A stretch of 64,000 nucleotides of DNA from Paramacrobiotus metropolitanus. Its lineage: Eukaryota > Tardigrada > Eutardigrada > Parachela > Macrobiotidae. A program made the position numbers and the translations under genes. The notes below the pieces were generated by a model. The model did no database searches. It saw only the letters and a program-made list of their open reading frames with translations, and was not told the DNA's origin. Of this stretch, positions 1 to 64,000 are shown piece by piece. The stretch lies in NCBI RefSeq assembly GCF_019649055.1, contig NW_026570284.1, positions 791,883 through 855,882 of the forward strand. The letters run 5' to 3'. Each line of letters opens with the position of its first letter. Position 1 is the stretch's first letter.

Positions 1-1787
1 GGGCCAATTTTATAACCTTGATTCACAAGCACATGCTACACTGGAAAATTTCTTAATCATAAGCAAGCTTTCAAAAATCCCAACAAAACATTACCGAGTA
101 AAAATCTTCATGAAAAACAGGAAACAGAAATGGGTCATGAATACGTTTAATTCCAGCCGTAAAAACAGGTTTAAAATGCAGTCTGGCTCGTGCAGCAGCA
201 TAGCTGCGTTACTGCACGGCCAGCCTCTACACTAACGCTGCTGCCATGCAATGCAAACGCGCTTATGCTCGTATCCGCTCGAGTACGTGGTGGAGCATGA
301 GCACTCCACACTGGAGAATCACAAAATTCCCGCATCATCATCGAAATTCAGGGTAAAACAAAGTCGAAAACGGGATGGGTCGTCACCGAGGGACACGGGA
401 AGGGAACTAGTGCTGCGCAAATTTTGGGACCCCAGTCTCACGCATAGACATTATATACGCTATTCAGCATGCGCTATATTTAGGGGAAGGTACTCGCTAT
501 GAAACCATACGGCAGGATCACACACACAGCCCCGTTTAACACACCGTCCCCGCGCTGGAACTTACCAATTCCCAATCGAATGCGGATGTCATATATATCA
601 CAAATTAAAGGAAGAACGTCCCGTGAATATTCATGAGAGAGGTCAAATTCAAAGAGACTCCGTTGGTTGTCACAAAAATTACACACCAGTCTACCTACAA
701 AATTCCTCACTGCAGATTCTCTGCATTAGCTATGATACTGATCGCAACCCACAGCATTAGCAACGTTAGCAAGTTGATTGCGTCGTGCACCAGGCGTACC
801 GTGGCGAGCACGGCTGTCGGGCGGATGCGGCACTTACTAGTGTTGTATCACACTGCGCAAACGGTAGCCGCCCTCGGTCGCGACAGTCACCGGGAAATAC
901 CGGAGCACCTACTGTGTTTTGGCTACAACCGTGCCCCATTCAGTGCGCGACTGCGTTGTAAACGTGTGGTTCATATGAAAACTGAACTGTGCGTGAATGA
1001 GTGAATCATGCGCATACGTGTTCCACTAATACCGAGTATCCTCAATCGACCAAATTTAACCGCGCGGCATACGTTTCGCACGCGCAGGACCGTATCGACA
1101 TGGAAAAAACAGCTATAAATGTTTCATACCAAAAAGTTATTCTTTCTGACTTCAAAACAGGATAAAAATTACAATCTTATGGGCGCGTGCAATTAATTTT
1201 GAATACTGCGTAGCGAAGATCTTTATTCAGCGCATTTTCCATTTTTTCTCGCTTCGCAACAAAACTAATGCACTGTACTCGATCTCGCCCAGTCGTCGGC
1301 AGTCGACGGTTTATACTTACCGGGTGACCTTTTATACCTCCTTGAGCCTTGAGAAAAATATTATACAGCATCCTCCTAATCTTTAGGCAATGTTAGTAAC
1401 TCAGTACGAAAAGAACCAATCTCCAAATACAATCAAAAAGAAAACGTTAGCAAACGGAAGCGCAAAACTGAACACAGCACAGCCGATATCCGACAATCCA
1501 TTAAGAAAATTCCTTAATACCAAGCGTCGTCGTCTTTACCACGACTATATAGCACGAAAGCTCATAAAAATTAAAACAAAAATTAAACACACCTCCAACA
1601 CGTTCGCGATTGGTCGCAAGCAACACCAGCACTAAAAAATTCTGTCATAAATCGAGCTAGCTCAAAAATCACCGATCGGGACAAATTCCAATGCGAAAGC
1701 ACGGCGGTCATCGCTTCGGCTACAGTCTCCACATGCATCCGATTCAATCGAAGTTCACCGAAAACTGAGAAGAGAAAACTTTCCCCT
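1..1787. other. Left flank without a recognised gene
   Basis: I recognise no conserved gene here. The minus strand at 480-710 is open and has exon-like composition (LPLICDIYDIRIRLG and GDGVLNGAV). It could be a stray exon of a diverged paralogue of the families at 5-22 kb, but the similarity is too weak to assign. The other open frames are short and look like chance. Confidence 0.3.
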
Positions 1788-4304
1788 TTATCGATGTCCT
1801 TTTCGTTTGCGTTTGTTTGGGCTGGATAACAGCGAACTTCCTCCTCGCATGCGTTTTCGGGAAGACTTTTTGTGATCATACGTAGCGCTCATGAGTTCCG
1901 AATCCTCCTCACTCATCATATCACAAACCATGCGGCTAAACTTCTCCATAGGTGATTCCACATCCCGTGGCGGATGGCGTTTCTTAGAATTTTCCCCAGC
2001 ATCGTAGCGCTTCACGAACACATTTGGCGAGGAAACGGCGTACTTGTTGTATCTTTTACGGCGACACTCCTACAATACAACGACAAACTAGAAAAAACAA
2101 CCAAAAATTTGTCGACATAAAATCAACGCTACAGGAATTTCGGCAGTGGTTCAGTTCAACTACACCGCTATAACAAAATACTTACATGGTATAAATGTCC
2201 AGGAACCGCGCAATTACAGCAGTGAAGAGTTTTCTTTTTAGTTGTTGACATGATGAAACCACAATTCGGTGTAATCTGAAATATGTCATAACTGAACGTC
2301 GTTTCACCGGAAACCGCATTTCACCATTCATGTTTACCGTAGTGTGATACTGGCGCCAAGTGTCGGTGCAGACAATGTCCAGATGCCCCACAGACTGACA
2401 GCGCTTGCAGGTTAGAGTTGATACCGTCGTCTGGAATGGGCAGGCATGTTGCCAATGATCATAACTGTGGCATACCCCGCAGACGATCTGCGGACACCGG
2501 TGGTGCTTGGAAGATGTTCGCTCGCCGCAACGACAGCAGATTTTCGGTCTCTAATACACAAATCAAGCAAAGCCATTAATAATCAACATATTGGAACGAC
2601 ACTTAAAATAATTAGAACAACAAGCATCGAAAAAGACTTACTTCTCGCGAATCTCGCGTTTGCAGATAAACTCCCTTCTCCCGCATTTTGTCGTAAGAAC
2701 TAATGCTCCAAGCACCAGCATTATCTGCGATAGGACAACCTGGTTAAATTTCAATGGAATCTTTTTCCGTAAGGCGATTCCCACCTGGTAGAGAAGCCAT
2801 AATTGTATCCAAACATAAGAATGCGGACGAAGAAGAATTCCGCAGTATTCCAGCAGGTTGCGCGGATGCCGGCGCAACGGGTACAGAATTCTTGGGACGG
2901 GGTGCAGCATCACCAGCTTTATTGTCCACGGGAATTCCTGGTTTCACTGTTAAAAATAAAAGCAAAATTCTCGTCAACAAATGAAAAATACTCGAGAAGC
3001 CGGAGTTTCTCTCAGAAGACAAATTTATGGAATGAGGCTACTCATAACCATAACCATGTTATTTCGTTATTTATCGTTACTTGCAGTACAAAACTGCATA
3101 ACACTAATGTCAGCGACAACAGGCCTACGAATTTATTGCCAACATAAGATCCATGCCTCGATTCTACAGTACGAACAACGAAGTTACATAGTACGTAAAT
3201 GTAGTCATTCCAAATTATTTCCCAATGCACACGAAGAAAAAGTGATATTTCACTCTCGATTTTAAGTTTTAACTGAAATTCAGCTGTTATGAAGACTGAC
3301 ATTGTAGTGTATTTGTTAACGAACATGCTGCTTCCAATTTCCATCGTACTACGTCGCTTCGCTTCTACAAGTACTTGTGTCAACTCATTGATTTTATGAT
3401 TTTTATCACGGATAGAATCGTGGAAATAATATTAACTGTCTAACCGACTCTAACGGCTTAAATTTTCAAGAGGAGGAAAATACTCTAAAAAAATTGTGCC
3501 AACAAAATCACGTGATAATTTATCCAAAATCAGGAATTTTTTCACTAACGCTTGTGCATAAAGGCAAATTACGCAAAAGCAGCAATACCTGGTGGAATAC
3601 CGTTCATATGAACCTGGAGTCCATCACTGGGATTTTTTACTGCATCCTTTTCTTTCACATGTCCAGCTGCCTCCTGCTCCCATTGAGAAAATATTCCACC
3701 CAACACATCTTTCTCCAGTGAACTGGTCAATCGAGGGAGCTTAAAACCCACCGTGCCGTTTTTCTGCGCTGGACGATTCGGTATGGAGGGTTCCTGTGAG
3801 GACAATTCCTCCGTTTCAGTATCTGTTTCGTCTCCGGAATCGGTATCGACATGCATCGCGCTGGAAGTCGCTGGCAAAGATTCCGTGCTCTCCGATAAAA
3901 CACTGACGGTGGATCTTTTTGATGCATGATGCGAGACGCGCGCGTAATGCGATTGCACACTCTTTCCATTAAGCAGATTATCTGGGTTCCGATTGACAGA
4001 ATTCTTCGCAGGCCGCGATGGTTTCGTAATCGTCGAAGCAGGATGCGTTTTCCCGGATGCTTGATCCACAGGCTGTAATAATTTCCGGAAGAAGCTCGTT
4101 GGTTTCGCCGATGTTTCTGCCGTGTGTTTTCGCTTCGCAGCTTTCGCGCCGTACTTTGAATCATCATCATCACTGGCGACAGATTTTCGTTTGGATCTTG
4201 CTTTCGTCTGACGTTTGGTACCATCGTTCAGTACATCCTGATACGGATGAGCTGCAGGACGGGCTGCATGAAGGGCAGGGTTTTGCGCTTGTCCCGAGGA
4301 CGAA
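1788..4304 (-). CDS. ZCCHC7: ZCCHC7/AIR-like CCHC zinc-knuckle protein (6 exons seen)
   Basis: This is a homologue of ZCCHC7, the animal counterpart of yeast Air1/Air2. That family is the RNA-binding zinc-knuckle subunit of the nuclear TRAMP-type complex that hands aberrant RNA to the exosome. Exons in transcript order are about 4304-3589, 2946-2785, 2724-2642, 2550-2338, 2275-2186 and 2069-1788. All have GT-AG borders and the frame is kept across every junction. Exons 4-6 hold the knuckles: CCRCGERTSSKHHRCPQ, CGVCHSYDHWQHACPF, CKRCQSVGHLDIVC followed by the family hallmark TDTWRQYH, and a last knuckle CCNCAVPGHLYHEC that is split by the final intron. The first exon seen is Ser/Asp/Lys-rich (SDDDDS, nuclear-signal-like KAAKRKH), and the C-terminus is basic (SPNKRKRKGHR). 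The 5' end is unresolved: the frame upstream of 4304 meets a stop, so an earlier exon is needed. Identity rests on the knuckle array plus WRQYH; the N-terminal exon is assigned by frame and position only. Confidence 0.82.
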
Positions 4305-5023
4305 CTGCAGACCGACCATCATCACGAGGATGATAGTCGACTGCCCATGGATAAACTGTGGATTCTGCGCGTGAGCCAGACGGATTACGGTCCATGTCCC
4401 GTGAATTACAACTGCAAAATGATCCAATAAGAGCAATGTGACGGAAACTCAACTTGTAGTACGGGACCTTCGTGGACCGGGAAGAATGAAGAGGGAGAAA
4501 GCTGAAACACGCAGGATAACAGTGGCGCAAAGCCTGCAAATGGATTTTAACTTTGACAGCACGTGGAGCCGTGGAAAATGTGATGTCGCAAGAGTGTGCA
4601 TCCGGCTCCCGGGGAGGCTGCAACGCACACTGGCAGCATCGTTGGAAATGGAAATACCACGGACTGTAGTGGAAATGGAACTACCTGGTAGGGCGGCTGC
4701 ATTGTGATGATAGGTTTCCTGTGCCCGATGCCCATTCTTGGGTGAGAATTGCCCAAAGGAAGTTTTGGTTTTGTTTAACTGATGCATGTAGTGGGAAAAT
4801 TTTAATTCTGAATTCATTATTGAATTCTGCAAAATGCGTTATAGTGTACTCTGCACAGTAATGTAATTCCAGTGCGGTCGATCCGCAGGACGCTATATCT
4901 GTTATATTAACAGGTGAAAATGCGGCGGCAGAGCACTTAATTAACATATACAAGAAACTTGATCTTTTTACAAATATGGAAAGGAGAATTGTGAGTTTGT
5001 CGATTGCGTTTCGCCTAGACAAT

Positions 5024-5029
5024 TTTATT
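5024..5029 (-). terminator. Polyadenylation signal of family A copy 1
   Basis: TTTATT on the plus strand (AATAAA on the transcript strand) lies about 256 bp past the stop. The surrounding 3' flank is shared with the second copy (18764-18769), so the duplication included the 3' UTR. Confidence 0.5.
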
Positions 5030-5284
5030 TAATGCTACCCAAAGCTATACAACTGCACCTTGAATATTACTATCCATACAGGAGGATAAAGACGTAATAC
5101 CAGAATGCAAGAATAAGTATAGAACGGGTGAATAGACCGAGGGGGTAGGCACGGCTTGAAATGTGTCAAAAAGAAAAATTTATCCACGAATCTACAAAGC
5201 CGAAGGTACAGTGAATGTACAATTATGGAAATCCGACATAGTATACGGATGCAGGGAGCTGCCAGAATACGACACACATAAGTA

Positions 5285-8193
5285 TTACATAACACTGCAA
5301 TCTTTATCGCTCTTGGGCGTTTCCCGGCCTAAGCTGTCCCGGGGGAGATTATCACTGGGATCCCTGTCGCGATTCACATCCTCGGCGCGATTACTGTGAC
5401 TACTGCGCCGGCGCGGCGACCGCGGTGACGGATCGGCCGAGGCGCTGCGGCCGTTGGTGCGCACCTCGGGATTGAGCATGTGGGAGGTGCTCGTGGCTGC
5501 CAGGGGTGGCCAACTGGGGACGCCGGTGGAGCTGCGCGCCTCCAGCGGCTGCTTATTACGCACGGAGCTTCCGCGGCGATCGCGCAACCGTCCCGGAGAC
5601 GGCAGTTCCTGCGACGATTCCACATAGTCCCCTTCATAGTACACCCGCACCGACTGGACCCAGAATTTATCCTGATGACCCTGATCGTACAGATACCGGC
5701 TCTCGGCGGTGATGATGATCTCGTCGCCGACGTACGAGCTGTAGCCGTGCGTCTCGATGCCGATGATGGGCGAGTGGTCGGCGAAGATCCATTCCTGGAC
5801 TTTGCCGACCAGATCCTGGAGGTTGTTGAATTTCGGCTGGCGTTTCCCGTAGTGGGTGGTGTCACCGGAGCCCGGGGGGTGGGACTAACATCTTGAGGAA
5901 CACGCACGGGAAGGTCGGCATCTCCGCGGAGACGAGGTGGGTCTGGCGGGCGTATATATATAGATCAGGCGGATGAAGCGCAGTAAATTCGTACAGGAAC
6001 CGCTCCCCATCCCCCGATGACATGTAGAAGGTGGTCTGTGTGACTATGTTTTTATTGTCGTTAACGTGCAGGACCACCGTCTGAATGTTGACGATACGCA
6101 GACCGGGATGTTCGTCCTCTTGGTATCTGTAATGATTTCCAAAAGGTCATCAGGAGAGTTCCGTAACGAAATAGAACAGCGCACTTCAACGTGTACCATC
6201 TGTAATGATATATTTTTTTGTAAGGTCTTCGGCCGTAATAATTTCTTATCGAAAAGATATGATTACGTACTTTGACGTGCACTATAATATGAATTTGTGA
6301 TGGTTTTTCAAAGGTCATCAGCATAATTTCGTAGCGAAATATGTACTAGCAACGTGTGCTAACCTTACGAACCAATAACCGGCCAGGGTCAGAACTGAGT
6401 GACAGCGGCTCAGTTTGTGCTGTCGGGATGTTACCTGCTGTCGCATTATTTGTGGAACAAAGTGGGCAATGCCTGCAAAAGTACGGAATTACTCAGAATT
6501 ATTTCGTTATACAGTAATATCATTGAAATGGGTTGCTAAATAAATTTTGTTATCTGGAATCGAGAAATTTATAAGTGATTCCGTGCATGAAAGCATCGAT
6601 GACAGTTGTGTAGGTATACGCATTACGTATATCTATATGGGTGCTTGCAGATATCGAAGATACAGCAATACAGCATGATGCGATAAAAAGGGCAATGTTA
6701 CCGTTATGATAATGCCTGCCTCTACGTTCTAAGGTGTCACAAAGTCTCGAAAATGGGCAAAACATTTATGCTACAAGGTTTTCATTTCAAGAAAACTCTC
6801 AAAATAATTTTTAAATCGTTGGGAAATGCTGCACCTCTATGACGTTATTTTTGAGTATTACCGGAAAATCACGAAAAACAAAAATTTCCGGTTTGTCATT
6901 AGAAAAAAATACAATATCCGGTGCATTTCAACATCGATCGTTCTAATATTATATCGTACACAGATTTATTATTACGGCTTATTGCATTGTTTATAAAGTT
7001 AGCCAAAATATAATACAACATCGAGGACTGAGTTGACAAAAACTGTCTTGCGTCGGTAAGTACTAGTAAAGCGATTGTTTCAATCTGCAGTGTGACACTA
7101 ATTTGTTGACTCACCAACTTCCTCCATGCGTTCCACCCTCATCCCGGGAATCTCCTCACCAAAGTCCAAATAAAACACTCATAAAAAATACAGGCAAATT
7201 TTTTGCTTTTGGCCATGAAGAGAAGCAAGTGCGGTTGGAATCAACGGCTTCTGCAAAGAAACACTACCCGGGTACTTATATGTAGTACGATGCCGGTCTC
7301 AAGCAATATTGCCATATAAAAGGGAAAAACCACGTACAGCGCTTTCCGTATATAATGGAGCGGCACAAAATCATAATCTGGTACGAACCATTTGAATGGA
7401 ATTTTAGTGGGAGTGGGAGTTGTCTGCACAGCCAGGATGGGAGTGTTCAGTACTAACAATTTACCGGCATGAGTGCATTCCGGGACCACATTAAAGTAGC
7501 GCAGGTAGTGGGATTTCATCTGGCTATTACGACTCAGCGCCGGTATTAAGCACATTCTAAGGCCACGCACGAATTCCGTCCAATCTTTCATGGTTTCAAA
7601 GTAGGAAGCTGTGTAGAAAAGCAATAAACGGTCATTTGCTGGCATTTTATAATGACAAAGTGCGGTATAGTGCAGTAAAGTAACAGTCTTTGATAGTGTG
7701 TGTGCTTAAAAAAACAAAAACATTGTTCACAAAAGACAAAATAATATATTCACTAACACATCTTGGAAATATAATTACTGAATTTTACAGTTCTACTAAT
7801 TGATCTATTTTTCAAAGGTCACATTTTACCCTGTGCATTCGACCGTTAGTTGGATCCACGGTTTTTGTGTTATGCTGCGCCAAAATGTCCAAGCACTCAA
7901 TATTGAGATTCTCAAATTCCCAGCGTGACGACAGCCATTCACTGGCCTGTGCCAAGAGAATCCCGAATGCCTCATACGTGTGACTACTAAACAAAATGCC
8001 TACCTCCAGCATATGCGGAAAGAAATCGCGATAGGTCAGACTGCTATAAGCGAATTCCGGTGAGAAACTGACGTCCTCGTGGTTTGGTATCGGTGTGGCA
8101 GTGTTCGTCCGCTCTCGAGGTGAATTCACTGAACTGGAGCTACTCGGGCTGGCAGTGTACAGCCGGTTCTGTGTAAACAAACGGATCCTCCAT
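5285..8193 (-). pseudogene. Family A copy 1 (A1): decayed paralogue
   Basis: This is the same gene as A2 at 19025-22355, recognisable exon by exon and sharing the 3' flank, but broken. Relative to A2 I see: a 4-bp duplication just after the presumed start at 8193 (GTTTGTTT against GTTT); about 60 bp missing from exon 2 near 7440-7460; a 2-bp deletion in exon 3 near 7225; an expanded TATATATA run near 5953; and a 2-bp deletion near 5870 that stops the frame. The last 120 codons (5285-5650) are still open and nearly identical to A2, ending in CSVM. I do not recognise the family. The several independent frame breaks argue for a pseudogene, although an unusual gene model or assembly errors could explain some of them. 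Confidence 0.75.
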
Positions 8194-8967
8194 TTCCTTC
8201 CAGTTATCCCGATATTGGTCTCATACCTTTGTGATCCATTTGATTTCGCCAGTTAAAATCTTTTAAACGTCCATCTAGAAATGCAGTGGCAAACTAATAC
8301 GCAGTGCTGAAGTCGAAAATTTATAATGAAATATACTGTAATTTGCGTACTTTCCCACATTTTCGCCCTGCAATTTTATCTACGTTTAAACGAAAAGGTC
8401 ACGAAACAACAAAAAACAAACCACATTATAGATCATCAATATTTGGTCATAATGTTATACGCTGCCAAATTTTAATAAGTACCATGGCCATAATATGAAA
8501 ACGTTATGCTACCAGTTGTTATAAGTATAATTACTGTACGTATCGTGTCAGTGCTTAAATTAAAAAGCAGAATATAACAATTATAAAAGCGAAAGCCAAA
8601 TCGACGGAATGTTGTCACATATTAATTATAAATCAACTGCGTTACGATAACTACAATATTTGTTATAGAGTAATTAAAGTCCTCAGTGATATTGACATTG
8701 TTAACCCATTCACAGGTCTTTCTAACCGTATGTGATCGGAGAACGCTGCAGACATTTACTCGTGATAATAACGCTGGTTGAATAAAGTCAAACGTTCATC
8801 AGTCTTCGTTGTAATAATGATGAACTAAATACGTACTATATTTGCCCTGCAGTAGGCATAACAAAGTCAGCTAACCTGAAACCACTGCCAAAAAACAGCC
8901 CGAGATTCTAGCAATTCTTAACAAAATCTGACATCCATTAACAGGCTGTTATACGTGACGGAATGCT
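8194..8967. other. Duplicated upstream flank of A1 and intergenic DNA
   Basis: No gene seen. The stretch 8700-8830 (ATAATAACGCTGGTTGAATA and TTCGTTGTAATAATGATG) matches 22860-22995 upstream of A2. The segmental duplication therefore runs from about 4985 to about 8830 in copy 1 and from about 18725 to about 22995 in copy 2. Confidence 0.6.
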
Positions 8968-11900
8968 TCAGTCTTTGTAGTACAAATCAAGCGCGGCGAA
9001 AGTTAGCTTATTCATGCTTGATAAATCTAGCTGTCGCATGTCGACATTATCCCAGCGCTGCGGATTGCCGTTTGGATCGACACCGTTAAACCTAAATCCC
9101 AAGTACCACTAATTTATATTTATATCAAAACACTTATCTGAAGTCCCGAAATAGCGGTTGGCAGTTACCATACTCACATATGGAAGAAGCTGCGAATCCC
9201 CGCCCACTGTTTAGGGTATGCCAACACCTGCACCCAGCGCGCATGAATAGCGGTGACCTTTTCCAGTACTTGTTGTGTAACGGCCGGGCAACTGTCGCTA
9301 ACAGCGGCTATGAAGCGATGCCACTTCTCTGTTGCTGTCTCTGTGTCGCGGAAGCGCAGGAACGGAATCATTACATCCAGTTGGCCTTCATTTGATTCCC
9401 ACATGATCGTCTTCTCTATTTTCGGCCAGGATCTGCCGGCGTTGTAGAAGAGCTTCAGGAATAGAGAACTGCTACCGGTACCGGCCATCGGAAGCGCGGT
9501 AGTTAATCAGAATGAGCGTTTTACACATTCCGAACCACAATGACAAACGGGCGCATTCAAACGTATCACCGTAAACAGACGTTATTCCCATGAAAGGATT
9601 ATGCATGAAAGTCTTGTTCTCGTAACCATTCTTGACAATGAGCAGCGGTAGGCGAATGCCCTTCCCATGTACGACGTTCAATAGCCGCAATATTTCTGCT
9701 CCAAAATTTTCTCCGCTTAAATTGCGGCTCTCTACTGGTGTTCTTTCGTCGACCAACGCCTCCGCTTGTGTCTCGCCGGAAATAGCGCGTTGTAACATCG
9801 TTACCATTTCGTATGTAATGACATCTTGCAAAGCACGATATATCGAGCCATCCCAGTCTTCGAGGGTACATCGGGAGGGGATGATGAAAATAATGTGGCG
9901 ATGAGAGACATTATCGCACGAAATCAGCTGATGCCAAAGCGCGCACACCCTGTCAGCGACATCAGGGAATACAATATAGTCAAAATACTTGACTTGAGAT
10001 ACTGTGTTAACATTAGCACTATGAAAGTGGTTTCCTAGCATGAACGTGTTAAACCGGAAAAACCTTCCGCCGCTCCAAGAAAACATCCGCCGTAAATTTC
10101 ACCCACCAGTTCATTTTTGCTATTCAAAAATGTGAAGCCCTATGGTCAGGATTTACGTGCGGATGATTTTACCAGTTGAAAGCGTGTTCATATCATTTTG
10201 CTAGAACGCTTACCAAACAACTGCGGTTAACTTACTGGCTCATCCGTAACTGAGAAATGATATCCATGGTCCAGAAAATAATTCCAGGTATTGCGGCCGG
10301 GAGAACTTGGATGCCTTTTTCTTCCACTTCTATAAAAACGTTCGCTTAACGATCGTTTTTTGTTCAAAGACAGAATAAGCACAGGGAGAACTTTGAAAAA
10401 TACTTTTATCGGCAATGGTCAAGTTGGCGTCGCCAAACACGAATTTAAGGGTTAAAATTATTGTATATATGATATGCGTCATTTATCCTGCTGTTACTTA
10501 TTATGTACAGGTTATAGTACATTTCTCGATCATAATTTTACTACTTTTAAATTGTTGTTATACTTAAATAATCGCTGCGACATAACAAAATTCTTCTTGA
10601 AATGTGGAAGAAATCAAGCACAGAGATCTGTTTATTGCAAAAGTGCAGAGATGACCACGCATCATGTACGACTGACCACTAACTGAGATAGTTGTCAACA
10701 ATTATGGAAGTCTTATTTTCTATACTTTCACCGTGCACTGGTTAGAGAAAGCATAAGTTAAGATGGGAAGATCGTACTTGATAATTTTACGCATCTAAAC
10801 AGAAGTATAGACAAATCAAAGCTCAAATACTGTACCATTACATTTACATCAGTTTTTCAGATTTTCTCCGCGCCGGTAAAAAAAGCGGTGCAAAATCACA
10901 GATAATGTATAACAGAACACATAGAGTAGGTATCTGCCGTTATATTAATTCAACGCTTAACACTGTTGTTATTGTTGCAGTTTATTTATTCTTTGGACTG
11001 TCCTTTACGGTACGTAATACAATATGAGTACTTCGTAGAATACAATAGCAATTTTAGATCGAATAGTATCGAAGCGGCATTAACAAGTAAAGAAAAGTGA
11101 ATTTGATAGTATTGCCGCATAGCTTTATTTTGTTTTACTGTACAAAGCACTACTGGATACGTATACAGATACACATATTTTTATGTATGAAAGCAAGCGC
11201 ATATAAGTATGAAAGAGAGAACCAGAAGCTTGTCCTTTGTATTCAGCTGCAGGTGAAACGATTTTGTGGCGCAAAACAGGGAAACATCTTTCAGTAGTTA
11301 CTCAATTATCTGACACTTTATTTGATTACACCCTTATTTGAAGTTTATTTCTTCCTATCCTTCATGTTTCATTTATTTGCTGTCGCGCTCCAGCTGAGTG
11401 TCCAATAGAGTCAATAATTTCTTGCATGAAACGATTTTTCTAACATGATGTGCAATGATGCATATTTTGCCACTCACCGTGTTGTAAGCTGAATAGTGGG
11501 GAGTTCGGTGGGACCAAAATCATGTTTCCTCGTTCGATTCCTCGCGACTGTTGCTCGGTGAGGTAGTTTTGGCACGATTTTCTGAGACTATCTTCGTTCC
11601 AGAACAAACTGCGTCCCGCTGCGTCACCATGCACTTCGGCGCAAATGAATGTGACCGTGTCGATTTCCGCTCGCACAAACACACGACAATCTACCTCGAA
11701 ATAGTACTCCGCGCCCGTATGGTTTTTTTTATAACGAAAAATAAACCTCATCCGTGTTGGTTATCTTATTAAACCGGCAGCGGTCATTACACGGGTCACT
11801 AGAGAGTAAGAGTACTTGGCATGTGGGAACCAGAAACTTGGGCGCAACAGATGTGCCTGATTGAAAGACACGATGTGCTTCCGGTAGCTTAGTCCGTTAG

Positions 11901-12369
11901 GCCGTCGATGGAAACTTTCCTCGTCAGTTTGCAACGGCAGATGTTCGGTCAGGTGGCAGACCGGCACAACCCGGCATTCCGGTGAACTAGAGGATGTGTT
12001 TGGCTGATTTAAGCTGACCGCACAGAACATGCAGTATATTGAGTTTCTATCTTCAATCACAGTAGCTGGTCGGAATATGAACGGTCCGCCGGGTTCGTCC
12101 TGTAGTGCTGCATGCAAGGAAATCTGAGGAACTGATGATGTAAGGCCACGATACCGGATCCTACGATGCGGGTATACAAATTTAGAATGGATCCATTCGA
12201 TAGGGATGGTGCTGGCATCGAAGTCAATGAAGAAGTAGTCGCCGTCAATATCTTGGACACTTCCTAGCCACCATTGGCCGTTGTCACGCATCACGAGCAC
12301 TGTGTTTCTGTAATTTACAGTCCGTCCATCGGAGCGCAGCTCCCGAAAATAGCGCGATAAGCCGGACAT
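8968..12369 (-). pseudogene. Family B copy 1 (B1): probably decayed paralogue
   Basis: Paralogue of B2 (16009-18252) with the same exon order. Exon 1 runs down from an ATG at 12369 and has NTVLVMRDNGQWWLG, DGDYFFIDFDAST and WIHSKFVYPHRR, matching B2. Further exons are near 11740-11478 (DTVTFICAEVHGDAAGRSL), near 10410-10230 (weak), about 9970-9178 (RVCALWHQL, MIPFLRFRDTETATEKWH) and 9091-8968 (RWDNVDMRQLDLSS, stop at 8968). Compared with B2 the frame is broken near 9480 (the frame ends at ASDGRYR and resumes in another frame) and near 11755, where an in-frame TAA and a shift separate two homologous parts. It could still be expressed if short unseen introns bridge these points, but decay is the simpler reading. 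Function is unknown. Confidence 0.55.
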
Positions 12370-15119
12370 AGTGCTTCTGGAATGATTACTATGTAAACTA
12401 CCTGCAAAAAAGGATGATAATACGTTACAGTACAGTCGGATTTCACAGAGGCTATTGTATGATTTATGCCAAGATACATCCATGTTGCAGATGATTTACA
12501 GCTGAAACAGTTTTAATGAAAATACAACAATCAGTGCTCTCCTCATACATTACTTGAAAGGTTAAAGTGGACATCTATAGCGTGTTTTTACCACCGGAAC
12601 GTCAGTCTCATCATGTGCGATGGCTTTTCAATCCCAGTAATTTCTCTCATGTTTTGCCCATCATTAACGTGCAGGTTGAATGGAGATTTCAACACAACAT
12701 ATTCATCCGCAACGTAAAAATAAAATACAACTGCTAATTATTGTGGGAAAGATCTGCAGGGGCAAGAAATGAAAAAAATGAGAAAATATTAATTTTTGTA
12801 ATGCAAAATTACTTATTATTAGCCTTGCAAGCGCAGAATTGGCAGTAGTACTTAATAAAAGCTAAAATTGCAAACTACAGAAAGAACTGCATAAATAAGG
12901 AAGACAAACTGTTTACCGCAAGATCTCAAGCACAGGAAACAGAATCCCGTCACACAGATTAGCAACTCTCTGGATCATCAAATTTTTCGGAAGAACTACT
13001 TTACGCATCATGCAAAAGGGCGAGAGAACTAACCTTCACGTGCTTGCTGTGCAGAGCGATAACATACGCATGCTAGCTGTCACTTCCGCATGCGAATCCA
13101 GATGGTCAGAAGGACATTCACTTATTCCACTGGATAATATATCAAAATAAACAAATCCTTCTCCGCGACGCTGGGAATATTAGGGCAGCACGCGAATAAG
13201 TAAATCCGTAATCAATGAGAAAGAAGGCAGTTCTCGAAATGGCGACTTTTTTCTTTTTGACAGCAGTACAGCATTCAAATGCCAAAACTAAAACGGCCGA
13301 ACATAACCGATCATGGATCCCGTGCTGTTGCACACATTATGCACCTGCAGCATCTGCATCGGCCCGCATTGTGCTAGGATTTCATCAATACTACCCTCAC
13401 TTGATTCTGATTGCAAAATTAGCACTCCTGGTTGCAAAATTAACACTCTTGAGGAAGAAGGTGTTTTAAAACTGCCAAGCGGGGACTGTATGTGCTATTG
13501 TCGGTGTGACGGTCAATGAATGAGCTAAGTGTGGGCCTGTGGCCACTACCAACTCTATACGTACAGAGTACGTACGACTGCGCACTTTTGTAGTAAGTAC
13601 AGTCCATACAACGTGAATTTTATTGACGCTGTTTTACCTGGATAGAAGGGAAGGTTCAATGCACCGGCGGCTGGCCCGTCGCACTGGCAAGTTTCCGGTT
13701 TACAACGTCCATTTGTTCGGGAGATGAAGCATCGGGGTACCGAAGATACATTTATATTATTTGTTTTTTCAACACCGAAATGTAGAAACAAAATTAATGA
13801 AAGTTTTTTTCACTCTTTAAACTTTTCATAGGTTGCATAATTCAGTACGTGCACGCTAACAGAAATCATTTACAATATATAGACAAGAACAGGTACAGTG
13901 CGCTCGCCTATTTTCACTGTCTTTCCGGTAAGCAAACCCGTTTAACAAATGCAGCCGCATTTAAACGTTTCCCTCAGGGCTGGCCTGTATTCCTGTGAAA
14001 TTCAATTTTCTGTCAAGCTTTATTTTTGTTTCAAAACAAAATCTATCTGAAAATTGTAAATAAAGGAAATTCAAAGACTTCCGGCGCTTGAAACATTCAC
14101 AACCGCCCGGTGGTGTAGCGCAATTCAGTTTTTCATCTTGCAAATTTCTGAATATTCCCGTACTTTTCCTTTTTGATTTTTCTCAACGAAAAGTGTTTTC
14201 TTTTGTCTTTCTTCGTTAAAAAATTAAGAACAAGAGGTTGCGAATAATTTTTGTTAAATATGTATCGATTAGAACTCGACCGGCGCGAAACCACTCTATC
14301 TGCCTTAACGGCCTATAGAAAAAAGCAAGGAACGTGACGTACGGCCAGTGTTAACCTTCGATAACTCGCTACAAAAATTTTCTGACATGTATATGATCAT
14401 GTGACTTACCTACTTAGTTGTAATTGGGCGTTTTTTAATATGCTGCGATATGAGGAATGAGCATGCGAATCGGGGATGATCGGGTAACTGATCCGATAGA
14501 AAATTAATTTAAGTAGTCTTGCTGTTTTGGACTGTACTGGTATTGTTCATGGACGTCGCCCAGGCAAATTACCATGGATTACCTCGTATTTTATTACCGA
14601 TGTTGTGCTACTATAAAGAAGAATCAATCTATGGTATGGAACATTCAGTTTATGGCTGTAAACTTATCAAGTCTCAAAAGCGTTAAAAATCAAGTGAGCA
14701 GCCAGATTCGGATGATACAACAATAATTTTGATATTGTCCGCACACAGAAAGGTTGACCTTTGATAATGCTCATATACTGTAATTATAGCAAAATGTTTC
14801 ACAGTTCATATGTATATAATGTTATAACGTAGTAACTGAGCGCTCCCTTAACAGGCTGCGATAGAAATGCGAAGGATTGACCAATACCATGCATCCGGAT
14901 GTGATCGCAGGCACTGCTAACAGAGAAAACAGCTCTATGTGATACTATGTAGTATATTTCTATTGTTATAAATCTTGTTTTTTGATACCCAGTCCGTACT
15001 TTTATGACGATAGAAGTATGATTTAATGCGTTGTAAAAAAACAAGTTTCAAGAGTGCTGTTTGCAATTTATAAACAAATGGCAGAAAAACATACAAAGTA
15101 TACCAGCACAATATACTGA

Positions 15120-15250
15120 CCCGAGTAAAACAACTTGCAGGAAAAACGTTAGTTTAACGTGTAACTATTGTTAGGTGAACGGAGGTGTGTAAATTTTAGC
15201 CGTCTACTAACGTTCAGCTAACGTTTTTTTTGCAAGTTGTTTTACTCGGG
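15120..15250. mobile_element. MITE-like inverted-repeat element, about 131 bp
   Basis: CCGAGTAAAACAACTTGCA at 15121-15139 is matched by its exact reverse complement at 15231-15249. The match continues imperfectly inward (AAAAACGTTAG on the left, CTAACGTTTTTT on the right), giving arms of about 30 bp around a short core. No coding capacity and no clear target-site duplication. A small non-autonomous transposon is the likely origin; a hairpin without mobility is also possible. Confidence 0.6.
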
Positions 15251-15256
15251 GGATCT

Positions 15257-15290
15257 TGTCGCTTGCATACATAAATGCATGCAAGCGACA
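15257..15290. repeat. Perfect 12-bp stem-loop
   Basis: TGTCGCTTGCAT at 15257-15268 pairs with ATGCAAGCGACA at 15279-15290 across a 10-nt loop. It lies 7 bp beyond the inverted-repeat element and may be the relic of another tiny element. Confidence 0.6.
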
Positions 15291-16008
15291 CCTACAGTAA
15301 ATTTACATTTTAGCGCGAGTCATAATACCGTCATTCCCGCATCTGGCGATGGATCCGATGCTGGGTCAATCTAGAAGCCGATGTGATTCGCGCGCAGGAA
15401 ATAACAGGAGACGCACTGGTTTATGTGTGCTGTGTACGATGCACTGGTTTATATACATGTGTGGTGACATCTCTTCATCTTTCTGATGTCACTTTCCATC
15501 TATCTCACATTAATCATTCCTGTGACCTTTATGCAACTGCCTTAACCAAAGACAAACGTGGGTAGATACTAGATAACAAGTAGGCGTTGGTTTTTGCTAT
15601 ACGTTTTAAGGGTTTTAAGGGGATTTTACGCAACACCCTTTTTCTCACGGTGAGTTAAGTACAGCATTCTGTGCTCTGTGCCAATCTGTGGTAACGATTA
15701 ATTCATATTCTACGTTATGCGAATGCTTAAGCTTCCAGCTTCGTCCTTCATATTTCGTAACCAACAAACGCTCGACATTTCTTAACGGTACAATTACAGA
15801 AACAAGAATTAACAAAAGACAATAAGAATAAAACAAAAAAAAATATTGCCACTCTAACAAACAATTACCATAATCAGCTAATATATATCCCATTATCAGC
15901 AATAATAACAAAAAACGGAACTCTTCGACGAAGAATGCATTATAAATAAGTCAGCCGCTGCAAAAGATACTAAAATTCTATAATCTTGTTGCTTCGTTGA
16001 CATGGGCC

Positions 16009-18252
16009 TTAGTCTGCCAAGTATTTGTCCAACATGTGCAGAGATAATGGACTTAGCAGCGACACATCCATTTCCTTCAGGTCAACGCCATTCCAACACT
16101 GTGGCTGTCCGTCAAAGCGAACACTGCTGAACCTGGATCAAGAGGATATCGCCGCATTATAACCGAATTTAAATTGTTTTTGTATATACACTCACAGAGT
16201 GAGAAACTCGCGAATGCCAGTCCATTCGTCGGGGTACAACGTCTGCACCCAGCGCCAGTGCATCCTCTTGACCCTTGCGTACACGTCACAGCCAACGGCC
16301 GGACAGTTATCGTTGACTGCGGCTATGAAGCGTCGACACTGTTCCGCTGGCGTCTCCGTGCAACTGAAGCGCAGAAAAGGAATGAGCACGTTCAAGTGCG
16401 CTGCTGGCATCTTCCGCCGCTCGCTTTCGCCTCCGGATTCTAGCCATACCGTGCTGCCAGCTTCATAATGGAACAGAGCGCGCATTAGAGCATCAAAGCA
16501 TGACTGAATGGACGCGGTGAAGTTAACGAGCAGCAGTTCCTTACACATGGACAACAACCACGACAGCTGTTCGCATTCATAGTGTCCCGTCTGGGCATTC
16601 CTGGTGATGTCCAGAAAAACCTGTCCTTCGTGCTCCGCGACATCTGCATAGTCCTTTAGGACAATAACTGGCAGGCGAAAGGTCTTTATTTGCAGCAACT
16701 GCGCACTATTCCATACAGTCTGTCGGAAGTTAATTTTGTAATGCAGATGACGCTTTCCGTCGTTAGTGAACGTCATGCTGCGAGTATGCTGCGAAGGGTA
16801 AGTGTTCAGCAGCGCGATCAACTTGTGTGCGAACCGGGCAGATTCGTCTGCGTTGAAAAATCCTCTAAAGCAAAGGGGATAGACATCGAAGACGATGTGC
16901 TGATCCGCTATGGGTTCCAGCAAGAGATCCTTCCACAGCGCGCAGACTCTGCAAAGACAAAATTAAGTAATAATACACGTCAACGGTATTTTTAGATAGA
17001 GGAACAGACCAATTATGATGGTCTATTTCTTGTAATTAAGATATTTTTGTTGTAATTAAGTTTGTTCTCATTATAAACTTGATGAGTGTAACTGTCTAGT
17101 TGCGCTAATAAACAAAAATAATGGTCTAACCGGTTTATCCTCAAGTAGCGAGTAATGATATCCAGGTCATACAGAATACAGGCCAAAACCACATGTGGCA
17201 GATCCGTGATATTGGTCTCTTCCACACCTGCAAAAGTAAGTACCGCTTCTGTAAGTACTGCCATAGGTGCTGCTCGGAAGACACTTCAGCCGTTCCGACA
17301 GGAAATAAAAAGCCAAACTGTCTTCGACTACTAACTAGAATTTTATTAATATAATAATGTGTTTAACAGTTACTGTTTCACTTACCCAGCTGGGTTGCGC
17401 CGGTTCCACAATTCCGGGTGATATTTCTGCCGGCATTGCGAAATTGTTGCTTATCGAGGTACGTCTGGCAAGCTTCCGTTAGGGACCCTTCATTCCAAAG
17501 CAAACTACGCCCTGCGACGTCGCCGTGCATTTCAGCGCAGATGAAGGTCACCGTGTCCGTCCCCACGCGCGCAAACACCCGGCAGCCCACATTCAGTTCA
17601 TACGCCACATGGTGCACAAAACACTGGAACCGCATACTACTCACGTTATCACGCCGTGCAAACTGACAACTGGCATTGCACACATGGTCAGTACTGCCCA
17701 AAATTAAGCGCATGTGCACAACAAATACGTGGGCAGGAAGTCCACTTCACGCAGCAAATGTGCCTGATCGAAGCCGATAACATGTTTACGGTACACGAGT
17801 CCGTCAAGCCGGCCGAAGAAGCTAGGATCTTCGGTCGGCAGTTGTGCGACAAGTTGCGAGCGATGGATGAAGCAGGTACTGGCTGCATGGGTTGGATTAC
17901 TGTGATCATCGAGGCGAACAGCGACGAAGACATCACATATGACCGTAATGACCGTCCCAATGCGTAACACTAGCGGGCCATCCTCGACATCGCGCAATGC
18001 AACCGGCAGGTGTGAACCAGAGCGTAGCTGAGCACTGGACAGGAAACAGTGCGGCCAGAGGTGCCGGGAGTGAATCCAGTGGGCGGTTATGGTGCTGGCG
18101 TCGAAATCAACGTAGAAGTGGTCGCCGTCCATATCCTGGACGTAACCCAGCCACCACTGGCCGCTGTCCCGCTGCACCAGCACGGTGTTCCCGTAGCTCA
18201 CGTCCCGACGACCCGAGTACATTTGGCGCAGGTACAAAACTGTTGCGGCCAT
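16009..18252 (-). CDS. Family B copy 2 (B2): unrecognised multi-exon protein
   Basis: I do not recognise this family. Exons in transcript order are 18252 to about 17729, 17693-17388, 17227-17131, 16948-16196 and 16132-16009 (stop at 16009). The later junctions are GT-AG and in phase, for example CG|A into RVCALWKDL. The N-terminus has NTVLVQRDSGQWWLGYVQ, DGDHFYVDFDAST and WIHSRHLWPH. This Trp- and Asp-rich pattern of short strands suggests an SH3/tudor-like barrel, by inference only. Later parts contain DTVTFICAEMHGDVAGRSL, DLPHVVLACILYDLDIITRY and VLIPFLRFSCTETPAEQC. I see no membrane span or signal peptide. Exons 1 and 2 join in frame only if a 35-nt intron (GTATTTG...TTGGGCAG) is removed; without it the frame stops. 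Closest relative in the window is B1. Probably functional, role unknown. Confidence 0.6.
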
Positions 18253-18763
18253 CGTGCTCAGAATTTAGCAGCCGCTAAGAACTCGTTACGATCAGTCATA
18301 TATATACACAGATCAACTGAGAAACCGCTAATTCAAGATAGCGAATTAAAGCCAACTTAATTTCCTCGGAGGAGAACGTTAACGCTTTATGTGAGTTTTG
18401 AATCCAATAGACAGCAGCTGGAATGATTATTTTATTTTTACCCACCATTGTCACTAGTGGTGTCCCAGTTTCAACGTCAAAGGAACTAGCGACGAGCGGG
18501 TGCGTAGTGCAGTTCTGGCCTGTTTGCCAGTGCCATGCGTGCCCTTGTTCAGAATCAATTTAACCTGTTTTATTTTGGCCACGCTTTTGAAACTGTAATT
18601 TTCTACGAAATGTCCTTCTGTCATTGTTGTCTCAGGTCACGGAGAGGCATCGTTATGCGAAAGAATAAACGTTGATACAACTGCTCCTTGAACGTACACG
18701 TAACGCGATAGCCGGACAATGGAAGAGAATTGTGAGTCGCTGATTGCATTTCGCCTAGATAGT

Positions 18764-18769
18764 TTTATT
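18764..18769 (-). terminator. Polyadenylation signal of family A copy 2
   Basis: TTTATT on the plus strand (AATAAA in the transcript) lies about 257 bp beyond the A2 stop, in a 3' flank shared with A1. Confidence 0.5.
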
Positions 18770-19024
18770 TAATGCTATACCCAAAGCTATACCACTGCAA
18801 CTTGAATATTACTATCCATACAGGAGAGTAAAGACGTAATACCAGAATGCAAGAATAAGTATAGAACGGGTGAATAGACCGAGGGGGTAGGCACGGATTG
18901 AAATGTGTCAAAAAGAAAATTTATCCACGAATCTACAAAGCCGAAGGTACAGTGAATGTACAATTATGGAAATCCGACATGTATACGGATGCAGGGAGCT
19001 GCCAGAATACGACACACATAAGTA

Positions 19025-22000
19025 TTACATAACACTGCAATCTTTATCGCTCTTGGGCGTTTCCCGGCCTAAGCTGTCCCGGGGGAGATTATCACTGGGA
19101 TCCCTGTCGCGATTGACATCCTCGGCGCGATTACTCTGACTACTGCGCCGGCGCGGCGACCGCGGTGACGGATCGGCCGAGGCGCTGCGGCCGTTGGTGC
19201 GCACCTCGGGATTGAGCATCTGGGAGGTGCTCGTGGCTGCCAGGGGTGGCCAACTGGGGACGCCGGTGGAGCTGCGCGCCTCCAGCGGCTGCTTATTACG
19301 CACGGAGCTTCCGCGGCGATCGCGCAACCGCCCCGGAGACGGCAGTTCCTGCGACGATTCCACATAGTCTCCTTCATAGTACACCCGCACCGACTGGATC
19401 CAGAATTTATCCTGATGGCCCTGATCGTACAGATACGGGCTCTCGGCGGTGATGATGATCTCGTCGCCGACGTACGAGCTGTAGCCGTGCGTCTCGATGC
19501 CGATGATGGGCGGGTGATCGGCGGAGATCCATTCCTGGACTTTGCCGACCAGATCCTGGAGGTTGTTGAATTTCGGCTGGCGTTTCCCGTGGTGGGTCGT
19601 GTCACCGGTGCCCTGGGGGGTGGGGACGAACATTTTGAGGAACACCCGCGGGAAGGTCGGCATCTCTGCGGGGACTAGGTGGGTCTGGCGGGCGTAGATC
19701 AGACGGATGAAGCGCAGTTCATACAGGAAACGCTCCCCATCGCCCGATGACATGTAGAAGGTGGTTTGTGTGTCTATGTTTTTGTTGTCCTTAACGTGCA
19801 GGACCACTGTCTGGATGTTCACGATACGCAGGCCTGGATGGTCGTCCTCTTGGTATCTGTAATGACAATTTCGAAAGGCCATCAGGATAGTTCCTTAACG
19901 AAATAGAACAACCCCACTTCAACGAACGTGTACATCTGTAACGATATTTTTTAAAAGGTCATCGGCCGTGATAATTTCTTAACGAAATGATTATGTCCTT
20001 CATTGCGTGCTACCTATATTTGTAACGATTTTTCAAAGGCCATCAGTATAATTTCGTACCGAAACAAATATGTACTAGCAAAGTGTACTAACCTTATGAA
20101 CCAATCACCGGCTCGGGTCACAACTGATGACAGCGGCTCAATGTGCTGCCGGGATGTTACTTGCTGCCGCATTATTTGTGGAACAAAGTCGGCAATGCCT
20201 GCAAAAACACGGAATTACTGAAATTATTTCGTTGAGATATCAGCTAGTGAAATCGGTTATCAGTTTAATTTCTGTCAGCGCTAATTGCAACATATATCTG
20301 AACTCGAGAATTTAAAAAGGGTTCCTCGCAGCATGAACAAAACTTACAAGGTAAGGTACATGCAGAATCGAGGCTGCCATAATTACATTATCATAAAGTG
20401 TCACTTAAGAGACTTGATAAAGGGAAGCATATTAATGCTGCAAAGTCTTGTTCATATAAAGACTTTCTCCAAAAATTTTACAGTTTTTGGACAATGCTGC
20501 ACCTCTATAAAAGCATTTACATATTTTCTATTAACGGGGAAATCACGAAAAACGAAAATTTCCGGTTTGTCGTTAGAAAAAGTTCGATATCCGGCGCATT
20601 TTGTTATCGACCGTTCTAATACAAATTTATTATTACGGCTTATTCTGTCGTTTATAAGCTAGGCAAAGCGTAGATACAACATCGAGAATTGTGTTGACAG
20701 AAACTGTCTTGCGTCGGTAAGTGAAGCGATTAAGTGTTTCCGTCTGCAGTGTGCCGCTAATTTGTTGACCCACCAACTTCCTCCATACATTCCACCTTCA
20801 TCCCGGGAATCTCTTCTCCAAAATCCAAATAAAACACTCGTAGAAAATACAGGCGAATTTTCTGCTTTTGGCCATGAAGGGAGAAGCAAGTGCGGTTGGA
20901 ATCGACGGCTTCTGCAAAGAAACACTATCCTACAATGCCGGTCTCAAGCGATATTGCCACATAAAAAAGGGAAAAACCACAGCGCTTTCCGTTTATAAAG
21001 GAGCGGCATAGAATCATAATCTGGTACGCACCATTTGAATGGAATCTTAGTGTGAGTGTTTGCACAGCCAGGACATCGCCATTGATGGGACTGTTGCGGA
21101 GTTTATCATTGAGTGCCTCCACCAGTACACCCAGCCGGGTGTATTCAATACTGACAATACCGGCATGAGTGCATTCCGGGACCACATCAAAGTAGCGCAG
21201 GTAGCCGGGTTTCGTCTGACGATTACGACTCAGCGCCGGTATTAACCACATTCTAAGGCCACGCACGAATTCCGTCCAATCTTTCATGGTTTCAAAGTAG
21301 GAAGCTGTGCAAAAAGCAATAAACGGTCAGTTTCTGGCATTTTAATAACAAAGTGCGGTGACAAAGTCACAGGGTTTGATAGTGTAATGGAGCATGCGTT
21401 CTAAGAACCGGAAACTACCCTTTCAATTAAGGCGTTGGCTAGCAAAGGTCATGTCATATAAATAAATTTTAATTACAACGGAGATATGTGTTATTGCCGG
21501 CAATGTATTTCGCTGTCGCTTTCTTGAGAACAAAATAATATTTTAATTCAGCGCTATTTGAAAATTCATAGTAAAAAGTGCGTATCTAAATATTTTTTAA
21601 TCACAGCCGAGAAGTGTGGATGTTGTTGCCGGCAAAGTGTTTCGCTGCCGCTTTTGCCAATTAAGTGTAGAATAACATTTTAGTTCTGCGTTATTTTAAA
21701 ATTCGAAGTACAAAATCCGTATTGAAATAAATTTTGACTGCAGTTTAGATAAAATATTATGGTCAATTTCCTCCTGTGTCACTTTGCTGCCCCTTTGCTG
21801 ATGAAACAATGATATTTTAATCAACCGTTATTTACAAATTCAAAGTCAAGCGCACATGCTTGAAAAATCTTTTTACATAAAACGACATATAATATATAAC
21901 ACATTTCATACTCCTATGTGTGAGATATAATCTAAAATTGTACAACTGTACAACTCTAAGCGATTTATTTTCCAACTGTCACGTTTTACTCTGTGTATTC

Positions 22001-22355
22001 TACCTTTATTTGGATCCACGGTTTTTGTATTATGCAACGCCAAAATCTCAACGCATTCCACATTAAGAATCTCGAATTCCCTATGTGACGACAGCCATTC
22101 ATTGGCGCGTGCCACCAGTATCCCGAATTCCTCATACGTCGGACTACTAAACGAGCTGCCTTCCTCCAGCATGCGCGGAAAGAAATCGCGATAGGTCAGA
22201 CTGCTAACAGCGAATTCTGGCGAGAAATTGACATCCTCGTTGGTTGGTATCGGTGTGGCACTGTTCTTCCGCTCTCGAGGTGAATTGGAGCCACTCGGGC
22301 TGGCAGTGGACAGCCGGTGAACCGTCAGCCGGTTCTGTGTAAACGGATCCTCCAT
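19025..22355 (-). CDS. Family A copy 2 (A2): unrecognised protein with CaaX-like end
   Basis: Not a family I can name. Exons supported: 22355-21990 (ATG at 22355; Ser/Pro-rich, then SPTYEEFGILVARANEWL), about 21304-21032 (FETMKDWTEFVRGLRMWLIP, YFDVVPECTHAG), 20911-20774 (AVDSNRTCFSLHGQKQKIRL) and 19856-19025 (TTFYMSSGDGERFLYELRF, HGYSSYVGDEIIITAE, FWIQSVRVYYEGD). The last exon runs into a hydrophilic tail rich in Arg, Ser and Pro (PRSPRRRSSQSN) that ends in CSVM. A cysteine fourth from the end with small/aliphatic residues and Met fits a farnesylation box, so membrane attachment is plausible but unproven. The 21990/21304 and 20774/19856 junctions do not join in phase as drawn, so one small exon or boundary is missing or a frame is damaged. 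A1 is its broken copy. Confidence 0.6.
19860..20065. repeat. Degenerate tandem repeat in family A intron (3 units, 60-70 bp)
   Basis: Three loose repeats of a unit of the form TAACGATTTTTCAAAGG, CCATCAGTATAATTTC, GTAACGAAA lie in the last intron of A2. The same pattern occurs at 6120-6340 in A1, so it predates the duplication. Confidence 0.55.
21465..21860. repeat. Tandem repeat, 3 degenerate units of about 135 bp, in A2 intron 1
   Basis: Each unit follows the order TTTTAAT-rich start, GCCGGCAA or equivalent, TTTCGCTGTCGCTTT-like, ATATTTTAATTCAGCG-like, then AAAATTCAAAGT-like. The corresponding A1 intron (about 7650-7810) lacks it, so it arose in A2 or was lost from A1. Confidence 0.5.
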
Positions 22356-25300
22356 TTCCTTCCAATTACGCCGATATTGCTCTCAACCTTTGTGATCGAT
22401 GTGATTTCCTTAGTTAAAACCTTTTAAACGCCCACCTAGAAATCCAGGGGTAAATCTGTTAACACGGTATAAATTCTCCTTAAGACTGCCACTGCAGAGA
22501 ACGTACTGCAATTGTCCTTACTTTCCCATATTAAAGCGTCCTACAATTTTATATACGTATGAATATATATGAGAACAGAAAGGTCACGAAGCAGAATAAA
22601 GAAAAATATCACGTCGTAAATTACATACCACCAGTGTTAATGTTATATGCTGCAAACATTATTACGTACCAAAATATGAAAGAATCAGTTGTCGAAAGCA
22701 GAATTAGGCATCGTAACAGTGCAAAAAAAGCAGAGCATAATGTAAACGATAACCAAATTACTAGAATGAACATGTAGTCAACTACAGTAGCTGTAAGGAA
22801 ATCAGTTGCGTCACTATTATTTCAATATTTAATCCAAAATAATTACAGTGTTCAGCGATATCAGAACCGTTTTTACAGCTCTTTTTAATCGCTTTAATAA
22901 AATGTGATCTCAGCACGCTGCAGGCGTTCACTCCTGATAATAACGCTGGTTGAATAAAGACATTCATCAATCTTCGTTGTAATGATGAACTAAATACTTG
23001 TCATCGCATGCACTGTATTATCATCGCTGGTACTTTATCCTTGTCATCCTTGATTTCTCTGTGATTTAATAAATTGTCAGCGACTTCAGCCTTTTAAATG
23101 AAAAAGGCTTGAACGTGATAAACAGTAAAACTTTCGGGGGAGAAAGATAAAATTCCGGCAAGGTCAAAATTTCCTATAGTAAACACAAACGCCGCGCTCT
23201 AGCTTCGTATACGAGTATAACTCTCGATTCCGCTATACTTCAATTCAATGCTCGCAACATGTTGGGATAAAATGTATTTCTGCACTATTTGGTTTGAATA
23301 TTAACGCTTCGGCCAACATGGGATGCAATTTCCTTTGGCAATACCGGGGCAGTATACAATTTGTCAGTGCCGGCGCTGCCACCGATGCGTCACGTTTAGC
23401 CACAAATTGCTTTTGTAAAGTAATCTATTTGCACTGCAGATTGTATTTAACAACATTTGCGTGAAGCGGAAACGCGTCGGGATCATGCATGCCGCGCCAT
23501 CCCCAGACAAGATAGAGGCAAGGTTCTCAAGATTGGCAAAGGCGCGAGAACCTTGCCCCGCTCGGGACAATTACGGGCTTATAAGCCCACGCACGATACA
23601 CAATTAATTTCCATCATTAATAACTGAATGAAACATCGCGTCGTCTGCTTTGCATGCGCAGCAAGTGGTTACCGTTATTAAATATTCCATCAAATCCAGC
23701 TCTCTGCATATTTCATCACAACATTGATTAAATTATTATACATTGTACATCAACTTACGGTTTTGTTCACTGCTGTATACATATGTCCTATAACAACAGA
23801 TTTCCTTTCTAGCGGCTGTAATGAAAAGGAACAGAAAAACATTACAACTTCCGGTGTGGATCGCATGCGGTGGATGCCGATACCAACGTAAAAAGCATAA
23901 CGATATCTTTTGGAAAATAATTATGACAAAGAACTGCCACATACTGTTCAGTGCTGTGCCTCATTTCCTTTTCACGTCGGGTCGCAGTGTCGATATATGC
24001 AGTGTGAGAAGGAAAGAGATTGAATTATGTCTAACACGCATGGTATTGCAAATTGAAAGAGCTCAACTAACCATATTAATCAAAATCGACAAGGTTTTTC
24101 AGCAAAAAGCACATGTCTCGCCCAATTGAAAAACGTCGCCCGTAAATGCCAGGACAAAAGCGCCCGACACATTTGGTCAAAAAATTCCCCTATCGCCTCA
24201 CATTATTCATGCCGGGGATAATTCGATTTTATTACCAGCTGCCGCAACATGACACGCGGGAACAGCGCATTATCCAGTCCACTGAAAGCCCCGGCGCCAC
24301 CGCTTCTACTTCGTCGAAATGATTATGTTTTACTTATAAATTTATGCAACATTTTTCCGGTGTGAACGAGAATTAGAATAAAGATTTGCCTATCTTTTCC
24401 CTGAAGACGAAAATCTGACACCGCTAATTATTAAATAATTAAAATATTTTCTGATACATTAAATAGTAAATCTACTTCAGAATTTACGAGAAAATGTAAT
24501 CTAATGTTGATTAAAACTTCCATTTTGCAAAATTCGAAAATGATTTTTCCGCGGAAAAGTATCATTTAGCAGATTACGAATTCATAATACTATGTAAAAC
24601 CTGTAAATCGTTTCATGGAGAACGTACGCAATACAAATAATTTATTGATGTGCATGTATAGTTGATCAAATGCAAACGCAATACATTATTCATACCATCA
24701 GCGAAGCGTAAAAAATAAATTACCACATATCGCTTTTCGTCTGTATATAATCAACATCCTGCGCCGGCATCCAACCGTAGAAGTATGTATCTGTATATCG
24801 TTCCGAAAAAGTGCATTTAGCGGCGAATTGTCTGGGACGGCGCACCGACAATGACATTCGATGCGCTCCACAAACATTGTACAATTTACACGAAAATAAA
24901 TCACTTGGGTGTGGTTTAATGCACTAGCGGCGCTCTAGTGCGGCCACGGTACAAATCGATGGCCATCTTCCGTCCTTATACAGTATCACAATAACACCAA
25001 CTGCTCTCCTTCCCCCAACTAATTAAGGTAGCGTTTAGACGGCCTTCAAGTTCAAGTTTCTCCCGGTTTTGTAATCTTCGTCTGCCGTCCGCTTTGCCCG
25101 CAAAACACGACCCGTCTGGTTAGTGGCGGACACTAATGGTGGCTGTTGCAATATTAATGTTCTCCCATATATCTATCAAGCGCACACGAGCGTATGCGCT
25201 CGCGGAGCTGGAAGAGATATTCTCCATCCCATCCATCGTCAGCTTAACGACCTGTTAAGTTCTAATGAAATACAGCCCTCGATCGTAGCCGTTTATATCG

Positions 25301-27440
25301 GCGCAGCTTAGACGCCGGACAGTCAGACATATGCTCGGGCAGTTGTGGAAGATTATATTATGTAAAGGTCATGTCCGGCGTGTCATGTGGACCGGCTTCC
25401 GTATTGTCAATAAAACCATTATTAACTACCGCGCGCGCATTCGCTTGCGGATCAGATTGGAAGGAAGAGGAAAAACGTCTCATTTATGGAGATTTATAAG
25501 TTTAAGGATAAGTGGGAACATCTGGTCCTAAGGCGGAATTAGAGCGGTTTATTGACAGTTATGGACGCGCGCTCGTTGTATATGTACAACGGCTAACGAA
25601 CGCCTCTTCAGCACCGGCTGACTTAATTATGCAGTAACAAATGTGCCGCTAAATTTTTTCTTTTCCTTTACGAATTCAATTAACGTTTATTCTACAACTT
25701 TATACCGGCATTGTACAACTTGATACCGGCCTACCGGTTTTCTTTGCAGCATTCACAGCACATGCTTAAATAAATATTTTCTTTATAAAAGTTAAACGCC
25801 TGTTAAGCTGGCATAAATTTCCCCTTCTTTATCGATTGAGTCCCAATCAGTGTTTATTATCGTACAGTGTAGGGAGACTGATCATTGACGGGATAACAAC
25901 ATTATCGAATATGTATGGGACAATCGCGGGCTTTCAAGGGTAAAGAAAACCCCGGCTTACACTTTTTTCCCCTTGTGCAACGAAGATGTGGGAGCAAAAA
26001 AATATCCAGGAAACTCTTTGCAATGGTAATAAGTTTCGATGGGTTTGTTGCGTTCTTCTTTTGGTAGTCAATTAGCGGAGGGTATGGCAGCAGTCAGACC
26101 AGCAGCAGCCACACACGAAACAGATCATGAATACTCGTCTAGCAATCGATCAGTGTATTGTGCTGGCATGCGAGACACACACAGTCTGCCGGCGCACTGC
26201 ACAACGATGCTCCAACTTGATCGTCCCTTATAGCCGGAAATGCGAAATCTTATGTGCTACATGCCTATCCGCTTTCCTGTTTTTCAATTAGCAAATGGTT
26301 TTCAACAACAACATTGCGTCACTGCCATTGACATACCTATATACACGTCGCACTGTATACACACACCGAACGGCTAGGTTTTTGTGGCGCATAAAACGTC
26401 GAAAAACCGGGAATGTGCTCCACTTTGCAGCTAATCAAATATGTAGCGTGTGTATTATGCTGATATTTGATATTACAGGTATAAATATCTGTATGTCTTC
26501 CACCGTATATCCTGTCAGGCTAGGTTTGGCATAAGGCTTGCAAAAATTAGTAGAGCGTATTTGCAGAAAACTTTAGGTTGACGAAGGTACGGTATAATAG
26601 CATTAAAGCATCGTAAATTGGTACAGCAATAAATTGAAATGAATTTCGTAAATTCACAGAATAATCTGACGGAGACAGTAAAGGATCGAAGCTAATACAA
26701 TTTAAATTCCTACGTATTCATTTCATTCTCATTCAGAAAGCTTCCAATACAATCAATTTCATTATGTCGAACATTATTCTAACGAATAACTAAGAAAAAA
26801 ATGTTCGTAGAAATGCGATTATCGTGTAGCTAATTGTTTGTCTAAAAGCAAGATAAGCTATTGGGCGGAAAAATTTGAAAAAACTTAAAATTATATCGCA
26901 TGCATATGTAATAACATTTCTTTATAAAGAAACATTTAGCAAAAACGTCATATATTATATTTATGCATGAAAATGTTGTTTCCTGTATAATCACTATAAT
27001 GCATTGCTAAAATTTGCGGGGTATATCGAAAAGTCATGTTCGTCACTAAAGAGAATTTAAAAAAAAGCATTGGTGTTTTATTTCATATCTTCGAGAGGGT
27101 ACATAACTTTATACAACATCACAGAAGGTTTTGGGAGTACCTCGTTAAATAAATTCGAATGGTGCTGTCAGCGATATCGCAACCTGTTACTTATTAAATC
27201 CCATACCAATACACCTTCAAAATATGTTACAACTTTTATTGGAAAATGATTGATTGTACGGCTGTTAAAATTTCAACCAGATCGCACTCGGGCTGTTACC
27301 TTTTCGCAGCTGCCAACCGTCGCAGGCCAATATATGGGTGAGAACGACGCAATAATGTACCCACACCAACCGTGACTTGTAGTAATCCCGCGTTGATCCA
27401 CCGCAATACGGGACTCCTTATGCGCAATTAACAGTAATGC
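22356..27440. other. Gene-poor stretch
   Basis: Apart from the duplicated flank of A2 (to about 22995), I see no gene, RNA gene or clear mobile element. Open frames are short and carry no family signature. Confidence 0.4.
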
Positions 27441-28121
27441 CTACGACACAATTATTTCTAATTTTCGCATGCAGTTCGGCACAGGGATTTCACGGGGATG
27501 TGGTGTTGCGGCAGCGCTTCCTGCTCCAATAATTACCAAGTGAAGACTACCACACAGAGTGTCCGCATGGAAAATGTACAGGCGAAATCTGTAGCGTATC
27601 AGACGTTCACCGGTGCAGTGCATTAGAATGTCGGAATAAAACACACCATCAACTGGCTGGCTCCAACATCTTTACGCCAAGATCCTCCAAGAATTGCATA
27701 AAGTGGGGGGGAAAGTTGTGGCATGGATCTCATATGACAAAAGTATGAGCGATATTTACCAAAGCGAGCACACTGAAAAGCGTTTATCGACGTACAGCCA
27801 GCAAACAAGTGGTACAGTATGCGCCTGCATCCACAGAGGCGCAGCTCGGCGGCTTATTTTCCATTGGTATGGGTTAACAGGATAGGCAATAATATCCTGT
27901 ATGGAACTCAACCCATTATTGATCAGGAGTGCCAGAACCGGCAACGGGATAGCATTTGGGAAACACGTGTGTACGAGAAGTTGAGAACGGCTCACACAGT
28001 AAGTACTTGTTAGCACAGACTGCATGCACCGGCACATTAACAATTGGCAGTCGGAATACCACAAGCGCACCCGTGAGCGGTTGCACGCATCGTCACGAAC
28101 TTGCCATGCTGCGAGCACCAC
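27441..28121 (-). pseudogene. Possible diverged fragment related to family A
   Basis: Minus-strand frames here have exon-like pieces: PVLALLINNGLSSIQDIIAY near 27900, then GVFYSDILMHCTGERLIRYR with FRLYIFHADTL near 27600. The second piece resembles the A2 segment FYMSSGDGERFLYELRF plus IRLIYARQTHL in residue order and spacing. The frames are not continuous. This is a weak, by-eye similarity; it may be an old decayed third copy or chance. Confidence 0.28.
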
Positions 28122-28286
28122 GCACCCAGTTTTGTGAAATCTGCAAGGAATAACATACTGATTTCAGAGCGAAATCAACACATTTTGTCGTCTTTTGAAG
28201 TTTTTTCGTTTGTCAAATCGTAAAACACTTTTCCGTGTTTTTCTTTTCGTTTATGAGTTACTGTGTTATTTTCCTTCATTCGCGTC

Positions 28287-31200
28287 ATGCCTCAAGATAC
28301 GAGTACGGATACTGAGAGCTCTTCTGATGATTCATCCGTTGGATCGGGCGAATATCGTGATGACAATAATGACTGCAGTTCACCCAAATCGTCGTCGAAT
28401 AATGACGACCATCCCCGGAAATTCCCAGCTGTTGAATCGGAAAAACAGAGGAAGAGATTGGCAAAAAGGGCGAAGATGCAGGCAGCTCTGCTCGCTTGTT
28501 TACGTGGGATGCCAGTTTCAACGGCAGCACGACAGTTTGGGGTTCACAAATCTACATTGCGCCACAAGCTGAGAGGAGAGCACTCTACAGTTCAGGGAGA
28601 CCAATCCAGAAAATTCTCGCGTTCTGACGAAAGCCATTTTGCTGATATGCTTATGAGTCTGGATAGAGTCGGGGTTCCCCTGGATTTTCAAATCCGCGAG
28701 AAAGCTTTGGAGCTGGCGGGGTTAAAATACAAAGGTATTTTAATTTTGGTAATAATTAACGATAATCATTAATGATTACTCTCCTTGCTGTTTCGAAACC
28801 GGAGACGGTCCATTGTAATTTACGATTCTCTGCGATATCTTTATTTTTTTTAGTAGTCCCTCAAGGCTGATAGCATTAAAACAGTTGCCACCAGTTTCTT
28901 TAAAAAGAAGGGTACCCTTATAGGCACCCCCTAAAACCCCCGTATATTATAGGCACCCCTTTTCGCACCCCGTTTATTGTAGGCACCCTTTTTAGCTACA
29001 ACGATATATAGTAGATTCAGTGTTGTTAGGTAATAATGCAGCTTTATTCAGATAATAAATTAATTTTTTCCAGTAATTTTTTGCAATACGTAACTTCTCT
29101 AGCACGAGTTAAGTATGTACATCAGGCTTTCCAGTCGATAATAGGATGATTCGGCAAATCAGCTGGCCTAGAGCGAATTTGTATTGCCCCTTTTTGGTGA
29201 CCATAAGGTCATCTTTCTCGTTGGTCAGCTCATTTATTGGCTTCCTTCCAAGCCGTTATCACCTTGTGATTTTCTCAGCTTGTAATACTATTGAGCCGCG
29301 ACTTTTGTGAATACGATGTTCGCGGGCGATACTACACCGAACACAGATCATTTCAGCAATGTAGGAAAAAACCATCAGGCCGCACTGATTGGACCCCGGC
29401 AACAGAAACTCGACAATTGGAAATACTACAGTGACCCGCTTGTGTTCGCCACCGTATAGCATGGATAGGTGCAGTTGGACATGCGGCGACACCGGAGCAC
29501 TTCAGTCTTCCGGTGTTAGACAGCACCACAATCACGAAAGCGCTGGGGACTTTCACATGTATATTCGTTTAAAAGGTGATTAACGATTCCCTCAAACGGA
29601 CCTTCACCACGATTCACTTCTTCCATTTCCATTTCTCGTTCTACATTATTTTCATCGGACGTGGCCGCAAATGCTGGCTGCAAGCCTGATGCGAGCTGGG
29701 CATTGGTTTCGTCGGATTATAAAGTGTACCATACGAGCCCCAGAGCCGTTATTTTCGTTTTCTCTATAGTGCACGCATTTGTAAAACTTTTTTAAACTTA
29801 AGGGTTGGCTCCAGAGCTTTAACATCTAGTAGTCTGCACTATGCACGATATTAATCAAAAATGGGTGCCTACAATAAACGGGGTGCGAAAAGGGGTGCCT
29901 ATAATAAACGGGGGTTTTAGGGGGTGCCTATAACTAACGGTTTCCTTATTTTAATCCCTATTAAATAAGGATTATAAATAAGACATTAAATTTTAATATC
30001 TTATTATTTTTGTTTTGCATTATCAGAAATTTGAAAGTGCTGTTGTTGTGCCGTAGTCATTCCAGCAGAGAATGGGCACATGTCGAGCTCCTGGCACAAG
30101 GGCTTCCTCCGACGCCACCCCGAGATTGCTTCAAGATGGCACAAAATTACCCATAGCAAATCTGGCCGAAAAGCCGGCAAATGGAGCGTAAAGCAGTGTA
30201 CCGAATGGGTCACGCTCCTCAATGAACTGCACGCGTATGGATATCTCTCGGATCCTCGGGGACTCTTCACGGTAGACGAAAGCCGGTTCATTTTACTGGA
30301 AAAAACGAAATTAAAGCGAACTTCGCAAGAAATACAAGTGGTTATCCCCGATCATGATGGCTCGGCCAGCGAAGTGGTGACGACGCTGTTCTGTGGCCGA
30401 GCGGATGGATTAATTCTGCGGCCACTGGCACTCTTTGCCGGTGTGGAACACCTTGATTCTCATATTGCTGAAGCTGGAGATAATTACTGTGTCGCGTACA
30501 ATACTTCCGGAGAGCTGGATCCAAAAATATTTGCGGATTATGTCAGAAAAGAAATCTTTCCGAACATGGAAGCGCAAAAGGTAAAGTATTCCTTTCTAAT
30601 GTTTTAAAAAAATTGTTTTTCGCACTGAGACTTTGATCGCTGGTTTATTTTGTTACTTCAGGTAAATTTATTTTACCCATAGCCCATAGGTTATTTTGAA
30701 AATAAACAGAGACTGTTAGTTATATCAGGGGAATTTTTTTCGTTTCTTTTTGTGCATTTAGAATATTATTTTTGTCGACGGATATCAGTTTTCTCACCTG
30801 GACAATCTCGAATTACTAATGGAGTGCGCTGCTAGTGATAAGGATATGAAGGTGGTGTGTCTGCCACCCGCTCGACCTCGCTACCGTCGTCCCCTCGATA
30901 TCGGCGCTTTTGGAGCGGTTAAAGAACGCTGCCGACACTATCTGCATTCCGCATCCATGCAGTTATCAGCGGCAGTAAGTTGTAAAAGTTTCAAGGTGTT
31001 TCGTTCCGAAAGATAGATACTTTCACCGTTTGCTTTTTGTCCTGCAACCATTTTTCTAAAAAAAATTAATATTTATTACTAACGGGCTTTGTTTTGAATT
31101 TTAGGCCGACAAGCAGAGCTTCGCCCTTCATCTCGTGGAGTTGCTTAATTTGGAAAACAAATTAATTTCGGGGTTCCGGGATGCTGGTATTATGCCTTTT

Positions 31201-31544
31201 GATTTGGGTGGAATCTGCAAGTCGCTCAAAGTGGATGAGAAAAACGTTAAAAAGGTTGGACCGGTCGCATCGGTTATTCCTCGTGTTGAGGAACCGTTCA
31301 AAGTACAGTTTGCAAATTTGGAGAGGAGTTTGAAAGAGATTTTTACGTTAACTCCGGCGGATGTGAAAGATCTAATGGACTTTGTCAAAAAAAAGCTGGA
31401 TGCATTCCAGCGGAGAGTGTTCCAGAAACCGCATCCAACGTCAGAAATATTCCAGTTGAATCTCAAGCTCCTAAAAAACGGCCTGTGAAAAACTCACCTT
31501 TGCCAAACGTTGGAGGCCGTGCGGTTAAACGTCGCAAGAAATAA
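28287..31544 (+). CDS. Pogo/Tigger-type DDE transposase-like gene (4 exons)
   Basis: Exons are 28287-28734, 30069-30580, 30762-30974 and 31105 to the end, with in-phase GT-AG junctions. After an acidic Ser/Asp-rich start there is a helix-turn-helix of the psq/CENP-B kind (LACLRGMPVSTAARQFGV, HKSTLRHKL), then WHKGFLRRHPEIASRWHK. A DDE_1 catalytic core follows with all three acidic positions: FTVDESRF, FVDGYQFSH and RPLDIGAFGAVKERC. Family members either move pogo elements or are domesticated DNA-binding proteins. The C-terminus is ambiguous. The annotated frame stops at 31488, but after an A8 run (31387-31394) another frame stays open to 31544 and gives a basic tail (PKKRPVKN, AVKRRKK), so a 1-nt slip or indel is likely. 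I did not find terminal repeats for this gene, so domestication cannot be excluded. Confidence 0.75.
28921..29930. mobile_element. 1,010-bp TIR element nested in the transposase-gene intron
   Basis: Terminal inverted repeats of about 68 bp (28921-28988 and 29863-29930) match almost perfectly, beginning TAGGCACCCCCTAAAACCCC. A TA dinucleotide lies outside each end (28919-28920 and 29931-29932), consistent with TA-targeting Tc1/mariner-type insertion. Each TIR carries three spaced copies of TAGGCACCC. The interior has only short frames, so it is a non-autonomous element. It sits wholly in intron 1 of the pogo-like gene and would be spliced out. Confidence 0.85.
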
Positions 31545-32081
31545 TGGAATCTGCCTTTTGACAGGCGTGTGTGATCTCTCAGTTCCCGAGATATTCTAGT
31601 AGATCTTGTTTTTATTGTTTTTGCTTACATTTTCGTCAGAAATAATATTGGTTGATTTTTTTAATGACCCGAGATGACTGGTTTGTGACTTTTGTAAGTA
31701 GTGGCGAAATTTTCTGTTCGATCACTTCGAAGTAATGCAGAGTGGACCTGCAGTCGCATTGTCTCGTAAAATACCCTTACAAATTTTTCCAATATTGCCA
31801 GACTTATTTTCTAGTACTGGTTAACATGTCGATCAAACCGGTTGTCGGATTTTTAGGAATGTACAAATATATCACACAACTCCCAAAAATTACAGTACAT
31901 GCAGCAGATGTCCAGGAAACCAAAATGCACGGCTGCTAAAGATAGCACAGAAATCAAGCAAATATTGAATTAGTAATCGCAAAAACTTAAATAATCTAAA
32001 AAATGGAACTGGTAGAAATAAAATCAAAAAATGTGTAAAAACCAAACCTTCAAAATGGTCACACTCGGTCACAGTTACGTA
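31545..32081. other. Intergenic spacer with possible poly(A) signal for AAK1
   Basis: No gene seen. TTTATT at 31611-31616 (AATAAA on the minus strand) could end the AAK1 transcript, but it is about 470 bp past the stop. Confidence 0.3.
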
Positions 32082-37694
<5,613 letters not shown>

Positions 37695-38345
37695 CTTCAG
37701 CGAAGATCCCGAAGGATATAGGGGCGACGTTTGCGAGGATTCTCGTAATGAAAAAATTCACAGACGGTCAGAGAGGGACAAATAATAATAGAAAGCTAAA
37801 AAACGACCTTGGCCCAGAGAAAACAGGTCTCTATCTGGCAGTCTGGTGAGTCATTTTTGTGGCCCGATCACAGCAGCAGATTTCAAAAAAGTTTGGAAAA
37901 TGCTCACGAAGCAATTTTCTGTCACGACTAGATGAGCTACTTCGACTTCGATCCGTAGCGATTCTTGTACTGCGTCTGTGACAGCGTCATGACTCGGGGT
38001 CGTTCCGTACTCCAGCCTCACAGAACTCATACCCAATCGCGTAATTCGCGTTTTGATGTAAATCGAGATGTATGCGGAGTGGAGTCGACAAATGCTTCCC
38101 TTTTTTTGCAGACAAAAACGTAGTAAATGAGCTGTGGAACATTAAATTTAATGGGACTATAAAGCATTCTTATTTTTAATATAATTGATTGTTTTAATCA
38201 GAATTTTTTGTTAAGGTAGTTAAACCTAATAAGTACAGAAAATTTTTGTGCGTTCGAATCTGTAATCTGGATCGATCTCGGCTTGGACCAGTGCGAATAA
38301 GTTACCTGGTAGTTTTGCAGAATTTTGCTGCATAATTGTGTCGCA
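37695..38345. promoter_or_regulatory. Shared divergent promoter region, AAK1/CDK10
   Basis: 651 bp separate the two divergent start codons and must hold both 5' UTRs and promoters. I see no convincing TATA box; the assignment is by position only. Confidence 0.4.
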
Positions 38346-40601
38346 ATGAATACGACGGAGAGTGCTGCCGAAGAACGCCATGATCCAAACACTCCCGCTG
38401 CATCCTGCACAACGGAGCATGCCGTGCAGCTGTTTACTCCCTTTTTGCGGCATAAAAGCTACGTCGAAATACCTCCTGATACCATGGTGAGATGCTTTAA
38501 AAAACCCGTCTTCGCGGAATAATATGAACGGTCCATCTGCACTTTCTGCAGTTAGGAGGATGTCGCTGTGTATCCGAATTCATCAAACTGAACCGCATTG
38601 GCGAAGGAACGTACGGCGTGGTCTACCGTGCACGCGACTCCAAATCAGACGAAATTGTGGCTTTAAAGAAAATGCGCATGGAGAGTGACAAATGCGGTGC
38701 GCTGATATTTTCGCTTAAATTAAACTGAATTATTCAGTTATTCCTTGTGTTTTTTTAATTTGATTACTGATTTTAACAGGTAACATTCGAAAAAGTAATT
38801 TCTAAATGTAGAACTTCGCATTTAGTTTTTTTTGTATACTTATCGGATTTATAGCCCGTTTTTTTTATTTTTTCGAATTTTAATTTTGATTTTCAAAGTT
38901 TTGGCACCATTAATGTGACAATATTCTGATTTTTTTTTAAATTTTTTTTGCTGACTAACAAGAGATTTGCTTTTTAACAGGTATCCCTATCAGTGGTCTG
39001 CGCGAAATAATGTGCCTCTTCAAATTGCACCACGATAATATAGTGCATTTAAAAGAAATTGCTGTCGGTCGACGGAATCTGCGCGACATCTTCCTAGTCA
39101 TGGAATACTGCGAGCAAGATCTGGCGACGCTTCTGGATAACTTTGGCGAACTTCCGACACCCTCTTCCGGTCCGCCGCCGTTATTTTCCGAAGCCCAGAT
39201 CAAGTGTATAACGATGCAGACGCTGCGCGGACTGCACTACATGCATTCACGCTACATTATTCATCGTGATCTCAAAGTGTCCAATCTGCTCTTAACGGAT
39301 AAAGGCTGCCTGAAAATCGCCGATTTCGGCTTGGCCAGAGTGTTAGCCGATATTCCTGCTGGAGAAGATGAACAGTGGGCCTTGGAAATGAGCCATGTAA
39401 CGCCGGGAGTTGTTACTTTATGGTAAAAGAAGAACTTGTTAATTTGGTTATGGTAATTTGTTGGGTCGATGAAGTTTCCATAGCGCATCTGAGCAAAATT
39501 TATATAACAAAATGCATGTACATGTACATAAGTTTGCATTTTAATTAGGTTGGTGAAAAACTAAATCGAAAGAAACTATTTAGTTTCAATATTGTAATAT
39601 TCTACTGAACTTTTAACGCTTTGACATTATGGTGAATGAATGTCTGAACGATTGAATGATTGAATTTGAAGCCAATACACTACGATTGTCTATGACCGTA
39701 CACAAGTTTAATCACAGTATTCTACTGTACTGTATGTCTTCCTGAGTTACACTTTGAATTGTCTAATAACTTTTACGTGTAGTCGTATAGATAAATATCT
39801 GTATCGATTTCCAACTAAGTGTGCTTTCTTTTACTTTGTGGCTTGTGCATCGGCCTAGGTTTTTCCTTTTTAAGCAGAAACTCGTTGCAGTAATATGTTT
39901 TTGTTAACTCCGTTTGGCTTTTTAAACCAGTATGTTATTTTTCTTTAGGTACAGAGCACCGGAAGTCTTGCTGGAAAGCCCCCATCAGACCACAGCGCTG
40001 GACATGTGGTCACTGGGATGTGTTCTTGGTGAACTGCTGCTCCACAAGCCGCTGCTGCCGGGCAAGGGCGAAATTCACCAGCTGACCCTCATCATCGATC
40101 TCCTCGGATCACCAACGGAAGCCATTTGGCCCGGCCTCAGTAAACTGCCCCGTTTGAAGGATTTCCAGATTGGAAGGGAGCAACCGTATAATAATCTCAA
40201 GCACACCTTTCGCTGGCTGACCGATAGCGGATTGACCTTGTTGAATTCCTTGTTTACATATGATCCGCAGAGGCGGTGCACGGCGGAAGACGCGCTGATT
40301 AGTGCTTATTTTAAAGAGCATCCTTTACGTGAGTACCACAAAATATGTATAAAATAGCGCTGCGAATGTTATCGAGTCTCTGCTAAAGTGTATGACAAGA
40401 TAAACTATTATACTTATAGCTTCGCTGTTGTTTACTTCTGGCGCGTGTAGTAGTATTGTCATAATTATTGTTTTGTTTCTAGCTTGTGATCCGATTCTGT
40501 TGCCGACCTTTCCACAGTTCCGTAACATCAGTGATAAGCGAAAATCGCAAAAGAATCACGGACAATCTCCGTCTAAAAGAAAAATTAAAGTCCCGGACTA
40601 A
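38346..40601 (+). CDS. CDK10: Cyclin-dependent kinase 10
   Basis: Ser/Thr kinase that partners cyclin M and regulates transcription factors such as ETS2 in vertebrates. Five exons, 38346-38486, 38552-38696, 38981-39422, 39949-40328 and 40483-40601, total 1,227 nt, giving 408 residues with all junctions in phase. Visible: P-loop [15 protein letters not shown] lysine in IVALKKMRM, the PSTAIRE-equivalent helix PISGLREIM, hinge MEYCEQDLA, catalytic loop [18 protein letters not shown], and [13 protein letters not shown] with a phosphorylatable Thr in the T-loop. [12 protein letters not shown] near the end matches the CDK10 tail, followed by a basic stretch ([16 protein letters not shown]). The region between DFGLARV and VVTLWYRAPE is a little longer than I expect. 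CDK10 rather than CDK11 is favoured by CEQDLA plus the short tail. Confidence 0.95.
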
Positions 40602-40713
40602 CGGAATCGTAAATTGGTACTTTTCACACCAGTGCAGTATTCGGGTGATACTTAATGATAGTGTGCAAGCACACGAGTGCACACTGTGGGTGTTGGCATT
40701 TCGCTGCCTTTTG

Positions 40714-40719
40714 AATAAA
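40714..40719 (+). terminator. CDK10 polyadenylation signal
   Basis: Canonical AATAAA 113 bp beyond the CDK10 stop. Confidence 0.5.
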
Positions 40720-41297
40720 TTTTGGAAATGCTATTCATGGATTGCCTTTTACCAGAAATGTTTAGCTGCTTCTGTCGTACTCAAGCAACCATTCCGATCG
40801 CAAGATCACAAAGCACGAACGAAAATGTCTGCTTCATGAACTCCACTTCCGTTACGAATTGAACATCATCCGCCTCAAAAGTCGGTTTATAAAAAGCGAC
40901 AATTTAAACATATTTACTAATCCGCACGGATAAATTCTCTACGGGTTTAAAATAATGCAGGCAAAACATAAAATTTGCTTTCTTCACCATGCATACGTGG
41001 TAACACAGGATCAATCAAAGAAAAACAAGACCAGTTTAAAATTTTTTTGAATTTCCCAGTGGAAACTGTCATGAGAACGACCTCAGTCTCCAGAAGGATC
41101 AAGCTGTTCTTGGTGGGATTGCTGAGTCATCTTTGGTGAGTCCTGAGGGTTTCATTTCATTCTGCAACACAACACCACACTTATGGTACTCAATACCTTC
41201 CGCAGCTACTTCAAAAAGTCAAAAAACTTCATAACAGTTACTAATGTCGGCGAAGACCACATGAATTCACAAAGACCCTAAGAAACGCTTTTTAAAT

Positions 41298-44200
41298 TTA
41301 ACGTTTCCAATGTAACGGTAATACGATAGTCGCGTAATCCTTCTGCATCTGAAAAAAACAACTGACCCTGAGAGGCAACGTGGGAATGGGGAACGACTGG
41401 AGAATACCGGGATCCAGCAGCAATGACGAGCTGGGTGGCGATGCAGAGACCGGCTCCGTGGTCAAGAGCTGGAAGGGTACCGTGGCGGACGGATCCGGTG
41501 AGGGAGAACGGACGGGAACCGGACGTTCCGCCGGCGGGGCCTTGGTGATTTCCAACAGATGCTGGATCAGACCGGGCACAATGGAATCTACTTTGGCTTT
41601 CGTGTTATCCCACAGAACATTCTCGTGGATGATTCCCGCTGTATATTCCTGGAATACACCTGCTGTGCTCATCACCAGCAGCATATTCTTGATTGATTCT
41701 AACACGGCTTCTTTCTGCAATTGCAACGAGTTGTTACTAAACCAAAACAAGGAAAATAATAAAATTGAAAAGCAAACGTACCACAAGATCCGATTTGCTA
41801 TCGGATTTCAAAAACTGCTCCAACAGATCAAGGATCGACATCCATAATTCCCCAAATGTGGGTAGGCTCAAAAGAGATGATAAGTGTTGCAAGAATACCT
41901 ACAAAATCATAAATGCAAATTTGCAATACTTTCTGCAAACAACACTTTTGCTAATTCAAATTTCGAACCTTGCAAACCAGCGGTGCAGCTCGAACGATAG
42001 TTTCTTCCATATTCGTAGGCTGTTTTCCATCACTTCTCAACGCCAGTAATAAAGGAAATAAGACCTGAAGAATTTTCAAATGAAAGAATGTTTTTCGCAG
42101 CCACCATCAACTTGTCAGGTCATACTTTGAGAATGCATTCTTCCCATTGTTGCGGCGTTAAGGCTTGCAAGTCAGGAATAAGCAGTGACCGGTTCAGCCA
42201 CGTCAATCCATCCGTCCGGACAATTTTTCGATAATCACAACATAACCGTGCCATGGCACGTAGCAGCGGACACCACACTTCCGTCCATAAATCAATTCTC
42301 ATACTGCGGCAAACGGAAAACGCCCGAACATGGACTGTGTGCATCACATCTAACAGCTGAAAACAGAATAACAATACGTAAGAACAATACTTGTAATTAC
42401 CTGTTGTAATTATTATGCAATTAAATGTAAAAAATGCTTGACATTATATTAGCTCACACAGCATAATCAATAACAGTTAGCAGCTAAAATACAATAATTT
42501 TCACAATCCAGTCTATAAATAAACTATGCACTGATTAATTTAAAACTTTAATTCTAAGCAGGGCAAAACAAAGTTTTAAACGTACCACCAGAGATTCTTT
42601 AATATAATCCGAACTGTCTTCATCACCGGGACTAACTGGTGTCGACACAGGACGACTCTGATTCTTTCCCGCCGTGCGTCTTTCCGCTTGGATTTTCTGC
42701 TGTAATCGTTTATCCATCTTTTTCAACACTGTCCTCTGCACTCTGCCATTAATCCCCGCACTCCCATTCACACTGGCTTCCGCAAACACGCACAAACAAT
42801 GCACTAGCGCGGCCATATTCTCCGGCACAATACGACCGGTATCTTTAATCAAAAACCTCAACGATTCTACGGCGGTAAAGAAGGCGCTCTTGTCATGATG
42901 GACAAACTCAAAGGGAAATACCAGCATGTTGCGCTCGCCAGCGCTGCCGGTTTCCACAATCTCCCCTTCCTTTCCCACCATCAACCAGGTCATACTGCCG
43001 GCCGGACTCAAGGAGGACTGATTGTCGTACAATTCCGGGTCGGATGTATAACCGCGATCGGAGTCGACTTCCGGCTGGACGCGAACCAGTGGAGGGCTGT
43101 CGGGTTTGCTGAGATCTTTATCCTTAGCTGTTGAAGAGCGCAAGCCAGCGCCAGCACATTCCAGCAAGGTTAAAAGAAAGCCCCAATCTTCGCTGGATTT
43201 AATGGCGGTGGCATTGGCTTGAAACAGATCGTACAAGGCAAATGTCACCTGTCGCGATATTCGGTTAAAGAATTCCACTCGTATGCCTTGAAGGAGTTTT
43301 AACGACCGCAGGACTTCTTGCTGTAATTCTTTGTCATGATCACGGGAAGAAAGCGCACGGCTAGTCGCAACAAACCCACGACCGCTCTCTCTGAGAGGAA
43401 AGTCATTTCACTGCGATTTTCCTGCACAAGACAGAATAGTTTAATCATGACCCATGTGCAACGACATGCATTTCTCAGATACCATTTAAAAAGATGAAAT
43501 ACATATGCCACTAAAAATAACAAAAATCAACATACTTGCATGTAATGGGTTACCTGAAGTAAAGTCGTGAAGAAGTAATCATGCACAACGGGCCACAATT
43601 TCAGACCCTGTTCCCCCAGTCTATCGCGATTTTCAATAAGGACTTTCACCAACGTCTCCAGGCAGACGATCGCCTGGTCTTCGTTGATCGTAACCGGGCC
43701 TTTCTCCTGCGTCGAACCTGATGGATTGCTTTCTTGCACCGGTTTCTGTCCATTCTTTCCCGTCACAATCAATGCATCCACAAAATGTTTCAGCGATTCA
43801 TTCTGCAGAAATTTGCTGTCGATCACCAGATCGCTGATTTTGCATTCCTCCACGCACCCTTTGGCAATATTTTTCAGCTCTGTTTCTTCCTGCAGCGATA
43901 CCGTACTGCGACTACCGGAATCGAAAGCAATAAAATTGAAAAACGAATTCAAAATTCCGCTCTCCTGTTTGGGTATAACGGGATCTTCACGGATCAAAGA
44001 TACCGTCTTCTGCAGCCCAAAATCATCACCGGTGTAAAAGTATTCAGGCAGCAATCGCACACGGAACAGCTGCACAATACATTCCACAATGTTCTTCCAA
44101 CCATCGCGTAAAATATCTCCATGCTGGTGCACCAGATTAAACATCGTCTTGGTCACTAACTGCGCCTTAGTATTCTGTCCAAAGGATATCGGCAGAACCG

Positions 44201-47200
44201 AGATGGGATCCGTAGAATTTTGCAATGTCGAGTATTTACACAACGTCACCACAATATTATCAAATATCTCGCACGACATGATCCGTGGCGATGCCGCAAT
44301 GAAAGCACACTTTTTGAATCCACCAATCGTCTTCCGAATTACCGATTCGTCGCCAGTCTTGTCGAAAGCATGGGAGAGTGCGGAGACGGTTGGTCCCCAT
44401 AATAACGCAAAGAGTTCACTATCAAAGGAACCACACGCCACATTACTGTAGCTGGCTTTATCCGCCCGCCGCAACAGCATCTTCCACAAATAGAGATCCT
44501 TCACCCGCCCGGTACGTTCGGCCGGCATAACAATCTCTTCATGACTGATACTGTGATAAATCTGCTCTAGTAGACCAGCATCAAAATCCTCTCCGGTCTG
44601 CGCTCCGTCTTTTTTGTTGACTTTCGAGAGTTGTTTCTTAAAGTCATTCAGTGTCAGTGCAGCCTGTTTCTTGGCGGTCTCGTTGTGTAGTGCGGTGTTC
44701 AGCATAATAATCGCGTAGGACATCACAAAGGCGGAATCATTGGACAGATAGGGACTACCGCAGGTTAATTGCCAACGGGCGGCAAAATGTTCCATAATAT
44801 GCGTGATGAGGGGAGATTCACCCGGAAGACGGAAGGATTCCAGATAGTCGCGGAGTGCTTCATCCAGACGTTTGCCCGCAAAGTCAAAAGTTCTAATAAA
44901 AGTAGAAAAACAATTTACACACACTACAAAACAATGCCAAATTAATCGGCAAAGAGGTATCATAGCATACTTCATAAAAGCGCTCAACACTTGCGTGTTC
45001 TCTCGTTTGCTAATAAATTCTCCAATCATAGCTTTGTCCAGTCGAGAATTTTCCCGGAGAAACTTGGCAACTTCCGCCGGCTGCAGTGGATGGCTCAGTA
45101 AGCCATGCTCTTGTAGGCATTCAATGCCTTTGGGAGGCTTCTTGTTAAATAATTCAGTGCCATTTATGAGCAGCTAGAAAATTAAAGTACGAGTAGGTAA
45201 TCAGAATATTTCAATCATACCGCTGCGAAAATTACCTTCTTCTTCACTTTATGTTTCTGCAACATTGCGTGCTCCGCAGGGGGAAGTTCTCGTGGAAGTG
45301 TATCCAGCAACGCTCTCTGACAGTTGCGATCAATTTTCTCCACGGCGATTAATAAACATTCCAGGGCGAGCACGTTAACGTTGGTCAGATTTCCGACAGG
45401 GAACGCATTCTGCAATTACGAGTGTTAAATCTGTGTTTAAAACGGAAACATTAATCACTGAATAAAACCATGCAGATCATAAATTAACTAAATTAGAATT
45501 TCCCAACACTGCGAGGTACATACAAGTAAGTAATATAATTTTACCTTGGATAGAAGCTTAACAAGATCCTCGTAAAGATCACTGCAGTATAAATCGCAGT
45601 CGTAATTCAGATAGATCTCTGCAATAAATCCAGGAAGTCGCCATAACCGAATAATCAAATCAATAGCAGCTTCCTTGTGTTCCGGTGTATATTTTGGAGT
45701 GTCAGATGAGATAACTTCCATTAGTGATAGAAAGAAATGCTGAAAACAGTGCAAAACAGAATGTTGTATTAAATGGTTGCGAATAAAACTAATGGTAAGT
45801 AGTAACATACCTCCATCTGAAGCTTGAGAGATCTTCGCATTGATTCGAAGACAAAAAATGATAAGCGCAATGTCAAGGTAAAGATGGACAGCCGGTCATT
45901 TTGTAGCAACTACAACAAAAATTGTTATCAGGACGTTCCAGAAATCTGTATATGATTAGCACTGGTAAATTGGTAAACTTGTTTCTTTCTTACAAATGTA
46001 AGATTTCGACACAGTTCGTCTTTGATCAACGGCATCAAGGTTGGATGCTCAGGGAAGGCATGTGCCGATGTTTCCAGCACAGTTCCCAGGAGTTTTAATC
46101 CAAGATTCAGCTTCAATTCGAATTCCATTTCCGAATTTCTGAAAAAGTCGCATTCAACGCGGCAAAACAAAAATGTCGCAAAGTTTTCAAAACTTACCGT
46201 TCAATTTTCTCTTCGGATCGAATAAGGGTAACAATGTACCACAATATTTCGGAGATGGCCGGCAATCCGTACGGGATATAAGCGCCGGTAGCTGCAGAGA
46301 AAGCTCAATAATAAAAAGTGGTTCAAATACAAATGGCAACTTATCAAGCCGACATTTTCGTACAGAAAAGTAGTGGCAACAATACGAATTTATACGTAAG
46401 TATCACCGAGAATTTTCGTTACTGGGAACCAAAAAAATCACAATCGGTGCATGATTAGGAACGTACAATCATTTTTCGGCAACGGTGAACTAAATCGGAT
46501 TCCTCTTTCATCCACCGAATCCTCTTTAGTCTCAACGGTTTCGGCTTCACTGACTTCTCGCTCTGGACTGCCTTCTTCTTCCAAATCATCGTCCACATCC
46601 CCTTCGTCCGGGGCAGCCGCCTCCCCCATACTCCAGGACACTGGTGCCGGAGTAGGCGGTTCGGAATCGGAATTCACCACACTGGCAGATTCACCAGCAC
46701 TGGTTATCGTAGCTTCCGTCAACACGGATTCGGATGTCGATAGAACGCTATCGGACTGCGAACCGGTTTGCGCTCCTCCACTTTCTGCCACCGATTCCGA
46801 TTGCACTGATACGGAATCCTTCGGCTGTGTGGATACCGACGGTTCTGAAGTTTCTCCATCGGGGGCACTGTCGGCGGCCACTTCCGGAACGGCAGCGGGT
46901 TGGACAGGCGGAACAGGAGCGCGCCGTTTCAGAATATGATTTCGAAGCTGAAAGCGAATTTTCCTTTATAGTTTTATGGCAGAAGCCCAATCATTTGCTG
47001 TATTTTACATACACAGCATAGTTAAAACCTGATGGCACGTATTTGATAGCATTTAAATGCAGCAAGAATGATCACCTTTTTCTTCATTGTGCGCTTAGTC
47101 GAATCTTTCATCTCTTCTCCCAATTTTTCGCGGTCCAAACGGGCAAATAAGTGCTGGATGATTTCGGTAAGAAACGTATCGGATATTGTCCTTAGAAGCA

Positions 47201-48274
47201 CTATGCAAACAATTTATCAGAGACGCACCGATGACAAAATAGAAAAAAGAAACCTTACTGGATAATTTTGGTGTCAAACTCATGGTGGAAAATGACCCAA
47301 CGATCTCACACACCGATTCGTTCGTTAGAAAATTTCCCGGTGGACTTATCACTAATGTTTTCAGTACCTAGAACAACATCATTTTTAAAAGAACGTTCGG
47401 AAAAATGTCCACGCGCATAACTTACGTCCAGCACTTTCATAAGAACTCCTTCATCCGATGCAGGATTTGATCCGGTAAACTGTGCGCGGGTAACTGATTT
47501 ACATATTTGCTCCACGACACTAGCAATTTCTGCTTTGCTTCGATGATCTACACAGAAAAATTCAAAAACCATTCATGCAAATTAAATCAGTAAGTTTTCC
47601 ATCGAATCTGCATGGTATAATTCAAGCTACAAGAAAGCAAATAATTTTCAGTTATTTATCCAAGTAAAAACGCTGCAGTGCACCTACTAATTGATATATG
47701 TGCACAGTTTTTGTATAACAAAAAACCCTTGTATTGTACAATATTATGATGTTATTATAATGTTCGCAGCACAACAAAACGTGCAAAGATATCAAAATAC
47801 AAAACTGAATATTCACACTTTACCTAATATTCGGTAAGTTAGGATTTTGTGCACCGTCGTCAGCGCCAGTGTAGTAACGACCACACTGGTATCTTCCGCC
47901 CGAATTATGTCCAAAAATGGAAGCAAAAACGTCTTGGCATCAATTTGGTCAAGATCTGTAACAAGTCGAACTATGAACGACTGTCACGAACAGAAACAGA
48001 ATATTCAGTGATCATAATGACTGCGCTAAAACAAAAATTTTCAAACCTTCGCAGCTGCTTAAAATTTGCTTCAGAGTGACTACTTTCTCCAGGAGCTGAT
48101 TACGATCATCCTAAAAATGAAAAAATAAAACCTCGTCATACAAAAGCGCAAGACAAACAGCATAACGAAAAACACTACCTGAGTAGAATTCCATTTTTGA
48201 GCTCGCTTCATGGCAGCATGTAAGACGTTCACCTCTCCCACGAGGAGGTGAACGTGGCGCGCTTTAGCTGACAT
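41298..48274 (-). CDS. GBF1: Golgi brefeldin A-resistance Arf-GEF (GBF1), many exons
   Basis: Large guanine-nucleotide exchange factor that loads Arf on cis-Golgi membranes for COPI budding. The start is the ATG at 48274 ([17 protein letters not shown] matches the family N-terminus) and the stop is at 41298. The DCB region includes [17 protein letters not shown] (about 47500) and [13 protein letters not shown] (about 47320); an acidic Ser-rich linker is at 46890-46490. The HUS box appears as [14 protein letters not shown] (about 45610). Sec7 spans about 45175-44500: the glutamic finger is in [10 protein letters not shown], followed by [12 protein letters not shown] and [16 protein letters not shown] roughly 98-nt intron in Sec7 (about 44986-44890) happens to be open in frame and joins FMK to TFDFAG. 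HDS domains follow: [38 protein letters not shown] and [15 protein letters not shown]. The tail is Pro-rich. Tail to tail with CDK10. Not every exon edge was fixed. Confidence 0.93.
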
Positions 48275-48698
48275 TTTCGTCAAAGATACAGCAACACAAA
48301 AATCACTATAAAACACCAGATCAGAAGATGCGGGCTCTGAGCTGTGATGGCAAAAATTAAAACATGAACATCATCCTGGAATCAACCAAAACAAGCTGTC
48401 ACACTTTGACTTTACGGCGCCATCCACAAACTGGTTGGTGGATCTGCCTACATCGTCCAAAACGTTTAAACATAAAATAAATCCAAACCTCTTCTGATTT
48501 TACAAAGCCACAATACGTATAAGATTATTTAAACTCTCGGAAGTTCTAATTTGAAATTCTTACGTAATTACTTTATAAACGATAAAAAAAATTGAACTTG
48601 AAAACTGTACGACAGAACTTCCAACAAAATCTTGCCAACAAGTCACAGTACAGAGAAAAAGATCAATAGCTTACCATTGGACGGCTCGTGGGCGGGTC

Positions 48699-48704
48699 TG
48701 GTGC
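48699..48704 (+). repeat. Target-site duplication, left copy (TGGTGC)
   Basis: The 6-bp TGGTGC directly abuts the left end of the giant element and recurs at 63984-63989 immediately after its right end. Confidence 0.85.
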
Positions 48705-49128
48705 TATGGAATTCCGAATGGCCGCGAGTTTTGTTGATTTTAAACTTTGATTTCAAATTCTTTGTCTTGAAATCAACGATTACAAATCGATGATTTTCAA
48801 ACACCATGATTTGAAATCAATGATTTTTACATCAATGATTGCGAATCACTGATTTCCAAGTCATGATTTTTCGACACCGTGATTTCCAACCATTGATTTA
48901 AGTTCAGTGATTTTCATTCAACGATTTTCAGTAGCGTGAACTGACATCAATGATTTTCTATCATTCATTTAGAATCAATGATTATCAATCGTTGATTTTG
49001 TACCACTGATTTTGCTTCATCAAAGACTGCACTTTACTGATTTTCAATCACTTGATTTAAGTTCAGTATTCAAAATCAACGATCGACAATCAATGATTTC
49101 CAATATGTAACCGCCGCCCCGTGCACCG
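48705..49128 (+). repeat. Left terminal inverted repeat
   Basis: It pairs with 63560-63983 with only scattered mismatches. It is filled with a near-palindromic motif of the type ATCAATGATT or ATCATTGATT, every 10-25 bp. Such iterations often serve as transposase-binding sites. Confidence 0.88.
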
Positions 49129-49382
49129 AAAGGAGTGACTCTGATCGCCACCGCGTACCGGAAACCTGTTATTCGGACTTTAAATTTTTTCCGGTTCCAA
49201 TTCCATTTCCACCGGACCAGTTGCGGTGGTTTAATGGAATTTGTGTTGTATTGCTGGAGTTTTCCCAAACTACTGGAATATAGTTTCAGTCTGGCTGGAA
49301 ATAGCAATGTTGACAGTCTTTTATCTTTTCTGTTTTCTAGAAGATTTATTTGGTTTTTCGTAGTGAACCTTGAGAGAACAAA

Positions 49383-50659
49383 ATGGATCAATTTTATATC
49401 TTTGCGGATTCGGTCGTAAGACGAGCTCAGCGGTTTCTTTCAGCTGAGGATGGGGACCACGATCAAGATGGTGTTGACGGAGCGTTGACACAAGTTGATT
49501 ATTTACTCGGGTAAGTTCTGAACAGCAACGCCGCAACGGTTTCACAATATTTTTGTTTGTACTTGAATGTTTCGTCTAGCAGATATACGCGTGATATTTG
49601 CGACAATTTACCGGAGGAGCGGAGGGCTCAGGAGCTGTTCGATACACTTATTGATTGCTCGAGTGCTTTACGACTTCGACTGCAGGAAGACGAAGATGGG
49701 ACGAAATCTGTTTTGCCTTAACTGAGTGCACTAATTCGTATGGAAGACTTTTTATTCCCGAGGATGATTTGGCTGGTTTGCGATCTGAAGGATTTACAGT
49801 GAAGGACATAGCTCGGTTTTATGGAGTTGGAGTTACGACAGTTAAGCAGCGATTGGCAGAAGCTGGTTTAAATAAAAAGGTAAGCTTGCACTGGTGCATA
49901 GTTTGACAGGCTGTTTACTGGCCGAACAAGCTATTAAAGAACTACTTGATTGTGAACTGCTGTAACTGTTTTCAGTTGCCCTCGGTTGTAATATCTTTCG
50001 TTTTAATTGTAGTTTTCAACGATTAGTGATGCTGATTTGGATTTATTGATTGCGGGAATTTTGGAATCATTTCCAAATGTCGGATACCGTTATATTTTGG
50101 ACAGCTTAAGACTGGAGGATTGTACATCCAGCGCAGGAGAATACTTTCATCGTTGCGAAGAATTGATCCGTACGGAGTTGCTAACAGATATCTCACTTTT
50201 GTTCCCCGAAGAGTATATTCTAATCCTGGTCCGAACGCTTTATGGCACATGGATGGGAATCACAAGTTGGTTCGCTGGGGATTCGTTATACATGGAATTA
50301 TAGACGGATATTCCAGGACGATTATTTCTCTCATTGTTGCAACGAACAATCGAGCTAGTACAGTGCTGGAAGCGTTCCTGTCTGGTGCGGAAGCGTGGGG
50401 TGCGCCTTCTAGAGTGAGAAGCGATTGCGGAGGTGAAAATGCGTTTAAAGTAAAATTTTGATTTTTGTCATAATTTTCACCCTTTTGGTTTTTGCTACAG
50501 CGCTTTTTTGATGCTGTTCCGGTAATGGACATCATCAGTAGCTTTCCTGCTGAAGCTGATTTCATAAGGGCGAATATGGATGTGCGAGCGAGTGATGGAT
50601 TTTGTGGAATTAATGTTTTTCAAGCAGCGAAAGAACTTTTAGAAGAACATTTCCACTGA
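49383..50659 (+). pseudogene. Broken rve/IS3EU-like integrase of the giant element
   Basis: Exons are about 49383-49510, 49580-49879, 50013-50442 and 50501-50659. Visible parts: a helix-turn-helix segment (EGFTVKDIARFYGVGVTTVK), an SLRRIDPYGVANR linker, and the catalytic core with ALWHMDGNHKLVRWGFVIHG, IDGYSRTIISLIVATNNRAS and RVRSDCGGEN. The first two catalytic aspartates are present. The expected third acidic residue region, with its ER-W-type motif, is not found, and the last exon does not resemble it. Two single-base frame breaks lie near 49720 (a TAA cuts the first frame) and near 50117 (the frame changes between SLRLE and YIQRRRI). The protein would not be made whole, so the copy is probably transposase-dead. 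Confidence 0.75.
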
Positions 50660-52060
50660 AAGAAATCGCGTCGGTAAGTAGACTGGCAAGTAGTACATCA
50701 ACTCGTGCATAATGTGACTTGCTGCATGGGCCTTTTTAAGTTTTGTTTGTAATGTTGTTGACTTTCAAGTAGCCTACTCCATACGAACATTTTAAATGTT
50801 TGGCGTTTTAGTTTTCTCTCAAACTTGTTAACTCTAGTGAGTGTACTTGTGTTGAAAACGTACACAAATAAATAATAATCATTAAAAGTTTAAAACAGTG
50901 AATTATCTCTGCTCAGCTAATTCTGTGCGTCATCAGCTATGCGGACGGTTATTCTTGAAAGAACACTTACTGTTAGTACTTTTTACGATTACTAAGTGCT
51001 TTGTAAAAAATTACAACATTTGTATCGTAAAGCTTAGTTACGTAATCCTGCGCTGTAAAGTGTGGAAGGTATACCAGATTATACGTATCATATCTCAGTA
51101 TCCGAAAGATAATGTTTATTTTCTTCAGGTTTCTTTCCAGCAGTGTAAACCGCAGGCGATATCATGGGTTGAGCCCTACGATTGTATGGCAGAAAAGCGC
51201 CTATCGTTGTGAGTTTCGTTCTAAATTTTGTTTCATGTTATGTCGGTGTAAATTGGATGTCCCAACACGCATTTGTATTATATTGCGCGCTCCGGTTACA
51301 GATTCTTCAGTTTCATTAACACGGAGTTTCGACAGGCAGCTCTGCCAACCGCAACCAATATTGCTATTCGGCAATCATATTTCTCGCGAGTCGCGACATT
51401 TTGCGGAACCTGTGGCCTGTGTCTCTCGGTCAGGCGAGGGACATGTGGACGGGATACTATTCCGTAAGTGCGGTGCAGTACGTTTCGGCTTCGCGTAGGA
51501 GAAAGCCGTGTAATACCGTCATCCTCATTTGAGAGTCAGATGGCCTGGGCATTGACTCATTTATTTTCTATTCACAATTAGAGAATTTAATTTGTCAACC
51601 GTCGTAATAGGCTGCAGTATCTTATGAGTTGCCATAACCTGCTCTGTAGAATAAGGCTGGATAGTTGATCTGAGACAGGTTAAAGTGGCACGGTGGCGTG
51701 CTTTATTAAAGACATTTCTTTCTTGTTCATTCTTTAGGTTTTCAAATGCACAACCAAAGCCGTTCTCCTCGAATACAAAAGCCTGCTTGTTAGAACTAAT
51801 TGTTCCGCTTTTTTTGTAGAGTGCCCGACCCACACAGTGGAAACTGGAAAGTGATGCTAAACTTAGATAAACCACACACGGTTTTCTTGTGGCCGTCAAG
51901 ATTTGTTGGGATTCTTATTTTAAATTAGCCTGAAGATAAGCCTCTCGCCTTGGGAAAACATGATATCGTGTCCACCAGCAGTAAGCCCATATAGGCAGCG
52001 CATCTATGCCTGTGGTGGTGTTTTGTTGTGAATATTAAGTAATGGAACGGGCTGTTGCAG
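50660..52060 (+). other. Element interior with two exon-like segments of unknown origin
   Basis: Segments 51141-51210 (QCKPQAISWVEPYDCMAEKR) and about 51299-51466 (INTEFRQAALPTATNIAI) are open, bounded by AG and GT, and share phase 2, so they could be neighbouring exons. I do not recognise the product. The rest is AT-rich with no supported feature. Confidence 0.3.
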
Positions 52061-54590
52061 TGGCGACTGTTCCTGTGGAGAAGAAAATGCGCAATATCCC
52101 GCAATTTGGGCCCGCAACATCCCGCAGCGCACGGTGTATTACGTTTGGTTTTGGAGTTAGACGGAAAGGCGGGTTAATTCTTTTGCGTTATGCTTCGTAT
52201 CTGCCTTAGCACAATGTCTTTTTGCTGTCGTCCAGACATGCTGTACAGGAAATACCCGATTTGCTGGCTATGCAAGCATTTTTGGACAGCGTGAATTTTA
52301 AAATTTGTATGGATGTTTTTCTTGCAGACGGTGGTGCGGGCTGATCCCCATATTGGGTTGCTGCATCGCGCCACGGAGAAGTTAATCAAGTGTAAAACCT
52401 ACATGCAGGCCCTGACGTACATGGACCGTCTGGATTACGTGTCCATGTTGTGCAATGAGCAGTGCTTCTCCCTGGCTATTGAGAAATTATTAAATATCGA
52501 TATTCCGGTATTCCCATATCGGTATTCGGTATTCCCATCCGTGCGGAATGGATTATAGGTGGGTTTTTGTTAATTTCTTTCGCTTTCCAAAAGCGAATAG
52601 AGCATTTTTTTGTTACTTCTTTCTAACAGATCTTTTAACGTACATTGCTGATTACTGTAACTCCGTTCTCCGTAAGTGTTAAAATGTGCTGGGTTTTTCT
52701 GCAGTTTTATTCGGAGAACTTACTCGTATTTTAAATTACAATACGCATGCCCTGAATATCAGAGCAATGACGCCTTTTTCTGGTTGTTTGAGGAATGCGA
52801 AAAGGTACTTACATATTATTCTGCAATAAGTCGACGTCGCTGATTTATTAACAACAGCAAGTGAGGAACTGCAGTGTACTGTAATTTTATTGTAATTAAT
52901 ATGAATCTAATTAGTTTTCTTATGAGTACTGTAACAGGTGGAAAAAGCAAAGCAAGAATGGCACTGATAAATGTTTGCACCCTTTTAGTTGTGTGAATTT
53001 TTGAACGATTATCCGGCGCCCGGATGCTCGCGAATTATGCTTGTCCCGGTGGAGTGCAGTACGATTTGCCGTTGGGATTGACGGATGACATCTACGACTG
53101 GGCTATTAAGTATAACCAACGCCTGGATGAACTGGAAGATTTCCTTACTGGTAATCGTATCTGGAAAGCCCGAACTGTCGGCACTGGAACGGTGTCGGCG
53201 GAGGACGCGCTTGCTTATGAGATGAGGTGTGTCTCGTTGATTTTGATGTTTTGCTGGCATTGCATGTTTCAGTTTCTTTAGAGCTACGAGAAGAATTGAC
53301 AATGTTGGAAAGATTGGTATAGTTTTGCACCTTAATTTAACTCATACGTAGTGCATACACATTTAAGTCGTACGCACACATTCCTTGAAATCATACTGTT
53401 TCATTCCGAATTAAATACTCGCAAGAATTATGCTGACATGAAAACTTGTGAATTCGTTCTTACAGTGGTGCGATGTACGAGGATCCGGCATCAAAAGAAA
53501 TTTGCGTAAAGTGCAGCCGTACGATGCATACAATCAAGTGGAGTTTGATGTTCCCATCGGTTCACACTGGGATTGCTACGATCGCTACCTGGTGCGCGTG
53601 GAGAAATGCGCCAGTCGCTGCGGATCATCCATCAGTGCCTGAATAAAATGCCACCTGGCGAGATCAAAGTGGACGATACAAGGTGGTGCATCCCTCTCGA
53701 AAGGTAATGAAGGTATGCTTACGACCGTGTCGTACGGTGCATGGTGGTTTCTTGTAAAATGGGTAAATTGGTCAAATTAGTGCACAAATAATTTTATGAA
53801 GTAGAAAGGCATATAATTAAAACAATTATTTAGATGCGCAACGTTAGTGGTAATGTAAGTATTCGGCAGCATATTACGATAGTATGTGGATGTTCTGACA
53901 GCACGTATCGAAGCCGATAGGTTATTTCTCATGAGCTTGTTCGGTCAAAACGGTGCTAAGAGAATCCCATTTTGAGGAGGCTTTCACTTGGTCACCGAAT
54001 GTGATCTCATTAGCATGTCCGTATTACCCAGTGAAAGCACATCTGCACACTGTTTGAGTGTGTAATGGTATGTGAAGTTTTCGATTCACGATTTTAATTT
54101 CCGTGAAATTCTGTGAATACTGCAGCTTACTTAACGGTCGCTATTTTCGTCGCCTCCTCTCTTATTTTCGCTATGTTTAAGTATTCCGCACGTACGTTCA
54201 CAGAACAGCGCCAGTATGGCTTTCACATTTTCATACTTTTGCATAATACTTATGCCATGATAACCCGGTTCACTGGAAAAAATCTGCTGTTTGCAGGAAT
54301 CGGTGGAGGCCTTAATCCATCATTTCAAGGTTGTACACCGAAGGCGTCCAAGCCCCGCCCGGCTTCACCTACACCGCCGTGGAGGCGCCCAAAGGAGAGT
54401 TCGGGATCTACCTGGTGTCGGACGGCACCAGCCGCCCCATGCCGCTGTAAAATCAAGGCGCCCGGCTTCACGCATCTCGCGGCCATCAATCATATCGGCA
54501 AGCAGCACAGATGTTGGCCGACATTGTAGCCATCATCGGGGCACTGGATATCGTCTTCGGGAAGTGGATCGTTAGATGTGTCGAAGCAGA
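52061..54590 (+). pseudogene. NDUFS2: NDUFS2 (complex I 49-kDa subunit) pseudogene, introns retained
   Basis: Fragments of the mitochondrial NADH dehydrogenase 49-kDa subunit lie in the right order. About 52061-52168 has [10 protein letters not shown], then a [14 protein letters not shown]-like stretch that is frame-shifted. 52328-52556 has [18 protein letters not shown] and [12 protein letters not shown]. About 52705-52804 has FGELTRIL with an internal gap. About 53014-53226 has [19 protein letters not shown]. 53467-53713 has [16 protein letters not shown] and PPGEIKVDD. 54299-54590 has EALIHHFK and KIKAPGFTHLAAINHIGKQH. Breaks include single-base deletions near 52105, 52780 and 53606, a 22-bp local duplication near 52515, and shifts near 54330 and 54440. 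Introns remain, so it is not an RNA-derived copy. It lies wholly between the inverted repeats, which suggests DNA-level capture by the element. Confidence 0.85.
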
Positions 54591-54890
54591 CTGTGTACAG
54601 GTTTAAACTAACGCAATGTCAGTGTGTTGTACTCCCTGTATGATTTAGTGTGTTTTTCACCTGTGTCGTTTACACAATGACAAATGCTAGAGGAGATACC
54701 ATGTAGTTGATGTTGACAGTTATGGTGGCTTAATTGGTTGTAATTCCTAAAGACGTTTATTATAAGAACGGTTGTGTTTAGTATGGTTGTTGCTGGTTGT
54801 TAAGTTCCTTCACTTCCATTTTATACCGTGTGAGGTAATATTTAGTGTCTGAGCGACAGTGCCGCATTTTTTTGTAGCAGGAATTGTGGA

Positions 54891-54998
54891 ATGATGCGGG
54901 CGATCTCTGGCTTGGTCTGCGTTGCCGTGCTAGTGCGGTCGGGATGTTTTCTTTCCGGTCAGACTCAGAACGTTGCACATAATAAATGTTGCACATAA
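54891..54998 (+). CDS. Short signal-peptide-like ORF (35 aa)
   Basis: It begins MMRAISGLVCVAVLV, a short hydrophobic stretch typical of a secretion signal, and stops at 54998. It could be the first exon of a longer relic: a GT within the codons after GCFLS could splice to an AG at about 55034. No product recognised. Confidence 0.25.
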   Translation: MMRAISGLVCVAVLVRSGCFLSGQTQNVAHNKCCT

Positions 54999-55033
54999 TG
55001 AAACGGTAATGTTGTGCATAATTATGTCAGGCC

Positions 55034-55505
55034 TCGATAACGGATATGGACTTCTGCTACCGGCAAACACTGAATCTCTTCCGCAGTGAACTCTCCAATC
55101 CAACCGCTGAACTGTCCGACAGCATACCCGGCTACCGCACCACGCAAATGAAAGTGCGGAATGCCTTACTCGATCTGGGCGTGCCGGGACCCACGAGCCT
55201 CATCACGGACCGCGGGCACACTACGCTACGCACTACAATCGTTCTTTCCGCTCTTCCAGAATACCGGCATCACGGAGCAGGGCGATCCGATCTGGCCAGG
55301 TGGGCGATTACTCCTAGAAACCGGCATACAATAGAAACAATGAATTTTTAGCGGCACGTTAGTTTCAAAGCTGCCGCCGGTGGGCTGTTCTCTGCATTCC
55401 CACGAACAGACCGCTAAATTTTGCAGTAGCCATTGGTTAACATTGCGTGAACTGGATTTCATTGGACACTTCCAAATGAACACGCCTGCAGAAGGAGCGA
55501 TCATT
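55034..55505 (+). pseudogene. GC-rich degenerate coding fragment, product not recognised
   Basis: Coding-like composition (MKVRNALLDLGVPGPTSL; in another frame FQNTGITEQGDPIWPGG) but no single open frame across the stretch. Like the NDUFS2 piece, it is richer in GC than the flanking AT-rich DNA. It may be a second captured host gene. Confidence 0.35.
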
Positions 55506-55623
55506 ACTGCGATTGCTAGTGTAGGCGGCTAAAGTTTGGGCAAAATTTAATTGCAGTTTTTAACTGATGAGTTAATTTGAACCTTTAATTGTCAATGCAA
55601 CATTTTTCCAGTTAGCCGAAAAC

Positions 55624-58600
55624 ATGGCGGATCCTGCGATGTGGAAATACAAGTGTATGGCTTCTGCTTGCGGATGTATAATCTCTACTCCAGAAGAAGT
55701 GGATTTTTCGTACCGAGCCCAAGGAAGCACCAAATGTGAGGAAGAGACATGTAAGCATTATTTGGGGAATCATAGGTTGATCAACTATATGGACATTCTG
55801 GGCCGTCAAGTGGACATCCAACGCAGTGCACCTGCCAGCGGTTCGATTGAAGGCGTCAATACCACGCAAGCCCCTGTTACGATCAATAACAGCGCAGCCG
55901 CCAACAGCTATACGCCGCATTCGCGTGGAGCAGTTCAACATGACGGTAGATCATTTGGACAAAGCATAACTGGCGCTCCAGAAGTCCGAGGCAACACTGG
56001 AAATGGTATGCAGGTAGCGCGAATTCAGCAGCCGGGAATGCAGCTAGCCCGCATGCAGCAGCCTGGAGTACAGCATGGACTGAATCCTCAGAATGCTGGA
56101 TTTAGTGGCGGACGCCAGAGTATTGGACTTCAAGGGTCACGGTCGCGTCCATCTGCACCATATGGTTATCCACCAGGCGGATCGTTCGGACAGTCTCCGT
56201 TGCAAGGCGCCCGTGGCGGGGACGTGGAGCAAGACGCCAAAGTCTCGAATGTTCCGTTCACCTGCTAGTTCAACGCCCGCGCAGCGAAATGTCTGGAAGT
56301 TCCCCAGGTCGCTTTCGAATATCCCATGGATGTCTATTTGTTCCGCTACCGAGACAAGAATGCTATTCCAACACAACGAGCGCGGTAAGTTTACCAGCTA
56401 TGCGCATACGGCTTGCAATTTAAGAACACGTGTGCGTTAAACGGTTATCACAAGCTGTAATGTTTCCGGCATGTTTTTATACAGTGAGGGCAAAACCGAA
56501 TTGGAATTAATGCGATTTTGTGGATTGATTAAACGCGTCAATTTTCAAGAGCTCAGTGGACAGCACATTCGAATGAAAATCAACGAAGAGTTCGCCAATT
56601 TCTTGCAAGGCAGGGAATGGATTCTGCTTAGTCGTATTGTGGTGGATCCCAATAACCCGGATCGCGTTTACCTCTCCGGGAAGCACATCTTCCCAGCAAA
56701 TTTGCCGACAGAGTCTCCATCATGGGCGTTCCAGCAGATGTAAGCGAATAACGTATCATTTATTTACAGCCATTAGATGAGAAAATTAGTTTGAATTAAT
56801 TTGGCGATAAATGCAGGTATTCGGAAAATCCAAATCGCGAAACTGTAAATCGCATGTACATTGCGGCCGACAGCGGAATCATCAACATTTCACGAGAACT
56901 TGTCGAGAGATTTGCTGAGGTAAACAGAATTCGGGAATGAAGATGTATCCGGTTGATTAAGTTCATATGTTTTCCAGTCCGAAGGAAGACTGTTGAAGAG
57001 CTGGGACTGCGTGGTTTTACCGGTGAGTATGAGTGTGTGCAACTTGGAGGTTTCGACATGAAGCTGTCAAAAGCTACAAGTTTTGTTATATTTTAGATGA
57101 ATTAAACGGTAACAGTGGGATGCGCAACATTTTACGATCCTTCGGCGCCAGTACGTCGCGATTAAGCGGCGCCAGTACATCAGGATTGTCAAGCCAGCGT
57201 ACTTCTGATTTGGCTGCTCGTAATAACTCTATATTTGACGTTTCACCCTCCTCGTCGCCTCAACCAGTGCGCCGTGGCACTGTTGCGGCCCAGCTAAACC
57301 AAGATGTCAGTGGTATTCATCGAAGTCTCCGATCCACTGTGCCTATCATCTACGTTCCTTCAGATGAAAGTGATGCGGAAGATGTTGCACGAAAACAGCG
57401 GCGCCAGTGAAATCGCAAACCACCAGTTGTGTGTAAGGTCACCGGACGAGAACCCATGTTCAAGTCGAAACTTACGTGTTTGAATGGATTCCCGGGAACG
57501 ATAACGTCCAGAACTGGATCGACTTCCACTATGCGCATGGTCCTAATTTGGCTGATGGGGGAAGGCCATGTATTCAAATCGAAGAGTAAGCAAACTGTTC
57601 AGAAATTCTTGCAAATGTTTTAGCAAGTGAAAAGGGCGCTGCAAGACATTTATTATGCTAGCCGCTAAAACTGCTGTCAGAAAGGCTTATACTGGTACAC
57701 ACCGTGTTTGTTAAAAATGCATTTGTCTCTATGGTGAATGATTTGCTGTAGTGCAACTGACTTGGACGGCCCGTATAAGGAGGTCATGACGAAGCTTGGT
57801 CAAGCATTTCTTCACTACCGCATCCCGGATTTAGGCATTACGTTGTTCGAACAATGTGCAACAGTTGTATTAATATCGTCGGATGCCATTGTCACCGAAG
57901 GGACATTCTGCACTTCGAGCATTCGGACACTTATTGCGAGATTCAGTTTACATGGAGCGCCCTTCGTTACTTGGTTGAACTCTTCAGTGTTCCGCTACTT
58001 GTTGAATCTTCCCATTGAGGTCAATGATATTTTCTCGTTCAGTCCCGGTATCGGCAGTATGATCGATGGCATTATGTCTGGTGTGGGACCTGTCGTGCTG
58101 GAGAACGAGGAAGCGCTGAGAGTGGGCTGATTTGAATCTGAAATTCCCGGTAAGATAACGAGATAACCATGTTAAAACAGCGGTATGATTGATTAGTTGT
58201 ATTGCAGTGTGCTGTCCTTCTGGAACACGGACGTGAGCAACTGTGCAGACTAATTGCGGAATTTGAACTGGTCCACAAACGTGCCGGGAATTTGAAGTAT
58301 GTCTACGAGGGACTGGTAGCCGGAAAAATGTACAAGGTAAAATGTGACACTTTTTTGCGGTTTTGAAAAGTTTTCAATACTGTAGTCTTATACAGGAACT
58401 GATGGCGTTTCGCTCCGACTGGAAACGCTTTGAGCCGCAGCTGTACCGCGCTGTGATGGAGGGCAAAGATCTGCTGGAGCAGTTCAAAACGTTGAACGAA
58501 GATACTGCGGATGACGAAGAAATCCAGACAATGGCATGGCTTGATGACATAATTTTGGAAGAGTTTAGCCAGCACGAACGCAAGCAACTGTTACGATTTA

Positions 58601-58818
58601 TCACCGGATCGTACATGGTACCTGCAACGCCAAAGATTGAAGTTTCATTCACATTCGCACGGGACGGAAACCGACGTCCAACCGCTACGACCTGTACTAA
58701 CAAGCTGACTCTTCCGAGCGGATGCATGAGCAAAGAGCAACTACTGGAAGGTTTGCGGGACTGTATTGCGTCAGTGGATAATGAAATGCAGGGCATTTCC
58801 AGTTTAACTGAATCGTAA
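55624..58818 (+). CDS. HECT-domain E3 ubiquitin-ligase-like gene of the giant element
   Basis: Exons with supported borders are 55624 to about 56378, 56485-56739, 56817-56919, about 56979-57022 and about 57100-57410; later pieces are near 57425-57590, 57738-58130, 58205-58336 and 58396-58818. The N-terminus is Cys-rich (YKCMASACGCIISTPEEVDF), followed by a Gln/Gly-rich stretch (RIQQPGMQLARMQQPG). The C-terminus has the HECT C-lobe: QLLRFITGSYMVP, then RPTATTCTNKLTLPSG, where the Cys corresponds to the catalytic thioester cysteine. Ligases of this class take ubiquitin on that cysteine. Anomalies: an in-frame TAG near 56266 inside exon 1, and frame changes near 57410 and around 58130. These may be unseen introns or decay. 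I recall HECT proteins accompanying this integrase type in other animals, which supports it being element-encoded. Confidence 0.65.
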
Positions 58819-59640
58819 GCAACAACTTTTCTCCATTTGCAGTTCTTTACCAGCGTAATTCATGTGGCTTTTACAAGCGCGTACTAGATACGGTGATGTT
58901 TTTTCACAGGTACTGGTACATGGTATGCAGTTTATTGTGGAAAACTGGAATTGCAGATTAAACGGAACTGCGGAATTGCGGATTAAGCGGCATCACTATG
59001 ACGCTGGAATGAGCTATACCTGAACGAAATGAGTCGTGTTCATGTCAATATTGAGATTTTTTAGCTTTTGTGATTTTGCTTTGTCGGCATTCTCCTACAA
59101 TTATGTCGATTTGAATTAGAACGTCATTAAGATATAATAATAAGCTTCGATTTATTAATTTTAGCTTTTGAGATTTGCTTGGCAGCGACTGACTTCAGAA
59201 TAATGATGTGCATTTATGGAATGCCTTTTGCTGTGCTGGTTATCAGTGTTCCAGTAACTAATTGTGAAACTGAAACGATTTTGATTAAATGCGCCGTTCG
59301 TCAGCCAAAAAAACTGATACCGACTACTCAGAGACAAGTAGAAATTCGCCAGGTAACTGTTTTGAAATTGGACACTAGACTATAGAATTTGGTGTTGAAA
59401 ACAGTGCCTTAAAATTAACTGATTCGTTGAGATACACCTTTGACCTGGATGGTTTCTAAACATTTTTGCTAAAAAGACTTACTAAAATTTAATTTCTTTC
59501 TACAGCCATTGTAAAAATATTCGTTACAGGTTTACGTCTTCTGAAAATATAAATTCAATATATCTCAATAAAAGACTTCCGTTACCAGCATTTTGTGCCT
59601 TATCTTACTACATTAAATATCTGACTAAACATTTCGTTTC
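58819..59640. other. AT-rich element interior without a gene
   Basis: I see nothing supported apart from scattered short frames. Confidence 0.4.
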
Positions 59641-59748
59641 CGTCGACCAGCATCTGACTGAACAAATATCATATGCCTTGTTTTACAAGCACTGGTTCGA
59701 AAAAACGATGCGAAATTCTTACTAATTGCCTTTTGTGGACATGCGCTG

Positions 59749-60109
59749 TTGACTGTACCTGCTAGCATGCGCACAAACGGCAAAGACAAAGAGAAAGAAT
59801 CCGTGTTCCCTCTCCGCCCTACAAACGCGTCAAACTGGACAGCGGTGAGATGGCCTTTCCGCCAAGCCGAAGGTGCGGTCCGCCAATGGCCGGCTACCAT
59901 TTCCCGATGCACCGGAGGATTTCTTCTACCATCTCTCACCGCATACGAAGAAAGAACGCCGCAAAGCCATCACCACCGCCGAACTGAAGAAGGCAGGTCG
60001 TGCCCAGCGGTTAATGTTCACCTTCCTGCCCAACCCCGGCCGGCTGCATCACTTCCTCTCCATCGTCCCGACACAGGCGGTGAATGACGACGTGGTGGTG
60101 ATGCCTTGA
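59749..60109 (+). pseudogene. Second GC-rich coding relic inside the giant element
   Basis: An abruptly GC-rich patch whose frame ending at 60109 reads naturally (APEDFFYHLSPHTKKERRKA, LMFTFLPNPGRLHHFLSIV), while its upstream half (PPYKRVKLDSGEMAFPPS) is in another frame. I do not recognise the parent gene. The composition break and the frame switch suggest a captured, decaying host exon. Confidence 0.4.
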
Positions 60110-61151
60110 AGAAACAGAGCGAAATACCTCGTTCTCTTGGGCTTGAAGAACAGTTTGTGTCATTTGCTTTTTTACGGTTAATGTCGGATGAGCTCTGTGT
60201 TTTATTGTTATTTTGTGAATTTTTGTTAGGTGCGGCTTTTTTTTATTGGTTATACCATTCTCTACCTTAGTACCCGTATTAGCACAAAATTAGATTTTTG
60301 TTAGCTGCACTGACTGTACTGTGCATTGGTGAATGCATACTTTGTTGTTTTTTATTGTCTGCATGCCGTGTTTTTCTTTGATGTTAGTACATAACAAAAT
60401 TTGTGACATTTGATCTTAATGGATAACGGAAAAGTACCATAAATTATTGTGTAATACCAACGACATTTTGTGGAATCTTAAGGTGCGTGGAAAACACGAA
60501 ATGCGCCTTTATTTTGCAAATAAATTGAACCTTGGTGTGAATTTCTATGTCGTTCTTAATTAGATGTATAGTAAGCATGAAGTGTGCGGTCGTACTATTT
60601 GTTTTGATTTTGATGCCGGACAGTAGATTTTCGATTTATCGTCAAACACACCCAGAAAAACCATACAAGAAGTGGAATGTGAATGCATGATAAAAGTGCA
60701 CACCATGCACAAACCACTCACAGCGATGTTGTTTTATGTTAACTGCATAGCATATGCCCTTACTTTATCGTATTACACTGATATTATTTGGTTTATTAAA
60801 TATTTAAAATGTCAACTTTGGTAAAATGTCGCGCATTTCAGCACGACTGACTAGCACAAAGCTGCACACCACATACACATTATAAATTCGCCGTTTTTCC
60901 TGCGCACTGCACTGAAGGACAGTTTCGAAAGGTCAAGTGCGCGCGCACATCTTTTATATCAGCCGGCACACGTTATTTCTGCTGTTGGGCTGATCGGCTT
61001 CCGTTTCATCCAGGGAATCGGTTTCTATCACGACGACATTGTCGTGCACCACTGAACAGCAAACGGACCAGTGTACTGCCGCAGAATCCCAAATGTCTCT
61101 TCTACAACAATATACATTCACTTTGATATTGCTAATAGCAATATTAAGTGC

Positions 61152-61182
61152 TACGGTATATAGCAATTTGCTATATACCGTA
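61152..61182. repeat. 31-bp palindrome (15-bp arms, 1-nt centre)
   Basis: TACGGTATATAGCAA at 61152-61166 is followed after one T by its exact reverse complement at 61168-61182. It could extrude as a cruciform or mark a former excision or insertion point. Confidence 0.7.
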
Positions 61183-62004
61183 CATAGTCGTGACCTTTTA
61201 AGGGAAATATTTTCCTTTTTCTCCGCACACATATATATATGTCCGCCTAACTCGCCCGCGCTGGCGCCGCATAACTATTTGAAGGTGATCATATTGTTGA
61301 CAGAGATGTTGCTTCCGCCTTTAATCTCCATGTAATCCCCTTCCGTATGGATTACAAACCTATGGATGCGCAACAAATAACATAACGTGATCAGAGATTT
61401 GACGAGGAAGGACATATAATAAAATTTAATAAGTCCTGTTATATAAATAAAATAAGGCTTCCGACGCAAAAAAGAAAACTGCGTGCCAAGAGATGTCTCG
61501 GATCCATATGTTAATGACGTAAAGTTATGTGAAAGTACAGCATCCTTACACACTTCGTTCTGTTTGTTGCGACCGAATCGAAAATATTTTCAAAATGCCG
61601 AAAAATACTCTAATGTATATGCTTTATTTTGCTTCTGACAATTAAAAGACCGTTTGTTATTAAATCAGATGATATTTTGAAATTTCCGTACAGCGCACTC
61701 AGCGCAGATACATAAACATACACTTTTTTTCGTGTGATGCATTCTGCCCGGTTTATAAAATTTTAACTAATGTTGAGTAATATTGAACCTGCTGTGAAAC
61801 TGATTATTGTTCACGCGTGCAGAAAATTGTACACAAACTTCCCGCATTCCCGGCAAACAAACAGCTGGAGAGATCACATACTCAAGTATTGATTCCGAGC
61901 ATGCGCGTCACTAGCAGGTAGCATTGCCGCCAATTTCGCAAAATAACCAATCATTAGCGCATAATGCAGTAGTAATGCACATGTAAATTAACACTGGTGC
62001 TGGT

Positions 62005-62272
62005 CAGCGTGACAGCCCAAGTGGTCGCGGGACATTTCGTCGGACATATCGCCACAGGTTTTTCGTTGCAGCGGCTAATTTGTTTTGGGACAACTCGTTA
62101 TGCAGCCGTTTTGTTGGATGATATTTGGTCGTCCGACATTTGGGGAGCCAAAAAATTATCGACTGGTTTATGACAACGAACAGTCATATGACTATTTGCC
62201 ACAAAACGGGTTGTCCTTAGACGAAATGTCCGTACAACCAAATGTCCCGCGACGACCTGTCGCGTAGCCCTG
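62005..62272. mobile_element. MITE-like insert with GTCGCGGGACATTT arms
   Basis: GTCGCGGGACATTT at 62024-62037 is mirrored at 62240-62253, with more GGACATTTCGTC-like repeats inside. The outer edges read CAGCGTGACAG on the left and CAGGGCTACGCGACAG (reverse complement) on the right, reminiscent of hAT ends. CTGGTCAGC occurs directly on both sides (62000-62008 and 62270-62278) and overlaps the proposed ends, so the true target duplication is uncertain. No coding capacity. Confidence 0.45.
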
Positions 62273-63032
62273 GTCAGCAGTAAAAGGTCAACGTAGGTTG
62301 CCATATGTGGCGGCATGAGGTGTAGTTATTGGGCGGTTACAATACTTACATCTAAGCGCTTTTTATTACGCAGGCCTTACGATTACAACGTACACATTTA
62401 CAGATTTAAGGCACAATATTTCTGAGAATCGCGGCCAGAACCTCTCGATGAGAATTCAATGCGGCAGGGATTGCCTAATATTCGGAATGCCTGGCATCAT
62501 CATCCAAACCAAATGCGTAGTATAATGTATCGTGCTGTCTTCATAATTTGTTATAAAATCAGTGTTGTCCAAGCATTAATTCTATAACTGCACTTTTACG
62601 TACTGTACTCTGAAAGTTTTATACAAAAATTAAACTTGACTAAACTATTTTTTCTTTCAATACAGAATAATTTGTATGAATAAGTTTAATACATTGTATT
62701 TAGTAGTGGCTGGCAATCACGCAAAATTTTATTTTCTTAGCCGCCCGCACAATTTAGTGGAGTGGTTCTCCTGTGCGCTGAACAGCCAGCAATCACGCAT
62801 AACTCTTCCTATTTACAGTAAATTGCTGCTCATTCTTCTTTACTCGTCTCCTGACCTTTACTGCGGATTTAAACCAGCTGCGTTAGGATCTGCATCTATC
62901 CAGTTATTAAACCATAAAGAATCGCACAAGTGCAATTAATTGATCTTATTGTCCACATTAGCATTTTCCGATAAACACCGGTTTTATACATCTGCAGGCT
63001 GCAAAGTGACATCCTGTGGTAGAGACATAACA

Positions 63033-63314
63033 TCAACGGTACCCACACCAGCCTGTTCCTTTTTTCTGCCAGTTGTGTGAGTTTCTTCTCTTTTCGATTT
63101 TTTGAACCAAGTCCCAACTCGTTTTTGCCCGTGCCCTGTGGCTTCCAGGTTGACCGATCTTTTCAGCGATATGCGTGCGGGCCACGGAATGAGGAATTTT
63201 CAGCCCAGCATTATAATAAGCCAACATAATATCGATCTGAAACTGCTGAAAATGCTCTTTAGTGGCGTGCTGGCGGATGTCAGGGTTCTCCAGAACTTCT
63301 CCATGGACTTCCAT
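63033..63314 (-). CDS. Short ORF (93 aa), unknown
   Basis: The ATG at 63314 opens a charged, helix-rich frame (EHFQQFQIDIMLAYYNAGLK, HIAEKIGQPGSHRARAKTSW) that stops at 63033. It lies just inside the right inverted repeat and faces inward. No family recognised; it may be an accessory element gene or a remnant exon. Confidence 0.3.
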   Translation of the reverse strand: MEVHGEVLENPDIRQHATKEHFQQFQIDIMLAYYNAGLKIPHSVARTHIAEKIGQPGSHRARAKTSWDLVQKIEKRRNSHNWQKKGTGWCGYR

Positions 63315-63559
63315 TTTCCAAATGAAAATCAAATAACTGCCACTGCAATAAAAAAATTCTAGGAAACCTAAGGAACGGGAAGAACGGACAGAACCGAGTT
63401 TTACAAGGTGGACGCATATTCGCAAGTACAGTACTGTAAAACTGGCAACACTGAATAAATCTGGCCAGTGAATATTGACAGATTATCGTGAAAACCGCTG
63501 AGTTATCATTGTCGAGTCGAACGTGTTGAACGCAAGACCGTTGCCTTTAGTCGCTCTTC

Positions 63560-63983
63560 CGGTGCACGGTGCGGCGGTTACATATTGGAAATCATTGATT
63601 GTCGATCGTTGATTTTAAACACTGAACTTAAATCAAGTGATTGAAAATCAGTAAAGCGCAATCTTTGATGAAGCAAAATCAGTGGTACAAAATCAACGAT
63701 TGATAATCATTGATTCTAAATCAATGATAGAAAATCATTGATGTCAGTTCACACTACTGAAAATCGTTGAATGAAAATCACTGAACTTAAATCAATGGTT
63801 AGAAATCACGGAGTCGAAAAATCATGACTTGGAAATCAGTGATTCGCAATCATTGATGTAAAAATCATTGATTTCAGATCATGGTGTTTGAAAATCATCG
63901 ATTTGTAATCGTTGATTTTAAGACAAAGAATTTGAAATCAAAGTTTAAAATCAACAAAACTCGCGGCCATTCGGAATTCCATA
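63560..63983 (-). repeat. Right terminal inverted repeat
   Basis: Reverse complement of 48705-49128, with the same clustered ATCAATGATT-type motifs, ending GGAATTCCATA at 63983. Confidence 0.88.
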
Positions 63984-63989
63984 TGGTGC
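63984..63989 (+). repeat. Target-site duplication, right copy (TGGTGC)
   Basis: Exact repeat of 48699-48704, abutting the right end of the giant element. Confidence 0.85.
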
Positions 63990-64000
63990 AGTGTGTTATT

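Follow-up and report, generated by a model that had tools for sequence, protein, structure and literature searches.

A cut-and-paste transposon of the IS3EU type (IS3EU/GingerRoot) is the most probable identity, at roughly 0.9, of a 15,279-bp element in the genome of the tardigrade Paramacrobiotus metropolitanus. The element lies at positions 48705-63983 of the window, the 64,000-nucleotide stretch of DNA that was analysed, and it belongs to a family with full-size copies elsewhere in the same genome. The copy in the window is internally deleted, and under this reading it would be mobile in trans only. IS3EU is a sparsely described superfamily of eukaryotic DNA transposons, and the present case is a recently spread animal family. 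In Repbase, as counted in 2022, the superfamily comprised 45 families, 17 of them autonomous (PMC10045372).

Ends and copies of the element

The element begins with TATGG and finishes with CCATA. It is flanked by a 6-bp target site duplication (TSD), TGGTGC, at 48699-48704 on the left and 63984-63989 on the right, so that the ends TAT...ATA and both copies of TGGTGC reported in the initial annotation are borne out. The left terminal inverted repeat (TIR), on the plus strand at 48705-49140, starts with TATGGAATTCCG. Its counterpart, on the minus strand at 63549-63983, has CCATA as its final letters. The TIRs are indeed long, as had been claimed: each measures about 435 bp, where the initial annotation gave 424 bp, and the left TIR aligned with the reverse complement of the right is identical in 422 of 436 columns (97%). 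Within the left TIR lies an array of about 15 degenerate 14-bp units (AATCAATGATTTTC; plus strand, 48770-48999; TRF period 14), which is mirrored at 63689-63903. TRF gives 60-70% matches, and the repeats are spaced at 14 or 28-30 bp. Judged from the sequence, these units are possibly repeated binding sites for the transposase.

A search of the genome with the left end found at least five further copies of the window family at other sites. It also found shorter relatives with TIRs matching at about 70-75%, their number being a lower bound. The copies in contigs C2, C4, C85 and C121 are full-size and share the ends and the captured segments described below, and three of the four have perfect TSDs of their own. 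TATGG...CCATA ends are present in all six window-family copies and in an element in contig C88. The TSDs were surveyed in 12 elements with both ends examined (six of the window family, five short relatives and one of another family). Nine of the 12 have a perfect 6-bp TSD and the C4 copy matches at five of six bases; C231, which is internally deleted, has no TSD, and L021 has no recognisable 3' end.

The initial annotation called the window element complete, a description that does not hold. The window copy lacks about 529 bp and about 272 bp that the copies in C2, C4, C85 and C121 have, with junctions at 50510 and at 57429-57430. The larger deletion removes the part of transposase exon 4 with the catalytic glutamate (motif HNQRIERLW), which is readable in the four full-size copies and absent here. 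The smaller one lies within the HECT gene. In addition, the exon with the DD half of the catalytic core has 423 instead of 424 bases and opens in a different frame. Aligned to the C4 copy, the right half of the window copy needs 59 gap openings; the figure for C2, C85 and C121 is 8-27. Since this sequence, near the end of its contig, may be poorly polished, the small indels in that half are not to be trusted. The window copy could be mobile only if transposase were supplied in trans.

Transposase and HECT genes

The transposase gene occupies 49383-50656 on the plus strand (rva_4, 2.1e-33) and is broken in the window copy. Its exons were lifted from the C4 copy, whose transposase is identical to the P. 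metropolitanus RefSeq protein P0001, the source of the gene model. Exon 1 lies at 49383-49511, and exon 2, with the helix-turn-helix (HTH) region, at about 49584-49878, its start being estimated from the C4 frame. Exon 3, at 50012-50434, holds the DD half of rva_4, and a remnant of exon 4 is left at 50510-50656. The full-size protein has 485 residues with the catalytic residues D223, D280 and E315 (D,D34E). Its Pfam matches are rva_4 (2.2e-75), rve (5e-07, below the rve cut-off) and some weak ones to HTH families, and no zinc-binding (HHCC) integrase family came up at E<=0.1. The predicted fold of the core matches RNase H-fold integrases, and a sequence search of the PDB with P0001 returned nothing up to E 1. 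Viral relatives of the transposase were looked for too and discarded: of 44 pattern matches in viral contigs, none was confirmed.

The second gene, at 55621-58808 on the plus strand, encodes a HECT E3 ubiquitin ligase (HECT, 6.4e-16) and is likewise damaged in the window. Coordinates lifted from the C4 copy place a Cys-rich N-terminal ORF at 55621-56437, middle parts at 56461-56740 and 57033-57429, the N-lobe at 57738-58132 and the C-lobe at 58193-58808. In the C2 copy this gene is RefSeq P0121. The HECT family is above the Pfam cut-off in all four proteins of this type (P0121-P0124), and all four carry the motif TC[TSN]N.L.LP, whose cysteine, to go by the motif, is presumably the catalytic HECT cysteine. 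The profile matches HACE1 and E6AP (profile 262-513 against HACE1 630-893, E 2.3e-05). A structure model built from the single sequence reached a pLDDT of 33 and was set aside. Among the roughly 8,000 database candidates sharing the most words with the HECT protein, there were no relatives from outside P. metropolitanus.

The cysteine motif is readable in five of the six window-family copies, the region being missing in C231. The C-lobe is open to its end, with no stop, in C4, C2 and C85. For the window copy and C121, the frame shifts shortly before the C-terminal end, and a stop falls within the match. Of the 21 HECT loci of the element type, 20 have an integrase locus no more than 9 kb away, and the pairs show four gene arrangements. 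Conversely, an element-type HECT of its own is missing from the vicinity of nine of the 29 integrase clusters. Among these, C121a shares its element with C121b, which is paired; C231 carries a deletion, and several more are fragments. At C86:257749 and C158 the integrase ORF is full-length, and no HECT was detected. Between families, both transposase and HECT are under evolutionary constraint. The lineage regularly carries a HECT E3 ligase as its second gene.

Two other accounts of the unit as a whole are weighed against these data. One sees in it an assembly error, or inverted repeats paired by chance at the end of a contig. The last base of the window is the end of contig C64 (855,882), and because of this only 11 bp of flank follow the right TSD; the many small gaps in the right half could be taken in the same sense. 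The same ends and captured segments recur in the full-size copies on four other contigs, three with perfect TSDs, and on this evidence the account was rejected and can practically be dismissed. The initial annotation had called for a search for other copies and named their absence, or a misjoining of the ends, as grounds for doubt; copies were found, with TSDs of their own. The other account is a Maverick/Polinton, a self-synthesising, virus-related element, that has lost genes. Such elements are 15-20 kb in size and their gene set includes PolB, capsid proteins, a protease and an ATPase. Size, long TIRs, an rve-type integrase and a 6-bp TSD all fit, and a TSD of 6 bp is given for Polintons in PMC10045372. 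Against this, a Pfam scan of the 28 element ORFs of at least 100 aa found only integrase and HECT families, none of the ORFs matching PolB, a capsid protein, a protease or a packaging ATPase, although the scan was made ORF by ORF and genes split into short exons could escape it. The transposase, moreover, is of the rva_4 type with HTH hits, and a second family, represented by an 18.9-kb element, has the same transposase and HECT pair. With no core gene among the ORFs scanned, a Polinton origin was rejected as highly improbable.

Captured host DNA and proposed working

Host sequence makes up about 7.6 kb of the window element; it was captured from Argonaute, NDUFS2 and MTA1-like genes and lies on the plus strand throughout. 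The Argonaute segment (50919-51918) is 84% identical to C20:353839-354818; a source exon that shares 91 bp with the captured stretch has its match in Argonaute-1 (E 1.7e-20). The NDUFS2 segment (complex I 49 kDa subunit; 51928-54851) includes introns, is decayed, and is 78% collinear to C10:1756584-1759568. The Complex1_49kDa domain is found on two exons of this segment in the C4 copy. The MTA1-like segment (59340-62989) derives from C8:2198558-2201838, with 93-95% identity in the C4 copy and 92 and 84% in the window copy. Next to the captured stretch, the source locus has an exon that matches MTA1 (E 6.9e-13), and an ORF inside the stretch has no match in the PDB. A 265-bp genomic repeat (62009-62269) within the segment is missing at the source locus. 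In RefSeq model P0121, from the C2 copy, the HECT frame is predicted to be fused with the MTA1-like ORF of the captured segment. ABCC transporter DNA is carried by another family, and the element in contig C8 also holds a captured host stretch.

The MTA1-like capture, with 3-4% mismatches, looks to be the only clearly younger one. The idea that Argonaute was captured later than NDUFS2 was considered and abandoned, since no more than 10 bp separates the two segments and the Argonaute one includes exon sequence. Across five NDUFS2 exons, 34 of 571 sites at codon positions 1 and 2 differ from the host gene (6.0%), against 13.9% of 670 intron sites. A rate about half that of introns is as expected if the host gene is constrained and the captured copy decays freely.

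In the proposed working, the 485-aa transposase of full-size copies, with its HTH domains and RNase H-fold D,D34E core, would bind the arrays in the long TIRs, pair the ends and insert the unit with a 6-bp stagger. The ends, TSDs and catalytic residues are observed and the fold is predicted; the biochemistry is deduced from them. The HECT ligase would most likely target host proteins holding the element in check, or clear the transposase complex after strand transfer. To judge from the products, host stretches were most likely copied in with their introns as genomic DNA, by template switching during repair of the gap left by excision, and would then decay as passengers. Taken as a whole, an animal IS3EU lineage with a core of two genes, the transposase and a fast-evolving HECT ligase by which a host restraint factor is destroyed (or transposase recycled), and which shuffles genes by repeatedly copying in host exons and splicing them to genes of its own, is put forward tentatively, at somewhat less than even odds.

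Competing readings concern HECT and the captured DNA. HECT may be a hitchhiking passenger with no role in transposition or host interaction. Extra genes are known from IS3EU in fungi (alpha-kinase and TET/JBP; PMC12730594), decayed host fragments are also aboard the window element, the C-terminal frame is altered in two copies, and at two loci with a full-length integrase no HECT was detected. The motif retained in five of six copies, the stop-free C-lobes, the constraint between families and the integrase linkage kept through four gene arrangements speak against a mere passenger, which is judged unlikely. As for the host DNA, it may have arrived by a route other than gap repair here, either as enlarged units that moved or by capture in other species followed by transfer. 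Two of the captured NDUFS2 exons, set against the host gene, give a Ka/Ks of 0.20-0.23, which alone would suggest constraint on both sides, and the 0.5 kb following the segment is closer to a second NDUFS2-like locus than to the main gene. The segments are internal, however, lying between the element's own genes, and the difference between codon positions and introns also tells against such a route, which is doubtful. For the preferred reading, transposition is open to test, since the ends are exact, several copies are full-size and the transposase gene matches a RefSeq protein.

Comparison with known systems

The IS3EU placement rests on the ends, the TSD and the transposase domains as compared with published descriptions. 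It agrees with the initial annotation, which had preferred IS3EU to Maverick/Polinton: the ends are TATGG...CCATA, the TSD is 6 bp, the rve/rva_4 and HTH transposase has no HHCC, and Polinton genes, whether for replication or for virions, were not found among the element's ORFs of at least 100 aa. IS3EU elements are described as having TA...TA termini and usually a 6-bp TSD (PMC10045372), and rust-fungus families as ending in TAYGG...CCRTA (PMC12730594), a pattern that the window ends fit. The IS3/IS481/integrase-like DDE transposase without HHCC is a further likeness to both accounts. In contrast, the second gene here is HECT, whereas fungal TET+ families have an alpha-kinase and TET/JBP (PMC12730594), and the tardigrade elements combine TIRs of 0.43 and ~2 kb with captured host gene segments.

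An accessory regulatory enzyme is aboard in both the fungal TET+ families and the present one. The TET/JBP enzymes of the fungal families (PMC12730594) target DNA methylation, whereas HECT targets proteins. A ubiquitin ligase kept beside the transposase through several arrangements is a concrete candidate for counter-defence at the protein level, its logic resembling that of the fungal TET/JBP genes. The initial annotation's view that a HECT protein fits the IS3EU gene set found no confirmation in the body of literature searched, where no paper joins IS3EU to HECT or to ubiquitin.

With the Pack-TYPE elements of plants the family shares host gene fragments between TIRs (PMC8903248). It differs in having an animal host and in that its full-size copies encode their own transposase; Pack-TYPE families are recognised by having none, and the C4 copy encodes one. 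The Argonaute, NDUFS2 and MTA1-like segments amount to a Pack-TYPE-like acquisition of host sequence by an animal TIR transposon that encodes a transposase.

Boundaries, relatives and damage of the window copy

The element at window 48705-63983 is a genuine, though damaged, member of a recently spread IS3EU-type family. Its layout is TGGTGC / TATGGAATTCCG ... CGGAATTCCATA / TGGTGC, with 15,279 bp between the target site duplications (TSDs). The terminal inverted repeats (TIRs) measure 436 and 435 bp and share 97% identity. Their inner part consists of about 15 degenerate 14-bp units (AATCAATGATTTTC), an array that is mirrored at the opposite end; these units are possible binding sites for the transposase. 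The right TSD lies 11 bp from the end of contig C64, which is also the window end. The unit is real and its bounds are precise. The transposon with exact ends and a TGGTGC duplication described in the initial annotation is borne out, and its IS3EU identity is supported.

The search for further copies that the initial annotation proposed was carried out with the left 602 bp of the element against the 169.8-Mb genome. It found at least five more, all such counts being lower bounds. Three of them lie on contigs C2 (16,728 bp, TSD TCAGTC), C4 (16,106 bp, TSD AGACCT/TGACCT, matching at 5/6 positions) and C85 (16,174 bp, TSD GTGCAG). The copy at C121:206497-230769 (loci L015-L017) reaches 24,272 bp through a tandem duplication of the inner ~7 kb and has the TSD TCTTTC. 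The C231 copy is deleted to 3,874 bp and has no TSD. Since mismatch, gaps not counted, is just 0.13-0.27% in all ten pairs of the C2, C4, C85, C121 and window copies, the family must have spread recently.

Shorter relatives of about 3 kb also exist, at least five in number. Their TIRs are ~70-75% alike, and four of the five have perfect 6-bp TSDs. A 3.4-kb TIR element with TSD CGAGTC is found at C2:1426003-1429419 (L019), about 1.5 kb away from a separate integrase and HECT pair at C2:1430878-1440561.

The initial annotation also called the transposon complete, which holds for its ends but not for its contents. Stretches of ~529 bp and ~272 bp, both present in C2, C4, C85 and C121, are absent. 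The longer gap takes out most of transposase exon 4, including the HNQRIERLW motif that is readable in those four copies. The shorter gap lies upstream of the HECT N-lobe. In addition, the DD exon has 423 bases instead of 424, and its opening frame upstream of FGQLKTGG is a different one. Compared with C4, the right half (window 57426-63983) has 59 gap openings, against 8-27 in C2, C85 and C121, the C85 count covering 5.4 of 6.6 kb. Because this contig end may be poorly polished, the claim of damage is based on the two long gaps rather than on small indels.

Elsewhere in the window, two closely similar ORFs (NNLQDLVGKVQEWI...) at 5285-5964 and 19025-19894 (-) form a local duplication ~14 kb apart; a Pfam scan of the latter gave no match. 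At 28257-30607 (+), an ORF with a Psq-type HTH (PF05225, 3e-06) is followed by an ORF that has no Pfam match and resembles pogo/Tigger elements; this is perhaps another DNA transposon. An ORF at 43527-45173 (-) carries a Sec7 domain (9.2e-55) and is presumably a piece of a host ARF-GEF gene.

Transposase and HECT genes

Splicing the four exons of the C4 transposase by hand gives a protein with 100% identity to P0001, the RefSeq protein LOC129602819 isoform X2 of Paramacrobiotus metropolitanus (Tardigrada, Eutardigrada). The product of the second gene combines a Cys-rich N-terminus with a HECT domain of divergent sequence. This domain is recognized by Pfam in the window exon (6.4e-16) and in four RefSeq proteins (6.6e-13 to 2.8e-15); profile matches extend to HACE1 across both lobes and to E6AP across the C-lobe. 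All four proteins contain the motif TC[TSN]N.L.LP, presumably the catalytic Cys site. It is readable in five of the six window-family copies, the C231 copy being without the region. The HECT gene of C4, C2 and C85 reads through to its end (...GHFQFN). In the C121 and window copies there is a frame shift just short of the C-terminus, and the match holds an upstream stop near a stretch that is intron in P0121, the RefSeq model of the C2 copy. In P0121 itself, the C-lobe is continued by the ORF that lies in the MTA1-like capture, so that this gene prediction makes a HECT/MTA1-like fusion protein possible for the C2 copy.

Between the C4 and C8 families, Ka/Ks is 0.10 and 0.05 for two core transposase exons and 0.32 for the HTH exon (38 codons), and the HECT lobes have a Ka of 0.34-0.36 with saturated Ks. 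From these values, both genes are judged to be constrained, with faster evolution in HECT. No HECT relative outside P. metropolitanus was found among the ~8,000 candidates sharing most words that were scored in the protein database.

Genome-wide matches form 29 clusters for the integrase and 21 for element-type HECT. An integrase cluster lies 2.9-8.7 kb from 20 of the 21 HECT clusters, and chance proximity within 10 kb is expected for ~0.3% each. These 20 cannot be counted as independent events, since several of them represent copies of a single family. The HECT cluster without a nearby integrase is C56:136737. Thirteen pairs are in tandem with the integrase first, three in tandem with HECT first, three convergent and one divergent.

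Nine of the 29 integrase clusters are unpaired: C121a (part of the same element as C121b), C231 (the deleted copy), C2:3804730, C244, C51, C62, C70, C86:257749 and C158:198217. The last two (L032, L033) are full-length, intronless integrase ORFs of 436 aa. Each is followed by a Cys-rich ORF that, judged by eye, resembles the N-terminus of the HECT gene; no HECT was detected there among the genome-wide matches.

The C88 element, which belongs to a second family, confirms the anatomy. It spans 18,937 bp (TATGG..CCATA, TSD GTGCCG) and carries HECT followed by the integrase; its TIRs are ~2-2.4 kb long and 73-77% identical.

Captured host DNA

Contiguous stretches of host genes, introns included, sit between the element's own genes, amounting to ~7.6 kb of the 16.1-kb C4 unit. 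Positions 2752-3751 of that unit match the C20 Argonaute gene at 84%; the source exon matching Argonaute-1 (E 1.7e-20) has 91 bp in common with this stretch. Short partial matches also occur at C521, C80 and C286. Positions 11468-15099 match C8:2198558-2201838 at 93-95%, with an inserted 265-bp genomic repeat that is missing at the source locus. Adjoining this stretch, and overlapping it by 24 bp, is an exon that matches MTA1 (E 6.9e-13), and a PDB search with an ORF inside the stretch gave no match; "MTA1-like" therefore names the source locus.

The NDUFS2 capture (positions 3761-6684) is collinear with C10:1756584-1759568 at 78%. Complex1_49kDa is found in two of its exons, and each of the 26 genomic NDUFS2 matches is either on C10 or within a copy of the element. 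The 0.5 kb after the capture better matches a second NDUFS2-like locus (C10:1802-1803.6k). This locus, C10:1801288-1803611 (L031), has one exon inverted and may be a relic, a paralogue or a donor.

Two tests bear on whether the captured NDUFS2 is constrained. Pairwise Ka/Ks of 0.20-0.23 in two of the five exons would, alone, rather suggest constraint on both sides. Across all five exons, however, capture and host gene differ at 22/12/36 sites at codon positions 1/2/3 (of 285/286/285), and their introns differ at 13.9% of 670 aligned sites. Positions 1 and 2 together differ at 34/571 sites (6.0%). This is roughly half of the neutral rate and fits free decay of the captured copy alone. The codon-position test outweighs Ka/Ks because it covers five exons with introns as the yardstick.

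Foreign stretches occur in all three families examined, and by sequence similarity such captures recur among families. The C88 family matches C33:1240-1245k in five pieces (76-94%), and an exon just beyond the captured part matches ABCC3 (E 1.2e-38). It also matches C5:141-143.7k (72-76%) and C3:483.8k (83%), and the C8 element matches C34:661994-665133 in pieces at 70-83%; the C3, C5 and C34 loci are putative host sources.

Mechanism and known systems

The ends, TSDs and copies show that the element has been mobile; the analysis also established its catalytic residues and predicted fold, the linkage of the two genes, the constraint on them and the captures. In the proposed mechanism, the transposase would act on the TIR arrays and move the element by cut-and-paste. 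Gap repair with template switching could give rise to internal deletions and captures alike. The HECT protein may target a host restraint factor, or the transposase complex.

Among the papers searched, none links IS3EU with HECT or ubiquitin. Nor does any join a HECT domain to a DNA transposon with an integrase and terminal inverted repeats, or to a transposase of DNA transposons in Repbase, or phase-specific E3 ubiquitin to a transposon integrase; Repbase notes or subscription papers might still record such a gene. IS3EU does not occur in a tardigrade repeat paper on Hypsibius and Ramazzottius (PMC11071193), nor IS3EU or HECT in a giant-transposon review (PMC6431247). IS3EU elements are described as having TA..TA ends and, usually, 6-bp TSDs (PMC10045372), and rust-fungus families have TAYGG..CCRTA ends, the TET+ families carrying alpha-kinase and TET/JBP genes (PMC12730594). 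As far as checked, the HECT partner and the repeated capture of host DNA are new features.
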